Source of the DNA: Orobanche coerulescens
Lineage: Eukaryota; Streptophyta; Magnoliopsida; Lamiales; Orobanchaceae
Direction of reading: 5' to 3'
Length of the DNA stretch: 64,000 bases
Assembly: GCA_033398695.1 (NCBI GenBank)
Contig: JAWKAU010000043.1
Location: 496,001-560,000 of the forward strand
Shown here: positions 1 through 64,000 of the stretch, piece by piece
How positions within the stretch are numbered: position 1 is the first letter of the stretch
Layout: each line of letters opens with the position of its first letter
Notes under the pieces: generated by a model
Database searches by the model: none
What the model saw: the letters and a program-made list of their open reading frames with translations, nothing else
Told to the model about the DNA's origin: nothing
Made by a program: the position numbers and the translations under genes

Positions 1-120
1 AGCGCAAGACCGCGGCGTGCGTCGTGTGCGTGCGCCGTGTCGCGCAGGGATGCTCACTGCCTCGCGAAACGGTGCAAGACCCGCGGCATTCTGCGCCGTA
101 TTTGTGCGCCGTGTCGCACA
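1..120 (+). repeat. T2 5' LTR, left part (GC-rich subrepeats)
   Basis: This stretch matches the subrepeat block of the T2 3' LTR at 17211-17460, with units built on GCGCAAGACCCGCGGCATTC and ending GTGTCGCACAGGGATGCTC. It stops at GTCGCACA, exactly where T1 begins with TGTAATACCC. The matching sequence resumes after T1 at about 9696 (GCACGGGGATGCTCC). The rest of the LTR lies upstream of the window. Confidence 0.85.
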
Positions 121-2533
121 TGTAATACCCGAGATTTCTGATATGTAATTGAACCTTGTGATATTGTAATTGTTGCATTTTGATCTGAATATGATTCTCC
201 GTATTTCATGATCCAGTGTTGTTTAGCAGATGATTTCATGATTGTGACCTAAATTGTGATTCTGCGCATGTAGCGCATGCTATCGACTATATGTAGCGTA
301 CGCTAATTTGGATCCGTGGCGCACGCTATGTATGAACCTTAGCGCGCGCTACACATAGTCAGCATGATTGAGACAGGGCGGTAGGTGAGATCGGCTGCGG
401 ATCTCGGTCGGATTATGTCGGGATGAACCTGGATGGCTTTCGGGAAAAGCGAGTCAGCCTTGATAGCGCACGCTACTGATATAGGATAGCGCACGCTAAG
501 TGCCGAGTACAGTGTAGTCAGTAAGCCATTAGCGCACGCTATGAATATGGACTAGCGCGCGCTAATAATCACTTTCTATAAATAAGACAGCATCCTTTTT
601 CGTATTTTTAGCCTTTTAACTTCCCACATCCGAATCCTTGGACTTATAGAGTCATACTCTTCATCCTAAACCCTTCATATCAGCATCCTAGCCTGAGTCG
701 AAGATTGTAGATCATTGGAGATTGGTGTTCAAGCCTTCGGCGTTGGATTGCTTCGAGTTCCTCCTTGTTCTTCACTACTTTGAGGTAGGTGATTATTCAC
801 CAATATTAAGTACTATTATGAAGGACGTTTTGATCATGATTTGGAACTATCTAGTCAGTTAAATACGTATGTAGTCGAACATCATGTGTTAGAAGGATAT
901 TTTCGACGTTTCGGTACTTATTCATCGTATAATCCATTGAACCTTTTAGTGTTTGGACTCCTAAGCATATTCATGTATATTCAAAAATGATTATGACCAG
1001 TATATGGAGATTACCAAGTTCTTATGTTTTTACATAGAGGAATCATACGTTTTGGGACATGAAATGGATTGGACTTAGGATATTTTATTGAAGATCAAAG
1101 ATGAATTAGGGTGTTGTGATGATTATACGTATCCTTGTATCTCGTAGTCATTTAATACGTAAAGATCTTTCACAAACCGTATGAGCATGATATGCACGGA
1201 GATGGCATGTATAAGCACTGAAGATTTCATGAGTTTCATCACCATTAGATTAAGTTTTCTGCCCAACAGTAAACTGCCATGCACGGTTAGCGCACGCTAA
1301 GATGTGTATATTAACGTGCGCTATCGGGAATGAGTAACGTACGCTACGTTTGGTACGTAACGTACGTTATGTCATCAGGCGTGGCGATCGGTGATCGAGA
1401 GAGAGGCTGTCGATTACACGGCTAGCGTCGCTAGACTTGGTCATTTGCGTGCGTTAGCAGGCGAGGCTTAGCGCCGCGTTACGTAGAGTACGTAGCGCAC
1501 GCTAAGTAGTTCGAGGCATAATTCATTTTAGAGCTTTAGGCGTAAGCGGATTGTTAGACATTAAATGCGGCATGAGATGAATTCTTTTATTTCTTCTTAG
1601 GTCCGAGCCTTGCATAGGGGACGATCGAGGGGCGGTGACATACGGACGCGTGTCATTTGTTGGAGTATTTCATTCTTGCCATTTTCGAGGCAAGTATCAT
1701 ATGTTGAGTTTGATTTATATCGGAACTTTGATCATGCATATGGTTTTGTTCATGTTGTCGAATATGAAATTTATTTCCTTAATTTCTCGTGGTATTCATT
1801 GTTAATTGTTCGTATTGATGAACATATTGAAATGCATATATGTATGCATAGATGATTGGTTTATGGTATAAATGATCCGAGGGTCATGTGGATCTATGCT
1901 AAGGTATTTGGATCGAATGTCCACCATGCGTTGGTCAAGCGGGATCATCATGGGGATCTCTGCTTGAGGTCTTTGGATCGGCTGGACGGAGTTTTCCACC
2001 ATGCGTTGGTCATTGGGATCATCATGGGGATCTATACCAAGAAGTATTGGATCATTTGGATTACCTGTATTGTGTTGATGGAATCGTGAGGATTCATATC
2101 ATTGGATTAGATGACGGAAGTCCGTTTTGCATGTTTTATGATGCAGCGATGATTTATGTATTATGATACTTGTACTAGCATTGTTTTGCTAACCCCTTCG
2201 GGAGTGGACATTGTTTTGATGTTCGGGTAGTCGAGGAGCGGGGAAGCAACCACGATGCAAGGAGACGATGAAATGGCTCGGTGATGTGGTTGATGTTTAT
2301 TGTTATTGTTATTTGTCTTCTTTTTTCACTTTAGTACTCAGTACATGTGTTTTAATAATGTCATTTTCGATATGGTTGTATAAGTTAACTCTTTGGATCA
2401 GTTGAACCGATTACGTATTTTGAACTTGATTTGTAAGGTTGAATTATATTTGCATTTCTTTTATTTAGCCTTGTAAATCCTTACTTAAAGGGTTTACGGT
2501 ATTGTAATTATTCCGATTATCTCGGGGTGTTAC
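121..2533 (+). repeat. T1 5' LTR
   Basis: Starts TGTAATACCC and ends CTCGGGGTGTTAC. It matches 7324-9694 along its whole length. It has a cluster of 12-bp palindromes at 271-564, a TATA box at 577-584, a second palindrome cluster at about 1285-1505, a tandem duplication at about 1910-2045 (repeated CCACCATGCGTTGGTC and GGGATCATCATGGGGATCT), and the motif CTTGTACTAGC followed by GCTAACCCCTTCGGG at about 2168-2203. Length is large for an LTR but within the range known for Tekay-type elements. Confidence 0.9.
271..584 (+). promoter_or_regulatory. T1 LTR promoter: palindrome cluster plus TATA box
   Basis: Eight copies of a 12-bp palindrome or near-palindrome occur at about 271, 294, 317, 340, 464, 487, 530 and 553, with forms TAGCGCATGCTA, TAGCGTACGCTA, TAGCGCACGCTA and TAGCGCGCGCTA. 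The last copy ends 12 bases before TATAAATA at 577-584. Pol II initiation shortly downstream, defining the U3/R border, is inferred. The 3' LTR keeps the arrangement, with its TATAAATA at 7773-7780. Confidence 0.6.
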
Positions 2534-2540
2534 GAGAATA

Positions 2541-2553
2541 TGGTATAAGAGCT
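2541..2553 (+). other. T1 primer-binding site (degenerate initiator tRNA-Met type)
   Basis: TGGTATAAGAGCT lies 7 bases after the 5' LTR end. It differs at one or two bases from TGGTATCAGAGCC, the usual plant PBS complementary to the 3' end of initiator tRNA-Met. The intact form is seen in T2 at 11190. Confidence 0.7.
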
Positions 2554-2713
2554 AAGATTCATGGATATCTTGGCGATCGGGTTAGTTGGGTGCATTTCGT
2601 TCTTTGATTTTTGGTCGTGTGTAACATCAACTGCTGAGCCGGCATCGTCGTGTGGACCGTGGTTGTAAGTTTCCTAATCTCATTTACTACGAGTCTTATT
2701 TAATTCATGTTTT

Positions 2714-3990
2714 GTGAACATTGATGGACTTTCTTTTAGAAAGTTTGCCACAGATATTAGTGTTTGTGTTTACGGTATGTTGAGGAGGTCGTGGGCGCGG
2801 ACGTGGTCGTGGGCGCGGACGTGGAAATGTGAGACGGGAGGATTCGGCGTCTACCGGAGATTTACGCTGGTCGAACCGATTCCCATTACGGAGGGCGGCG
2901 AGGATCGGCTAATAATAATGTAGATCTAATGTGCGGGAGTGCTTCAACGGTGGTTGCTCGGATAAACTAGTTTGCTCAAGTTATTGATCACATGCGGCGG
3001 CGATGGGACGGCGGCATAACGAGGATAATCGGGGGACAAATGGCTTCTTGAAGTGGTCAAATTGCACCCTCCGAAATTTGGCCAGTTCTGTGAGGCGCTT
3101 TCTTAGGATCATTGGTGAAGGAGTTAGAGAAGATCTTTGCGAGGATTAAGCTGTCCCAGCGGCAGGAAGGTTCGGTCGCCCGGTATCTTCGGCGGGGAGG
3201 CTTTCGGCGGTGGGAGGCCATTCGACACGAGGAGCATAATGTTGGTTGGACGGAGTTTAAATTAATGATGGGCGTAGTATTGTCCTCACCCGATTAGAGA
3301 GGCCGAGTCGGGAGTTTTCTCACCACACGGTCGGAAGCATACGTGACGAGGCGTGATTAAGACTTTTAATCACCGGTGACTTATGTGCGCCACTTGGTCG
3401 AGCAGGCGGAGAGGATTTTCATTTCGACATGCGGATGAAGCGGAGATTGGCGATATATGTCGGTTGAATGTACCACCTTGCGGCGTATCGGGACAAAGCA
3501 TTGGCACATGATATGAAAGAGGCGGCCGTAGAGAAGTCAGCGGAAGCAAAAAAATAGAAGGTGTCAGGCAACCGCGGAGAATAAGAGTAGTGGGCCTCGC
3601 GAGCCAGTCCTCTTTTCATTCATCGAGGAGGCCTCGCATCCTTCTCGAGGTGGAAAGAAGTTAGGGCGGCAACAACCGTTTGAGACGCGGGGAAGAAATG
3701 TTATAAGCGTAGCAAGCGGGGCATGTTCGGCGTGACTATTTCGCGCTGCTTGTGACTGTTTAGTGTGGGCCAGGGAAGGGCATCGCACAACATTTTTGGA
3801 AATGCGACTCGATCTTTTGGTACTCGCACTCCTGTCTGGATTAGAAGGACACTAGTATAAACCGGAGCCTTGACAAAGCGGTTTCAGCGAGAATGTTGGG
3901 AAGAGAGAGGCATCAGCCATTGGAGTCCGTTCCTCGGCGTATTTACGAGATGAAGAAGTCGGACAATCGAGAACACATGTTGCATCAGTG
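2714..3990 (+). pseudogene. T1 gag, heavily frameshifted
   Basis: Gag is the structural protein of the virus-like particle. The visible start is a Gly/Arg-rich stretch at about 2785-2825 coded by repeated GGGCGCGGACGTGG. At 3061-3297 fragments match the gypsy gag core: a PPKFG-like start, then LEKIFARIKL, VARYLRRGG and RRWEAIRHEE, corresponding to the usual 'W...F...YLL.G.A..WW' pattern. Beyond 3300 the frame breaks repeatedly, and no clear CCHC zinc knuckle is readable. The longest open stretch is only about 70 codons, against about 350-450 expected for gag. Confidence 0.6.
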
Positions 3991-4009
3991 CGATTCGAGA
4001 TCCTTTTGC

Positions 4010-5765
4010 AACGATTAGTGTCTTATTCGATTCGAGCTACGCATTCTTTTATATCTTTGAATTGTGTTAATCGTTTGAAAATCTCGTGCTTGAATGATTG
4101 TGAACCTTATGTTGTGGGATTACAGGCGGAGAGAAAATTGTGGGATCACTAGAAGCTAGAGATTTTCCGGTGTCTATAGGAGGGAGAGATTGGTCATCAA
4201 ATCTTATTGTAGTTGACATACATGGTGACGACTTAATTCTCGGAGGCGATTGGCTCAACCGTTATGGAGCTATTACGAATTACCGAAAGAGGGTCATTTA
4301 TATCATTGCGATGACGGATCGAACACTTATTAGAGGATAGAGGCCAGGAAGTTCGGGAAAATTGATCAAAGCAATGAAAGCCGTGAAATTGCTGAAGCGG
4401 GGATGTCATGGACTTTGGTGATATGCCATGAGGAAATAGGAAGGAGTAGAGCTCTCATCTATTCCGGTTGTGAATGAATTCTCGGATGTGTTTCTGACGA
4501 ACTACAGGTTACCTCCGCAGAGAGGAGTGGAGTTCACTATCGAATTAGGCGGAGCGCTCCTATTTCAGTGCACCATACCGCATGGCGCCAAGAGATGTAT
4601 GAAATTAAGAAGCATTTGGAGGAATTATTACTGAATGGTTTTATTCATCCTATCGTTTCTCCTTGGGAGCGCCGTTCTTTGTCGGAAGAAAGGCGGATCC
4701 CTCCGATTATGTATTGATTACGGGGAGCTCAACAAAGTGGCGATCAAGAATAAGTATCATATACCTCGGATCGGCGACTTGTTTGATCAAATACGAGGGC
4801 AAGAGTATTCTCGAAGATTGACTTGCGATCGGGATACCATCGATTGAGAATTAAGGAATCGGATATACGAAATGCGCTTTGAGATCGATGCGGACATTAC
4901 GAATTTGTAGTGATGCCATTTGGACTTACCAATGCTCTGCGGTATTCATGCGATTGATGAATCGGGTATTCTTAGAATACTTGGATAAATTTGTAGTCGT
5001 CTTCATCGATGACATCTTGATATATTCGAAAGGCACGAGAGGAGCATGTCGAGCATTTGCGTGTGGTTTTGAGCATCTTGAGGAAGGAGCAGTGTATGCA
5101 AAGCTTTCCAAATGCGAGTTACGGCTTAGGAAGTAACTTTCCTTGGGCATGTGATATCGGTGATGGAGTTGGTGGACCCAAAGAAAGTCGAAGCAATTTT
5201 GGAATGGGAAGCTCTAATAACGTGAAAGAAGTCAGGAGTTTCTTGGGACTTGCTGGATATTATCGCCGTTTTGTAGAGGATTTTCCAAAATTGCTCGTCA
5301 GCTCACTCGGCTATTACGAGAAAACTCAAAAGTTCGCATGGGATGAGAAATGCAGTGGTTTTGTGAACTTAAGAGGAGGCGGCGGCACCTATATTAGCGT
5401 TACGGATGGGCCCGATGGATTCATGGTATACGGCCAGCTGCAAATCGAGTGCAGGATATGTGTTGATGCAAAAGGATAAGGTGATTGCCTATGCTTCTCG
5501 GCGATTGAAATCGTACGAAGTTAATTACCCGACTCACGATCTGGAGCTAGCGATTGTGGTCTTTGCCTTGAAAATTTGGCGACATTATTTATGCGACACT
5601 CGTTGCAAGATCTTCTGAGATCATAAGAGCCTCAAGTACATTTTGATCGAAAGAATTAAACATGAGGCATAGAAGGTGGCGGGAATTGATCAAGGATTAC
5701 GACTTGGAAATTCTCTATCATCAGGGTAAAGCAAGCGTAGTAGCCGATGCATTGAGCCGTAAACT
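4010..5765 (+). pseudogene. T1 pol: protease, reverse transcriptase, RNase H (frameshifted)
   Basis: The protease catalytic DSGA codons at about 4028-4045 are frameshifted: the bases read TTCGATTCGAGCTACGCATTC, two bases short of the T2 equivalent. The protease C-terminal end is readable at 4140-4340 with LILGGDWLNRYGAI. RT fragments follow: NGFIHP at about 4634, CIDYGELN at about 4710, and an intact catalytic motif FIDDILIYSK at about 5002-5031. The RT/RNase H connection SFLGLAGYYRRFVEDF is at about 5240. RNase H residues [11 protein letters not shown] and [16 protein letters not shown] are at 5478-5575, and KASVVADALS at about 5730-5760. At least six frame changes or stops interrupt it, so no functional polyprotein can be made from the sequence as written. 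Confidence 0.75.
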
Positions 5766-5989
5766 GTTTCTCTTGAGTGTTGGAAGCACTTACATCCCAA
5801 ACCGGCATTCAACGGGAGGCGATGCGTGAAGGGATCGAAGTATGGGCACCGGGAATCGAGGGCAACTATATGTGATGGAACTAACTTCATCACTAGTCGA
5901 GAGATCAAATCTAGCGGTTGAGCGATTCTCGATCCTTCGGTTATGTGACGAAGTAAAGAAAGGAAAGGCCCGAGTTCGTGATACAAGAT

Positions 5990-7260
5990 GATGGAGTTAC
6001 GAGATTTGAGTCGACTTTGCGTTCCGTCTTGATGATTTGAGACGGACAATTACGAAGGAAGCTCATAGCGCGCCTTATTCTATTCACCGAGCGTGATAAG
6101 ATGTATAAGGATCTAAAACAAAACTTACGGTGGGGAATATGAAGAAGGGCGTAGCGAGAATACGTTTGAAGTGTTTGACTTGTCGTGAGTTAAGATTGAA
6201 CATCGGCGACACTTAGGAATGTTAAAGCCGCTTTCGATCCCTGAGTGGAAGTGAGAGGATATCTCGATGGATTTCATCACCAGTATGCCAAGGACCAAGA
6301 CGGGAATGAACATGATTTGGGTTGTAGTTGATTGACTAACCAAGTCGGCTCATTTCCTAGGAATTAAAAATACTTGGGGACCCGAGAGATTGGCGTGAGT
6401 AGTTATTGCAGAGATAGTCAAATTACATGGGACAGAAGACCATTATTTCATATCGAGATGGTCGTTTCGTGTCGCATACGGAAGAAGCGATTCACGGGGC
6501 TTTGGGGACCGAACTAAACTTTAGCACGTCTTATCATCCTCGAGACGGACAGTCGATCAGAAAGGACTATCAAGCTTGATTGAAGAAATGCTTAGAGCTT
6601 GTGCTTTGGATTAGTCGTTGATTGGGAAGTTCATTTGCCGTTGATTGAATTCACCTACAATAATAGTTGGCATGCTTCTATTAAGATGGCACCATTTGAA
6701 GCTTTATGCGGGAGTAGATGCGATCACCCCGTCTTTGGGGCGATTCTTCGGACTTGATCGGGACGGCTGGAATTGATAGTTCGGACTCGAAAAGATAGCT
6801 TTGATTCGGGAAAGGCATTGGCGCGGAGTCGGCGAGTCTTATGCGAGCGTGCATCGTCGCCCTCTAGAGTTTGACATTGGGGACCACGTACTATTGAAGG
6901 TGTCTCTACGCGAGGAATTTTGTTTTGGGAGGAAAGGTAAGCTAAGTCGAGATATATCGGACCATTCGAGATCTCGAGAGAATTGGGGATTTAGCATACG
7001 AGTTGGCCTTACCGCCATCGGCTGAGTCACGTTCATAATGTATTTCACGTATCCCGACTACGAAGGTATGTGCGGATCAGTCATATCATTGAGTTCGATG
7101 AGATCGAGATAGCTAATGGCGGCACATTCGAAGAAAGACCAATCAAGATACTTGAGAGTCGGACCAAACAATTAAGGAATAAACGATACACTTGGTTAAA
7201 GTACAATAGTCACGACATGGAGCTGAAGAGGCCACTTGGGAAGCGGAGGACAATATGAAG
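5990..7260 (+). pseudogene. T1 integrase with chromodomain-like C-terminus (frameshifted)
   Basis: Integrase inserts the cDNA into the genome. Readable parts are the zinc-binding region ending CLTC-like at about 6170, the catalytic-core start MDFITSMP at about 6268, an HP-GQS-like motif at about 6530, and a C-terminal part matching T2 (GDHVLLKVS at about 6880, then a region before FHVS near 7040). The end at 7140-7260 corresponds to the chromodomain-like segment of T2 (rich in K/R, then EATWEAEDNMK-like codons). In chromoviruses this region directs insertion to heterochromatin. Several frameshifts break it. Confidence 0.65.
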
Positions 7261-7311
7261 ACTAGGTATCCAAAGTTGTTCTTATCTTAAGTTTCGTGTG
7301 AAACTTCTTTT

Positions 7312-7323
7312 AGGGAGGAAGGA
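7312..7323 (+). other. T1 polypurine tract
   Basis: AGGGAGGAAGGA directly precedes the TG of the 3' LTR. It would prime plus-strand DNA synthesis during reverse transcription. Confidence 0.8.
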
Positions 7324-9694
7324 TGTAATACCGAGATTTACGATATGTAATTGAACCTTGTGATATTGTAATTGTTGCATTTTGATCTGAATATGATTCT
7401 CCGTATTTCATGATCCGGTGTTGTTTAGCACATGATTTCATGAATGTGACCTAAATTGTGATTACTGCGCATGTAGCGCACACTGCTCGACTATATGTAG
7501 TGTCGCTAATTTGGATCGTAGCGCACGCTATGTATGAACCTTAGCGCGCGCTACACATAGTCGGCATGATTGAGACGGGCGGTAGGTGAGATCGGCTACG
7601 GATCTCGGTCGGATTATGTCGGGATGAACACGGGCGGCTTTCGGGAAAAGCGAGTCAGCGCGGTAGCGCACGCTGCGATATAGGATAGCGCACGCTAAAT
7701 GCGAAATGCAGTGTAGTCGATGGCCGTTAGCGCACGCTATGAATATGGACTAGCGCGCTAATAATCACTTTCTATAAATAAGGCAGCATCCTTTTCGTAT
7801 TTTGACCTTTTCACTTCCCACATCGAATCCTTGGACTTAGAGAGTCATACTTCATCTAAACCCTTCATATCGACATCTGGCACAGTCGAAGATTGTAGAT
7901 CATTGGAGATTGGTGTTCAAGCCTTCGGCGTTGGATTGCTTCGAGTTCCTCCTTGTTCTTCACTACTTTGAGGTAGGTGATTATTCACTAATATTAAGTA
8001 CTATTATGAAGGACGTTTTGATCATGATTTGGAACTATCTAGTCAGTTAAATACGTATGTAGTCGAACATCATGTGTTAGAAGGATATTTTCGACGTTTC
8101 GGTACTTATTCATCGTATAATCCATTGAACCTTTTAGTGTTTGGACTCCTAAGCATATTCATGTATCTTCAAAAACGATTATGACCAGTATATGGAGATT
8201 ACCAAGTTCTTATGTTTTTACATAGAGGAATCATACGTTTTGGGACATGAAATGGATTGGACTTAGGATATTTTCTTGAAGATCAAAGATGAATTAGGGT
8301 GTTGTGATGATTATACGTATCCTTGTATCTCGTAGTCATTTAATACGTAAAGATATTTCACAAACCGTATGAGCATGATATGCACGGAGATGGCATGTAT
8401 TAGCACTGAAGATTTCATGAGTTTCATCACCATTAGATTAAGTTTTACGCCCGATGGCGCCATGTACCTGATTAGCGCACGCTAAGATGTGTATATTAAT
8501 GTGCGCTATCGGGAATGAGTAACGTCGCTCGTTTGGTGCGTAACGTCGTTATGTCATCAAAGGGAGACGATCGGTGATCGAGAAGGCTGTCGATACGGCT
8601 AAGCGTCGCTAGACTTGGTCATTTGCGTACGTTAGCAGGCGAGGCTTAGCGCACGCGTTACGTAGAGTACGTAGCGCACGCTAAGTAGTTGGCGAAATTC
8701 ATTTTTAGAGCTTTAGGCCGTAAACCGGATTGTTAGACATTCATACGGCATGAGATGAATTCTTTTATTACTTCTTAGGTCCGAGCCTTGCATAGGGGAC
8801 GATCGAGGGGCGGTGACATACGGACGCGTGTCATTTGTTGGAGTATTTCATTCTTGCCATTTTCGAGGCAAGTATCATATGTTGAGTTTGATTTATATCG
8901 GAACTTTGATCATGCATATGGTTTTGTTCATGTTGTCGAATATGAAATTTATTTCCGTAATTTCTCGTGGTATTCGTTGTTAATTGTTCGTAATGATGAA
9001 CATATTGAAATGCATATATTTATGCATAGATGATTGGTTTATGGTATAAATGATCAGGGGTCATGAGGATCTATGCTAAGAGACTGGATCGAATGTCCAC
9101 CATGCGTTGGTCGATGGGATCATCATGGGGATTTATCTTGAGGGCCCGGATCAGCGGACGGGTTTTCCACCATGCGTTGGTCAGCGGGATCATCATGGGG
9201 ATCTATACCAAGGGCATTTGGATCATTGGATTACCTGTATTGTGTTGATGGAATCGTGAGGATTCATATCATTGGATTAGGCGGAAGTCCGTTTTGCATG
9301 TTTTATGATGCCGATGATTTATGTATTATGATACTTGTACTAGCATTGTTTTGCTAACCCCTTCGGGGTGGACATTATTTTGATGTTCGGTAGCCGAGGA
9401 GCGGGAAGCAACCACGATGCAACGGAGACGATGAAATGGCTCGGTGATGTGGTTGATGTTTATTGTTATTGTGATTTGTCTTCTTGGTTCACATTAGTAC
9501 TCAAGTACGTGTGTTTTAATAATGTCATTTTCGATATGGTTGTATAAGTTAACTCTTTGGATCGGTTGAACCGATTACGTATTTTGAACTTGATTGTAAG
9601 GTTGAATTATATTTACATTTCTTTTATTTAGCCTTGTAAATCCTTACTTAAAGGGTTTACGGCGGTAATTATTTCGATTATCTCGGGGTGTTAC
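7324..9694 (+). repeat. T1 3' LTR
   Basis: Repeats 121-2533 with scattered short indels and substitutions. Many of these fall in the palindromes: a TACGCTACG-type sequence in the 5' copy reads TCGCTCG in this copy at about 8524. Long stretches between such sites are identical (for example about 7900-8170). It ends GGGTGTTAC at 9694. Confidence 0.9.
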
Positions 9695-9695
9695 G

Positions 9696-11185
9696 GCACG
9701 GGGATGCTCCTTGTCTCGCGAAGCGGCGCAAGACCCGCGGCATTACTGCGCCGTGTGCATGCGCCGTGTCGCACATGGGTGCTGTTGCCTCGTGAAGCAG
9801 CGCAAGACCCGCGACATTACTGCGTAATACGTGTGCCGGGTCGTATAGGTGCACTCGTTGACTTGCGATACGGCGATAAACACGGTCTTTGGATGGGCCG
9901 TTTTTGCGCCGTGTTTCGTCCGAGTATAAATAGGGCGGACACGGGTTTTAACCCCATTTTCTCTCCTCCTCTCGGCTCTTCACTCATTCTTGGTGATTTT
10001 GGGCGATTTCATTCGGATATTTCATTCTATCATCATCTGACTCGGAATTGGAGATTAAAGCTCGAATCAATCATCTTCCTTCCACCATTCCATCGTTGAA
10101 TTGAGGTATTTTGACATTATACCTAACTTTAGGGTTCTTGGCTAAAATTCGTTTTCCTGTCGTTTTTGCTTCGATCGATGATGGATTATAGTTGGGTAGT
10201 TGTGGTTTTATGTTTTCCTAGAACTTTAGTAGATTAATTCCAAGTTTTTCCCCTCGTTGATCGAATTTGGCCCTTATGCCCTCATAGTGTTCGATGTATT
10301 GTTCCTAAGGGTAGGACGTCGTATGATTCGTGATTTTTTAGCGGAATTGTAGTTGATTGGGTCTCTATTGTTGTTAGGATCGGGAATTGGAGTTGTTTCG
10401 GATCGAAGCCTTTTTCGTTCGTCGTCCGCTTCGTATTTTAGGAACCAAGGCAAGTACTTTATTGCTTTATATTATGACATGTATTTCGGTAATGAAATTA
10501 TGATGTTGGAGTATTGTAAGGATGTTCTCGGGGTACTCTCACCTGGGGTTGCTCGACGGGGCACATAGGGACTTGGCCGTATGGTCTTGCGCGAGATCTA
10601 CCTTCGAGGGGGTATTCTCACCTGGGGATTGGCTCGACGGGGCCCACAGGGACTTGGCCGAGTGGTCTTGCACGAGAATTACCTGGAGTGATGTTGTTGA
10701 TTGATGAAAGTTGATGGATATTCCGGTATCTCATGATTAGGTAATGTTTGATAACTGGTTTATGGAAATGCCTGTGTATTAAAATACTGTAATATTATAC
10801 TTGCACTAGCTGTTGTTGCTAACCCCTCGTTGGGGTGGAATGTTTATGCATTTCAGGTGGTACCGAGAATCAGGAGCATACAAGTGGTCCACATGGAGTT
10901 GACGGGCAGCCGAGATGTTAAGAGGCTCGAGTCAGTGTTTTGGAATGTGTCTGTTTTCATTTTATTTTAATATGTACTGGATTTCGAGTTTGTCGGTTGA
11001 GTGATGTCTTTGGATTATATTATGAATTATACTGAACTTGCACATTTTGGCCGAGGCCACGGCCCCACTTTATTTTTGTTACGTCTTCGCATTATTGAGT
11101 TATTGCGTATGTTTGTAATGTCAGCCTCGTAGGGCCTGGTGGGCCTACGACGTGTAATTACCCGTAAGAGAATTGGGGTGTTACA
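9696..11185 (+). repeat. T2 5' LTR, right part
   Basis: This continues the LTR cut by T1 and is collinear with about 17330-18783. It holds the end of the GC-rich subrepeat block, a TATAAATA box at 9925-9932, an imperfect tandem duplication of about 75 bp at 10536-10690 (CTCACCTGGGG...CTCGACGGGGC...GACTTGGCCG), and the motif TTGCTAACCCCTCGTTGGGG at about 10815-10836, which can fold into a short CCCC/GGGG hairpin. It ends GGGGTGTTACA. Confidence 0.9.
9925..9932 (+). promoter_or_regulatory. T2 LTR TATA box
   Basis: TATAAATA follows the GC-rich subrepeats in a conserved context (TTTCGTCCGAG before, AGGGCGGACACGGG after). The same context is found in the 3' LTR at 17536-17543. It would drive element transcription, but this copy is separated from its upstream part by T1. 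Confidence 0.6.
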
Positions 11186-11189
11186 TTTA

Positions 11190-11203
11190 TGGTATCAGAG
11201 CCT
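11190..11203 (+). other. T2 primer-binding site (initiator tRNA-Met type)
   Basis: TGGTATCAGAGCCT lies four bases after the LTR end and matches the standard plant PBS complementary to the initiator tRNA-Met 3' end. It fixes the 5' LTR border at 11185. Confidence 0.9.
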
Positions 11204-11429
11204 AGGTTCGGAAATACCTAGGCCTTTGATTATTTGGGTCTGTCAAGTCCTTAGAGTCTGTAAACTGACCGAGCTTAACATCTGGCGCTACTGTCGAACC
11301 GTGTAACCCGTGGTAGTAAGACTTCGTGAAACTCCTTGTGTATTTTATTTTCTTTCGTAGTGTTTTAAATCCGAGTTCTTAGAATTGTGAACTGTGGTGA
11401 TAATTTTCAACCCTTTTATCTTTTAGCAT

Positions 11430-12600
11430 GATGATAGGCGTGGTAGGCGTGGTCGCGGCGGAGGCCGTGGGCGTGGCATTGTTCTTGATCTGATACACCT
11501 AGTGCCACATCGCTCGGCGGCAGGTCGGTACCAAACACCGACCCTTTGAATCTGGCGGTCGGCGGATCATACATTAATCAAGAACCGTGGTGAGACTAAT
11601 GTGAATGCGGCATAGCTACTATACTTCAACAAGTAGCGGACAATTAGTTCGATTGAATGAGGCCGGACAAGTGACCGTGATCGGATGAGATTGCTGGGGC
11701 TACTAAGTGGCTTCAGGGAGTGATGAAGATGCAACCTCCCGTTTCTTGGGCGTCGACACGTTGGGTGGGAGGGTTGGTTGTTCCAGTTTGGTAAAATCTT
11801 GATGCTATTGCTTGCCCGAAGAGACGAGTTCTATTGCTATACTTTCTTGATAAGGAAGCCGCGAGGCGGGGAAGTTGTGGGGCCTACGGATCGCATAGCC
11901 ACAGGCGAGTTTAAAGCTGCCATGGAAGAAGAGTATTGTCCTTGGCCAGTTAAGGAGAAACGCATTGCAGATTTCTTTACTGCTATCGTTTCATATAATC
12001 AGCAGCTGGGCTACGTTCGTGAGCAAGTGAGGACTGAGGCGGATAAGATCCTGTATTTTGATTTGCGGATGAAACCCGGGATTCGAGAGGGTATGGCGAG
12101 GCTTTCGATGTACTACTTTGAAAGAATACCAGGATCGTGCTTTGGCCATTGAGATGGTTATTTCTACGTCGGGACCGGGCATCGAGAACAAGAACCCGAA
12201 GGCAGTGGTTTTCGAAACAAGGGCAGTGGATTTCGTAAACCTCAGGCTTCTCACTCTGCTATCGGGAAACCGGTTTATCAAACTTATGGTGCTCCAAGCA
12301 CACGGCCAGGACCATCATTTTCATATGGCGAGGGGACTATGTTTTAATTGTAACCAAGCGGGTCGCTTGATTGAGAGATTGTCACGTATCTCCTTCGACT
12401 TGCTACTCGTGCGGACAGACCGGTCACCGAGCTGCCTCTTATGAGGCCGCCACCAGGCTCAACAAGCAACAGAATTCGGCGCCAACTCCTAGTGTAAATC
12501 CGGGGGTTACAACTGGTCAACCGCAGCAGACTTTCGGACGAGGCAGAGGTCGAGGTCGGTCAGATCGTCAGGCCGCCGAGTGTGGGATCGTTTGACGAAG
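11430..12600 (+). pseudogene. T2 gag with two zinc knuckles, frameshifted
   Basis: The start is a Gly/Arg-coding stretch at 11435-11480 (GGTCGCGGCGGAGGCCGTGGGCGTGG). The gag core is recognisable at 11700-12120 (WLQGV-like start; EFKAAMEEEYCPWPVKEKR at about 11910-11965; YVREQVRTEADKILYFDLR). Two CCHC-type knuckles follow: CFNCNQAG at about 12340 and CYSCGQTGHRAASY at about 12404-12445. In the second the last zinc ligand reads Tyr instead of Cys. The tail is rich in Gly/Arg (FGRGRGRGR). Gag packages the RNA, and the knuckles bind it. At least three frameshifts interrupt the ORF. Confidence 0.7.
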
Positions 12601-12610
12601 GGTTTATCAG

Positions 12611-13027
12611 ATGAGGTGCGCGGACGATGCAGAGGCTCCAATAGCTGCAGGTACCTCGCAGATACTTTCTCAGCCTATTTCTATATTATTTGATTCTGGA
12701 GCTACGCATTCTTTTATTGCGCTTGACTGTGGGTATCGTTTGGGACTTGATTGTTTTGTTGAGTGTGAACCGTTTGTGGTGGGAACTCCGAGTGGGGAGC
12801 ATTTGGTTGGTAATCGAGAGGTTAGGGATTGCCTGTGTACATTGGGAGTCGGGATTGGCTTTGGACCTCATTGTTGTGGATCGAAGGGTAAGGATGTGAT
12901 TCTCGGAGATGATTGGTTGGTTCGGCATGGCGCTATTATGAACTCTGGGACTCGAACCATTTCTATATTATCAGAGGATGGTGTCGAGCATACTTTCGTG
13001 GGTCGTAAGCCGGGTAGTTCGAAATGA
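12611..13027 (+). pseudogene. T2 retroviral-type aspartic protease domain
   Basis: A 139-codon open stretch encodes a gypsy protease. The catalytic triplet LFDSGATHSFI lies at about residues 26-36 and the flap/second-half motif VILGDDWLVRHGAI at about residues 96-109. The protease cleaves Gag-Pol into mature parts. The segment itself is open and has all key residues. It follows the broken gag and precedes a broken RT, so it is one readable window of the decayed pol frame rather than a gene with its own start. Confidence 0.75.
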
Positions 13028-13139
13028 TTTGACCATCAAGGCGATGAAATTCTTGAATCAAAGCGTATCGGTTATTGGTGCTATGCCACAGTACCGATGA
13101 TGGTGGAGTTGATCTATCATCGATTCGATCGTGGCGAGT

Positions 13140-14002
13140 ATCTGATGTATTTCGATGATCTCCGGGTTTACCCCCATCTAGAGATGTAGAGTTTTCCATT
13201 GATCTTGAGTCGAGTGCATCACTGTTTCTCGTGCACCGTATCGTATGGCGCTTCTTGAGATGTTAGAGTGAAAGCGATTAGGCGAGCTTCTTGACAAAGG
13301 GTATATTCGACCAAGTCGTCACCTTTGGGTGCACGGTCCTCTTCGTTAAGAAGAAAGGCGGCTCGTTAAATCTGTGCATCGATTATCGGAGTTGAACAAG
13401 TGACTATCAAGAACAAGTACCCGTTGCCCGTATAGATGACTTGTTTGACCCGGCTTGAGGAGCTCTGTTTTCTCTAAAATCGATTTGCGTTCGGGATATT
13501 ATCAACTTAGAATTCGGATTCGATATTCCAGCGCACCGTACCCGTTATGGTCACTATGAGTTCGTGGTTATGCCATTTGGGATGACTAATGCCCCGCCGT
13601 ATTTATGCGATTGATGAATAAAGTCTTCATTGATTACCTCGATAAATTTGTAGTCGTTTTCATTGGCGACATTCTTATCTACTCACAAGCGAGGCGAGAT
13701 CCATTGAACACTTCCATATAGTGTTGAACACCTTGAGGATAGAGAAACTGTACGCAAAGTTTTCTAAGTGTGAGTTTTGGCTTAAGAGAGTAACCTTTCT
13801 CGGACACGTTATTTCAGCTGAAGGGGTTCGGGTGTATCCTCAGAAGACAGCGGCAATTATTGACTGGGAACCACCTAGGAACGTGAAGGAGACACGAAGT
13901 TTCATGGGACTTGTTGGGTATTACCATAGGTTTGTCGAGGGATTTTCGAAAATCGCTCGACCACTTACTCATTTACTCCAGAAATCCCAAAAGTTCGAAT
14001 GA
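13140..14002 (+). pseudogene. T2 reverse transcriptase, frameshifted, catalytic Asp replaced
   Basis: RT copies element RNA into DNA. Readable pieces are PPSRDVEF at about 13170, the region around KKKGGSLNLCIDYR at about 13352, [11 protein letters not shown] at about 13566 and the connection [26 protein letters not shown] at 13889-13966. The catalytic box at about 13650-13680 reads [13 protein letters not shown]. The standard motif in T1 and the whole lineage is FIDD, so the first of the two metal-binding aspartates is Gly here. Several frameshifts also break the domain. Confidence 0.75.
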
Positions 14003-14005
14003 AGT

Positions 14006-14506
14006 GTGGAGAGACAGAATAGTTTTGATGAGTTAAAGAGGCGGTTAACTTTGGCGCCAGTTTTGTCATTACCTCAGGGTACTGAAGATTTTGTTGTCTA
14101 TAGTGATGCTTCGGGACTCGGACTGGGATGTGTTCTAATGCAGAGGGATAGGGTGATTGCTTATGCATCTCGACAGTTGAAACCATATGAAGCAAATTAC
14201 CCTACTCATGATTTGGAACTAGCTGCAGTTGTTTTCGCTTTAAAAATTTGGAGGCATTATCTTTACGGGACATCGTGTAAGATTTACACGGATCACAAGA
14301 GTCTGAAGTACATCTTCAGTCAAAAGGAATTGAACATGAGGCAGCGTAGGTGGCTAGAATTAATTAAAGATTACGACCTTGAGATTCTTTATCATCCGGG
14401 CAAGGCGAACGTTGTGGCTGATGCCTTGAGTCGTAGGCCGATAGCTTTGCAGATGTTGGAGGTACTTACGCCTCGAGCGGGATCAACAGGATTTGATTCG
14501 TCATAA
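14006..14506 (+). pseudogene. T2 RNase H domain
   Basis: A 166-codon open window begins in the RT-RNase H linker ([17 protein letters not shown]). It carries the RNase H residues D in [15 protein letters not shown] (about residue 34), E in [16 protein letters not shown] and D in [11 protein letters not shown], and ends with [15 protein letters not shown], typical of Tekay/Del elements. RNase H removes the RNA template from the hybrid. The domain looks intact by motif but is separated by frameshifts from RT before it and integrase after it. Confidence 0.8.
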
Positions 14507-14653
14507 TATCGAAGTTTGGGTTGAGAGAGTTGAGAGTCGGTTGTGTGCGTTAGAGATCACTTCGTCTTTGATTGATGATATCAAGGCGAAGCAGTATAAG
14601 GACCCGTTCCTAGTCGATTGAGGAGGGCGTAGAAAGGAAAAGCTCCGTGATTT

Positions 14654-15279
14654 GTGGTTCATGATGACGGAATTTTAAGATTTCGCGGCAGGTTATGTGT
14701 CCCGTGCGATATTGAGTTGAGACAGAAAATTTTGAGAGAAGCTCACAGTACACCTTATTCCATACATCCGGGTACAAGCAAAATGTACAAGGATGTAAGG
14801 GGTAACTACTGGTGGAGTAATTTAAAGACAAACGTTAGTGAATTTGTGTCGAAGTGTCTGACCTGTCAGCAGGTTAAGATCGAGCATCAGCGACCCGCGG
14901 GGCTGCTACGACCACTTCATATCCCGGAGTGGAAATGGGAGGATATTTCTATGGATTTCATTACCAGTATGCCTAGGACAAGGACCGGAATGAACATGAT
15001 TTGGGTCATAGTCGACCGACTAACCAAATCTGCTCATTTACAGGTATTAAGGATACTTGGGGGCCGGAGAGATTGGCGCGGGTATTTATTGCGGAGATCG
15101 TGAGATTACATGGGACCCCTAAGAGTATTGTTTGATCGAGACGGCCGGTTTGTATCACATTTACGGCGGAGTCATTCATCGAGCCACAGGAACCGAGTTG
15201 AGACTCAGTACATCATATCACCCTCAGAAAGACGGACAGTCAGAGCAGACTATACAAACACTGGAAGACATGTTGAGAG
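14654..15279 (+). pseudogene. T2 integrase, N-terminal part, cut by Cassandra
   Basis: The HHCC zinc domain is present (H in REAHSTPYSIHPG, then CLTCQQVK). The first catalytic Asp is in DISMDFITSMPRT at about 14944-14980. The frame then slips near 15045. The second Asp is in VLFDRDGRFVSH at about 15127, and the catalytic Glu is in HPQKDGQSEQTIQTLEDML at about 15222-15275. The Cassandra target duplication GAGAG at 15275-15279 cuts the sequence just after the catalytic Glu helix. The rest resumes at 16247. Confidence 0.8.
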
Positions 15280-15594
15280 TGTTGGTCCCAAGAATGATGA
15301 AAACTATCCTCACTGTACCAACACGAGTCTTTTCTAGCGCGCTTTGTCCTCACTCACGCGCTTTGAGAAACTTTCAGGGGGTCACCCATCCCATAACTAC
15401 TCAGGCCAAGCACGCTTAACTTTGGAGTTTCTATGAGATGACTACGAGAAAAGAAGATGCATCTTGTTGGTATGAGTAGTCAAATCAATTCATTAACCAC
15501 TTTCTAGTGCGAGATCTCACGGAGTCGAATCGCAAGCCGCGCCTCGCACATTTTTAAGCTTGTGCGGGCGGGATCTTTGGACCGAATCCCAACA
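15280..15594 (-). repeat. Cassandra LTR (3' LTR on minus strand) with 5S-like core
   Basis: On the minus strand the 5S-like segment spans about 15433 to 15305. It contains CTCCAAAGTTAAGCGTGCTT and GGGATGGGTGACCCCCTG, matching the box A/intermediate element/box C region of plant 5S rRNA. It differs from the other LTR mostly at CAG/CTG-type sites. Confidence 0.85.
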
Positions 15595-15938
15595 ATCCCC
15601 TCCCGGTACCTACCGGCATCTCGGCCCCAAAGTCTGGAAACCTCCGCGAACTAGATTTGATCACCTGACCCTCTAGCGGTGGATTTATTCACACAGTCCT
15701 CCAACACTTGACATCAGCATCTGTTTCAACTCCGTTCTGCTACGCCAGTATCTCAATTCCAGCATACTAGATTTGATCAGATAGCCCTCCAGCACCTGAC
15801 AACCTCCACAGCGCCAACATCTTAGTTCCGGCCAGTGACAACATTTGCTGCATGCCGCCTCTCGGTTCAACACTCTGGCAGCCTTCACTGTAGGATACTC
15901 CGAGGGAATTCGTACCCGTGACCTACTCCGATACCAAT

Positions 15939-16246
15939 TGTTGGTCCCAAGAATGATGAAAACTATCCTCACTGTACCAACACGAGTCTTTTCTAGCGCA
16001 CTTTGTCCTCACTCACGCGCACCTGAGAAACTTCCCAGGGGGTCACCCATCCCATAACTACAAGCACGCTTAACTTTGGAGTTTCTATGAGATGACTACC
16101 AGAAAAGAAGATGCATCTTGTTGGTATTAGTAGTTCAAATCAATTCATTAACCACTTTCTAGTGCAGATCTCACAGGTCGAATCGCAAGCCGCGCCTCGC
16201 GCATTTTTAAGCTCGTGCAGGCAGGATGCTGGACCGAATCCCAACA
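15939..16246 (-). repeat. Cassandra LTR (5' LTR on minus strand) with 5S-like core
   Basis: On the minus strand the LTR begins TGTTGGGATTCGGTCCAGC. It carries the 5S-like core (AAAGTTAAGCGTGCTTG, then GGGATGGGTGACCCCCTGGG) at about 16085-15995 and ends CTTGGGACCAACA beside the PBS. This is the promoter-bearing LTR of the insertion. The 5S similarity is embedded in an LTR, so it is not a 5S rRNA gene. Confidence 0.85.
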
Positions 16247-16960
16247 GAGAGCATGTACTTTAGACTGGAAAGATGATTGGGAGTCACATTTGCCATTATT
16301 CGAGTTCACGTACAACAACAGTTGGCACGCCTCGATTAAAATGGCACCATTTGTGGCCTTGTACGGACGAAGGTGTAGATCACCTTTATGTTGGGATGAC
16401 ACGTCTGAATTGGTAGGTACTGAACCGGACTTGGTAGCCGAGACGAGAGAAAATATTGCTTTGATCCGTGATAGGTTATTGACGGCTCAAAGTCGGCAGA
16501 AGTCCTATGCCGACACGCGTCGCCGACCGTTGGAGTTTGAAGTTGGAAATCACGTTTTATTAAAGGTGTCGCCAACTCGAGGAGTTTACCGTTTCGGTCG
16601 GAAGGGTAAACTTAGTCCGAGGTATGTTGGACCCTTTGAAATTTTGGAGCGAGTTGGGGACCTCGCCTATCGTTTGGCTCTTCCGTCGTCATTAAGTCAC
16701 GTGCATAATGTGTTTCATGTCTCTCAATTGAGGAAATACGTGTCGGATCTTAGCCATATTATTGATTTCGGGGAGATTGCTTTGGGGTCCGACGTCACCT
16801 TTCAGGAGAAACCGATTCGGATCTTGGGACGCGGGTGAAACAACTTAGACGTAAAGCTATTCCGTTAGTGAAGGTGCAATGGTCAAGGCATGGGACGGAG
16901 GAAGCTACATGGGAAGCCGAGACTGACATGAAGTCGAAGTATCGGAGTTGTTCACATTTT
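16247..16960 (+). pseudogene. T2 integrase C-terminal part and chromodomain-like end
   Basis: After the Cassandra insertion the integrase resumes in an open frame to 16838. It holds WESHLPLFEFTYNNSWHASI, ALYGRRCRSPLCWD, the GPY/F-type module at about 16545-16690 (HVLLKVSPTRG, GRKGKLSPRYVGPFEIL) and HNVFHVSQLRKYV. A stop at 16836-16838 follows ILGRG. A shifted frame to about 16960 encodes the chromodomain-like stretch IPLVKVQWSRHGTEEATWE. The GPY/F module and the chromodomain mark this as a chromovirus. The frameshift just before the chromodomain would remove it. Confidence 0.8.
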
Positions 16961-16985
16961 AAGTTTCGGGACGTAACTTTTTGTT

Positions 16986-16997
16986 AGAGGAGAGGAA
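16986..16997 (+). other. T2 polypurine tract
   Basis: AGAGGAGAGGAA directly precedes the 3' LTR TG at 16998. Confidence 0.85.
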
Positions 16998-18783
16998 TGT
17001 AATATACGTACCTTTATTTTCGGTTTATTTATTATTGTTCGTTTGTTGTTGTTTACCTCGGACCGTTAGGTTTATTGGATATTATTTCTTCGTTGCTTGT
17101 ATTTTTCTCGAGGCCGTTGGATCGGCTTGTCGTGTTGTGGTCTTACCGTCTTTTTCAGTTTTGGTAGCGTCGTCATGCGGCAGGAAACTGTCTGGAATGA
17201 CCTGTGCAAAACGGCGCAAGACCCACGGCATTCTGCGCCGTGTCGCACAGGGATGCTCACTGCCTCGCGAAACGGCGCAAGACACGCGGCATTCTGCGCC
17301 GTGTCTATGCGCCGTGTCGCACAGGGATGCTCATTATCTCTCGAAACGGCGCAAGACCCGCGGCATTCTGCGCCGTCTCTGTGCGCCGTGTCGCACAGGG
17401 GTGCTCGCTGCCTCGTGAAACGGCGCAAGACCCGTGGCATTCTGCGCCGAGTCGCACAGGTGCACTCGTTGACTTGCGATACGGCGATAAACATGGCACT
17501 GGATGGGCCGTTTGTTGCGCCGTGTTTCGTCCGAGTATAAATAGGACAGACACGGGTTTTAACCCCATTTTCTCTTCTCCTCTCGGCTCTTCACTCATTC
17601 TTGGCGATTTTGGGCGATTTCATTCGGATATTTCATTCTATCATCATACAACTTGGAATTGGAGATTAAAGCTCGAATCAATCATCTCCGTTCCACCATT
17701 CCATCGTTGAATTGAGGTATTTTGACATTATACCTAACTTTAGGGTTCTTGGCTAAAATTCGTTTTCCTTTCGTTTTTGCTTCGATCGATGATGGATTAT
17801 AGTTGGGTAGTTGTGGTTTTATGTTTTCCTAGAACTTTAGTGGATTAATTTCAAGTTTTTCCCCTCGTTGATCGAATTTGGCCCTTATGCCCTCATAGTG
17901 TTCGATGTATTGTTCCTAAGGGTAGGACGTCGTATGATTCGTGATTTTTCAGCGGAATTGTAGTTGATTGGGTCTCTATTGTTGTTAGGATCGGGAATTG
18001 GAGTTGTTTCGGATCGAAGCCTTTTTCGTTCGTAAATCCGCTTCGTATTTTAGGAACCAAGGCAAGTACTTTATTGCTTTATATTATGACATGCATTTCG
18101 GTAATGAAATTGTGATGTTGGAGTATTGTAAGGATGTTCTCGGGGTACTCTCACAGGGGTTGCTCGGCCAGGGGCACACGGGGACTTGGCCGTGTGGTCT
18201 TGCGCGAGAGCTACCTTCGAGGGTATTCTCACTGGGATTGGCTCGGCGAGGCCCACAGGACTTAAGAGTGGTCTTGCACGAGAATTACCTTGAGTGATGT
18301 TGTTGATTGATGAATGTTGATGGATATTAGGAATATCATGATTATGTAATGTTTTATAAGCTGGTTTTTGGAAATGCACGTGTATTAAAATCTTGTAATA
18401 TTGTACTTGCACTATTTGTTGTTGCTAACCCCTCGTTGGGGTGGAATGTTTATGCATTTCGTGGTGCGAGAATCGGGAGCATACACGTAGTCCACATGGA
18501 GTTGACGGGCAGCCGAGATGTTAAGAGGCTCAGTCGGTGTTTTGGAATGTGTCTGTTTTCATTTTATTTTAATATGTACTAGATTTGAGTTTGTCGGTTG
18601 AGTGATGTCTTTGGATTATATTATGAATTATCTTGAACTTGCACATTTTGGCGAGGCCACGGCCCCACTTTATTTTGGTTACGTCTTCGCATTATTGAGT
18701 AATTGCGTATGTTTGTAATGTCGGCTGGTAGGCTGGTGGGCCCTACGGCGTGTAATTACTCGTAAGAGAATTGGGGTGTTACA
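16998..18783 (+). repeat. T2 3' LTR
   Basis: A 1786-bp LTR from TGTAATATACG to GGGGTGTTACA. It has four GC-rich subrepeats of 60-73 bp at 17211-17460 (core GGCGCAAGAC..GCGGCATTCTGCGCCG), a TATAAATA box at 17536-17543, a tandem duplication at about 18147-18290, and the conserved GTTGCTAACCCCTCGTTGGGG motif at about 18420-18441. It is complete and gives the reference for the interrupted 5' LTR. Confidence 0.9.
17536..17543 (+). promoter_or_regulatory. T2 3' LTR TATA box
   Basis: TATAAATA in the same context as 9925-9932, downstream of the GC-rich subrepeats. Transcription from this LTR would read into the LINE remnant. Confidence 0.55.
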
Positions 18784-19887
18784 TAAGGGTTGCTAGGTCG
18801 TCGTCCAGGATGCGGGCGCCACCTCGAAGTATGGGTGTGGTGTCAAGTGTGCAAGGATCCTTGCGGCGTGGACGGGAATAGGCAGAGAAGTTAGTTCATG
18901 CGGCTAGTAAGGGTAGTAAGGTGCGGTTTGGAACTTGGAATGTTGGCTCTTTGTGGGAGATCAACAGAAGTTGGGGAGGTTATGAAAAGGAGGAGGATTC
19001 ACATAATGTGTCTACAAGAGACTAAGTGGGTTGGCGAAAAGGCAAGAGTGTTGGCTCCTTGGGGCTACAAGCTTTGGTACTCTGGAAAGGATAGAAGTAT
19101 AAATGGAGTGGGTATCGTCATTGATAAATAAATCATTGATGATGTGGTGGAAGTGTCAAGAAAGAGCGATAGAATAATGAGTATTAACTTGTGATAGGGG
19201 ATGGGTTTCTAACTATCATAAGTGCTTATGCACCACAAGTAGGATTGGATGCATCGATCAAACAAGAATTATGGTAAGATTTGGAAGAGGTTGTCGAACG
19301 AATTCCTATGGGTGAGAAATTGATCATTGGTGGTGACCTCGATGGGCATGTCGGTGTTAGCAGAGATGGCTTTGAGAGCGTTCATGGTGCCTTTGGTTTT
19401 GGGAATAGGAATGAAGCAGGAAATGGTATATTGGATTTCGCATTAGCTTATGACTTGGGTATTATGAACACTTGGTTGGAGAAAAGGGACTCTCATTTGG
19501 TGACATATAGAAACGGAGGTAATGCAAGTCAGATTGATTTCTTTTTAGTAAGGAATGTTTGGAGGAAAAGTTTTACTAATTGCAAGGTGATACTCGATGA
19601 GAGTGCTGCAATGCAGCATAGGGTTGTGGTGCTTGACTTTCGAAGTAAGAGGCAATTAAGAAGAAGACCACAAGTTGACCCTCGAATTAAGTGGTGGAAG
19701 CTCTAAGGGGAGAGTCGGCATACTTTTGTGGCTAAGATTGCTGATAGTGGTATTTGGTCTGATTGCACGGAGATGGATATAGATTCGATGTGGAACTTGT
19801 TGGAGCATAACATAAAGGAAGTTGCAAAAGAAGTCCTAGGAGAATCTAAAGGAAACAAACCATCAAGTAAGGACACATCTAACGCGT
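18784..19887 (+). pseudogene. RTE-type LINE, endonuclease part, truncated both ends
   Basis: A degenerate frame encodes the apurinic-type endonuclease of a plant RTE LINE. Readable are TLALCGRST-like then RRIHIMCLQETKWVGEKAR at about 18990-19050 (catalytic Glu in QETKW), LWYSGKDRSINGVGIVID, GGDLDGHVG at about 19331-19357 (usual motif GDLN, with Asp in the Asn position) and THLVTYRNGG-like plus QIDFFLVR at about 19533-19555. The tail LGESKGNKPSSKDT ends at about 19875, where unrelated LTR sequence begins. No RT domain remains. The endonuclease would nick target DNA for target-primed reverse transcription. There are several stops and frame changes. T2 interrupts it on the left. Confidence 0.75.
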
Positions 19888-21790
19888 TGTCATACGTGCC
19901 TAGGCGTGCTAATATTATTGTTTAGCGCACGCTAATCATCCTTCCTTAGCGCCGCTGCGCTTGCTGGTAGCGCGCGCTAGTGAGTTGAGACACAGGAGTG
20001 GCGGTGAGCACTGTTTACGATTTGATCCTCTAGACTAACGGTTTAGCGCATGCTACGTTTGTATAGCACACGTTATTGTTGAGGTCTAGCATGCGCTAGT
20101 CGTCCGTAGCGCGCGCTAGCGACGGTCGATCTTTGAGCGATTTACTCTGGACTAGGTCATGTGCCCAGGTAGCGCACGCTATAGCCCGATAAGCGCGCTC
20201 ACGAGGCTGTTAGCGCACGCTAACGTGGTCAGGTGAGTACTGGGCAGTTTACTTCTGAACTCAGTTGATGTCCGGGTAGCGCACGCTATGGCCCGATAGC
20301 GCGCGCTACCGAGACGCTGTTAGCGCACGCTAATTCCCGATAGCGCACGCTAACGGTCCAGAACTTTAAATCCTGGACTGGGGTGTTAGCGTTCTAGACT
20401 GGGTTATTAACCGATAGTGCACGCTAACTTGTGTATGTTAGCGCACGCTAATGCCTCTGGTTATAAAAACCAGAGAGTTAACCTGGAATAGTTCATTTTC
20501 TTCTCCTCTTCTTTTCTCGGCCGAGAGTTTGGTGATTTGGGCGATTGGAAACTTGGACTGAGGCGATTATCATCATGTATTCAAGATCTTGAGTCTCTAG
20601 CACCAGATTATCATCATTTAATCATCCTCCACCTCTTGAATCAAGGTAAACCTTCTAGAACCCTACTTTTTGGGGAAAATTGGGGGTTTTCGCATTTTGG
20701 TCCGATTCGTTCCGTTTTGTTGATTAATCCTTGATGGATATGATTAATCTTGTTGATATTATTAGTTTTCCTACGGATTCATGGTATATTTCGTAATTTT
20801 GCGTAGTCGAGAGGGTTTGGTTGTGGTCCACCCTCGTTGTTGTTCATATTCGAATATACATGAATCGTAGGCGGGTTTTCGGGTGTATTCCATTTCCGTA
20901 TTCGTTTAGAAATGGTTGTAATTGTATTCTTCGAATCGCTAGGTTCGGTTTCGTCGGTTCCTTGCGGTCGTGTTTGATTCTTCCTTTCCATTCGTGTCAC
21001 CGTTTATTGATTGAGGCAAGTACCCTTATGAACTTACAATCTTGACATGTTAGTTTTGCATGAGAAATTGTGTGTGTGTGTGTATATGCTCACTACGGGT
21101 TAGATCCGACGGGGTCTTGGTAGGGGTCCACAGAGGTGTGGATCGACGAGCTTTGCTTTTAACCACTACGGGTTAGATCCGACGGGGTCTCGGTAGGGGT
21201 CCACGGAGGTGTAGATCGACGGTTAATTGTGGTGCATTTTACAAATGTGTTTTGGATTATGGCGTTTCCGGAAATGTGTGTTTTAACTGATGTTTTCTGA
21301 ATTGCATGCTTGACTATATGTGTAAGGTGTAAGTTGTTCATTTGGTTACTTGTACTAGCCTAATTGCTAACCCCTCTGGGGACCCGTTTTGGGGAAATTC
21401 TTATTATGAATTTCAGGTCAAGTTCTCCGAGACGAGCAGGCGCTGGACGATATGCGGATGATGGTCGTGCGTGATGATTGTGCACGAGTAGTGTCTTATT
21501 ATTTTCTACCTTTTTACCGTTTGTGGACTTGTAAACTAATAGAAGTACTCGAGTACTTAGGAGATTCTTGTTTGACCGGATTGTATTGTTGTCTATTGTG
21601 TTTGTGTCGGATGATTGTGTTGCGTTTGACCGGTTGAACCGGGTGGATTATTTTTGTGTTGCGTCTTTATGACGAGGTGTTATTTTGTTGTTTCCGCGAG
21701 TCGATGAGTATGTTGGTCGTTTAGCCTGGTGGGTCCCATGTAGGGATTCACGGCGCTGTAATATACTTCGAATATCTTGGGGGTGTTACA
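19888..21790 (+). mobile_element. Lone Tekay-like LTR T3
   Basis: The right end GGGGGTGTTACA and the internal order match the T1 and T2 LTRs: palindrome cluster, TATA-like box, tandem duplication at about 21092-21222 (CACTACGGGTTAGATCCGAC, GGTAGGGGTCCAC twice), then CTTGTACTAGCC with TTGCTAACCCCTCTGGGG at about 21347-21380, then CAGGTC and an end region. No PBS or internal region follows. The left border is approximate: sequence changes from LINE at about 19876-19888, and TGTCATACG at 19888 is the nearest TG start. No target duplication is seen, so it is a solo LTR whose flank was later rearranged, or a truncated element. Confidence 0.7.
19924..20467 (+). promoter_or_regulatory. T3 LTR promoter: dense palindrome cluster plus TATA-like box
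   Basis: About 15 copies of TAGCGCACGCTA or variants (TAGCGCGCGCTA, TAGCGCATGCTA, TAGTGCACGCTA and shortened forms) lie in 530 bases, often in alternating GCAC/GCGC pairs 20-25 bases apart. The last one, at about 20441-20452, ends eight bases before TTATAAAA at 20460-20467. The arrangement repeats that of the T1 LTR although the sequences between motifs differ. Confidence 0.55.
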
Positions 21791-22596
21791 AGGAGTTCAT
21801 TCGACGATAGAGACGTCGAAAGCCAAGTTAGTACCTCGTCTCACGATGAATTATTTGAAGCATTTGAACTTTTACATACCGATTTTCAAAATGCTTTAAT
21901 TGATAATAAATCCCTGAAAGCAAAAAATAAACTATTGGAAATCAAAATTTCCAAAATAAATGAAAAAGGGAAACTTATTGAAATCAATCATTCTAAATGT
22001 CTTGAAAATGAAAATAAATTAAAGGATGATCTTTTGAAAGTTCAAAACGAACTTAATGTTTTAACGAATAAATTTTCTTGCGGAAATAACAAATTTGAAC
22101 AAATACTTTCCGTATAAAATTTTTTATTAAATAAATAAGGGTTAGGATTTAAACCGTGTAATAAAACGAATCCTTAAATTTTAAAATACCCCGATGTGGG
22201 AAATGTTTAAAACTTGGGCATCATATTTCAATTTACAAAAGCCCAAAACAGGCGGTAAAAATTAAGAAAATTTGGATTCCTAAAGGAACCACTATACCGA
22301 ATATCGTCTATGTTTCAAAAGAAAAACCAACTCTCGGTTGGATTCCCAAAAATCAAAATTAATATATTTCCATCAATTGTTATTTTGGTAATTTATATTT
22401 TTAACAAATGATATTTAACTCAGGGGGAGTTATCATTATTTTTAAATGAGGAAATCTATTTTTCAGGGGGAGTTTTTTACCCGTAATTTGTCATATTTAA
22501 TTATTCATCGATATTATTGTTATTATGCACTTTTTGATTATGACAAAAAGGGGGGGAGAAAGTCGAGAAAAATGATGGGAAAAGGAAAATACGAGT
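21791..22596 (+). pseudogene. Copia element C2, left part: gag C-terminal remnant and 3' spacer
   Basis: A 61-codon open stretch at 21935-22117 (MEIKISKINEKGKLIEINHS, then KLKDDLLKVQNELNVLTNKF) looks like the coiled-coil segment of Sirevirus-type Copia gag. At about 22257-22362 the frame encodes KKIWIPKGTTIP and TLGWIPKNQN, matching a short segment found before the protease in C1 (about 26075). Pol is missing. Sequence passes directly to a spacer with repeated CAGGGGGAGTT (about 22422 and 22466) and GGGGGGAGAAAG, typical of the 3' untranslated region. C1 inserted at 22597, and C2 resumes at 38281. C2 is therefore an internally deleted element. Confidence 0.6.
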
Positions 22597-23789
22597 TGTT
22601 GGGATAATAAATACCCTGTATCGAAATTGTTGGGATAACAATATCCGGTATCGAAACAGTCAGGATAAACAATCCATGTATCGAGATGTAGTGTTATGAT
22701 GTTTTGACAATAAGCGATCCGGATACTGATAAACAAGCTGTATCGAAAAGCTGAAGTGTCAACTTTGTATCAAAGACTGTCATAGATCCGGCATACAGTG
22801 GAACCTTTTAGTCTGCAAAGAAGTCTTATAAAGACTAAGTATGGAAGCTGTCTCGAATTGTCAATACGGTGATCCATCCATCTGACTCTCAACGGGACAA
22901 GAAGGAATCTTGATGTCGCTAGAAGTCAAGTCCGTTGATAAAGAAGTATTTAAATACTAAAGGATAAAGTATTTAAATACTGTAAGTCGGAAGATCTACA
23001 AATCCCGCAATATCGGATCTCGGTCGAATGTATGTTGTCACGAGAATCTTGCCCAACGGATAGATTTCAAGCGGATATATTTGAGACTATATATATATCT
23101 CGAGTTTGAAGATTAAATAGGGCTGAGCGATTAATCTTACGAGCGACTTACAAGCGATCAAGCTTACAAAGAAATATTGAGCAAAACATATCTCCGAGTT
23201 CACTGCTATTCGGATATAAGAGATATACAAGTGCTCAAACCGTGAACAACACTTCATCGGCTAGAAGCTCGAGAAAGTCAAATTTGTTGTTCATATATTG
23301 TTCTAATCCTTGAACAAACCCAGATCAGCCTGTGTGGTGAGTAATCTTTGCTTCTCGGCGTATGCGAAGGATTTGCATCGAAGAAGATGAAGCTTGAGCG
23401 TGTGTGAAGAAGCTTGATCAAGTGTTAGCTCAAACCAATCTGTGTGAGCGGTTGAAGCTAAGATCTTTATATCAATTTGTGTGAGCGATATATTGATTGT
23501 GTGTTGTTATAATTACGTAGTTGTGTACGCTTGATAATTATAATAAACTTTACTCTGTGTGGAGGGCGGTGGACGTAGAGGGTTTACCTCGAACAACTTT
23601 AAATCTGCGTTATTTACCTTACGCCTTACTTGTTTTATTAGCTGTGATTATTTAAGTATACTGCATATCGAGTTCTTTGTATCCACATCAACTACGTATT
23701 TAAGACTTCCGCTACGTACTCGGATTTAAAACCGTACGACTTATAGTTTAAACCACTTTCAGTGTATCCAGTATACTTAGTGGCCAACA
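22597..23789 (+). repeat. C1 5' LTR
   Basis: TGTTGGGATAATAAATACC to GTGGCCAACA, 1193 bp. It pairs with 37058-38280. Differences between the two are mainly short and concentrated at CAG, CCA and CTG sequences (for example GACCAGTGGACG in the 3' copy against GGCGGTGGACG here). Confidence 0.9.
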
Positions 23790-23791
23790 AG

Positions 23792-23803
23792 TGGTATCGG
23801 AGC
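23792..23803 (+). other. C1 primer-binding site
   Basis: TGGTATCGGAGC follows the LTR end by two bases and resembles the initiator tRNA-Met complement TGGTATCAGAGC with one A to G change. Confidence 0.8.
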
Positions 23804-23898
23804 GGTTGATTCTAAAAAGAATCAGTCGTATTTTTAACTGAATCAGATCCAAAATCACTTAATTTTTAAAACAGACTTTTTCATTCCTTTATTCTCAC

Positions 23899-26160
23899 AT
23901 GGATACATCTATGATCAACAAAGTACCTATGTTCTCTATTAATGAATTTGATGATTGGAGAATCAGGATAGCGGCTCATCTTGCAGCAATGCACGAAGAG
24001 ATTATTTTTGTTATACAGGATGGCCCCATCAAGATAATGAAGGTAAACACGGCCGCAAGGATTGAAGGCCAAACCCATGCTGAGATGCTCGAGAAGGAGC
24101 GTGAACAATGGACCACAGATGAAAGAAAGCGCGCCAATCTCGACAATGTGGCTAAGAACGTGTTATTTGTCACTCTTGACAAAGGCACGTTCTCAAAGGT
24201 AAAGAGCTGTAAAACAGCCAAGGAAATCTGGGATAAACTCAAGTTGATTTGTGAGGCCGAGGCTCTCAAAAGAAAACAAAATTTCAAAGCTGACTCAGCA
24301 ATTTGAATCTTTTGAAATGAAACCAAGTGAGACACTTGAGAACTTGACCTCGGATTCTTGGTATTGTTGGTGAACTTGAAGCTTTGGGCAAAATTTATAC
24401 CCAAAAGGAGAAGAATTTAAAAATTTTCAGATCTCTCCCTGCCCGATGGGACATTAAGACCACAGCTATGCATGTGTCTTGTAATCTAAATGAAATATCT
24501 ACTTCTCTGACCTCAAAGCTTTTGAGTATGATATTGACAGAAGAGAGAAAGCTGAAGAATCTCCTTCAAAGGTTACAGCACTAGCCGCTGTATCGAACCA
24601 TCGACATAGCATGCCCAGCTCGTCGAAGCCCAGTCACAAGAATTCTGACAGTAACGACGACATCCTGTCTAAAGATGAAATGGCGCTTCTCATGCAGAAG
24701 TTCAAGAAGTTCATCAAAGAGTCTGGAAAGACTCCCTACAGGCCCAAACCTATCCACAAGGTAAGTACCGAAACTTCATCCGGTGATGCTAACCTGTGCT
24801 ATAATTGCAGGAAACCGGGACATTATGCAAATAAATGTCCTCATCCCAAAGTTCAAAGGTTTCCGGAGGCCGAGCAACAAGAGAGAGATGTAAGAAGACG
24901 TGCTTGGAAAAACAAGCTCAAGGCTCGATTGGAGAATCGAAGCCTCCCCACACCATCGAAATCTAAGAATGTCTTGGTGGTCATGAAAGTGATTCATCGA
25001 CAATGAGTTCGATGATAAAGCATATATGTGCTTTATGGCCAAGGACATTAGGAAGGTGAAGATAGCGATGATGAGGTAAGCTCAACCTCGGCTATTCCAT
25101 TAAATGCATCTCATACTTTTGAAAACATGATAAATGAGTTTAAAAACATTCAAAAGGCCCATGAAACATTGAAAAATGAGAATATACTGACTCCAATTGT
25201 CTAACCTAGAGTGAAAGATGAAAATGACTTCTTTGAAAATAAATTATGAAAATATGTCTATTGATTGTGAAACCAAAGAAAGTCGATTATGAAAAACTCA
25301 TGGAGAGCAATCATCAACTTGCTCATGAACTAAGTGAGGTTAAAACTCACAATGAGAGCAAGACAAATGATTTTGTTCTACTTCAAGCCAAAGTCAAAAC
25401 TCGAAAAGCGAGAAGATGAACTTGAGACCATTACGAAATCGTTAGAAATCGTCGAAAAGAATGGAAGAAATTGAGCACCGGGCAACATGCTCATGATAAA
25501 AGTGGATTAGGATACGGCTCATGTTCAAACAAAGGGAAAACTAGTACGGTGTTTGTCAAGAGTGTGGAACACATTCTGTTTGAAAGATACCCTAGTCTGT
25601 GAAGGAACCTGCTGCACTGCGAAAAGAAAGCTGCCATTCCGCCACCGCAATCCTATTCAGCAATGGAATCACCGCCATTCGGACTGAAAGGCGCACTCAA
25701 CAACATGCTCCCGAGCCTATCAAAGCGCCAGCGGCGTTCGAAGGAAGGCGTATCCAAATATCAAAGGCCCGCACGGCGATCTTATCGATGCACGGCACGC
25801 CTAGGTATTGGATACGGGAGCCCGTTATTCTTGAGGCAGCAGATGTCGCACAATATCAACAACGGCATTGGGAATCAGTGGAGACCCGGAAGGCAAGCTG
25901 TTAGGCCAAAGAAAATGGCTCCACCTCCAAGACGGCACTTGTACTGGACTAATAATAATAACCCTGAATTTTGCATGCATAACAACTATCATGGTTATAG
26001 CGACTACGTATATGCCCCACGTAGATACCGCAACACTGTACCGAATGTGACCTACAGTAAACCAATTCTGTCGGGAAAATTTGGGTACCTAAAGGCACTA
26101 ACATTCATGGACCCAAAAATCAAAGGGGACCTAAATCTACTTAATCTCTTTGCATACTGG
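23899..26160 (+). pseudogene. C1 gag, frameshifted
   Basis: The start ATG at 23899 gives MDTSMINKVPMFSINEFDDW, the Copia gag beginning, with the UBN2-type region continuing to 24303 (FSKVKSCKTAKEIWDKLKLI at about 24191-24250) before a frame break. A second piece at 24384-24560 has LPARWDIKTTAMHVS. A CCHC zinc knuckle CYNCRKPGHYANKCPHP lies at about 24798-24850. A coiled-coil-rich, repeatedly shifted tract follows to 25560, as in Sirevirus gag. Near 25600-26100 comes a basic low-complexity stretch and the sequence GKFGYLKAL, equivalent to the KIWIPKG segment of C2. Gag forms the particle and binds RNA. It is not translatable as one frame. Confidence 0.7.
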
Positions 26161-27773
26161 ACATCATAGAGGAGAACATCTGGTACTTCGATGGTGGATG
26201 CTCTCGGCACATGACCGGAGATAGAAGCAAGCTATCAGATTTCGTAGAAGGTCGCGGTCCAAAAGTTCGCTTCGGTGATAAATCTAAAGGAAGAACAAGA
26301 GGAAAGGAAACCTTCTTGTAGGAAAATTCAAAGTCACCGATGTTGCATATGTTGAAGGCTTACGGTACAATCTACTTAGTATTAGCTTGATTGTGATAAA
26401 CGGTTCTCGGTGAAATTCTATATAGATCAGAGAGTCAAGAACATCCAGACCAAAGAAGTTGTGCTTACAGAAGCAGATCGGGTAACATGTATATTCTTGT
26501 TTGGAAGCTATGAGCTCTGAATTCCATGCTTTGTTGCCAAAGGCACTGAGATCTAAGCTAGTTATGGCACAAGAGGATGTCTCATGTCAACTTCAAGGCG
26601 ATCAACAAGCTCTCAAGATAGGGAATGGTAAGAGGATTGCCAAGCGTGTCATTAAAAAAGGACGTCTGCGGACCTTGTCGAAAGGCAAGCAAATCAAGTC
26701 GACCACGAAGAGCAAATCCTACCTTTCAACCCAAAGAGTGTTGGAGATGCTACATATGGATCTCTATGGTCTGTAGACACAGTAAGTTTGGGAGGTAAGA
26801 AATCTTGTCTTGTTGTTGTTGATGATTACTCAGGTATGCTTGGACAATCTTCTTAAGCAAGAAGAAGGAAACAACATCAAAGTGCCCGAGCTCTGAGAAA
26901 GCTTCAAAATGAAAAGACATTGAGTATCGTGTCCATTCGTTCCGGCAGTGCAAATTTACTAAGCGCTTTATAGAGCAATCATTCGGAAAATGGGATACGG
27001 CACGAATACTCATTGCCGTACACCTCAACAAAATGGTGTTGCCGAAGCGAAAGAATAGGGCGTTGAAAGAAGCAACAAGGACAATGATTGCCGCAAGCAA
27101 GTTGCCACAACGTTTGCAGGGTGAAGCAACCAATCTGACATGCTACACTCAAAACCGCTGCATCGTCAACAAGCACCACAACAAAACAGCATACGAGGTA
27201 TGGAACAACAAAACTCCGTTAGTTTCATATTTTCACATTTTCGGATGCAGGTGCTATGTGTTGAATAATGGGAAGGATCAACTTATAACCTTTGATGAGA
27301 AATCAGATGAAGGAATATTTGTAGGATACTCCTCCGTCAGCAATGTTTACAGGATCTTTAACAAAAAGAAGCTGACGATCGAGGAATCAGTTCATGTAGT
27401 GTTCGACGAACCTCACCATGACCCTACAGGAGTAGAAGATGTTAATCAGAACATCCAACAACTCTCCATCCTAGATCCACCAACTCCCATAGAACCTGTT
27501 GTTGACCTAGAAATCAACCCCGCAGCTGTAAGAATCGACGTAGATGAAGCCGATGCTGTACAAGCTGAAGCTGTATCTACAGAAACTCTAGATACAGTAT
27601 GGGACCCTGAATTAGAACCCGACCGAAGATGGTTGAGAGATCACCCGCAAGAGCTGATCATTGGAAATATAGATGCTGGTGTTTCTACTCGAAGGAGAAT
27701 ACAGAGTACACAAGGAAATGTACTGTGTGCACAAGAAGAACTAGATACTGAGAAATCACCATTTCCTGAATGA
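26160..27773 (+). pseudogene. C1 protease and integrase, frameshifted
   Basis: The protease active-site region at about 26180-26215 reads WYFDGGCSRHMTGD. The usual Copia motif is D-S-G, so Ser is replaced by Gly next to the catalytic Asp. The GAG-pre-integrase and HHCC region (26500-26760) is only partly readable (HMDLYGL at about 26752). The core Asp is in VVVDDYSG at 26813-26836. The TPQQNGV-like segment lies at about 27020-27040. The C-terminal part is open from 27033 to 27773 (KNRALKEATRTMIAASKLPQ, HIFGCRCYVLNNGKDQL, GIFVGYSSVSNVYRIFN), which is the Copia integrase C-terminal motif before RT. Function: insertion of cDNA. Stops and frameshifts disrupt the core. Confidence 0.75.
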
Positions 27774-27803
27774 AAATCTCAATCCGAGCTTAGAAGACTC
27801 AAC

Positions 27804-29363
27804 ATGTGCACTATTGATGTATTCTTAGCCCAGTCCGAACCTGTTTCGACCATAGACGCTCTTAATAATTCTCATTGGATAACATCTATGGAAGAAGAGC
27901 TTAACGGTTTCGAAAGAAACAATGTATGGTATCTTGTACCCAGACCTACGCATCAATCGGTTATAGGAACCAAATGGGTATTTCGAAACAAGAAGAATCG
28001 AAATGGACTAATCATAAGGAATAAATCCAGACTAGTCGCACAAGTACATAGGCGGGAAGAAGGCATAGACTATGATGAAGCGTTTGCCCTTGTAGCGGAC
28101 TAGAAGCCCTTAGGCTATTCTTAGCCTTTGCCGCCCATAAGAGCTTCATCGTGTACCAAATGGACGTCAAAAGTGCATTCCTGAATGGAGACCTTGCCGA
28201 AGAAGTTTATGTTGAACAACCACCAGGGTTTGCCAACACAGATGGCATCGACCTAGTATACAGGCTAAGGAAAGCCTTTGTATGGACTTAAGCAAGCCCC
28301 TAGAGCTTGGTATGAGACCACTGTCGATATCTAACCGATAATGGATTTGAGAAAGGTCTTGTGGACAAGACCTTGTTCAAAATACAGGAAGGTGATGACC
28401 TTCTAATGGTGCAAATCTATGTAGATGATATAATTTTTGGTCCAACTAACCTTGCTCTGTGTCAAAGGTTCTCTCATCTCATGCAAAGTAAATTTGAAAT
28501 GAGTATGATGGGAGAACTTAGTTATTTCCTAGGTTTGCAGGTAAAACAGTTGCCTACAGGGATTTTCATCAACCGGAAAAATCTGACAAGGAGCTTCTCA
28601 ACAAATTTGGAATGAACACTTCCAAATCATCGTCAACCCCCATGAGCACTTAGTGCATATTAGTCTTGATGAAGCCGGAAAGCCGGTTGACCAATCACTC
28701 TGAGGAAGCTTATTGGCTCACTACATACCTAACGGCTAGCGAGGCCCGATATCCGGTTCTTTGTTGGAGTGTGTGCGAGATATCAAGTAGCACCCAAGGA
28801 ATCACACTTCAATCTGACTAAGCGAATCTGAAGTATATTAAAGGAACAATCGATGTAGGACTGTGGTATCCTAAAGAAGGCGGATTCGATTTAGTTGGAT
28901 ACAGCGACTCGGATCTCAGAGGCTGCAAGCTAGATAGGAAGAGTACAAGTGGAACTTGTCACTTTCTTGGACCTAGACTGGTTTCTTGGTTCAGTAAGAA
29001 GCAATTGGCAAACTCACTTTCCACGGCTGAATCAGAATACTATGCTGCTGGTAGTTGTTGTATACAGATCATTTGGATGCAGCAACAGTTGTCAGATTAT
29101 GGGATTGAAGCCAAGGAAACGCAATCATGTGTGATAGCACGAATGCAATTGCAATCACGCACAATCCTGTATTGCACTCACACACTAAGCATATCAACAT
29201 GAAGCATCATTTCATAAGGAATCATGTCGAGAACAAGGATGTCCGGCTCGAAAAAGTTCATACAGATATTCAGTTGGCCGACATCTTCACCAAGCCTCTC
29301 GACACAACAAGATTCAACATGCTTCGACAAGATTTGGGATTGCTACAGCCTGACTCCCTGTAA
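27804..29363 (+). pseudogene. C1 reverse transcriptase and RNase H, frameshifted
   Basis: The Copia RT begins with HWITSMEEELNGFERNNVW and VIGTKWVFRNKKN (27850-28000), a frame break at 28101, then VYQMDVKSAFLNGDLAEEVY at 28152-28210. The catalytic box QIYVDDIIFG at about 28411-28440 is intact. RNase H is shown by GYSDSDLRGCKLDRKSTSG (from about 28898), TAESEYYAAGSCCIQIIWMQ at about 29023-29082, and a final open piece 29127-29363 with HTKHINMKHHFIRNHV and LADIFTKPLDTTRF. The order and motifs are typical of Sirevirus pol. At least four frame changes break it. Confidence 0.8.
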
Positions 29364-30134
29364 GTATTTACTGTTTTTACTCAACAATTGAGGGAATCTT
29401 TGTAAGATCGAAGAATACTGTATCCACCATTAATTATCTGTACACTCGAACCGTCAATACTGACTGTAGTGAACAAAGATATATGAATCATCCTACGGTG
29501 GCGTGTGCGATAATTAAGGGGGAATACGGTATGACCCATGAATACGACATTAATCCAAAAGTTCTGTATGGAATTGAAACCTATATGTACCTTTTAAGGG
29601 GGAACGTCATCGTCATGATACAGCACATACTATAGGATTTCGATTCAGTGTATATATATTATATTATAATATTTCATTTTAAAAATAATTTTTGTCCACG
29701 TGCCCTGTTTTCATGTCAAACGTCATTTACATTAAATGTCTTACACGACATCTGGACAATCAAATCTCAAAAGCCGCGATGTTTTTAAATTGTTTAATGT
29801 TTAAAACCGTCGTTTCAGGCATTAAGGGTAACAACAAATGTCAGAAGTGGGACCCGCTCATATTTTAAAACTCAATGGATTAGTGTACCAGTTACACTCA
29901 GTTCATCTTGACCGTTCATTTCAAACGTCGGTTCCCATCCCTTAAATCTGACCATTCGTTCTCTGAGAAACCCTTCATCGCCGCCCACTATAAAAGGACT
30001 GAAATTGCCATTTGAGACTCTTTACGCTTTCTGCATATTTTTAGAGCACTCAAGCAAATACAGCCTACAAGTTTTCTTTGCGTTTTACTGCAAATTTCTC
30101 TTGATCTCTTTCATTTTTTTCTTGAGATTCATCA
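29364..30134 (+). other. C1 spacer between pol and env-like ORF
   Basis: No coding signal. Contains AAGGGGGAA at 29517-29525 and 29597-29604 (purine tracts), an AT-rich block at about 29655-29690 and CTATAAAAGGACTG at about 29989-30002, followed by TTTAGAGCACTC and a pyrimidine-rich leader up to the ATG at 30135. The TATA-like box about 145 bp before that ATG could be an internal promoter for the env-like ORF. This is inference from position only. Confidence 0.4.
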
Positions 30135-30198
30135 ATGGCGTCTGCTCAGACCTCTGCCACCGCCCTCAAGAAAGCCTCGAACATCATTGACGGATGAA
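30135..30198 (+). pseudogene. C1 env-like ORF, first codons, cut by C3
   Basis: The ATG at 30135 lies in context ATCAATGGCG and starts MASAQTSATALKKASNIID. The sequence then runs into Copia integrase sequence of C3 at about 30199-30230. The remainder of this ORF continues after C3 from 34288. The assignment as the start of the env-like ORF rests on position (after pol, after a leader) and on the coding sequence that resumes on the other side. Confidence 0.5.
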
Positions 30199-32440
30199 TC
30201 TTCTCCAGATCCGTTGTCATATTCTCCACAATTAAATGGTGTATCAGAAAGAAGGAACCGAACCTTGTTGGACATGGTTCGCTCCATGCTTAACTATACT
30301 GATCTACCGATTTATCTGTGGGGTTACGCGCTCCTTACTGCTGTGCATATCTTGAACAGATGTCCTTCCAAATCCGTTCCTAAGACTCCCCATGAGATGT
30401 GGAGAGGTAGGAAACCAAGTCTTAATCATATTAGGATTTGGGGATGCCCTGCTTATGTCAAGAAGACTAAAGTAGAGAAATTGGAAACTAGGTCTGTGAA
30501 AGGTCGTTTCATAGGATATCCAGGGGATTCCATGGGATATCTATTCTACATGCACGAAGATCATAGGATCATCGTTGCTATACAAGCACACTTCGTGAAA
30601 GATCATTATATTCAGGAAGGAGGGGCAGGTAGAAATATTTCTTTGGAAGAAATAAAAGAAACACCAAATGAGACACCTATGCAAGATACAAGAACCGAAC
30701 CTTACGAAATACAAATACAACCTCGCAAGTCTAGTAGAATTTCTCAATTACGAGAGGTATGGCTATCTACATCAAGAGGAACTGGGTGTCCATGAGATGA
30801 CAGAAAGTAGTCAAGAGAATGATCCTTCTACATACGACCAAGCGATGGTAGGCGTTGACTCCACCAAGTGGCAAGAAGCTATGGAAGGCGAGATAGACTC
30901 AATGCATGCTAATCAGGTCTGGACTTTAGTAGATCGTCCTAAAGGCATAGTGTCTATTGGAAACAAATGGATCTATAAGAGAAAGGCGATGGAGATGGCA
31001 AGGTTGATACCTATAAGGCCGGGCTTGTGGCAAAGGGTTATTCCCAAAGAGAAGGAATCGATTACTTGAGACCTTCTACTTTGTAGCTATGATTAAGTCT
31101 ATTCGCATGATGCTTGCTATATGACACACTTATATTATGAAATATGGCAAATGGATGTGAAAGCGGCATTCCTAAATGGATTCCTCGAGGAGGAGATTTA
31201 TATGGAGCGGCTAAGGGATTCATATCTCAAACCAATATTCATAAAGTATGCAAACTTCGTGCCATTTATGGTGAAGCAAGCTTCACGGAGTTGGAATCTT
31301 CGTTTTAACGAGGCAGTCAAAGAGTTTGATTTTGTCCAAAGCGAAGAAGAGCCTGTATTTACAAGAAGGTTAGTGGGAGCAAAATTGCGTTCTTAATACT
31401 ATATGTAGATGACATTCTACTTATAGAAAGCAGCGTAGAATGCTCGATTACGTGAAAGCTTGGCTTTCTAAAGAGTTCTCAATGAAAGACTTGGGAGAAG
31501 CTACCTATATTACAGGTATTCGTCTCTACAGGATAGAGCGAAAAGAATGTTAGGTCTTTCCCAAGCCCTCTACATAGAAAAGATCACAGGCGATTTAGGA
31601 TGGAAGATTCTAAAAGAGGGTTTCTACCTATGCAACATGGTGCAAAACTTTCCTTAGAGATGTGTCCTCAAAGTGAGGAAGATAGAAAGGAAATGAGCAA
31701 GGTACCTTATGCTTCGGCAGAGGTAGCCTTATGTATGCAATGATTTGCGATGGGCGGACATTGCCTATCTTGTGAGCGTAGTAAGTCGGTTTGATCAAAT
31801 CAGGCGGGAACATTGATCTTGTAAAGAACATTCTTAAGTACCTAAGGAGGACTAAAGACTTGGTTCTTACTTACATACGGCGGTGGAGAACTAAGAGTGA
31901 TGGGTTATACAGACTGATTTTTAAGGGACATGGATGCTCGATGTCCACATCGGGGTATATCTTTACTCGAATGGTGGGCGTTTCTTGGAGAAGTGCCAAG
32001 CAAAGTTATTGCTATCTCCACATGTCAAGCCGAATATCAGGCAGCCACGGAGGCTGCTAAAGAAGCTTTTTGGATAAAGAAGTTCACTGAGGAACTTCAA
32101 GTGGTTCCTAACGCAGAGAAGCCCGTGACACTGTTTTGTGACAACGACGGAGCTGTTGCACGATATTCGATTAGATATCAAGGGTGGGTACAAAGACAGC
32201 CAACACAGTATATAAGGAGTGAAGCCTCACAATGTGTGATTAGACACGGGCTCACCACAACACCAAACATATTGCGAGAAAATATCATTTTGTTAGAGAA
32301 ATGGTTCGGGATGGGAATGTTACACTGCAGAGAGTAGACACAGCAAATAACGTTGCTGATCCGCTTACCAAGCCACTATCTCAGAAGGTCTTAGAGAGAC
32401 ATCGGGAGAGTATGGGTATTAGATACCATAGTTTGTGGCA
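30199..32440 (+). pseudogene. C3 integrase C-terminus, reverse transcriptase, RNase H
   Basis: The first open piece, 30187-30795, holds QLNGVSERRNRTLLDMVRSM, WGYALLTAVHILNRCPSKSV, IRIWGCPAYVKK and GRFIGYPGDSMGYLFY, the Copia integrase end. RT follows with WQEAMEGEIDSMHANQVWTL (30870-30930), GNKWIYKRK, and MDVKAAFLNGFLEEEIYME at about 31151-31207. The catalytic region is LYVDDILL at about 31399-31425, with YVDD readable but in a broken frame. RNase H: STCQAEYQAATEAAKEAFWI at about 32018-32077 and LFCDNDGAVA. The end (HIRK-like, ADPLTKPLSQK at about 32355-32390) precedes the LTR. Many stops. It is a dead fragment. Confidence 0.8.
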
Positions 32441-32459
32441 TTGAGTGCAAGTGGGAGAT

Positions 32460-34287
32460 TGTTAGGAATATGCCCTTGAATGCCACTCAGAGGATGAAAG
32501 AGTGAGAGCAATTGTATTGTAATTATGAATATTATATTTAATAAGGCAATTATTATTTCTATATTATTGTATATCACTGGCATTGTGATTTGGTATATAG
32601 AATAGTAGTCCTTGCATTTGAGAGTGAACATTCTACTCCTTATAGAGATAAGGAGATAGGCACTAGAAGTGTTTAGAGCTCGAATGCTTAACTAGTTCGC
32701 AAGTCGATTAAACTTAACAGGACATTAAGTTTTAATAAGACTTGTATAACTGATGCTAGGACGTGTGCACGTCTTGATAGCATAGTTATAAGTATATTGG
32801 TGGGACCAGTATACTCGAACACGACTCATACTCGATTGATCACACGGTATTCACTCTCGGAGAGTCGATGACGAATCAAAGGTTGTGATAGTATACGTAA
32901 ACCTTTGACTTGAGGGTTGATGAAGATGTGTCTGTGACGTTTAGTTTGTCATTAGAGTAGTTAGACTCATTTGCTTAATTCTTGAGTCGACCTCGAAGTG
33001 CGGACTATACGTGCAGGTAGCGATCTTCTTTGCACGCCAAGAAAGGATTCTATCTCTGTTAGTGAGCGGGCGAATGTCTATACGGTTAATGGCAAATAAG
33101 ATCATAAGTCTTTAGCCAAAGCATTACGATATAGTCGTATTAGATACACTATTAATCAATCGGTCTTGATTTGCATTAACACATGTATAGGGTTTAGTCA
33201 ACAGTAGGGTTTGACTTTACCGTGACCGAAGACTTGGCCGGGACATCGATGAAGGGTCTATACGTATATAGTATTCACGACATAATGGTTACGGAATGAT
33301 TCGTTCATTCGTTCTCGATCGGGGTTTACTGGCGGCCCGCTAGGTGGCTAAGTCTTGCCCGCACTCATTGGTTCCTCCCAATGCCGGTTGAGACGAACCT
33401 ACGGAGTCGCGCAATAGGATCATTGATGGATAAATGTGAATTAATAATCTCTCTTATAATATTAGATATTAGATATCTAATTTTGATTTATCGGATAAAT
33501 CAAATAGCGGTCTTATGAATTGTAAGTAAGTTACTAGGTGATTACTTTAATTCATAAATTATATTTCTTAGAGAAATATATATTTGTGTTTGATATAATT
33601 AATTAATTGGATTAATTAATTAGTCCAAACACATTGGAAATAAAATGGATTCGTTTGACGAACATCCGGTACGAGGATTCATTTTGGCGAACATCGATAC
33701 GAGCCGAGTAAATTCGACCCGTCTTCTTGGAAATTTCCCTTAAGGCCGCCCCCTCCCTCTCTTGTCTCTTTCATACTTATTTTATGTCACTAGGTGACAT
33801 ATGTGAGGTGTATTTGATACCCTCAATCATGTGTTAAAGGAAGACTTTCATTTTTTTTATAAATAAAAGTCTTTAAAAAGGAGAGAGGACAACTTCTTCT
33901 AGCTTGAACTCATAATCACGAATTTGAGAGAGAGAGAGAGTAAGGTTGAAAACTTCATCTTGATCTTAGAGACAAGATATAAGAAGAATACATTGAGAGA
34001 GAAAATTCCTACAAGCTTCCCTAGCCGCATTCTTGAAGAAAGGAAGCTTGTCGATTTTTCCATCAAGTTCCGGCGTGTGAAGTAGAGGCATCTTGCTTTA
34101 GGTGCTTGGAACGAAGGGCTCTTCATCATCATCATCATCATACGAAGGTTTTTCAGAGACATCATAGGTATGTGACTTTGATTCCTTGATCTTCGTATTT
34201 TTCTTTTCGTATATACGTTACTTGATCGATCCTCTTAGGGATTCCGTTTATTCTTCCGCTGCGTTTATTTTCTGTGGAATCCCAATA
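32460..34287 (+). repeat. C3 3' LTR (Angela-like)
   Basis: TGTTAGGAATATGCCC start, about 1.83 kb, ending in a CTTCCGCTGCG...AATCCCAATA region, the usual Angela-type end being CCCAACA. It contains AT-rich tracts at 33440-33620. A purine-rich stretch and (CAT)n at 34125-34141 lie near the end. Only one copy is present here. Confidence 0.75.
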
Positions 34288-36563
34288 GTGGAATCTTCCA
34301 AGAAATGCAAAAGATCTCACAGCAAGACACCTATTGCTGCTGAGAAGCCGAAAAAGAAGAAGAGGAGGCTTACAAAAGCTAAAACTACCAAACCCTCCAA
34401 GGATGCTTCTAGCGTGGCGCAACCCACCGATGAATTACACCAGGGCCCAACCCCTGTGGAAGAGATGCCCGTTACTGTCTCGACAGTAAATCCCGAGCCT
34501 TTGGCGGCAACGACGGATGAAAGGACATCTGCCAACTTAGAAGACTCTAGCGAGTCGGCTGCCCCTTTGGAGCTAACAGCTAACTCTCCTATGCGGGATT
34601 CCACACCCGTACAGGATCCACCTTCCTTCGGGGTACCATCCCCTGTAAGGAATCCCTCTTCCATACAGGATCCCACACATGTAGAGGAACCAATCGATAC
34701 AGCGGACTCGGGCGTTATGCGAAGTCCGTCCCAGACTCGATTATCAATGCAACCCTTCATGCATGCAGATTGATCAGGCTTATGAAAGATTCCTTCAATG
34801 GAAAAGCTACAGGCTAGCTCCATATGACAAACTATACAACTGGAGCGACTGGAGCGATGAAGAAAGATTTGTATTGGAAGTGACGGACTCGACAGATGTT
34901 GAAGCCCTGATCGATAGGATAATCTTTGTTGCAAATCGTTAATTGAAAGCCATCTCTTGCACAAATCAGATGCCAGGAGGAAAGGAAAAGATAAGTCCGA
35001 GGACTCTCCCCAAAATCCAAAAGAAGACCACGACTCAGACGACGACGACGATGCCTTTCAGGCAGGTCTGAGAATGAGTCGTGAGGAGGCTCAGGACAGA
35101 GATGTCTCCCAAACCAAGAATGACGAAGGGCCATCAAGCCGAAGTGAGCCCCCTTCGCCACAGCATGAAAATATTTCTGGCGATGAGGAATCAGTCCCTC
35201 AAGTCGAGAAAGAAGAAATTGTTTTGCAACAGGCACCCGAGCCTGCTGCCGCAAAAGAAGAAGAAGTATCACGCGCCGTCCAGCAAGAGGAATCAGTCCC
35301 TCTGCCGGAACAGGCGGAAGCTGAGAGACACCAGGAGGAATCAGTCCCTCCTGTACCCATGTCTACAGACACCTCTTCGCAACAGGAGGATACTGCATCT
35401 CCTTCCGCCGAACCCACAACAGCTGCTCCCGCCCCATCAACCGTGGAATCCGACGACGGTACTGTACCTGAGGATGTCCAACTCAATTCACGCCCTACCG
35501 TGAATTTGAGAAAGTTGAATGGAGCAGAGGATTTTGCCAAGCCGGATTCTCCCAGCACTGCAGCTAGGAAAGAACGATTGCGTGCTCTTGGCCTTCAAAC
35601 CGTCTTTATCCAGGATGCAGTTAATGCCTTGTATTTAGTAGAAAAAGCTCTAAATTGGATGCACACATCTGCTGTCGAAGAGATGACTGGCTTAGAGCAT
35701 GAAGTCTCTCGAGTAGTCGAAGCCTTCACTGTATTGCCAGAAGTCTTCAAGCAAGCTCTGAAGAATCTGCAAGAAAAACAAGAGCAACTCCTGAGAGAAG
35801 AGGCATCTAAAACTCGCATATCAGAGGCCAAGACAGCAACAGCCATGATCGAAACAACTTCTCATCTGCGAGCACATGACAAAAGTATCAAAGATATGTC
35901 GCAGGTGCTCTCCTCCCTTGTTGAGAGAATGTCAAACATTGAGACGAAACAGGATGCCGCACTGGAGATCCTAGGACGTCTTGATGACGCCAAAAAGGGG
36001 GAAGAAGCGAGAGAAGCCGCAAGGAGAACAAGGCTTCAGCACGAAAGGGAATTTAATGCTGCTCAGGACAAAGATTCTCGCGAGCTGAATAAACTAGCCC
36101 TCCCGCACAAAGTTTGAGGATTTGTGTTCTCGACTGAGTTCCATGATCCTGGCGTCCCATGGCAAAGCTTAATCCAAAGACCTTACAAATTGCTCGCAAC
36201 CAACCGCCATCCCACCTTGAAGAAGTGAAGCAATGGAGGAAAAATGAACTGATGAGATATTTTGTTAAACTCGTCAGGGAATCCGCCATCTTCAAAGGTT
36301 ATAAAACATTAGCGGAGGCTGCAGACAAATTTTCGAAGATGTTAGAAGAATGAAAGCTTCCTCTCCAAGTCGAAATGAAATCCAAGCATAGAAGAGGAGA
36401 TCGGATCACCCATCCAGAAGACTGGATTCTTGCCTTTGACAGATCATACGATGGTAGAGCAATCTATTTAGATCGAGGCAACGATTCCCTACAGCACTGG
36501 TGGCATGGAACCGAGAATGATCCAGAGAAAAGGCCATGGAGACACTCGGACTATAGGAGATGA
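34288..36563 (+). pseudogene. C1 env-like ORF (main part), acidic/Pro-rich with coiled coil
   Basis: After C3 the frame opens with a basic cluster (KKCKRSHSKT, KPKKKKRRLTKAKTTKPSK, a possible nuclear-type signal), then a Thr/Pro/Ser/Glu-rich tract to about 34770. A frame change gives YERFLQWKSYRLAPYDKLYN (about 34778-34840). From 34957 to 36117 a 386-codon open stretch has an acidic segment (DSDDDDDAFQ), three EESVP repeats, a Pro/Ala/Thr tract, then from about residue 200 a long predicted coiled coil (KQALKNLQEKQEQLLREEAS, HDKSIKDMSQVLSSLVERMS). Two short frames at 36159-36353 and 36375-36563 continue it. Sireviruses have such an extra ORF in this place, called env-like. Here I see no signal peptide or clear transmembrane segment. 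Function is unknown, and membrane fusion activity should not be assumed. Confidence 0.6.
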
Positions 36564-37057
36564 AATCCTTAGTATATTATTTTTGTTTGTAATTTACTTT
36601 CAAAACAACAATCATTGTACTATATTTTGAATATCAATAAAATGTTTGCTTGTCTTGAAAGATTACAACTCGTAATCTACCGTGTTATTGTATGATTACG
36701 TACTTAAATTTAATTGCTGAAATTAATCACAAGTATAGAAACTTGTTTAAAAATTAAGCTGTGTGAACTTGTCTACGAACAGTTCATAGATTCAGTTGTA
36801 TGCATCTAGAATACATTGTAAGATTGTGCCTGCGCGCCAATCATAAGCTTAAGTCAGAAAAACTCTTAGTCATGTCGAACTCGCTCATGAAAGTTCATAA
36901 ATTAGACTAAGTTGCTGAAAGCCAGATCATTCGACAGAAGACCATGATATCTACCCGAAGTCATCAAGAAGGTTATTCGCTTCATGAAAAAGGTTTTGGC
37001 ATCATCAAGAAGACTTGAAAGATTTAAGTCTTGGCAAATTGTCAAAAATGGGGAAAT
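36564..37057 (+). other. C1 3' untranslated spacer and polypurine tract
   Basis: Non-coding AT-rich sequence with AATAAA-type signals at about 36635-36642. It ends with the purine-rich AAAAATGGGGAAAT (37044-37057) directly before the LTR start, the likely polypurine tract. Confidence 0.6.
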
Positions 37058-38280
37058 TGTTAGGATAACAAATACCCTGTATCGAAATTGTTGGGATAAC
37101 AATATCCGGTATCGAAACAGTTAGGATAAACAATCCCTGTATCGAGATGTAGTGTTATGATGTTTTGACAATAAGCCAATCCAGCATACAGTAAACAAAC
37201 TGTATCGAAAAGCTGAAGTGTCAACCTGTATCAAAGACCTGTCATAGATCCAGCATACAGTGGAACCTTTTAGTACAGCAAAGAAGTCTTATAAAGACTA
37301 AGTATGGAAACTGTCTCGAATTGTCAATACAGTGATCCATCCATACAGCTCTCAACAGGACAAGAAGGAATCTTCAGTATTCGCTAGAAGTCAAATCCCG
37401 TTGATAAAGAAGTATTTAAATACTAAAGGATAAAGTATTTAAATACTGTAAGTCAGAAGATCTACAAATCCCGCAATATCCGGATCTCAGTCAAATGTCT
37501 GTTGTCACAGAATCTTGCCCAACAGATAGATTTCAAACGGATATATTTCAGAGACTATATATATATATCTCCAGAGTTTGAAGATCAAATAGGAACTGAA
37601 CGATTAATCTTCTGAATGACTTACAAACGATCAAGCTTACAAAGAAATATTCAGAGCAAAACATATCTCCAGAGTTCACTGCTATTCAGATATAAGAGAT
37701 ATACAAGTGCTCAAACCGTGAACAACACTTCATCAGCTATAAGCTCAGAAAGTCAAAGCTGTTGTTCATATATTGTTCTAATCCTTGAACAAACCCAGAT
37801 CAGCCCTGTGTGGACTGAGTAATCTTTGCTTCTCCCGAACTGTGTGTGAAGGATTTGCATCGAAGAAGACGAAGCTTGAGCGTGTGTGAAGAAGCCAGTC
37901 AAGTGTTAGCTCAAACCAATCTGTGTGAACGGTTGAAGCTAAGATCTTTATATCAATCTGTGTGAACGATATATTGATTGTGTGTTGTTATAATTACGTA
38001 GTTGTGTACGCAGTGATTATAATAAATTTTTTACTCCTGTGTGGAGGACCAGTGGACGTAGAGGGGTTTACCTCGAACCACTTTAAATAATGCGTTATTT
38101 ACCTTCTGCCTTACTTGTTTTATTAACTGTGATTATTTAAGTATACTCTGCATATCGAGTTGCTGTATCCACAACAACTTACTGTATTTAAGACTTACGC
38201 TACGCACTCAGATTTAAAACCGTACAACTTGTAGTTTAAAACACTTTCCAAGCTGTATCCAGTATACTTAGTGGCCAACA
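37058..38280 (+). repeat. C1 3' LTR
   Basis: TGTTAGGATAACAAATACC to GTGGCCAACA, 1223 bp, then CGAGT target duplication. It is 30 bp longer than the 5' LTR, mostly from one- to three-base gains at CAG/CCA/CTG sites. Confidence 0.9.
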
Positions 38281-39795
38281 CGAGTCATGGAAAAATGACG
38301 TGAAAATCAAAAACAATACCCGATCATGAAAGGGGGAGAAAAGACGAAGGAGAAGAAAATCGAGAAAACGAAGAATAAAGTTGAAAAAAAAAATGAAGAA
38401 GTCGAAAAGAAGAAAAGAAAAATGGGGAGATGAAAACTAACGAAACTGACAAAGTCGAAAACTTTGATATGTAATTATTTTAATTTTCACGTATATAATC
38501 CCATCGAAGATTGTTGTTTTGTCATCATCAAAAAGGGAGAGATTGTTGGAGTATTATATTCCATATAATAATAAATTGGTTTTGATGATGAGTTGATGAT
38601 TAGCTAATAATGTTAGTGATGGTTTTGATGATGAGTTGACGTTCAAACCAAAACAACAAAGGATTCAATAGAACGAACCAGTCAGTCAAAGTCACCTGAT
38701 CAGACCAGATGGGAAAAGTCACCTGATCAGACCAGATGGGAAAAGTCACCTGATCAGACCAGATGAGAAAAGCTAACTGATCAGATCAGACGAGAAATAG
38801 TCACTTGATCAGCTAACGTACATAATGTAGATCGAATAACGTACGTAATGCGAAAGTCACCTGAAGGCAGATGGGTGCAGACGACATGAGTTAACGTACG
38901 CAACACATAGAAGAATAACGTACGCTAAGGCATGGAAGCTAACGTACGTAACGAGTTGCCCATAATGTACGTAATGAGTTTGAATACATATTCAAACAAG
39001 GAACCGTTAAAGATGACGTCATGGAGTAGGTCAACATGCAACGGATATTTTGACTGAAGATAACGTACGTAAAAGAGTTTTATATAACATACGTAAAGAA
39101 ATATACAGAAGCTACTGGTCTATTTCGTATGAAGCCTAACATACGTAACAGGAGGAGGATAGCATACATAACATGTATAACGTACGCTATAGATAAAGAC
39201 TAACGTACGTAATGAAGTCACCAGGAGCTAACGGCTAGTTGTGGCTTTGGAGCCTATAAATACCACTTCTAATGGTATTCAACATACAACAACTTCAAGC
39301 AATCGTATCATTGTATTCATTATTGTTGTTGTATTGTGCTAAATTGATAAGTGTTTGAGTGTTCATACACTAAACCATACACGAGAGGAAAGATACGGAT
39401 TGTAGATTGATTCAGTATTATTAGGATCGTTGATCCGGCATTGTTAGAATCATATCTAAATATGAGTGGGGTTTGTCTAGTACCTATCAAAAGCTAGATA
39501 GGTTGCTTCCTTGTCCGATAGAAAGGGAAAACAGTTTATCTTGGACCGACATAAAGACAAGAGTGTAACGATTTATCTCGGACCGATAGAAGACGAGATT
39601 GTAACGGTATCCCTCGGACCGATAGAAGACGAGGCGCAAAGGTTGATCTAAAGCCTAAGGAAAAAGATACGAAGAGAGGATGTAGGCACGTTTGGCCGAA
39701 CCTCTATAAATCTTGTGTCATTTTCTTTCCGCAAGTTAACTACGCTTCCGCAAAGCAAAAGAGTTTGAAAACTCTACTCCGTGATATTTTCCACC
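38281..39795 (+). mobile_element. Copia element C2, right part: polypurine tract and 3' LTR
   Basis: 38281-38543 is purine-rich 3' spacer ending CATCATCAAAAAGGGAGAGAT, the classical Sirevirus/Copia polypurine tract. The LTR starts at 38544 with TGTTGGAGTATTATATTCC. It has four to five tandem copies of a 27-bp unit (AGTCACCTGATCAGACCAGA core) at 38690-38815, a cluster of TAACGTACGTWA-type palindromes at 38813-39215, and TATAAATA at 39255-39262. The right border is uncertain: TTTTCCACCA at about 39787-39796 is the nearest CA end before RNase H-like coding sequence. C1 split this element. Confidence 0.65.
38813..39262 (+). promoter_or_regulatory. C2 LTR promoter: TAACGTACG palindrome cluster plus TATA box
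   Basis: About a dozen copies of TAACGTACGTAA, TAACGTACGCTA or one-base variants lie between 38813 and 39215. TATAAATA follows at 39255-39262. This Copia LTR therefore has the same layout as the gypsy LTRs T1 and T3: short palindromes with ACG/CGT arms just upstream of the TATA box. Confidence 0.55.
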
Positions 39796-39831
39796 ATTCT
39801 AAATGGGGTGCCAATTTTTCAACATCCAAAA

Positions 39832-40138
39832 GCCTCAGAGACACATTACTTGCCTCACACACCAATTCTGCTTCAGGTGGCAGAAGCCGCCTTGATTTTA
39901 ACTGAGAAAAGTGTTGGTAGAGGAATTTGCAGAGATGTTTCTGGGAATTTTGTTTCGGTATTCACACACCAGACCTAAGCTTGTGAGGTGGATGTCGCGA
40001 AAGCGCTTGCATTAAAACAGGGGCTGGAAATTGTGTGGGAGCACAGAGTGCACAAACTGGAAGATGAAATTGATTCAACTAATGTTTACAGGGTGCTGAA
40101 GAATGAAGAGCCGACATGAAATGCTTATCTGAAGGAAC
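39832..40138 (+). pseudogene. RNase H-like (RVT_3) fragment
   Basis: Two open pieces in neighbouring frames encode AALILTEKSVGRGICRDVSG then NFVSVFTHQT, and ALALKQGLEIVWEHRV followed by an STNVYRVLKNEEP end. This is the plant RNase H-like domain found at the C-terminus of many L1-type LINEs and free-standing genes (pattern G-G-RD--G, A-A-AL--G, -SD/N). The upstream RT and the N-terminal catalytic Asp are not seen. It could be a LINE tail or a retrogene remnant. A stop after HQT and another after EEPT make it non-functional. Confidence 0.5.
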
Positions 40139-40199
40139 GTGTATGTCAAGACTTTCTCCATAAACCTCGATTATAGACTTGAATTGATAGGGAACAAAA

Positions 40200-41028
40200 T
40201 CTATTCATACTTAATATTAAAAGAGAGTCGTAAAAAATTTAAAGGACACGTGTCATCACTATATTATTTTTTTTAAAAATCTTAAAAAAATAGATATTTA
40301 GTTTGGAAGAAAGTTAGAGGGTTATTACATATATTATATCTACCAATTAAAAATTTTCTCTCATTTTATTCCTTTTATTTTGAACTTAATAGTTTAAAAA
40401 ATTGTAACTTTTCCGTATCAATTTTATTTTTGATAAAAAATATATCAAATTAATTCTTACTTCGGACTCTTTAATTTGACATCCATATAGTATATATATA
40501 AAATAATTTAAATATAATAATGATATATTAGATGATTAAAATATTACCATATAAAAATATAAGAATATTGAATAAATATATATTTTTAGTTTATTTTCAT
40601 ACTTTTGTACTTCAACAGTTATTTGATTTTTCAGAATTATTTTGTTCTGATTGTAAAATAATAAAATAATTATAATAATGCCAAATTATATAAAAAAATT
40701 TATGTAGTAAGAATATGGATTGGATAATTTTAATGAAAGCTGATAATAATAAATAATTTAATTTATTATTTATAAAATTAGATATAAGACTCATATTGTC
40801 CTAAATGGAAAATAAATGTCTATGCTTAATTAAATTATGGTTTTCCTATCATGTGCCCTTAGATTTATAAATTAAAGCAAATCAAATAATAGTTTATGTG
40901 TATGTGTGTATATTGACTCATGTATATTTTCTAATAATTTTACAATATTATTAAAATTCAATCACATATTACTAATATAATAAAATATTTAATATTTTAC
41001 ATCGTGCATCGCACGGGAGGACATCTAG
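40200..41028 (+). mobile_element. Non-autonomous Helitron 1
   Basis: Starts with TC after an A (A|TCTATTCATACTTAATATT) and ends CTAG followed by T at 41025-41029. A 3' hairpin CGTGC-ATC-GCACG (41003-41015) lies nine bases before CTAG. These are the three structural Helitron signs: 5' TC, hairpin near the 3' end, CTRR terminus in an A|T target. It is 829 bp, very AT-rich, with no Rep/helicase coding capacity. Confidence 0.75.
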
Positions 41029-41812
41029 TACTTATATTAAAAGAGAGTCGTGACACATGTCACTCTCTAAGTTTTTTGGTTTTTTATTTTAAAATATAGT
41101 TTATATATAGAGATGTATCCTTAAATTTCTTAAAAAAAATTCTAGATATGTATTGTGGGAGTTTTATTCCACAACTTACACTCATCTACCAATAAAAAAA
41201 TTATTCCTTTATTTTGTTAGCTTAAAATTTTAAATGTTTATAATTTTTAAATCAAATTTATTTTTAATGAAAAATATATCAAATTAATTTTTATTTCACA
41301 ATTTTCAACTAGACATCCATATTAATATAATAAATTTGATGAATTTACAATAATGACCGATTGCACAAAAAAATTATATTATAAAAACTATGAATATTTA
41401 TTTTCAGTAAAATTAATTGATGCAAAATAAAAATATATTAACTCATTTATTGCTTACATAAAAAATAAATTATGATATTTATTTAATTATAATAACTAAA
41501 AATAATAAAACATACACATATATTAAGACTTAATCACATATTACTTTCGTCTCTAAAATTTGTTCCTACTTTTTTTCGGTATGTCGAGGAAATTTGTTCA
41601 TGTAATGGACACTAATTGACTTAACACTTCGCTAATGTAGTACTCTTTCTTAAATTATATTACACCCCATAATACACTCAATAAGTCTTTTATTAATATT
41701 ACGCTAATATGATATTCATATCGAAGATTATCAAAATTAAATTTAGAGATCGAGAAATTATTTTCTAATAAGAGAATATCTCATGCGGTGCATCGCACCG
41801 GAGAACATCTAG
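41024..41812 (+). mobile_element. Non-autonomous Helitron 2, head-to-tail with Helitron 1
   Basis: Its first 35 bases (TCTAGTACTTATATTAAAAG then AGAGTCGTGACACATGTC) parallel the start of Helitron 1. It ends with hairpin CGGTGC-ATC-GCACCG (41786-41800) and CTAG at 41809-41812 followed by T. Its left border overlaps the CTAG of Helitron 1, so the exact junction is ambiguous by about five bases. AT-rich, non-coding. Confidence 0.7.
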
Positions 41813-42089
41813 TATGGGTTAAAAAAGGGAAATCCTTTGAATTCTCGGAGGGAATCATTTGAATCTGGAAATATCCACCCACAATGATTCAAAACGGATA
41901 CTACCTTTTGATATTATAAAATAGTGAATTTTTGGTATGTCTTCTGCACCAAATAAAAAAAAAAGAAAAATCTCATAAAAGCAGTTACTAATAATATCCC
42001 CTCCTATTGTATATCGGTCACAAAGATACAAACTTGTATAGAAAGAAAAATATTCCGGCTCCATGCTCCCTGTTCCACACACTAACATT
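41813..42089. other. Non-coding stretch between Helitron 2 and ATGCAT repeats
   Basis: AT-rich. A minus-strand open stretch of 81 codons (41855-42097) has no recognised motif and is not supported as a gene. Confidence 0.4.
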
Positions 42090-42397
42090 TCGTGCATTAA
42101 AATTTCAATGCATTAATTCTCACAAAAAATTGATGCATATAATCTAATATTTTAATGCATCGATATTTTGATGCATATATTGTATATTTTAATGCATTGA
42201 AATATTGATGCACGAAATGCATATATTTCATGCATAATTAGTACAAAATTCATGCATAAATTAGTACTGTAAAACAATGCATTAAAATTTTGATGCACTA
42301 AATGCATATATTTCATGCATAATTAGTACAAAACTCATGCATAATTTAGCACTGTAAAGTACTGCATCTAATATTGGTACTGCATAGAACGCGCCAT

Positions 42398-42434
<37 letters not shown>
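42090..42434. repeat. ATGCAT-rich direct repeats and (TA)n(TG)n microsatellite
   Basis: More than 15 ATGCA/TGCAT elements occur in about 280 bases. Two copies of a unit of about 85 bp are adjacent, at about 42200-42285 and 42286-42371, sharing AAATGCATATATTTCATGCA and TAATTAGTACAAAA. A (TA)n run followed by (TG)n occupies 42397-42434. Origin unknown. It could be a MITE interior or part of a regulatory region. Confidence 0.7.
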
Positions 42435-43309
42435 TTTTCAACGTGTAACCCAGTACTCATTTTTTGATCTGAATGGTACGAATATAATAAACATATTTTT
42501 GGATCGGAGTGACTCCGACTAACCCTAAAGCAAATAGTTTGCCAATCCCTTTTCTTTTTCCTCTGTGCTAGACAAGATAAAATGATTTATTCTGGCTCAA
42601 GAAAAATAAGATAAAATAATTTAGGTACAACTTATTTTTCACTTTTAGTTTTTTTAATGTTTTAAGTGTTTTTACACTTGATAATTTTTTCCTAAAAATA
42701 CCTTAACGTTAAGAGTGAGTACCAGGTAGACGGTCTACAGGAAAGATTAACAAGAACACAAACATCATGATTGTTACCGAGACTAAATGAGGTTTACTTG
42801 AGAACATTAGTGGTTTCCGCAAACAACAAAATACATTTTGTTAACAACATTGTCGACATGTATATTTAGACTAAATATAGACGGTTTACCGCAAGAATTT
42901 GTTTAATTTTAACTCTCCTATCCAAGAAAACACTTGCAAGGGAAAATAAAAAAAATTAGAATGTGTGATTGAATCAAACTAAAACATCGAATAATTTTCA
43001 TAAATTCTAATTTATTAAAACATCAATTAAAAATTATACTAGCAATCTAGCATTTGGTCGTGTTGATAAATGAAATCTTGAAATGGAAAACTAAGAAATA
43101 TAAAAGCAAACTAATATTAGTTGTTGGGATAGTGGACAGGTGTCATAATTTAATTAGTGGAACTGCAATTGGAACAGGGAGGGTGGAACCGAAAACTTTT
43201 CTGAATTTCAGAGAAAATGATCTGTAAGTGGAGTCCAACCGCAGAAGCTTTTCTCTATCTAAATGTGGGTAGTGTCTAAAGAGTTAATGAACCGGAAGTA
43301 ATTAGGGTG
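42435..43309. other. Intergenic, nothing recognised
   Basis: AT-rich sequence without coding frames, terminal repeats or RNA-gene motifs that I can support. Confidence 0.4.
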
Positions 43310-44266
43310 GCTTCGGGTTTTCTGGGACAAACGGATATCATAACTGCAGGACTTAAAGCATAAAAAAGGGGAAATGTTTTTGGGTTTACAACTGTATATC
43401 AAAAATCTAGACATTGAGACTCAACTCTTTATATGTTCCCCATTGTGTTAACAGGGAGAAGGATACGGAATGGCATCACTACCACCTAGTTTTGGAGGTC
43501 CTGGAGCTGTTTAACAAGTTTGAGGAAGCTAAGCTATCTTTCGTCTATCAGGAGGTAATGGTGAAGGGAAGGAAACAAAAAAACACCCTGTAACACCTCC
43601 TATATAGTAATCTAGTTGTATCGGAGGTATGCCCGACATGGCTAATATTTATGCCTCAAAAAGACTTGGAAAGTCCTACCGATGGAACTATTGTAAAAAT
43701 ATTAATGAAATATGATTATAAGTCAAAATGAAAAAAACAATAGTCAAATTTCTATCACAAGCCGTGGAATTGGAAATCGAAATTCCAAGAATCAAAACAT
43801 ACAATGATACAAACAAGAAGGCAGTTATAGAAGCATAGAAATATGGTCTGGAACTAATTGGGCATCTCAAAAAAGTATTGAGAGATTATCATCATTAAAA
43901 CAACAGCAACAACACAACTACCACCACAAGAATAACAACCGTAACCACAAACATCAACAGTAACAACAATCATATCAATTTCTACAACTATTGTAATCAA
44001 TCCTTTTTTAAAACAAAAAAAATTGATTGTAAACCCCAACCGAGTGGATTCAGCCTAAAAGGCACATCTAAAATACAACTCATACAGCAAGGTTTACCAC
44101 AAGTTACAAAAGGGGCACCAATATTTAACAAACAAGAGGATCATTTAGAAATGTTGAAATTACCAAAATGGAACTTAGATAGCAATGACTGAACATAAAT
44201 ACTTAACTTTAAGATTATAATTACCTTACATTGGTAGTCATATAACAAAAGACTTTTATCAATGTT
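43310..44266 (-). other. 3' flank of cystatin-like gene copy 1, duplicated at 51283-51814 and 61216-61740
   Basis: The blocks CACTACCACCTAGTTTTGGA, ATTTATGCCTCAAAAAGACT and ATTGTAAAAATATTAATGAA recur in the same order at 51380-51630. (CAA/CAC)n-rich sequence at 43880-43975 recurs at 51776-51814 plus 61216-61250. GTGGATTCAGCCTAAAAGGC recurs at about 61507. No coding frame is convincing. It is the region downstream of the gene on the minus strand. Confidence 0.65.
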
Positions 44267-44764
44267 TCATATCCTGCACCTTGAAGAAGCTTTCCTGCAG
44301 AATATGACTTTTATCGAATGTTTTATATCCTGCACCTTGGCCTCGAATGTCTGTTCATTAAAATCTCCAAGCTCCTTGGTAAAAACACCGAATGTGACAT
44401 AACAGGTATAACAGCAGTCCGTTTCTTTCCATAAATTGACTGTTTGCACATGCCCAAGCCCAAGCTGACACTCAGACGCCTCAGTGTACTGCACAAACAA
44501 AAATGTATGGTTTAGTACTTGCATTGCTATTTGCGTTTGAAGTAACAAAGAATAAAAGAGATGGTATCCTCCAAGGCAGCTTACGTAATCTTTGACGTAA
44601 CAATCAAAAGAAAATTTGGCCATCAGGCGTACATGATAATAGCACTCCGGGTAACAGCCAAGCTGGTCAATGATCTTCTGCCTCGGAATCAGAATAGTTA
44701 TGTCCGATATATGACCAGGGAAGTCAGAACACTTATACCCCTACAGATAAATAAAAATTTTACA

Positions 44765-46118
44765 GTTAAGCAGATTATAAAGAGGCCAAGGTCGAAGATG
44801 AAAATGTGATAATTGAACATACTGTTTAAAATTTAAAAACACCTCTTTGAAACACAATATGAGCACGGAAATATTGATTCTGTAGTTATAAGAAGAGGGA
44901 AACTCGTGACTGTCGGTCAAGATGCTAAACTAACTGCTGCAATTTCTAATGCTGAAGTGACAATTAATGCTGCTAAACTCGCGACATGTATATGCATTAA
45001 ATTTGCTAAGGTGCTAGCTACTGCTATATAGCTAAACGGGCACGTCATCACCAAGGTTGTCAAGTCGGTAAGTCGAGTCGAGTCGAGTCGACGGAAGTCC
45101 AAATGAGCGACTAGTCGACTAGTCGTCGACTAGTCGGTAAGTCAAAATAGTAAATAATAAATATATATTTATACATGTGATGACATAAATGATAACATGT
45201 AATACAATAACTTGCAATAACTTAGCAAGTATGTCCCAAAATATTAAGTTCAACACCACAATCCACATATAATCCATCCATAAGTCTTAAGCAAATATTA
45301 TTTACTCTAATAAATAATAAATTAGCATTTTAAAAGAAAAAACTGAATATTTAATTCAAAATAAGACTAATTTAAAGTTGAAAACTAAAAATAGATAAAT
45401 ATTATCAAATTCATAATAAAAAAGAAAATACAAACAAAAGAGGAGTAATGGACTTCTCCAGTGAAAAAAAATAATGGACACTTGTCCATTTTGACCAGTT
45501 CAAACCGACTCACCCAATACAAAAAGCAACACAAAAATAATACTGTCATCGTCTTTAATTTTATTAATTGTCTAACCAGCATTCAACCAAGCCAAACACT
45601 AAAGCCAAACTGAAAAAAAGAACGATTAAACAGTACCTGACGGAGGCGGCGGCGTAATCGGCGGCGGAGCAAGGGGAGGCGGCGCAATCGACGGCGGGAG
45701 CAAGGGGCGGCGGCGCAATCGACGGCTCTTTCCTTTTCAGTCGCAAATTAGGTTTACGTTTCTTCCAGCTTTTCTTTAGCCCTTTCCAACGGGTTTCAGC
45801 TTTTTTTTTTAAATAACTAATTAAATGGGCCGGGTTATGACCCAGTCGGGCCGTCTAAGATTTCAGTCGAACGACTAAGTCGACCTAGACGACGACCTGA
45901 GACAAAAGTCGGGCGACTAAGCCTTCTCTCCCTAGTCGAGGCTCCCAGTCGGCCGAGAGAAACCGACTTGTCGACTAGTCGGCGACTAGGCGTCGACTAG
46001 TCGACGACTTGACAACCATGGTCATCACTACGCGCCGCTAATCGCCATTGACTATATGCTACAGACTACTCAAGCTTTTGGTTATGATGACAAGTTTGAA
46101 TGGATCAGAAACAAATAG
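44765..46118 (+). pseudogene. L1-type LINE remnant in intron of copy 1, split by a hAT MITE
   Basis: 44840-44950 matches the L1 piece at 62290-62400 (CACAATATGAGCACG, AGGGAAACTCGTGACTGTC, CTAAACTAACTGC). 46060-46118 matches 62848-62905 (ACTACTCRAGCTTTTGGTTATG, GACAAGTTTGAATGGATCAG). The middle of the LINE seen in copy 2 is missing or rearranged. Because both gene copies carry the LINE next to the same exon border, it inserted before the segment was duplicated. It is antisense to the gene. Confidence 0.65.
45052..46020. mobile_element. hAT-type non-autonomous TIR element
   Basis: Terminal inverted repeats CAAGGTTGTCAAGTCG and, on the other strand, CATGGTTGTCAAGTCG match at 15 of 16 positions. 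Exact 8-bp target duplications GTCATCAC lie at 45044-45051 and 46021-46028. Eight-base duplications and CA-starting TIRs are the hAT pattern. Subterminal regions are packed with GACTAGTCGACTAGTCG palindromes and a (GAGTC)n run at about 45070. An internal GGCGGCGGCGCAATCGACGG repeat lies at about 45650-45725. No transposase. It interrupts the L1 remnant of copy 1 and is absent from copy 2, so it came after the duplication or was never in that copy. Confidence 0.85.
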
Positions 46119-47861
46119 AGAGAACTATAGATGAAGTGATTTACTCAAACTAGTGGATGTTCTGGAATGCCCCTGTAATCAACGTTGGTGTCAATACATA
46201 TTCAACTTCATCTTGCTCCAAACAATGATAATTGGTAAAGATATACACAACAAATTAGAACCCAAAATAATAATAGAAGATATAGAACTATCATTACCTC
46301 ACTCTGCAGGATGGATCTTAAGTACGCATTTAACTTTTGTCATAAGCTTAACTATATACTTGTTAGCAGTGCGCTGGTCACTCTTTATGACATTCAACAT
46401 CTTGGTGTTAGAATAACCAATCAGATCTGATATCCTTGTCAAAAGATCCGATTTCTCATTTCCAGCTATACATATATCGGATGGATCCTCCTTCGTCCAT
46501 TTGTCAGACAATTCGTCACCCGAGTTGTACGCTGATAATAGTTCTTCTTCCGTGCTTGATGGCGATGGCTTAAGTCTGCATAATCCGACTTTCACTTCCA
46601 TGTCAACCGTATTATCCCACACGTTTGCTTGAAATGTCCTAGTTGTTTCATCCCAAGTCGCACTGAATGTCAAATTGTAACTGGTCCCCATGGATTTGTA
46701 GAAGGTGACCTTTTCAACATCCTTGACCATAAATACAGTGTTCTGGATATAGGAAACTTAATATTTTTAGAGTTCAATTGTACTGGATAATTAGGACTAC
46801 AGGAAAGAGAAAGGTAAAAAGGTAAATAATAATAATAATGAAGGAAGAAGATTGCATATATTTTTTCCATTGTAAAACCTGATGGCCAGAGAACACATAT
46901 ATACCAAATGATTGCATCCTTCGGGGTGTCTCACGTTTGTCAATGATTGACTGTCCGGACCTAAGCGAAGATACAGTCCATATATAACCAGGATAGTCAC
47001 TAATTTCGAATCCCTATAAACAACAAAAGTATAAAAGTAAAACTTGCAAACCCCAACAACGTCTAAGTAATGAATAAATGAAGGTAAAAGACAATAATGA
47101 TACACAAACAATGACATAAACTATAAGTAATCTAAATAGTCACATTTAGAACCACAGTCCAAACTTAATTAACATTCATATCATGCAATGGGAACCACGG
47201 CCCAACTCTAAAACTTAAAATAAACATGTGTATCAAATTTGTAAAGTAAACATATGGTCGGAACACATCTTACATATAACCATGCTAATAAACAACAAAC
47301 AAGTAAATTGAATGATTAAAATATCTCACTATCTTCAATGGACTTCAAATATCTCCTAATTTTAGGCAAGAGCTTGATCTTCTCCGACTCTGGTCGGAAG
47401 TCCCCAACCATCCAACCTAATATATCCTTATCATTAACGGGCACGCCATCACTCCCCAAAACTTCTACCGTCTCAGATGACATCAAATCAACATAATCCT
47501 CCTCCTCCTCCTCCTCATACTCAGATTCGTCTGACTCATACTCATCCGGATCCTCCTCTTCTTCAAAATCAACTTTTCTTTTCGACCCTGATTTTATAGT
47601 ATAACCCTCTTCCTCTTCCTCCGTATATGACTTGACAAATAGTCGTTCCTCTTCCATCATCGATTTGTAAGACGTTTTTGATATGTCGGATTCCACAGAT
47701 GACTTGATAGATAATAGTTCCTCGACGATAATCGATTGGTCGGAGATTTTAGATTTGGCGGACTCTGTAGATGACTTGACAGACGATTTGTCTCCATCAT
47801 CGGTTGATATATGGCAGGCAAAAAACTCCAACATATCGAATTCTTCTTCTTCTTCAGTTGC

Positions 47862-48285
47862 CATAGTTATTAAAGGCGAAAGGCGCACCAAGGCGATAAG
47901 GGCTCCTATCGCCTGAGGCGCAAGGCGCAAGGCGAGGCGCGCGCCTGACAAATGTGAGGCGCAAAAAAAAAAAAGTAAATTAAATTATAGAACTCATAAA
48001 CACATAACGAAAAGAAAATATAACTATCAAAAAAACGTGAAGTTTAACAAAAATAAAGTGTCAAAACAATAAAAATTAACATTTACAAGTGTTCAAAAAA
48101 CAAAAAATACAAAGAAAATCCAACAGTACAGAGGCGCGCCTGAGGCACACTGAGGCGCAGGTAAAAGGCGCACCGAGGCGCACCAAGGCGCGCGCCTCAC
48201 CCACATCGCCCGCCTTTGGTCTTGAGAGGCGATGAGGGCTTTTTTCTACACGCCTGTCTCCTGAGGCGCGCCTTTAATAACTATG
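47862..48285. mobile_element. TIR element (hAT-like MITE) inserted at the start codon of copy 1
   Basis: Inverted termini CATAGTTATTAAAGGCG (47862 onward) and CGCCTTTAATAACTATG (ending 48285). The interior is rich in GAGGCGC repeats, with GCGCGCCT on both arms and an A-rich centre. GTTGC directly flanks both ends. Allowing the left CAT to belong to the flank gives the 8-bp GTTGCCAT on both sides (47857-47864 and 48286-48293). On the minus strand this is ATGGCAAC, the first codons of the cystatin-like gene. No coding capacity. Confidence 0.75.
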
Positions 48286-48293
48286 GTTGCCAT

Positions 48294-49764
48294 CGAGCTA
48301 GACGATCAAAGTCGATGAGATGAAACCTAGCAACGGATTACTCTACCTGCTATTTGTTATTGTGGATTCGTGTAGGCAGAAAATAATCTCATTTCCAGTC
48401 CTGTCCGTATCTTAATTTTACCAAAGTTGTTTCTTAGTGATTGCATGGCCAGAGGACAAGTCAGCTTTTCTTAGAAGTTAATGAGGTTTGTTTTATTTAA
48501 ACTCTCACGTCTCCTTTATTGTGATATATAAGTTGGTTTACACGTGTTTTCTAATACAATTATGGATGGGTGTGCTACTTTTAGGGATTTGAGTGTTACA
48601 GTAGCGTTTGATGTACTGTCTGCAAGAAATTTAGTTTAGTGGAATGTGGATGCTTGTTTTGCCCTCAGCTGTTGTGATTGGAAGTTTTGGAATTATATTT
48701 TCATCTAGTCTATGATTAAAATAAAATTTAGAATACTTATTCCACCAAACCACATTTCATGACATTCAAATCTTAGTAGTTTATAGAATATTATTTAGAC
48801 CGTTTGGACCTACATTAATGGGCCGGTGGCACGGTGCAGTAATTGTTTGATAATAACAAGTTCAATAGTTGATGTTATAAAATCGGACTAGTAATATATA
48901 TTGTTTTTTCCGTTTTTTTTTAAAAACAACTACATTTGTTATTTACTATTCTCATAGTAAATATACAACACATTATTTACAAGATCAATGAAATATACAA
49001 CACATTGACTTGGCCCTCATACGGACTCCATGTAATCAGACATAGAACTTACTGCGCGGCCGCTGGGGTCAAGTCCCCCGACTCTTGAACTGATTAGCAT
49101 CGCTGCGGTTCTTCGTCCTACGCCGGCCATGTGATTGCTCCTCCACCTGTAAATACATGGACACACAAAATGTATCCGCCCCCGAAGGCATCAACAACTG
49201 TCGGTGCAAGTAAAACGAATACATAAACATACTTTACATCATTAACCTTGCTATTCATACATCGTGAAGCAATAAAGATCTCACTTCGAATCACACTGAT
49301 TATAAAACGTCTTTTGGACCTCCCGGGGGTTTTTGAAATACATTCACAACGATTTAACAAATTCCACTAAATTTTCATAATTAATCACCCCGGGAAATAT
49401 TATAAAAACATTTTTCGAAAATCTTTATCAAAATGTTTTCAAAACCATTTAGGATTCGCGGCCCCATAATTCTTGTCACAAACTGATAAGGAGGTTCAGT
49501 CTCAACTGAACTCCGTTAAGAAAATCACTGGGACACGCAGTCCACAAAATTCCGTTGCTCAACAACTCAACAGGGTTATACCAATATTACTCAACTTCAT
49601 ACCCCAGAACCCTCGCTAGGACAATCCCCAGTTGGATAACCCGCTGAGTTTTCAGCATAAAAAGGAGGGTCCACGAACCAGACTACTTTTCACAACTGGT
49701 CCCAAGATCATCCCTCAACCGCACCATTGGGTTCAAGACGCAATCACACTATCATTGTAAAGTC
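48294..49764 (-). other. Mostly unassigned; possible old Tekay-like LTR fragment at about 48950-49760
   Basis: 48294-48950 shows nothing recognisable. On the minus strand 49760-48950 has features recalling Tekay LTRs: a hairpin-type GATGCCTTCGGGGGCGGATA near 49190, followed by ACAGGTGGAGGAGCAATCAC near 49140, and upstream CTCAGCGGGTTATCC with GGTATAACCCTG-type G-rich segments. No LTR ends are clear. This is a weak call. Confidence 0.25.
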
Positions 49765-50560
49765 ATGGATACCCTCACTTGGAAAGGCATAGTTAGAGCA
49801 GCCCTAAAATTTGGAGAGATCTTCCGGTGGGTCATTGACGATGGCTCACAAATTTCTTTTTGGTTCAATGTGTGGTCGGATTTGGGGAAGCTGGCTGCTT
49901 TGGTTGATGGAAATATTCACCAATACAATATCCAACTTATTGTAGGTGAGTTGCTGGATAATGAAGGCCATTAGATCTTTGAGGATATGCACACTGTTAT
50001 TCCTCCAGACAATATATACAGAAGTTAGTGAACTTGGATGTTTATACATCAATTTCTGAAGAAAAGGTCATTTGGAAAAATACTGCGACGAGAGTTCTAA
50101 CAGCAAAGTGAGCATATAAAGCTCCAACGGGTGAAACTCATACAAACAGGACTGCTAGGGAGGGGAGTTGGATCTGGCAATGGAAACACCTGACAACTTG
50201 AAACATTTCTTGTGGCTTTGTGTGCAGGATCGTCTACCGACGAATAACCTGAGGAGAATCAGACATATTTCGCATAGTGAATTGTGTGATATTTGCCAAA
50301 GAGGGGAGGAATCAACAATTCATGTATTACGAGATTGTAGCGCTGCACAACAAGTATGGAAGCTTATCGTTCTCATGGTGGATAGCAATTTCTGGACTAT
50401 GAATCTGAAAAATTGGCTCTATAGTACTCTACACAGCAAAATACAAACAGAAACTGGCTTAGGCATGCCCGGGTAGACGCTGTTCATGGCAACTCTATGG
50501 GAAGTTTGGAAAAGCCGTAATTCGTTTTTTATTCTAGAGCATTCTGGCACTCTTAATTCT
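49765..50560 (+). pseudogene. L1-type LINE 3' fragment (zf-RVT region)
   Basis: The first piece, 49765-49971, encodes IFRWVIDDGSQISFWFNVWS, the sequence before the zinc-binding region in plant L1 elements. After a break, 50168-50476 encodes KHFLWLCVQDRLPTNNLRRI then CDICQRGEESTIHVLRDC and VWKLIV, the zf-RVT motif (C-x2-C, H, C). 50486-50530 continues with MATLWEVWKSRN. Upstream endonuclease and RT are absent, as in 5'-truncated LINEs. Internal stops show decay. Confidence 0.75.
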
Positions 50561-50683
50561 CTTTGCAATTTTGTTGGTTATTTTTTAATTATTATTTTGC
50601 TTTTTATTATCTTTTCGAAGGGGTCTAGCTCCCGCGCCTCGCCCCTGACGAATGTAAACACCCCACCGCATAGTATGTTCTAG

Positions 50684-51120
50684 ACGTAAATTTTGTTCCT
50701 AGTTATACAGTTTTTAGATTGTACAGGGAGAACAATTGGCGATTGAGATATTTTACTACTAACATGACCTTTGTTTAATTTTATGTAAGCGAATTGAGAT
50801 AGATGAGTTTTCTGTTTAATTCACTTTCTGAAATTCACAAATAACACAGGCAAAACGTTACAGCTTTGCCCATTGTAACTTAAACTTGGCAAAATGAGCA
50901 AGTTTTAAGGTTTTGAACTTCATTCTATATCAAACAAGTACTTTTAATTCCCAACTATTTGCGGTTCCGGCGAACGTAACGCCCAAGGGGCACGAACAAA
51001 AGATTATATGCCACTTGTACAGGATTGGGAATGAAGAATGTGTCAGACTACTAACCTATGTCAACATCTTCTGGTCGATCATCAAGGGGCATCTCGTATA
51101 ACACGTCCAATCAAGATTCA
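50684..51120. other. Intergenic, nothing recognised
   Basis: No supported coding frame, RNA gene or terminal repeat. It separates the L1 fragment from the duplicated gene tail. Confidence 0.35.
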
Positions 51121-51814
51121 TGATCAGAACCTGTCTAAACACTAAAGCCAATTCCTATTGTCGTCGCATAACAAAAGATCTCCGTACACACTTAAAGCAG
51201 CTCGCCTGCAGAATATGACATTTACCGAATGTTGTCTATCCTGCACCCTGACCTCAAATGGCTGTTCATTAAAATCTACAAGCTCCTTCGGGTTTTCTAT
51301 GAGGTACGGATACCATAACTGCAGAATTTAAAGCGTTAAAAATGGGAAATGGTTTTGGGTTTAACCGGTAGAAGATCCGAATGGCATCATTACCACCTAG
51401 TTTTGGAGGTTATGGGCTGTTTAACAAGTTTGCGGAAGCTAAGATATCTTTTTTCTCTCCGAAGGTAAATGGTGAAGGGAAGGAAACAGAAAAACACCCT
51501 ATAACACCTCCTTTATAGTAATCTAATTGTATTGGGGGTATGCCCAACGTGGCTAATATTTATGCCTCAAAAAGACTTGGAACGTCCAACCGATATAACT
51601 ATTGTAAAAATATTAATGAAATATGATTATAAGTCAAAATGAAAAAATAATAGTCAAATTTCTATCACAAGCCGTGGAATTGGAAATCGTTCCAAGAATC
51701 AAAACGTACAATGATACAAACAAGAAGGTGGTCTGGAACTAAATGGGCAAGTCAAAAAAGTATTAAGAGATTATCATCATTAAAACAACAGCAGCAACAC
51801 AACCCCCACCACAG
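51121..51814 (-). pseudogene. Partial extra copy of cystatin-like last exon plus its 3' flank
   Basis: 51195-51285 matches the end of exon 5 (minus-strand sequence for FNEQPFEV..VQD and a CRR/KA-like end; compare 44275-44370 and 61745-61830). It is joined directly to a sequence that in copy 1 lies about 1 kb further downstream (43315 onward), so about 500-900 bases are deleted. From 51283 to 51814 it is collinear with 43315-43915. It forms the left part of the copy-2 segment, interrupted after 51814 by the Harbinger-type element. Confidence 0.55.
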
Positions 51815-52328
51815 TAAGACCATCTCCAATAGTTTACACAAAAATACTGCAACTTCAAACACAAATACAAAAAATCAACAATGCATCTCCAACAGCTTAC
51901 ACAAAATACAAAAATTAATAATACATCTCCAACAGTTTGCACAAAAATACAGTAAAAATTAATATTCTATTATATTCTTTTTCTAATCTTAATATTATGT
52001 ACAAATTTAAATGCATTTTATCTCCATTAACTAATAATAAAATTTAAATGAATTCAAATTCGCTGAAATAATGCGAAATATAATTATATTATAAAATCAA
52101 TACATTTTAAAGCATCAAATTGCTAGTCTTTTAATTTCTAAATTGAGCAACAAATAATTGGTGCAAATTTATGTGCATAAATATAATTTAATATATATCT
52201 TTTGAAAGCTATAGCTAAAAGTAATATACATATATGTATACATATACATATATATGTATACATATACATATATATATATATAAAGATGAATAAAAAATGA
52301 TACAAATAAGATAGAATAGTGTCGGTGA

Positions 52329-53025
52329 TGTTGATAGCCCATCCACCTTGGCATCCACGTAAGCACTCTAGGCAGCTGAACCGGCCGAGCAGAGCCTGAA
52401 GCCGGACCGGGTATAAACCCGATCTTCTCCCGGGCTCGTCAAAACCGGACCGGACAGAGACGCCGAACTGCCCGGTCCGATCCAGAGGACCGAAAGGCAT
52501 GAAGATAAAAATGCTCCGATTCAAGATTACAACAAGGCCGACCTGAACGGCGGGAGACCCGAGGACCGACCCCAGCGGATAAGCGTCGCCAGAAGCATGC
52601 GAGACAGGCCCGCATACCAATTAACGCATGCAGTCATGCCCCTTCCCAAGGCAATCCTTAGAGGCCGCCACGTGTCTAAGGCATATTTGCAGACTGACAA
52701 GTGTTTTGGGCATATTCCCCAACATTCGTCAGCTGTCATCTCCTGACTGGCCCAGATTGTCTATATACAGAAGGAATATACATTGAGAGAGTACTTTGGA
52801 TTTTTGGCATTTATGATAAAAAGAGAGAAAAAAGAGAGAATCTGTAACAAGTGAGAAAAGTAGATATACCGGCTAAAAAATAATCAGCTCGGCTCTACTT
52901 CATATTACGGTCATTAATAAAATTTAGTGATCTAATCCTTTTCATCTTATTTATTATTTTCTACGTGGCTTCGATCCATTCGTCCAGATCAGCACACGCG
53001 ACGTTGACCAAATCAGACGTCAACA
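52329..53025 (+). repeat. Tat element 5' LTR
   Basis: 697 bp. It includes GTCTATATACAGAAGG, a TATA-like region, at about 52758 and AATAAAATTTAG at about 52916-52927. It is nearly identical to the 3' LTR except for one tract of about 60 bp at 52452-52503 (GACGCCGAACTGCCCGG here). Confidence 0.9.
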
Positions 53026-53028
53026 GAT

Positions 53029-53040
53029 TGGCGCTAGAAG
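53029..53040 (+). other. Tat element primer-binding site
   Basis: TGGCGCTAGAAG starts three bases after the LTR end. TGGCGC-type sites are used by Tat/Athila elements rather than the tRNA-Met site of chromoviruses. The specific tRNA is not assigned. Confidence 0.65.
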
Positions 53041-53085
53041 TAGGGCCCCTCGAACCTTCGATAAAAAATATACTGCTCACCGGAG

Positions 53086-53490
53086 ATGTCCCACGACAGT
53101 TCAAAAAAACCTCAGCCCGCGACGGAGGAAGAAAACCTCCGTAAGGTGGTAGAGTGCTTTAAACACCCAGCCTTCATCCAGGGCATGGCGGCCCTTATGG
53201 CACGGGTTACTGGGGTCGAGACCCTTCAAAAATCCGAAGACCATGTGGAGGCGGAGTCTCAGACCACCCGCCACCGCCGGGACGAAACAAGAAGAGGATG
53301 CCTCTGTGGTCGCTGGGAAAGGGCGGAAAGCCATGGCGAAAGCTCACATCCCTCTCGAAAAAGTAAGCTTTCGCGCCCCATATCCGTTTTTGATCGCCTT
53401 GGGGCGGGGAAGAAAATCGAAAAAGCAGCGCCGGCTACCACTATCCAGAGTGAGATCGAGTTTCTTAAAAAACAGGGTGTTGGTAGACTC
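53086..53490 (+). pseudogene. Tat gag, reduced to a short remnant
   Basis: The ATG at 53086 gives MSHDSSKKPQPATEEENLRK and FIQGMAALMARVTGVETLQK, then basic filler (RRDETRRGC), and reaches protease sequence by about residue 130. Tat gag normally has several hundred residues with a capsid domain and usually a zinc knuckle. Neither is present. The deletion leaves one open frame from gag start into protease (53086-53778), so it is a neat internal loss rather than simple decay. Confidence 0.65.
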
Positions 53491-54491
53491 CATTCAGACG
53501 CCCTTGTCATCACCCTGCCCATAATGGGGATCCCGATCCACAGGGTGTTGGTAGACTCCGGGGCCTATGCCAGCATCATCTACCTTCATACCCTTCGTAG
53601 GATGAAGGTAGACCAATCTTATTTCCGGCCCTGCAACGAGGACATTAGGGGATTTGCCAATTGCCGCACCTCCCCACTGGGGGAAATCGACCTCGCCTTG
53701 GAATTCGGTCAGGGGCCGATCAGAAGGACACTACCTTCAAGATCATCGATGTGCACAGTGACTATAACGCCATCATAGACCGACCTGTGATGTCAAGGCT
53801 GAGGGCCACTCAGTCCACGTATCACCTGTGCATGAAATTTCCCACCCCGGACGGCGTTGGGGTACATAGAGGGGATCAAAGGGCCGCCCGGGAATGCAAC
53901 CTCAGCATCCGGGCTCGCGAAATCAACGCCGCAGAGGGCATCCCGGAAAATTTATCGGAAGAAATGGGGGCCACCAGCTCCGAACAGCTGGCAGGAGACA
54001 CCCTACTCCAACAGGAGACCGAGGGTCCAGGGGCCGCGCAAACCCTCGAAATGGAAACTGACCTGGAAGCGGACCGGGGCCGCAGACCCGGGAAAGAGCC
54101 GATCCTAGAAGAGGATCCTGTCGACCCGCGATACCATAATCCGAGAGGGAAAATTCGCCATGCTGAGCCAACAGAAGAGTTGGACCTGGTCGACATGGAC
54201 CCATCTAATCCCGCCCGACGGCTAAAGATCGGCCACAACCTCCAAGAGCCGATCCGCTCCGAGCTAATCTTCCATCTGAGACAGAATTTGGATGTCTTCG
54301 CATGGACCCATTCGGACATGTCGGGGATTGACCCGGAACTTGCGTGCCACCGACTGAATATCGACCCCAGTTCAAAGCCGGTTATTCAGAAAAGGAGGAA
54401 AATGGGGCCTGAACAATGTAATTTGGAAGAGGAAGTAGAAAAGTCGATCGACAACGGGTTCATCCGGAAGCCCAAGACCCAACCTGGGTAG
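53490..54491 (+). pseudogene. Tat protease and linker to RT
   Basis: The protease has VLVDSGAYASIIYL at about 53547-53585 (catalytic DSGA) and a following half GEIDLALEFGQGP. A frame change at about 53720 continues as TFKIIDVHSDYNAIIDRPVM (53727-53786), the protease end in this lineage. A 200-residue acidic linker follows, then the RT start with VFAWTHSDMSGIDPELACH and QKRRKMGPEQ. A stop at 54489-54491 follows KTQPG. The 19-base sequence CAGGGTGTTGGTAGACTCC appears twice (53473 and 53541), the second within the active-site codons. Confidence 0.75.
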
Positions 54492-54502
54492 CCAACCTTG
54501 CC

Positions 54503-55160
54503 TTGGTAAAAAGCCGACTGCCATGGAGGCTCTGCATTGACTTCTCTAACCTGAATAAAGCCTGCCCGAAAGATAGCTACCCCCTCCCCCATATCGATTA
54601 CATGGTGGATGCAACGACCGGGCACGAGCTGATGAGCTTTATGGATGCATATTCCGGATACAACCAGATCCCAATGCATCCCACTGATGAAGAAAACACC
54701 TCCTTCTACTCGGCCCGCGGCCTATACTGTTACCGAATGATGCCTTTCGGGCTCAAGAATGCCGGCGCAACATATCAACGCCCGGTAAATAAAATGTTCA
54801 ATAGCTTGATAGGCCATACAATGGAGGTGTATGTGTTAGTGAAGTCTTTGCGCTCGGCCGATCATGTAAATGACCTCAATAAAATGTTTGCTATTTTGCG
54901 AGAGTATAAGATGAAGTTAAATCCGAAGAAATGTTCATTTTGGGGTAGGCTCTGGAAAATTCCTCGGCTACATGGTGAGCCAAAGAGGGATTGAAGCCAA
55001 CCCCGATAAAATTAAGGCAGTAACCGAACTTGTTCCTCCAAATTCGGTCAAAAAGGTGCAGAGCCTAACTGGCCGACTAGCCGCACTAAGTCGCTTTATC
55101 TCTCGCTCAACTGATAAATGCAAACCTTTCTTTGAGGCGATAAAAAAGAACAAAGATTTT
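54503..55160 (+). pseudogene. Tat reverse transcriptase lacking YVDD aspartates
   Basis: The open stretch 54503-54994 encodes CIDFSNLNKACPKDSYPLPH, MSFMDAYSGYNQIPMH (first catalytic Asp in MDAYSGY), and MPFGLKNAGATYQR. At about 54828-54840 the frame reads VYVLVKSL. Tat elements have YVDDMLVKS there, so three codons containing both catalytic aspartates are absent without breaking the frame. The rest of the thumb/connection continues (KMKLNPKKCSFW, then GIEANPDKIKAV and SLTGRLAALSRFISRSTDKC). RT activity should be lost. Confidence 0.85.
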
Positions 55161-56180
55161 CAGTGGACATAACCTTGCCAAAGAGCCTTCGAAGCCATCA
55201 AGGAAGTCCTGGCAGAAGCCCCAATCTTACAGCGACCGACCCCAGGAGAACTTCTCAATTTATACCTCGCGGTATCCGACTCTGCGATCAGTGCCGCTTT
55301 AATCCGAACGGAGAACGCAGTTCAACATCCGGTCTATTATGTTAGTCAGGCCCTTCATGATGCCGAGCTCAGATACGCCCCGATGGAAAAGCTGGCCTAT
55401 GCGCTCATAATGGCGTCTCGGAAGTTAAGACCCTACTTTCTGGAACATCAGGTAGTCGTCTTAACAAACTACCCTTTAAAGGTGTCATGCACCGACCCGA
55501 CGTTTCGGCGGATGGTCAAACGGGCCGTCGAACTGGACAGCTTTGACATAAATTATGAATCGCAGATCGCCATAAAGGGACAAGCACTGGCGAACTTCAT
55601 TGCAGAGTTCACACCAGCGATCTCACAAGAGAATGACCGATCAGTAGAGTGGTCACTCTATGTAGATGGATCCTCAATCCGCCGACGGTCAGTGCGGGAA
55701 TAGTCTCGTCGATCCCCGACCAACGCCCTGTTTCGCCGGCTATTCGCTTAGTTTTCCGACCACCAACAATGAGGCAGAATACGAAGCTCTCTTGGCCGGT
55801 CTAGAAATGGCGACCTCCCTCGGCCTCGCCCGCCTCACTATCTTGAGTGATTCTCAATTAGTGGTGAACCAAATCAACGGCGAATACGAAGCCAAGGAAC
55901 CCAAACTGGTTAAGTACCTCAGCCTGGCACGGGCCCGGCTGCAAGATTTTCGGGGAACTATACAACACATCCCCAGAACTGAGAACATCCAAGCCAACTC
56001 CTTGGCCAAACTCGCATCCAGCTCCGGAGCCGAACACATTGACGAGGTCAGCATAGGATATCATGCCTCATCAGCCCTGGAAATGGCCGAAGTCCGAGCA
56101 GCTGAACAATCAGAACCGCAAGGATGGATGCAGCCTATAATCCAATACCTTCAAAGCGGCATTTTACCCGAGGACCGAGC
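55160..56180 (+). pseudogene. Tat dual RNase H domains
   Basis: The first RNase H (55165-55640): AFEAIKEVLAEAPIL, LYLAVSDSAISAALI, YYVSQALHDAELRYAPMEKL and VVVLTNYPLKVS. The second, archaeal-type domain starts WSLYVDGSS at about 55650 and continues with TTNNEAEYEALLAGLEMATS at about 55763-55822, LTILSDSQLVVNQINGEYEA and RTENIQANSLAKLAS. A frame change near 55690 separates WSLYVDGSS from NNEAEYEAL. Having two RNase H domains separates Tat from other gypsy lineages. The conserved D, E, D residues are visible in the second domain. Confidence 0.85.
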
Positions 56181-57346
56181 CCAGTCGAGATCATTACGAA
56201 CTCAGTCCGCCCGGTTCACCATCGTCGACGGAACCTTAAACAAAAGAGGATATTCGGTTCCATTGCTGAAATGCCTGTCCGAATCAGAAGCAGAATATGC
56301 CCTCAGAGAGGTCCACGAGGGTATATGCGGTAATCATTCCGGCGGCCAGGCATTGGCCTATAAATTGATCCGACAAGGATATTATTGGCCAAATCTTAAA
56401 AAAGATGCCATCACACTCGTACGGAAGTGCGTCCGGTGCCAAATCTTCGCTCCGCAGATCGATCCCCTCCGGAAACCCTCACTTCCGTATATTGCCCGTG
56501 GCCATTCGCCAAATGGGGGATCGACTTGATCGGCCCCTTACCTAAAGGATGGGAGGAGTACAATACGCCATCGTCGCCGTCGATTATTTTACAAAATGGG
56601 CAGAGGCCGAGCCTATGGCGCGAACAACCGAACAGAAAATAGTTGATTTTATATGGAAGTCACTCATCTGCCGGTTCGGGATCCCTCAATCTATTGTCTC
56701 TGATAATGCAAAACAATTTGACAACAAGAAGTTTCGGACTTTCTACGACGGCCTCCAAATACAAAACAACTTCTCCACACTATATTATCCACAATCCAAC
56801 GGGCAGGTCGAGTCGGTCAACAAGATCCTAAAACAACATCTCAAGACACGCCTCGAGGAACTCAAGGGTTCCTGGCTCGAGGAACTCCCCGGAACCTTAT
56901 GGGCCTCCAGAACAACGCATCGGTCCGCCACCGGAGAAACGCCTTTCTCCTTGGCTTTCGGCTCTGAAGCTGTCATCCCGGTTGAAATCGAAGCACCTAC
57001 CTACCGAATAGCCCATTTTGAAGAGCAAGATAACGACTTGACCCTCCAAGTGAACCTGGACCTCCTTGCCGAAAAACGAGCTCAGGCGGAAATGCGGAAC
57101 GCCGTCTACAAAAGAAGGAGCGAAAAATATTATAACTCCAAAGTTCACCCTAGAAGCTTCCAGGTCGGCGACCTCGTCCTCAAACGGGTATTGGGCCCGG
57201 ATCCCGGACCACCTAAGCCCAAATGGGAAGGACCATATAAAATTAGTGAAGTCCTTCAGAATGGAGCCTACCGGCTGGAATATCTGAACGGCCAGAAATT
57301 AACTTACCCATGGAATGCTATGTATTTAAAGAGGTATTATCAATAA
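56180..57346 (+). pseudogene. Tat integrase
   Basis: Zinc domain: EVHEGICGNHSGG and VRKCVRCQIFAP (H, H, C, C) at about 56308-56450. Core: WGIDLIGPLPKGW at about 56515-56553 after a frame change, then in frame AIVAVDYFTKWAEAEP, SIVSDNAKQFDNKKF at about 56690-56735 and STLYYPQSNGQVESVNKILK at about 56776-56835, giving D, D, E. The C-terminal part runs to 57343 with NSKVHPRSFQVGDLVLKRV and GPYKISEVLQNGAYRLEYLN and ends NAMYLKRYYQ. There is no chromodomain. The stretch 56549-57346 is a 265-codon open frame and the best preserved part of the element. Confidence 0.85.
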
Positions 57347-57378
57347 AATTTGACGTTATTCCATTTTTTAATATTGGT

Positions 57379-57578
57379 GCACCTCATAAGACAGGCTCAT
57401 CCGGCACTATAAGACCGAGCTCGCCTCGGCACCTCATAAGACCGGCTCATTCGGCACTATAAAACCGAGCTCGCCTCGACACCTCATAAGACAGGCTCAT
57501 CCGACACTATAAGACCGAGCTCGCCTCGTCACCTCATAAGACCGGCTCATCCGGCACTATAAGACCGAGCTCACCTCG
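57379..57578. repeat. Four tandem 50-bp repeats downstream of Tat pol
   Basis: Four consecutive units of 50 bases with core CACCTCATAAGACMGGCTCA, then CACTATAAGACCGAGCTC. Units differ at two to five positions. They lie between the integrase stop and the antisense ORF region, the variable spacer where Tat elements often carry satellite-like arrays. Confidence 0.95.
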
Positions 57579-57772
57579 GCACAATCAACAAGTGATGAAC
57601 ATGATAGAAAGGCAACGGCCCAACCAACTGGGCCCAAACATCCAAAAAGCAACAACAGATGCTACAAAGAAGATTTTATTTACTCGAAGTCATTTTTGCG
57701 AAGTACACATGACGAAAACAGAAAACAAAGACAGATTGGCACGAAGGCCGTACATGAAATGAAGCAAAAAAT

Positions 57773-59966
57773 CTATTCGGCCCCACACTCCTGGTCGGCC
57801 GCCTGAAAGGACTGTTCCTCGCCTTCGCCGTGCGGAGCCAACCCGAGATCTTCAACCTCCGCGACCTTTGGCTCATCAGCTCCATTGATATCAACATGCA
57901 GATCGGTCGCCTGGGATGCTATGTAGGCCTCGATCTCCTGAACGGTCTTCCCTCCCTTCATGAGATCTAATATCTCGTAGCAGGTGGAGACGTAATTCAG
58001 ATTGATCAGCTCCTCGAACTCCGGCGTCTCCTTAAAGGCCGTCGCCCCTTCGGCAAGACCCTTGGCGTAGCCCGAAGCCTCGCAGGTATTAACACGCTCG
58101 GTCAGATTCTCAACTTGGGCCTTGGTTTCTTTCAAATAAGCCTCGTGCTCCGCCCTGATGTCTAACCATTGTTGATGCGCCTTCTCGGCCGCCGTGGTCA
58201 TCTCTTCGGCATTATCTTTCCAAATATCGGCCTGGAGCGCCCGACTGTCCAAAATCTCCATTTCACCCTTCATGGAGGCCATCTCCTCCTCCAGGGACTT
58301 GATTAGCGAAGGACACAGATGATGCTCTTCCTGCAAGGCCTTAAGGTCGGCCTCCACCTTCTTTTGCTTCTCGACTGTGGCGCCACCTCATCAAATGCCT
58401 TTATGTAGTGCACAACGCACGGCCGATCGTGAGCATTCCCGACCGATCCGCTCATCCGCACCCATGTCGTTGGTCACCATCTCCATCTTCGGGCCCACTC
58501 GATAGGACATGACCGACTCAACCACCGACGGGAACCCGCTGAGCATCTCGGTCGGGGGCGGCTCGGACGTAATCCGTAAACCGGCCATGGCTGCCGCCTC
58601 TTCATCTGGGCACATGGTTCCTCCTGGCCCTTATTAACCAGAGATAGTGACCTCCAAGTCAATCGCGGGCTCCTTACGGCCGCACGACTCCGTCCGGGAC
58701 AGGGCTCGGGCGGATGCAAAGAACTTCAGAATGCACGAGCCCTCCGCCTTGGTCGCACTATCCTCAGGCTCGGCCTCTAACCTCTTCCGCTTGCCAGCAC
58801 GCTCGCTCCGCTCGGCGGCCTCAGCAGCCAGCCTCGCCACGCGCTGCGCGGGCCTCTCTTTCCGTCCGGATGAAGTCTTAGCCCTAGGAACTGGAAAAAC
58901 AAGACATGTCAAAAAAAAAGGCTACATGATGAAGACATAATATTCGGATCAGTTGATCGAAGTCCGGCCGCCCAGAGATTTTCCTCGGTAACCAAAAGAT
59001 GTGACTTCCTTTGCTCAGTAGGAAGGTCCAAAAGCTGTTCAACCCGGTCGTCGAACTCGGAGGAGGTCTCTTGCGCCGGGATGCGTTCTGCACATGCAAT
59101 AAATGATGAGCGTTAGACAAAAAAGGAACAGGAATACGAAACACGACACTTACTCATTTTGGCAGTGAAGTGCTCTGGGACCCGAAGCTCGGCATCTATC
59201 ACTCCAAGCTCCCACTCATCCGCCGAGCTCCTCCACGGTCCCCCTATGTAAAACCACTGCTCCTTCCAGCTATGGATGGTCTCCGGCACATCCACCAATT
59301 CTTTATGCATGGCATGCCGGGCTGTCAGATAAAATCAGCCGGAGCCGGATCTGCCGACCGACCTCTATAGAAAGAGACTGTTGAACTCCTCAAAGCTGGG
59401 CTCGGGCCAGCCGTGCTGGTTGAAAAGGATGAAAAGACCCACCACCCGAGCCCAGGAATTCGGATGGATTTGGGGGACAGGAAGGCCCCACTGCCTTAGC
59501 CACCGGGAGAAGGCTAACGGAAGCGAAAACCTCAGCCCTGCCAGCAGAGAGCGATAGTACACCGCCGTACAACCAACGGGCGGAGTGTGAGGCCTCTCCT
59601 CGGGATTCGGAACGAACATCCGCACCCTAGCCGGGATCTTAAATCGCAGCCGCCAAGCCGCTAATTGCTCTTCCGTAACGGTGCTGCGAATCGAGGCCGA
59701 ATCCCACGCCGCCTCCACGAAAGGGGAAGGCCGAGGCGAGTCCAAGCCACCACCGACTCGACCCTTTCCTCCGCCTGAGTCCCACCGACGGCCGTCAACG
59801 GCACCGCCATCTCCACCTCTCCAGATCCCGGCGACCTCGCGATCTCGCCTTCTCCTTCCTCGACACTCCAGTCAACAGGAACTCCGCCTACTGACAGATC
59901 CGCCACACTCGTGCGGTCCGGCGACACGGTCAACTCTGCCGTTGTCTCGCCCCTCAACTCCGACAT
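57773..59966 (-). pseudogene. Tat antisense ORF region (Transposase_28-like domain and coiled coil)
   Basis: Read on the minus strand: MSELRGETTAELTVSPDRTS from 59966; after a frame change near 59755, SPFVEAAWDS; then TPPVGCTAVYYRSLLAGLRF, SLPLAFSRWLRQWGLPVP and GLFILFNQHGWPEPSFEEFN, matching my memory of Pfam Transposase_28 ('putative gypsy type transposon'). Two in-frame stops follow near 59309-59362 before HKELVDVPETIHSWKEQWFY. A basic region (KRKRLEAEPED, about 58790) and a 195-codon coiled-coil ORF (58357-57773, with LKALQEEHHL, EEMASMKGEMEIL) end it. Antisense ORFs are known in plant Tat elements. Their function is unknown, and introns are possible. As written it is broken. Confidence 0.6.
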
Positions 59967-60379
59967 CTTAAATGAAAAAGGGGGGAAAAGAGCTTACCGG
60001 GAAAGTCTCTATAAAATCAGGAATAGAACGCCGGAAAATTTTCTCTCTCTTCTCTGCAACAAAACTCAAAAATGGCGAAGGGAATAATGAAGGAGACATC
60101 CTATATTTATAAGAGAAAAAGGGCATTAAATGCCAGGCGCGTGGAGCGACGATTCATGCTGAACCGTCGCGAAATTCGAAAGCGTGTGAACGCGTCATCA
60201 AATCAGATTCCGCCACGCGTCTCCCTCATCATGACACTCAATGACCCTGAAAGCGAATCAACGTGACTCTCGAAGAGGCGTCCCTTCGAGAGATCTTATC
60301 CTCCCACAAGCCGGATCGGCCTCAATATGAAACAACCCCAGCCCCGGCCAACCCGGCACGGCCCTGGACTCGGGGCCCT

Positions 60380-61081
60380 TGTTGATAGCCCATCCACCTT
60401 GGCATTCACGTAAGCACTCCAGGCAGCTGAACCGGCCGAGCAGAGCCTGAAGCCGGACCGGGTATAAACCCGATCTTCTCCCGGGCTCGTCAAAACCGGA
60501 CCGGACAGAGACGTCAGAACCAGCCCGGGGTCCGATCCAGAAAGACCGAGCAGACAGAAGATAAAAATGCTCCGATTCAAGATTACAACAAGGCCGACCT
60601 GAACGGCGGGAGACCCGAGGACCAACCCCAGCGGATAAGCGTCGCCAGAAGCATGCGGGACAGGCCCGCATGCCAATTAACGCATGCAGTCATGCCCCTT
60701 CCCAAGGTAATCCTTAGAGACCGCCACGTGTCTAAGGCATATTTGCAGACTGACAAGTGTTTTGGGCATATTCCCCAACATTCGCCAGCTGTCATCTCCT
60801 GACTGGCCCAGATTGTCTATATATAGAAGGAATATACATTGAGAGAGGACTTTGGATTTTTGGCATTTATGATAAAAAGAGAGAAAAGAGAGAGAATCTG
60901 TAACAAGTGAGAAAAGTAGATATACCGGCTAAAAAATAATCAGCTCGGCTCTACTTCATAATACGGTCATTAATAAAATTTAGTGATTTAATCCTTTTCA
61001 TCTTATTTATTATTTTCTACGTGGCTTCGATCCATTCGTCCAGATCAGCACACGTGACGTTGACCAAATCAGACGTCAACA
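60380..61081 (+). repeat. Tat element 3' LTR
   Basis: 702 bp, TGTTGATAGCCC to GTCAACA. TATA-like TGTCTATATATAGAAGG at about 60815. Matches the 5' LTR closely except around 60510-60560 (GACGTCAGAACCAGCCCGGGG here). Confidence 0.9.
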
Positions 61082-61215
61082 GGTGGAATGAAACATTATT
61101 ACACTATAAATGGGGGAGCACTGCAGATATCTTAAATATACAGAATCGCTTGAGAATGATTAACACAAAAATAGTGCTCAAGACTATTTTGCGATTGCTA
61201 TTGGAGATGGTCTAG

Positions 61216-61737
61216 CAACAACAGCACCACAACCATCAACAGTAACAACAATGACATCAATTTCTACAACTATTGTAAACAATTCTTTTTTCATTTGATG
61301 CATCTTAATCTCAACTATGTTGGGGTTGATTGCATGAAAATTATAGTGCCAATTTATTGTCGAAAATTGGTTAACACTACAATTCATGCAAACAACAAAG
61401 TGGCAAAGTTTTACGCCGGATACCCTTCCTGTGAAGGAGAAATGAGATGAAATTCCAAAAACCATCAAAATATAGGCTTTTCAAAACAAAAAAATTGAAT
61501 TTAACTGAGTGGATTCAGCCTAAAAGGCACATACATCTAAAATACAACTAATACAGTAAGGTTTACCACAAGTTACAAAAAGGGACACCAATATTTTAAC
61601 AAACAAGGGGATCATTTAAAAATGTCGAAATTACCAAAAAACTTAGCTAGCAATGACGGTGAACATAAATACTTAACTTTAAGATTATAATTACCTTACA
61701 CTGGTAGTCACATAACAAAAGCCTTTTATCGAATGGT
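61216..61737 (-). other. 3' flank of cystatin-like copy 2
   Basis: Collinear with about 43915-44266 of copy 1: (CAA)n sequence, TCAATTTCTACAACTATTGT, GTGGATTCAGCCTAAAAGGC and AACTTTAAGATTATAATTAC. It contains about 150 extra bases at 61290-61450 (TGATGCATCTTAATCTCAAC, GTTGGGGTTGAT) not found in copy 1. Confidence 0.65.
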
Positions 61738-63783
61738 TCATATCCTTGACGCAGCTTTCCTGCAGAATATGACTTTTATCGAATGTTTTATATCCTGCAC
61801 CTTGACCTCAAATGGCTGTTCAATAAAATCTGTAGGCTCCTTGGTATAAACACCGAATGTGACATAATAGGTATAACAGCAGTCCGTTTCTTTCCATAAA
61901 TTGACTGTTTGCACATGCTCAAGCCCAAGGTAACACTCAGACGGCTCAGTGTACTGCACAAACAAAAATGTATGGTTTAGTACTTGCATTGCTATTTGGG
62001 TTTGAAGTAAATAAAGAAAAATAAAGAGATGGTGACCTCCAAACAGCTTACATTATTTTTGACGTAAAAATCAAAAGCCAATTTGTTCATCAGGCGTACA
62101 TGATCGTAGCACTCCGGGTAACGGCTAAACTGGTCATTGATCTTCTGCCTTGGAATCAGAATAGTTATGTCCGATATATGACCAAGGAAGTCAGAACACT
62201 TAAAGCCCTACATAAGCATATTATAAAGAGGCCGAGATCGAAGATGAGAAGATGATGATTGAACAAACTGTTAAATTTTACAAAGATCTCCTTGAAACAC
62301 AATATGAGCACGAGAATATTGATTGTATAGTTATAAGAATAGGGAAACTCGTGACTGTCAGTCAAAATTCTAAACTAACTGCGGCAATTACTAATGCTCA
62401 AGTGAAAAAGGAAATTTTTGGTATCAATCCAAAAAAGGCTCCTGGCCAGAATGGGTGGTATAATGCTCACTAGTCACTTCTACAAAACCAGCTGGGCTAT
62501 TGACGGGGAATTAGTAACTAAAGCAGTGCAAGAGTTATGGCAGAATTCTGAATAAAAAACAACACAGTTGATTACTCTGATCCCAAAGGTGGACTCCTGC
62601 AATAGAAAAAGATTATAAATCTAATGAAATACAAGATATTAACTAGTTATTGCTTCCAGATTGAGGTAAATCTAACTGACACTGTTTCTATTTAGCAAGG
62701 GGCATTTGTGCAAGGGAGACAGATTGGTCACAACATTCACTTGAAAGAGTTGATTAGGGACATGGAAGAAGCGAAATATCACCTGAAGTGTATGACAGAA
62801 GTTGATATAAAGAAGACCTATGATACTGTTCACTGGGAGATTCTGCTGCAGACTACTCGAGCTTTTGGTTATGATGACAAGTTTGAATGGATCAGAAATA
62901 TAGACTACTCAAACTAGTGGATGTTCGGGAATGCCCCGGTAATCAACTTTGGTGTCAATACATATTCAACTACATCTTGCTCCAAAAAATGATAATTGGC
63001 AAAGGTATATATGTAACAAATTAGAACCCAAAATAGAAGATAAAGAACTATCATTACCTCCCACTGCAGGATGGATCTCAAGTACGAACGAACTTTTGTC
63101 ATAAGCTTCACTATATCCTTGTTAGCAGTGCGATTGTCACTCTTTAACTCTTTATGACATTCAACATCCTGGTGTTAGAATAACAACAGAGATCTGAGAT
63201 CCTTGTCAAAAGATCCGATTTCTCATTTCCAGCTATACATATATCGGATGGATCCTCCATCGTCCATTTGTCAGACAATTCGTCACCCGAGTTGTACGAT
63301 GATAATAGTTCGTCTTCCGTGCTCAATGGCGATGGCTTAAGTCTGCACAGTCTGACTTTCACTTCCATGTCAACCGTATTATCCCACACGTTTGATTGAA
63401 ATGTCCTAGTTGTTTCATCCCAAGTCGCACTGAATGTCAAACTGTAATTGGTCCACATGGACATGCACATGGTGACTTTTTCGACATCCTTCATCCTAAA
63501 GCCAGTTTTCTGGAAATCGAAAGCTTAATATGTTTTAGAGTTCAATTGTACATAATAAATAGTAGTACAGGAAAGAAAAAGGTAAAAAGGTATATAATAA
63601 TAAGAATAAAGGAAGAAGATTGCATACATTTTTTCCATTGTAAAACTTGATGGCCAGAGAACACATATATACCAAATGATTGTATCCTTCGGGGTATCTC
63701 TCACTTTTGTCGATGATTGACTATCCGGACACGAGCGAAGATACGGTCCATATATAACCAGGATGGTCACTAATTTTGAATCC
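61738..63783 (-). pseudogene. Cystatin-like gene, copy 2 (exons 2-5 only in window)
   Basis: The four exons correspond to those of copy 1. Exon 2 (63783-63647) begins GFKISDHPGYIWTVSS. Exon 3 (63509-63058) has NYSLTFSATWDETTRTFQSN and ends ILQWE before a GTAATG donor. Exon 4 (62208-62052) has CSDFLGHISDITILIPRQK. Exon 5 (61953-61738) has CCYTYYVTFGVYTKEPTDF and ends CRKAASRI. Exon 2 carries an in-frame TAG (minus strand, 63721-63723) where copy 1 has CAG, so this copy is a pseudogene unless that base is an error. Exon 1 lies beyond the window. Two successive exon pairs again encode the repeated cystatin-like module. Confidence 0.45.
62222..62925 (+). pseudogene. L1-type LINE reverse transcriptase fragment in intron of copy 2
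   Basis: Encodes EQTVKFYKDLLETQYEHENI, then GKLVTVSQNSKLTAAITNAQ and KKEIFGINPKKAPGQNG (the pre-RT and RT start of plant L1), followed after frame changes by QGAFVQGRQIGHNIHLKELI at about 62697-62755 and VDIKKTYDTVHWEILLQT at about 62801-62855. The catalytic FADD part is absent. It is antisense to the cystatin-like exons and starts next to exon 4. The same fragment, shorter, is in copy 1. Confidence 0.75.
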
Positions 63784-64000
63784 CTATAAACAACAAAAGT
63801 ATAAAATTAAAACTTGCAAACCTGAACAACTTCTAAGTAGTGAGTAAATGAAGGTAAAAGACAATAATGATACACAAACAATGATGACATAAACTATAAA
63901 TAATCTAAATAGTCACATCTAGAACCACAGTCCAAACCAAATTAACATTCATATAATGCAATGGGAACCACAGCCCAACTTTAAAACTTAAAGTAAACAT
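63784..64000 (-). other. Intron 1 of cystatin-like copy 2
   Basis: Collinear with 47014-47230 of copy 1 (AAGGTAAAAGACAATAATGA, CAATGGGAACCAC). No coding frame. Exon 1 would lie just beyond the window end. Confidence 0.55.

Follow-up and report, generated by a model that had tools for sequence, protein, structure and literature searches.

Directional arrays of a 12-bp near-palindrome near the TATA boxes of Copia and Gypsy LTRs in Orobanche coerulescens

The analyzed stretch of Orobanche coerulescens DNA (64,000 nucleotides, hereafter the window) contains long terminal repeats (LTRs) of several retrotransposon families. In three of them, clusters of one short near-palindrome stand directly before the TATA box, and this raises the question why Copia and Gypsy elements should carry the same word in the same place. 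The original prediction offered as possible meanings a single host factor whose binding sites several elements would exploit, a silencing or methylation-sensing site, and a structure prone to form cruciforms or Z-DNA, and stated that no element with this layout was known. As a whole, this reading holds for the sharing between the two superfamilies and for host-factor sites, the best supported of the options (the factor itself being putative), but not for the absence of a described precedent.

Arrays in the window and the elements that carry them

The features of the window considered here are the following.

121..2534, forward strand: 5' LTR of the Gypsy element T1, 93% identical to 7323-9695, with the PBS-like TGGTATAAGAGC at 2541
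271..564, forward strand: U3 array of T1, 8 sites at distances of 23, 23, 23, 124, 23, 43 and 23
577..584, forward strand: T1 TATA box TATAAATA, starting 13 bases past the last site
1288..1504, forward strand: second T1 array, 6 sites (genome copies usually have 7-8), downstream of the TATA box
7323..9695, forward strand: 3' LTR of T1, carrying both arrays (7474-7739 and 8473-8683)
9696..11186, forward strand: LTR of T2, a related Gypsy element, without array
19904..21790, forward strand: T3 LTR, 5'-truncated or solo, ending in GGGGTGTTACA
19923..20450, forward strand: T3 array, 14 sites at distances of 20, 23, 24 and longer
20462..20468, forward strand: T3 TATA box TATAAAA, starting 12 bases past the last site
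38534..38541, forward strand: C2 polypurine tract AGGGAGAG, 10 bp 5' of the LTR and followed by AT
38814..39212, forward strand: array of the C2 3' LTR, 11 sites, mostly TAACGTACGTAA
39255..39262, forward strand: C2 TATA box TATAAATA, starting 43 bases past the last site

The three predicted clusters are all present, with 8 sites in T1, 14 in T3 and 11 in C2 (at most two mismatches to TARCGYRCGYTA), and the TATA boxes follow them at 12-43 bp. Sites exactly matching the originally predicted pattern number 6 in T1, 10 in T3 and only 2 in C2, since the commonest word of C2 is TAACGTACGTAA. In the T1 3' LTR, TATAWA is found 34 bases past the last site, because this site has lost two bases there. 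The whole window contains 29 exact occurrences of TARCGYRCGYTA, where Markov simulations, 100 of first and 100 of third order, give 0.01 on average, and 56 occurrences with up to two mismatches, compared to 13.7 expected.

The prediction described the U3 cluster of T1 correctly but left out the second one, located 0.7-0.9 kb downstream of the TATA box and repeated in the 3' LTR (1288-1504 and 8473-8683, respectively), in which GCGC-type and ACGT-type words adjoin one another. Four of the six arrays in the window precede a TATA box, the exceptions being both downstream arrays of T1. The observed/expected ratio of CpG is 1.37-1.77 in the three U3 clusters and 1.95 in the second T1 array, compared to 1.27 in the whole T1 LTR and 0.99 in the window, while the GC content of the C2 cluster is only 0.38.

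T1 and T2 are Gypsy elements, probably chromoviruses. The internal region of T1 matches the RNase H and integrase pieces of T2 (tblastn); T2 contains the RT_RNaseH, Integrase_H2C2 and SH3_Tf2-1 domains, and a neighbouring frame, interrupted by stops, shows a weak Chromo match below the Pfam cut-off. T3 consists of one LTR and has no coding region in the window, so that the label gypsy-like is drawn from its LTR ends; alignments of many of its genome copies begin at query base 5-10. C2 is a Copia element of the Sirevirus type with the 3' LTR starting at 38544, and it tests as a Sirevirus by the variant polypurine tract AGGGAGAG at the junction and by three copies of AGGGGGAG in the presumed linker (22422, 22465 and 38331), the only ones on either strand of the window. 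This presumed linker is interrupted by C1 (about 22596-38280, with LTRs 91% identical), flanked by CGAGT on both sides.

In seven other stretches of the window, among which are T2, C1 and further LTRs or repeats, no recurring near-palindromic 10-mer exceeds the best of ten simulated sequences. As both T2, a relative of T1, and C1 lack arrays, these are dispensable for some families.

Site grammar, abundance, spacing and direction

The sites have the form of a dyad, TWRCG-N2-CGYWA, or more broadly TWRCGNNCGYWA. The latter was counted in the window and in a 150-kb sample (fifteen 10-kb stretches with coordinates set in advance), where it occurs 36 and 147 times, respectively. Rather than being equally common outside LTRs, these exact matches fall into arrays of at least three sites in all 36 cases in the window and in 146 of 147 cases in the sample. 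The centre is fixed at 2 bp: variants of TWRCGNNCGYWA with a centre of 0, 1, 3 or 4 bp occur 0-1 times each in the sample and 1-2 times in the window. The patterns TWRGCNNGCYWA, AWRCGNNCGYWT and TWYCGNNCGRWA are found in the sample 1, 0 and 8 times, respectively, and WTRCGNNCGYAW, which by design overlaps the motif class, 14 times. The stricter TARCGYRCGYTA has 101 exact occurrences in the sample, a density of 673 per Mb, and 8 of the 15 stretches contain arrays, while five permuted degenerate patterns occur 6, 0, 0, 0 and 0 times.

Genome-wide counts were made in the 3.65-Gb assembly holding the window. The comparison with control words yields a clear excess: TAGCGCACGCTA has 1,017,744 exact copies (510,633 + 507,111), compared to 56 (23 + 33) of its reversed control and 23 (13 + 10) of TACGCAGCGCTA, a 12-mer with the same dinucleotides. 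The count of TAACGTACGTAA is 242,758 (121,110 + 121,648), compared to 14,628 (7,184 + 7,444) of its reversed control. In viral contigs, two isolated pairs of the GCGC word and none of the ACGT word are found and arrays are absent, so that these contigs are uninformative on breadth.

A scan of the sample for any recurring palindrome revealed a second word, TTACGGCCGTAA, in L041 and L047. It fits TWRCGNNCGYWA, contains CGG-CCG, and has 184,551 places in the genome compared to 83 of the reversed control; summed up, TAGCGCACGCTA, TAACGTACGTAA and TTACGGCCGTAA amount to about 1.4 million exact copies. Five TTACGGCCGTAA sites in L041 are separated by 23, 42, 23 and 23 bp, and among 71 unique places listed the commonest distances between neighbours are 22 bp (9 times) and 23 bp (6 times). 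As arrays of the second word share these distances, the spacing is roughly kept, while the word varies.

The start-to-start distance between adjacent sites in the window is exactly 23 or 24 bp in 17 of 35 pairs, compared to a mean of 1.6 and a maximum of 8 in 20,000 simulations. The excess is seen in all four window arrays tested, being weakest in T3 (p = 0.017), where distances of 20 bp are mixed with those of 23/24 bp. The commonest distances in the sample are also 23 bp (54 times) and 24 bp (29 times), related arrays being counted in. The sites are 88% identical, while the identity of spacers (first 10 bases, sites 22-24 bp apart) is 27.4% within and 26.5% between arrays, with 26.1% expected. 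As the spacers show chance identity, the regular spacing does not come from tandem copying, and duplication of 23-bp units is ruled out. Helical phasing of longer distances is strong in the mixed set of arrays and weak with one array per family (p about 0.02), and is therefore not claimed.

The clusters are real, and their sites prove to be directional rather than symmetric: the CA-centred (or AA-ended) form points to the TATA box. In particular, CA-centred imperfect palindromes in one direction constitute 5 of the 8 U3 sites of T1 and 10 of the 14 sites of T3. Among the sampled arrays with at least four sites, 11 of 13 adjoin TATAWA, located 12-42 bp past the last site and on the side to which the direction points (expectation 0.076 per 45 bp), though these 11 cases are not independent, several arrays being related or belonging to LTR pairs. 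One of the arrays, L038_1838, has a tied direction (3 and 3), its side being assigned by default, and L040_7631 has a second TATAWA 54 bp away on the opposite side. The two arrays without adjoining TATAWA are L037 8868-8949 and L046 8514-8769, and the array of the second word in L041 has only a TATA-like stretch.

Sharing between superfamilies and conservation in T1 copies

Arrays occur in LTRs of Copia elements of the Sirevirus type (C2, L046) as well as of Gypsy elements (T1, L037). The arrays of L037 belong to two LTRs about 7.7 kb apart, and between them lie the Gypsy domains gag, RVT_1, RNase H and Integrase_H2C2 with an integrase core match below the cut-off; three further open reading frames between the LTR arrays (at least 120 aa) have no Pfam domain. 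The array-bearing LTR of L046 starts right after AGGGGGAG-AT, continuing with TGTTGA, and two more copies of AGGGGGAG are found upstream, which identifies this element as a Sirevirus. Its extra open reading frame at 7372-8481 has a match to PF20167 below the cut-off, and the array at 8514-8769 adjoins it. Gypsy-like gag pieces are found near L047 and L041 (tblastn with the L037 gag as a query).

The prediction of unrelated sequence between the copies is confirmed, as the T1, T3 and C2 clusters with masked motifs have no mutual blastn match at E 0.01. No recently copied block shared by the three LTRs was found, and with spacers at chance identity, the evidence supports a sharing of sites by Copia and Gypsy that involves no common block. 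The masked arrays of the sample form families, namely L037/L038/L040_6309/L042, L035/L046 and L039/C2. Short matches between the groups are those of L046 and C2 (34 bp at 94%) and of L039 and L046 (32 bp), and the longer ones are those of the L037_8868 flank and L047 (104 bp at 73%) and of L042 and the T1 3' LTR (89 bp at 72%).

Genome copies of the LTR stretches were taken from 11,594 (T1), 9,666 (T3) and 9,111 (C2) candidate places, 40 of each being scored and matched. T1 copies retain 90-96% identity in the LTR stretch. Thirty of the 40 scored, including both LTRs of one element, keep the site positions, with the eight U3 sites each present in 28-30 of 30 copies. Outside CpG, 116 site columns have 7 shared and 31 single variants, and 312 spacer columns have 95 and 102, respectively. 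This shortage of shared variants in sites, relative to spacers, is significant per column (p = 2e-8), though the test is weakened by the LTR pair of one element and by the choice of site columns by presence in most copies, a definition that biases towards conservation. The contrast with the LTR flanks (78 shared and 118 single variants in 631 non-CpG columns) is weaker (p = 0.055). When all columns are considered, CpG included, the shared/single contrast between sites and spacers has p = 3e-4 overall, p = 0.22 for U3 alone and p = 8e-5 for the second array. Moreover, CpG is deaminated in 7.8% of cases in sites, compared to 10.7-12.0% elsewhere in the T1 LTR (p = 0.007).

Probable role of the arrays and known systems

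The arrays are probably enhancer-type rows of sites at which a single DNA-binding protein of the host, or a few related ones, would drive transcription of the LTRs. A fixed dyad with a tolerant centre, the regular spacing, the direction and the adjacency to TATA make them resemble rows of sites of dimeric transcription factors. The putative protein would occupy TWRCG-N2-CGYWA as a dimer with the directional half YACGYWA turned towards TATA, and bound dimers, mostly 23/24 bp (slightly more than two helical turns) apart and probably cooperative, would stimulate transcription from the adjoining TATA box of the LTR. We infer a host activator, since the word is common to Copia and Gypsy and since gag and pol are the only proteins of L037 in which domains were recognized. 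Sireviruses of the Copia type and Gypsy elements may have acquired and kept the arrays independently, as access to the factor would give new copies. The arrays not preceding TATAWA, that is, the second arrays of T1, L046 8514-8769 and L037 8868-8949, speak against this reading, and so do the merely TATA-like stretch at the L041 array, the lack of arrays in T2 and C1 and the weak helical phasing.

An array that arose once and was passed, by recombination or template switching, from one LTR family to another, its spacers having decayed later, would account for the same sites, spacing and direction, for GCGC- and ACGT-type words standing together in the second T1 array, and for the few short matches between groups (e.g., the 34 bp of L046 and C2). 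This origin is quite improbable: the masked T1, T3 and C2 arrays share nothing, the spacers are at chance identity, and the order of distances differs between arrays of distinct families; with T1 copies still 90-96% identical, decay of the spacers alone would need to be old. A shared block is thus unsupported by both the masked comparison and the spacer identity. The lowest probability is assigned to Z-DNA, cruciform or CpG-methylation-sensing structures acting without a sequence-specific factor. The central eight bases of TARCGYRCGYTA do alternate between purines and pyrimidines and include two CpGs, but ATRCGYRCGYAT, which keeps this alternating core and differs in its flanks, has no exact occurrence in the 150-kb sample compared to 101 of TARCGYRCGYTA, and the non-alternating TTACGGCCGTAA forms arrays of like spacing. 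Arms of 6 bp are too short for stable cruciforms, which, together with the directionality and the fixed spacing, disfavours the cruciform and Z-DNA option of the original prediction. Methylation sensing, also offered there, may still play a part.

RNA or single-strand hairpins that feed silencing by small RNAs, a role proposed for the palindromes of maize Sireviruses, where small-RNA hotspots have been described (PMC5311732, PMC10760457), would be an improbable function as well. Compared with shuffled sequences, folding is better in the clusters of T1 and T3 (z = -4.1 and -4.0, respectively), but repeated near-palindromes improve folding anyway, and the C2 cluster has z of only -1.7; moreover, pairing does not favour imperfect palindromes with the CA centre in one direction and needs no regular spacing of 23/24 bp. 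Anti-silencing arrays are the closest alternative, though still an unlikely one, drawn by analogy with VANC proteins: a protein of the element or the host would bind them and strip silencing marks, and its action in trans would explain why families share the word. Short motifs clustered in non-coding DNA are bound by VANC21, and the VANC6 motifs are present also in the unrelated AT9TSD1 (PMC5735166). The present arrays are similar in the many copies of a short motif in non-coding DNA of transposable elements, in words that vary between related groups, and in one word being found also in an unrelated element, and the slightly lower decay of CpG in sites would fit, although selection on the sites explains it as well. 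On the other hand, the VANC targets described so far take the form of tandem repeats in VANC-encoding VANDAL transposons (PMC5735166, PMC10398659), while here the elements are of the LTR type, the spacers are unrelated and the arrays adjoin TATA. In L037, the one element examined, no encoded factor was found: among the open reading frames of 120 aa or more that lie between the LTR arrays, those with a domain are gag and pol. Adjacency to TATA and direction also suit a promoter element better.

The closest precedent for the proposed enhancer-type rows is provided by the repeated motifs (RMs) of Sireviruses, contrary to the claim that no such element had been described. As reported in PMC2829016, RMs are palindromic boxes found in high copy in LTRs a short way before TATA, CpG-rich and with unrelated flanks; their clusters coincide with CpG islands, and all described ones except that of Tnd-1 have the CGG-CCG core. 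The same source describes the polypurine tract 10 bp before the 3' LTR with further copies in the linker, as well as boxes before the envelope gene. The present arrays share the palindromic boxes, the high copy number, the place in the LTR just before TATA, the unrelated flanks and the richness in CpG, and L046 has extra boxes (8514-8769) upstream of its extra open reading frame (7372-8481). Still, the TARCGYRCGYTA core TWRCG-N2-CGYWA has no CGG-CCG, unlike the second word TTACGGCCGTAA. According to that report, RMs are specific to Sireviruses and classic Copia elements lack them (PMC2829016), while the present arrays are found also in Gypsy elements (both L037 LTRs, T1). The spacing of 23/24 bp and the direction are not mentioned in the RM description of that source. 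Searches of open-licence literature, a scope that leaves out most subscription papers, yielded no case of one word common to both superfamilies in such copy number, and no paper retrieved for the words themselves is about transposons by title. The layout is thus known from RMs, while a word and spacing common to Copia and Gypsy are apparently unreported, given the sources covered; nor are we aware of an earlier account of the second array of T1, of the directionality or of a grammar written in two words.

A broader reading is offered tentatively: a single trans-acting dimeric factor, possibly transposon-derived or linked to anti-silencing, might serve many large Copia and Gypsy LTR families that converged on a few 12-bp words. 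It is likewise conceivable, at a similarly guarded level, that TAGCGCACGCTA, TAACGTACGTAA and TTACGGCCGTAA belong to one array grammar, with a site about every 23/24 bp pointing at TATA. If so, transposons would dominate the nuclear binding of this factor, and its specificity would evolve together with that of the elements. The proposed enhancer-type rows, if real, would show Copia and Gypsy converging on the same promoter code without common LTR ancestry, and one 12-bp word raised to about a million copies by its usefulness to parasites. This would offer a testable case of what makes LTR families succeed and of a transcription factor amid about a million likely sites. Given the exact word and the spacing, the factor would be easy to fish out.

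Resemblance of half-sites makes the NAC family a candidate, as a weak lead. NAC sites are described as having the CGT core and often forming inverted repeats, the ORS1 site being [AG][CT]ACGCAA, with half-sites of the palindromes listed there 4-7 bp apart (PMC4106437). The right half-site YACGYWA resembles that of ORS1; compared with the NAC half-site TTRCGTR/YACGYAA, the form YACGYAA is present in AA-ended sites, chiefly of the C2 type, and, unlike in NAC palindromes, the 2-bp centre is fixed here, with the CGs of one site 4 bp apart start to start.

Other palindromic words

A second palindrome, TTACGGCCGTAA, is arrayed at L041:3546-3700 and L047:9776-9997, in two of the 10-kb sample stretches of the same genome, where its sites are likewise spaced at about 23 bp, and it is present in 184,551 copies genome-wide. 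Palindromes of the type CTGATCAG occur in tandem repeats. In the window they are contained in a 27-bp repeat (4.6 copies, 38688-38812), which directly adjoins the site array of the Copia element C2 on its upstream side. At L045:5944-6378, CTGATCAG is present eight times, and all but one of these copies (7 of 8) belong to a regular 54-bp tandem repeat. Palindromes similar to TATCGGCCGATA, with the CGG-CCG core, are dispersed over L043:3354-9506 (6 by the degenerate pattern, 10 with at most two mismatches), and form no dense array in this region.

Neighboring elements and tandem repeats

The Copia element C1 (window 22596-38280), flanked by CGAGT on either side, is inserted within the C2 linker and carries no palindromic array. 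At the edge of the 3' LTR of the Gypsy element T2 there is a 74-bp tandem repeat (3 copies, 17234-17453); fragments related to this repeat lie at 2-120 and at 9696-9824. In the Gypsy element spanning 52329-61082, the integrase ORF is directly followed by a 50-bp tandem repeat (4.1 copies, 57379-57582).

An additional ORF in L046

An additional ORF, L046:7372-8481 on the reverse strand, is located upstream of a Sirevirus-type LTR; its match to PF20167 is below the cutoff, and it is immediately preceded upstream by a small site array (L046:8514-8769).
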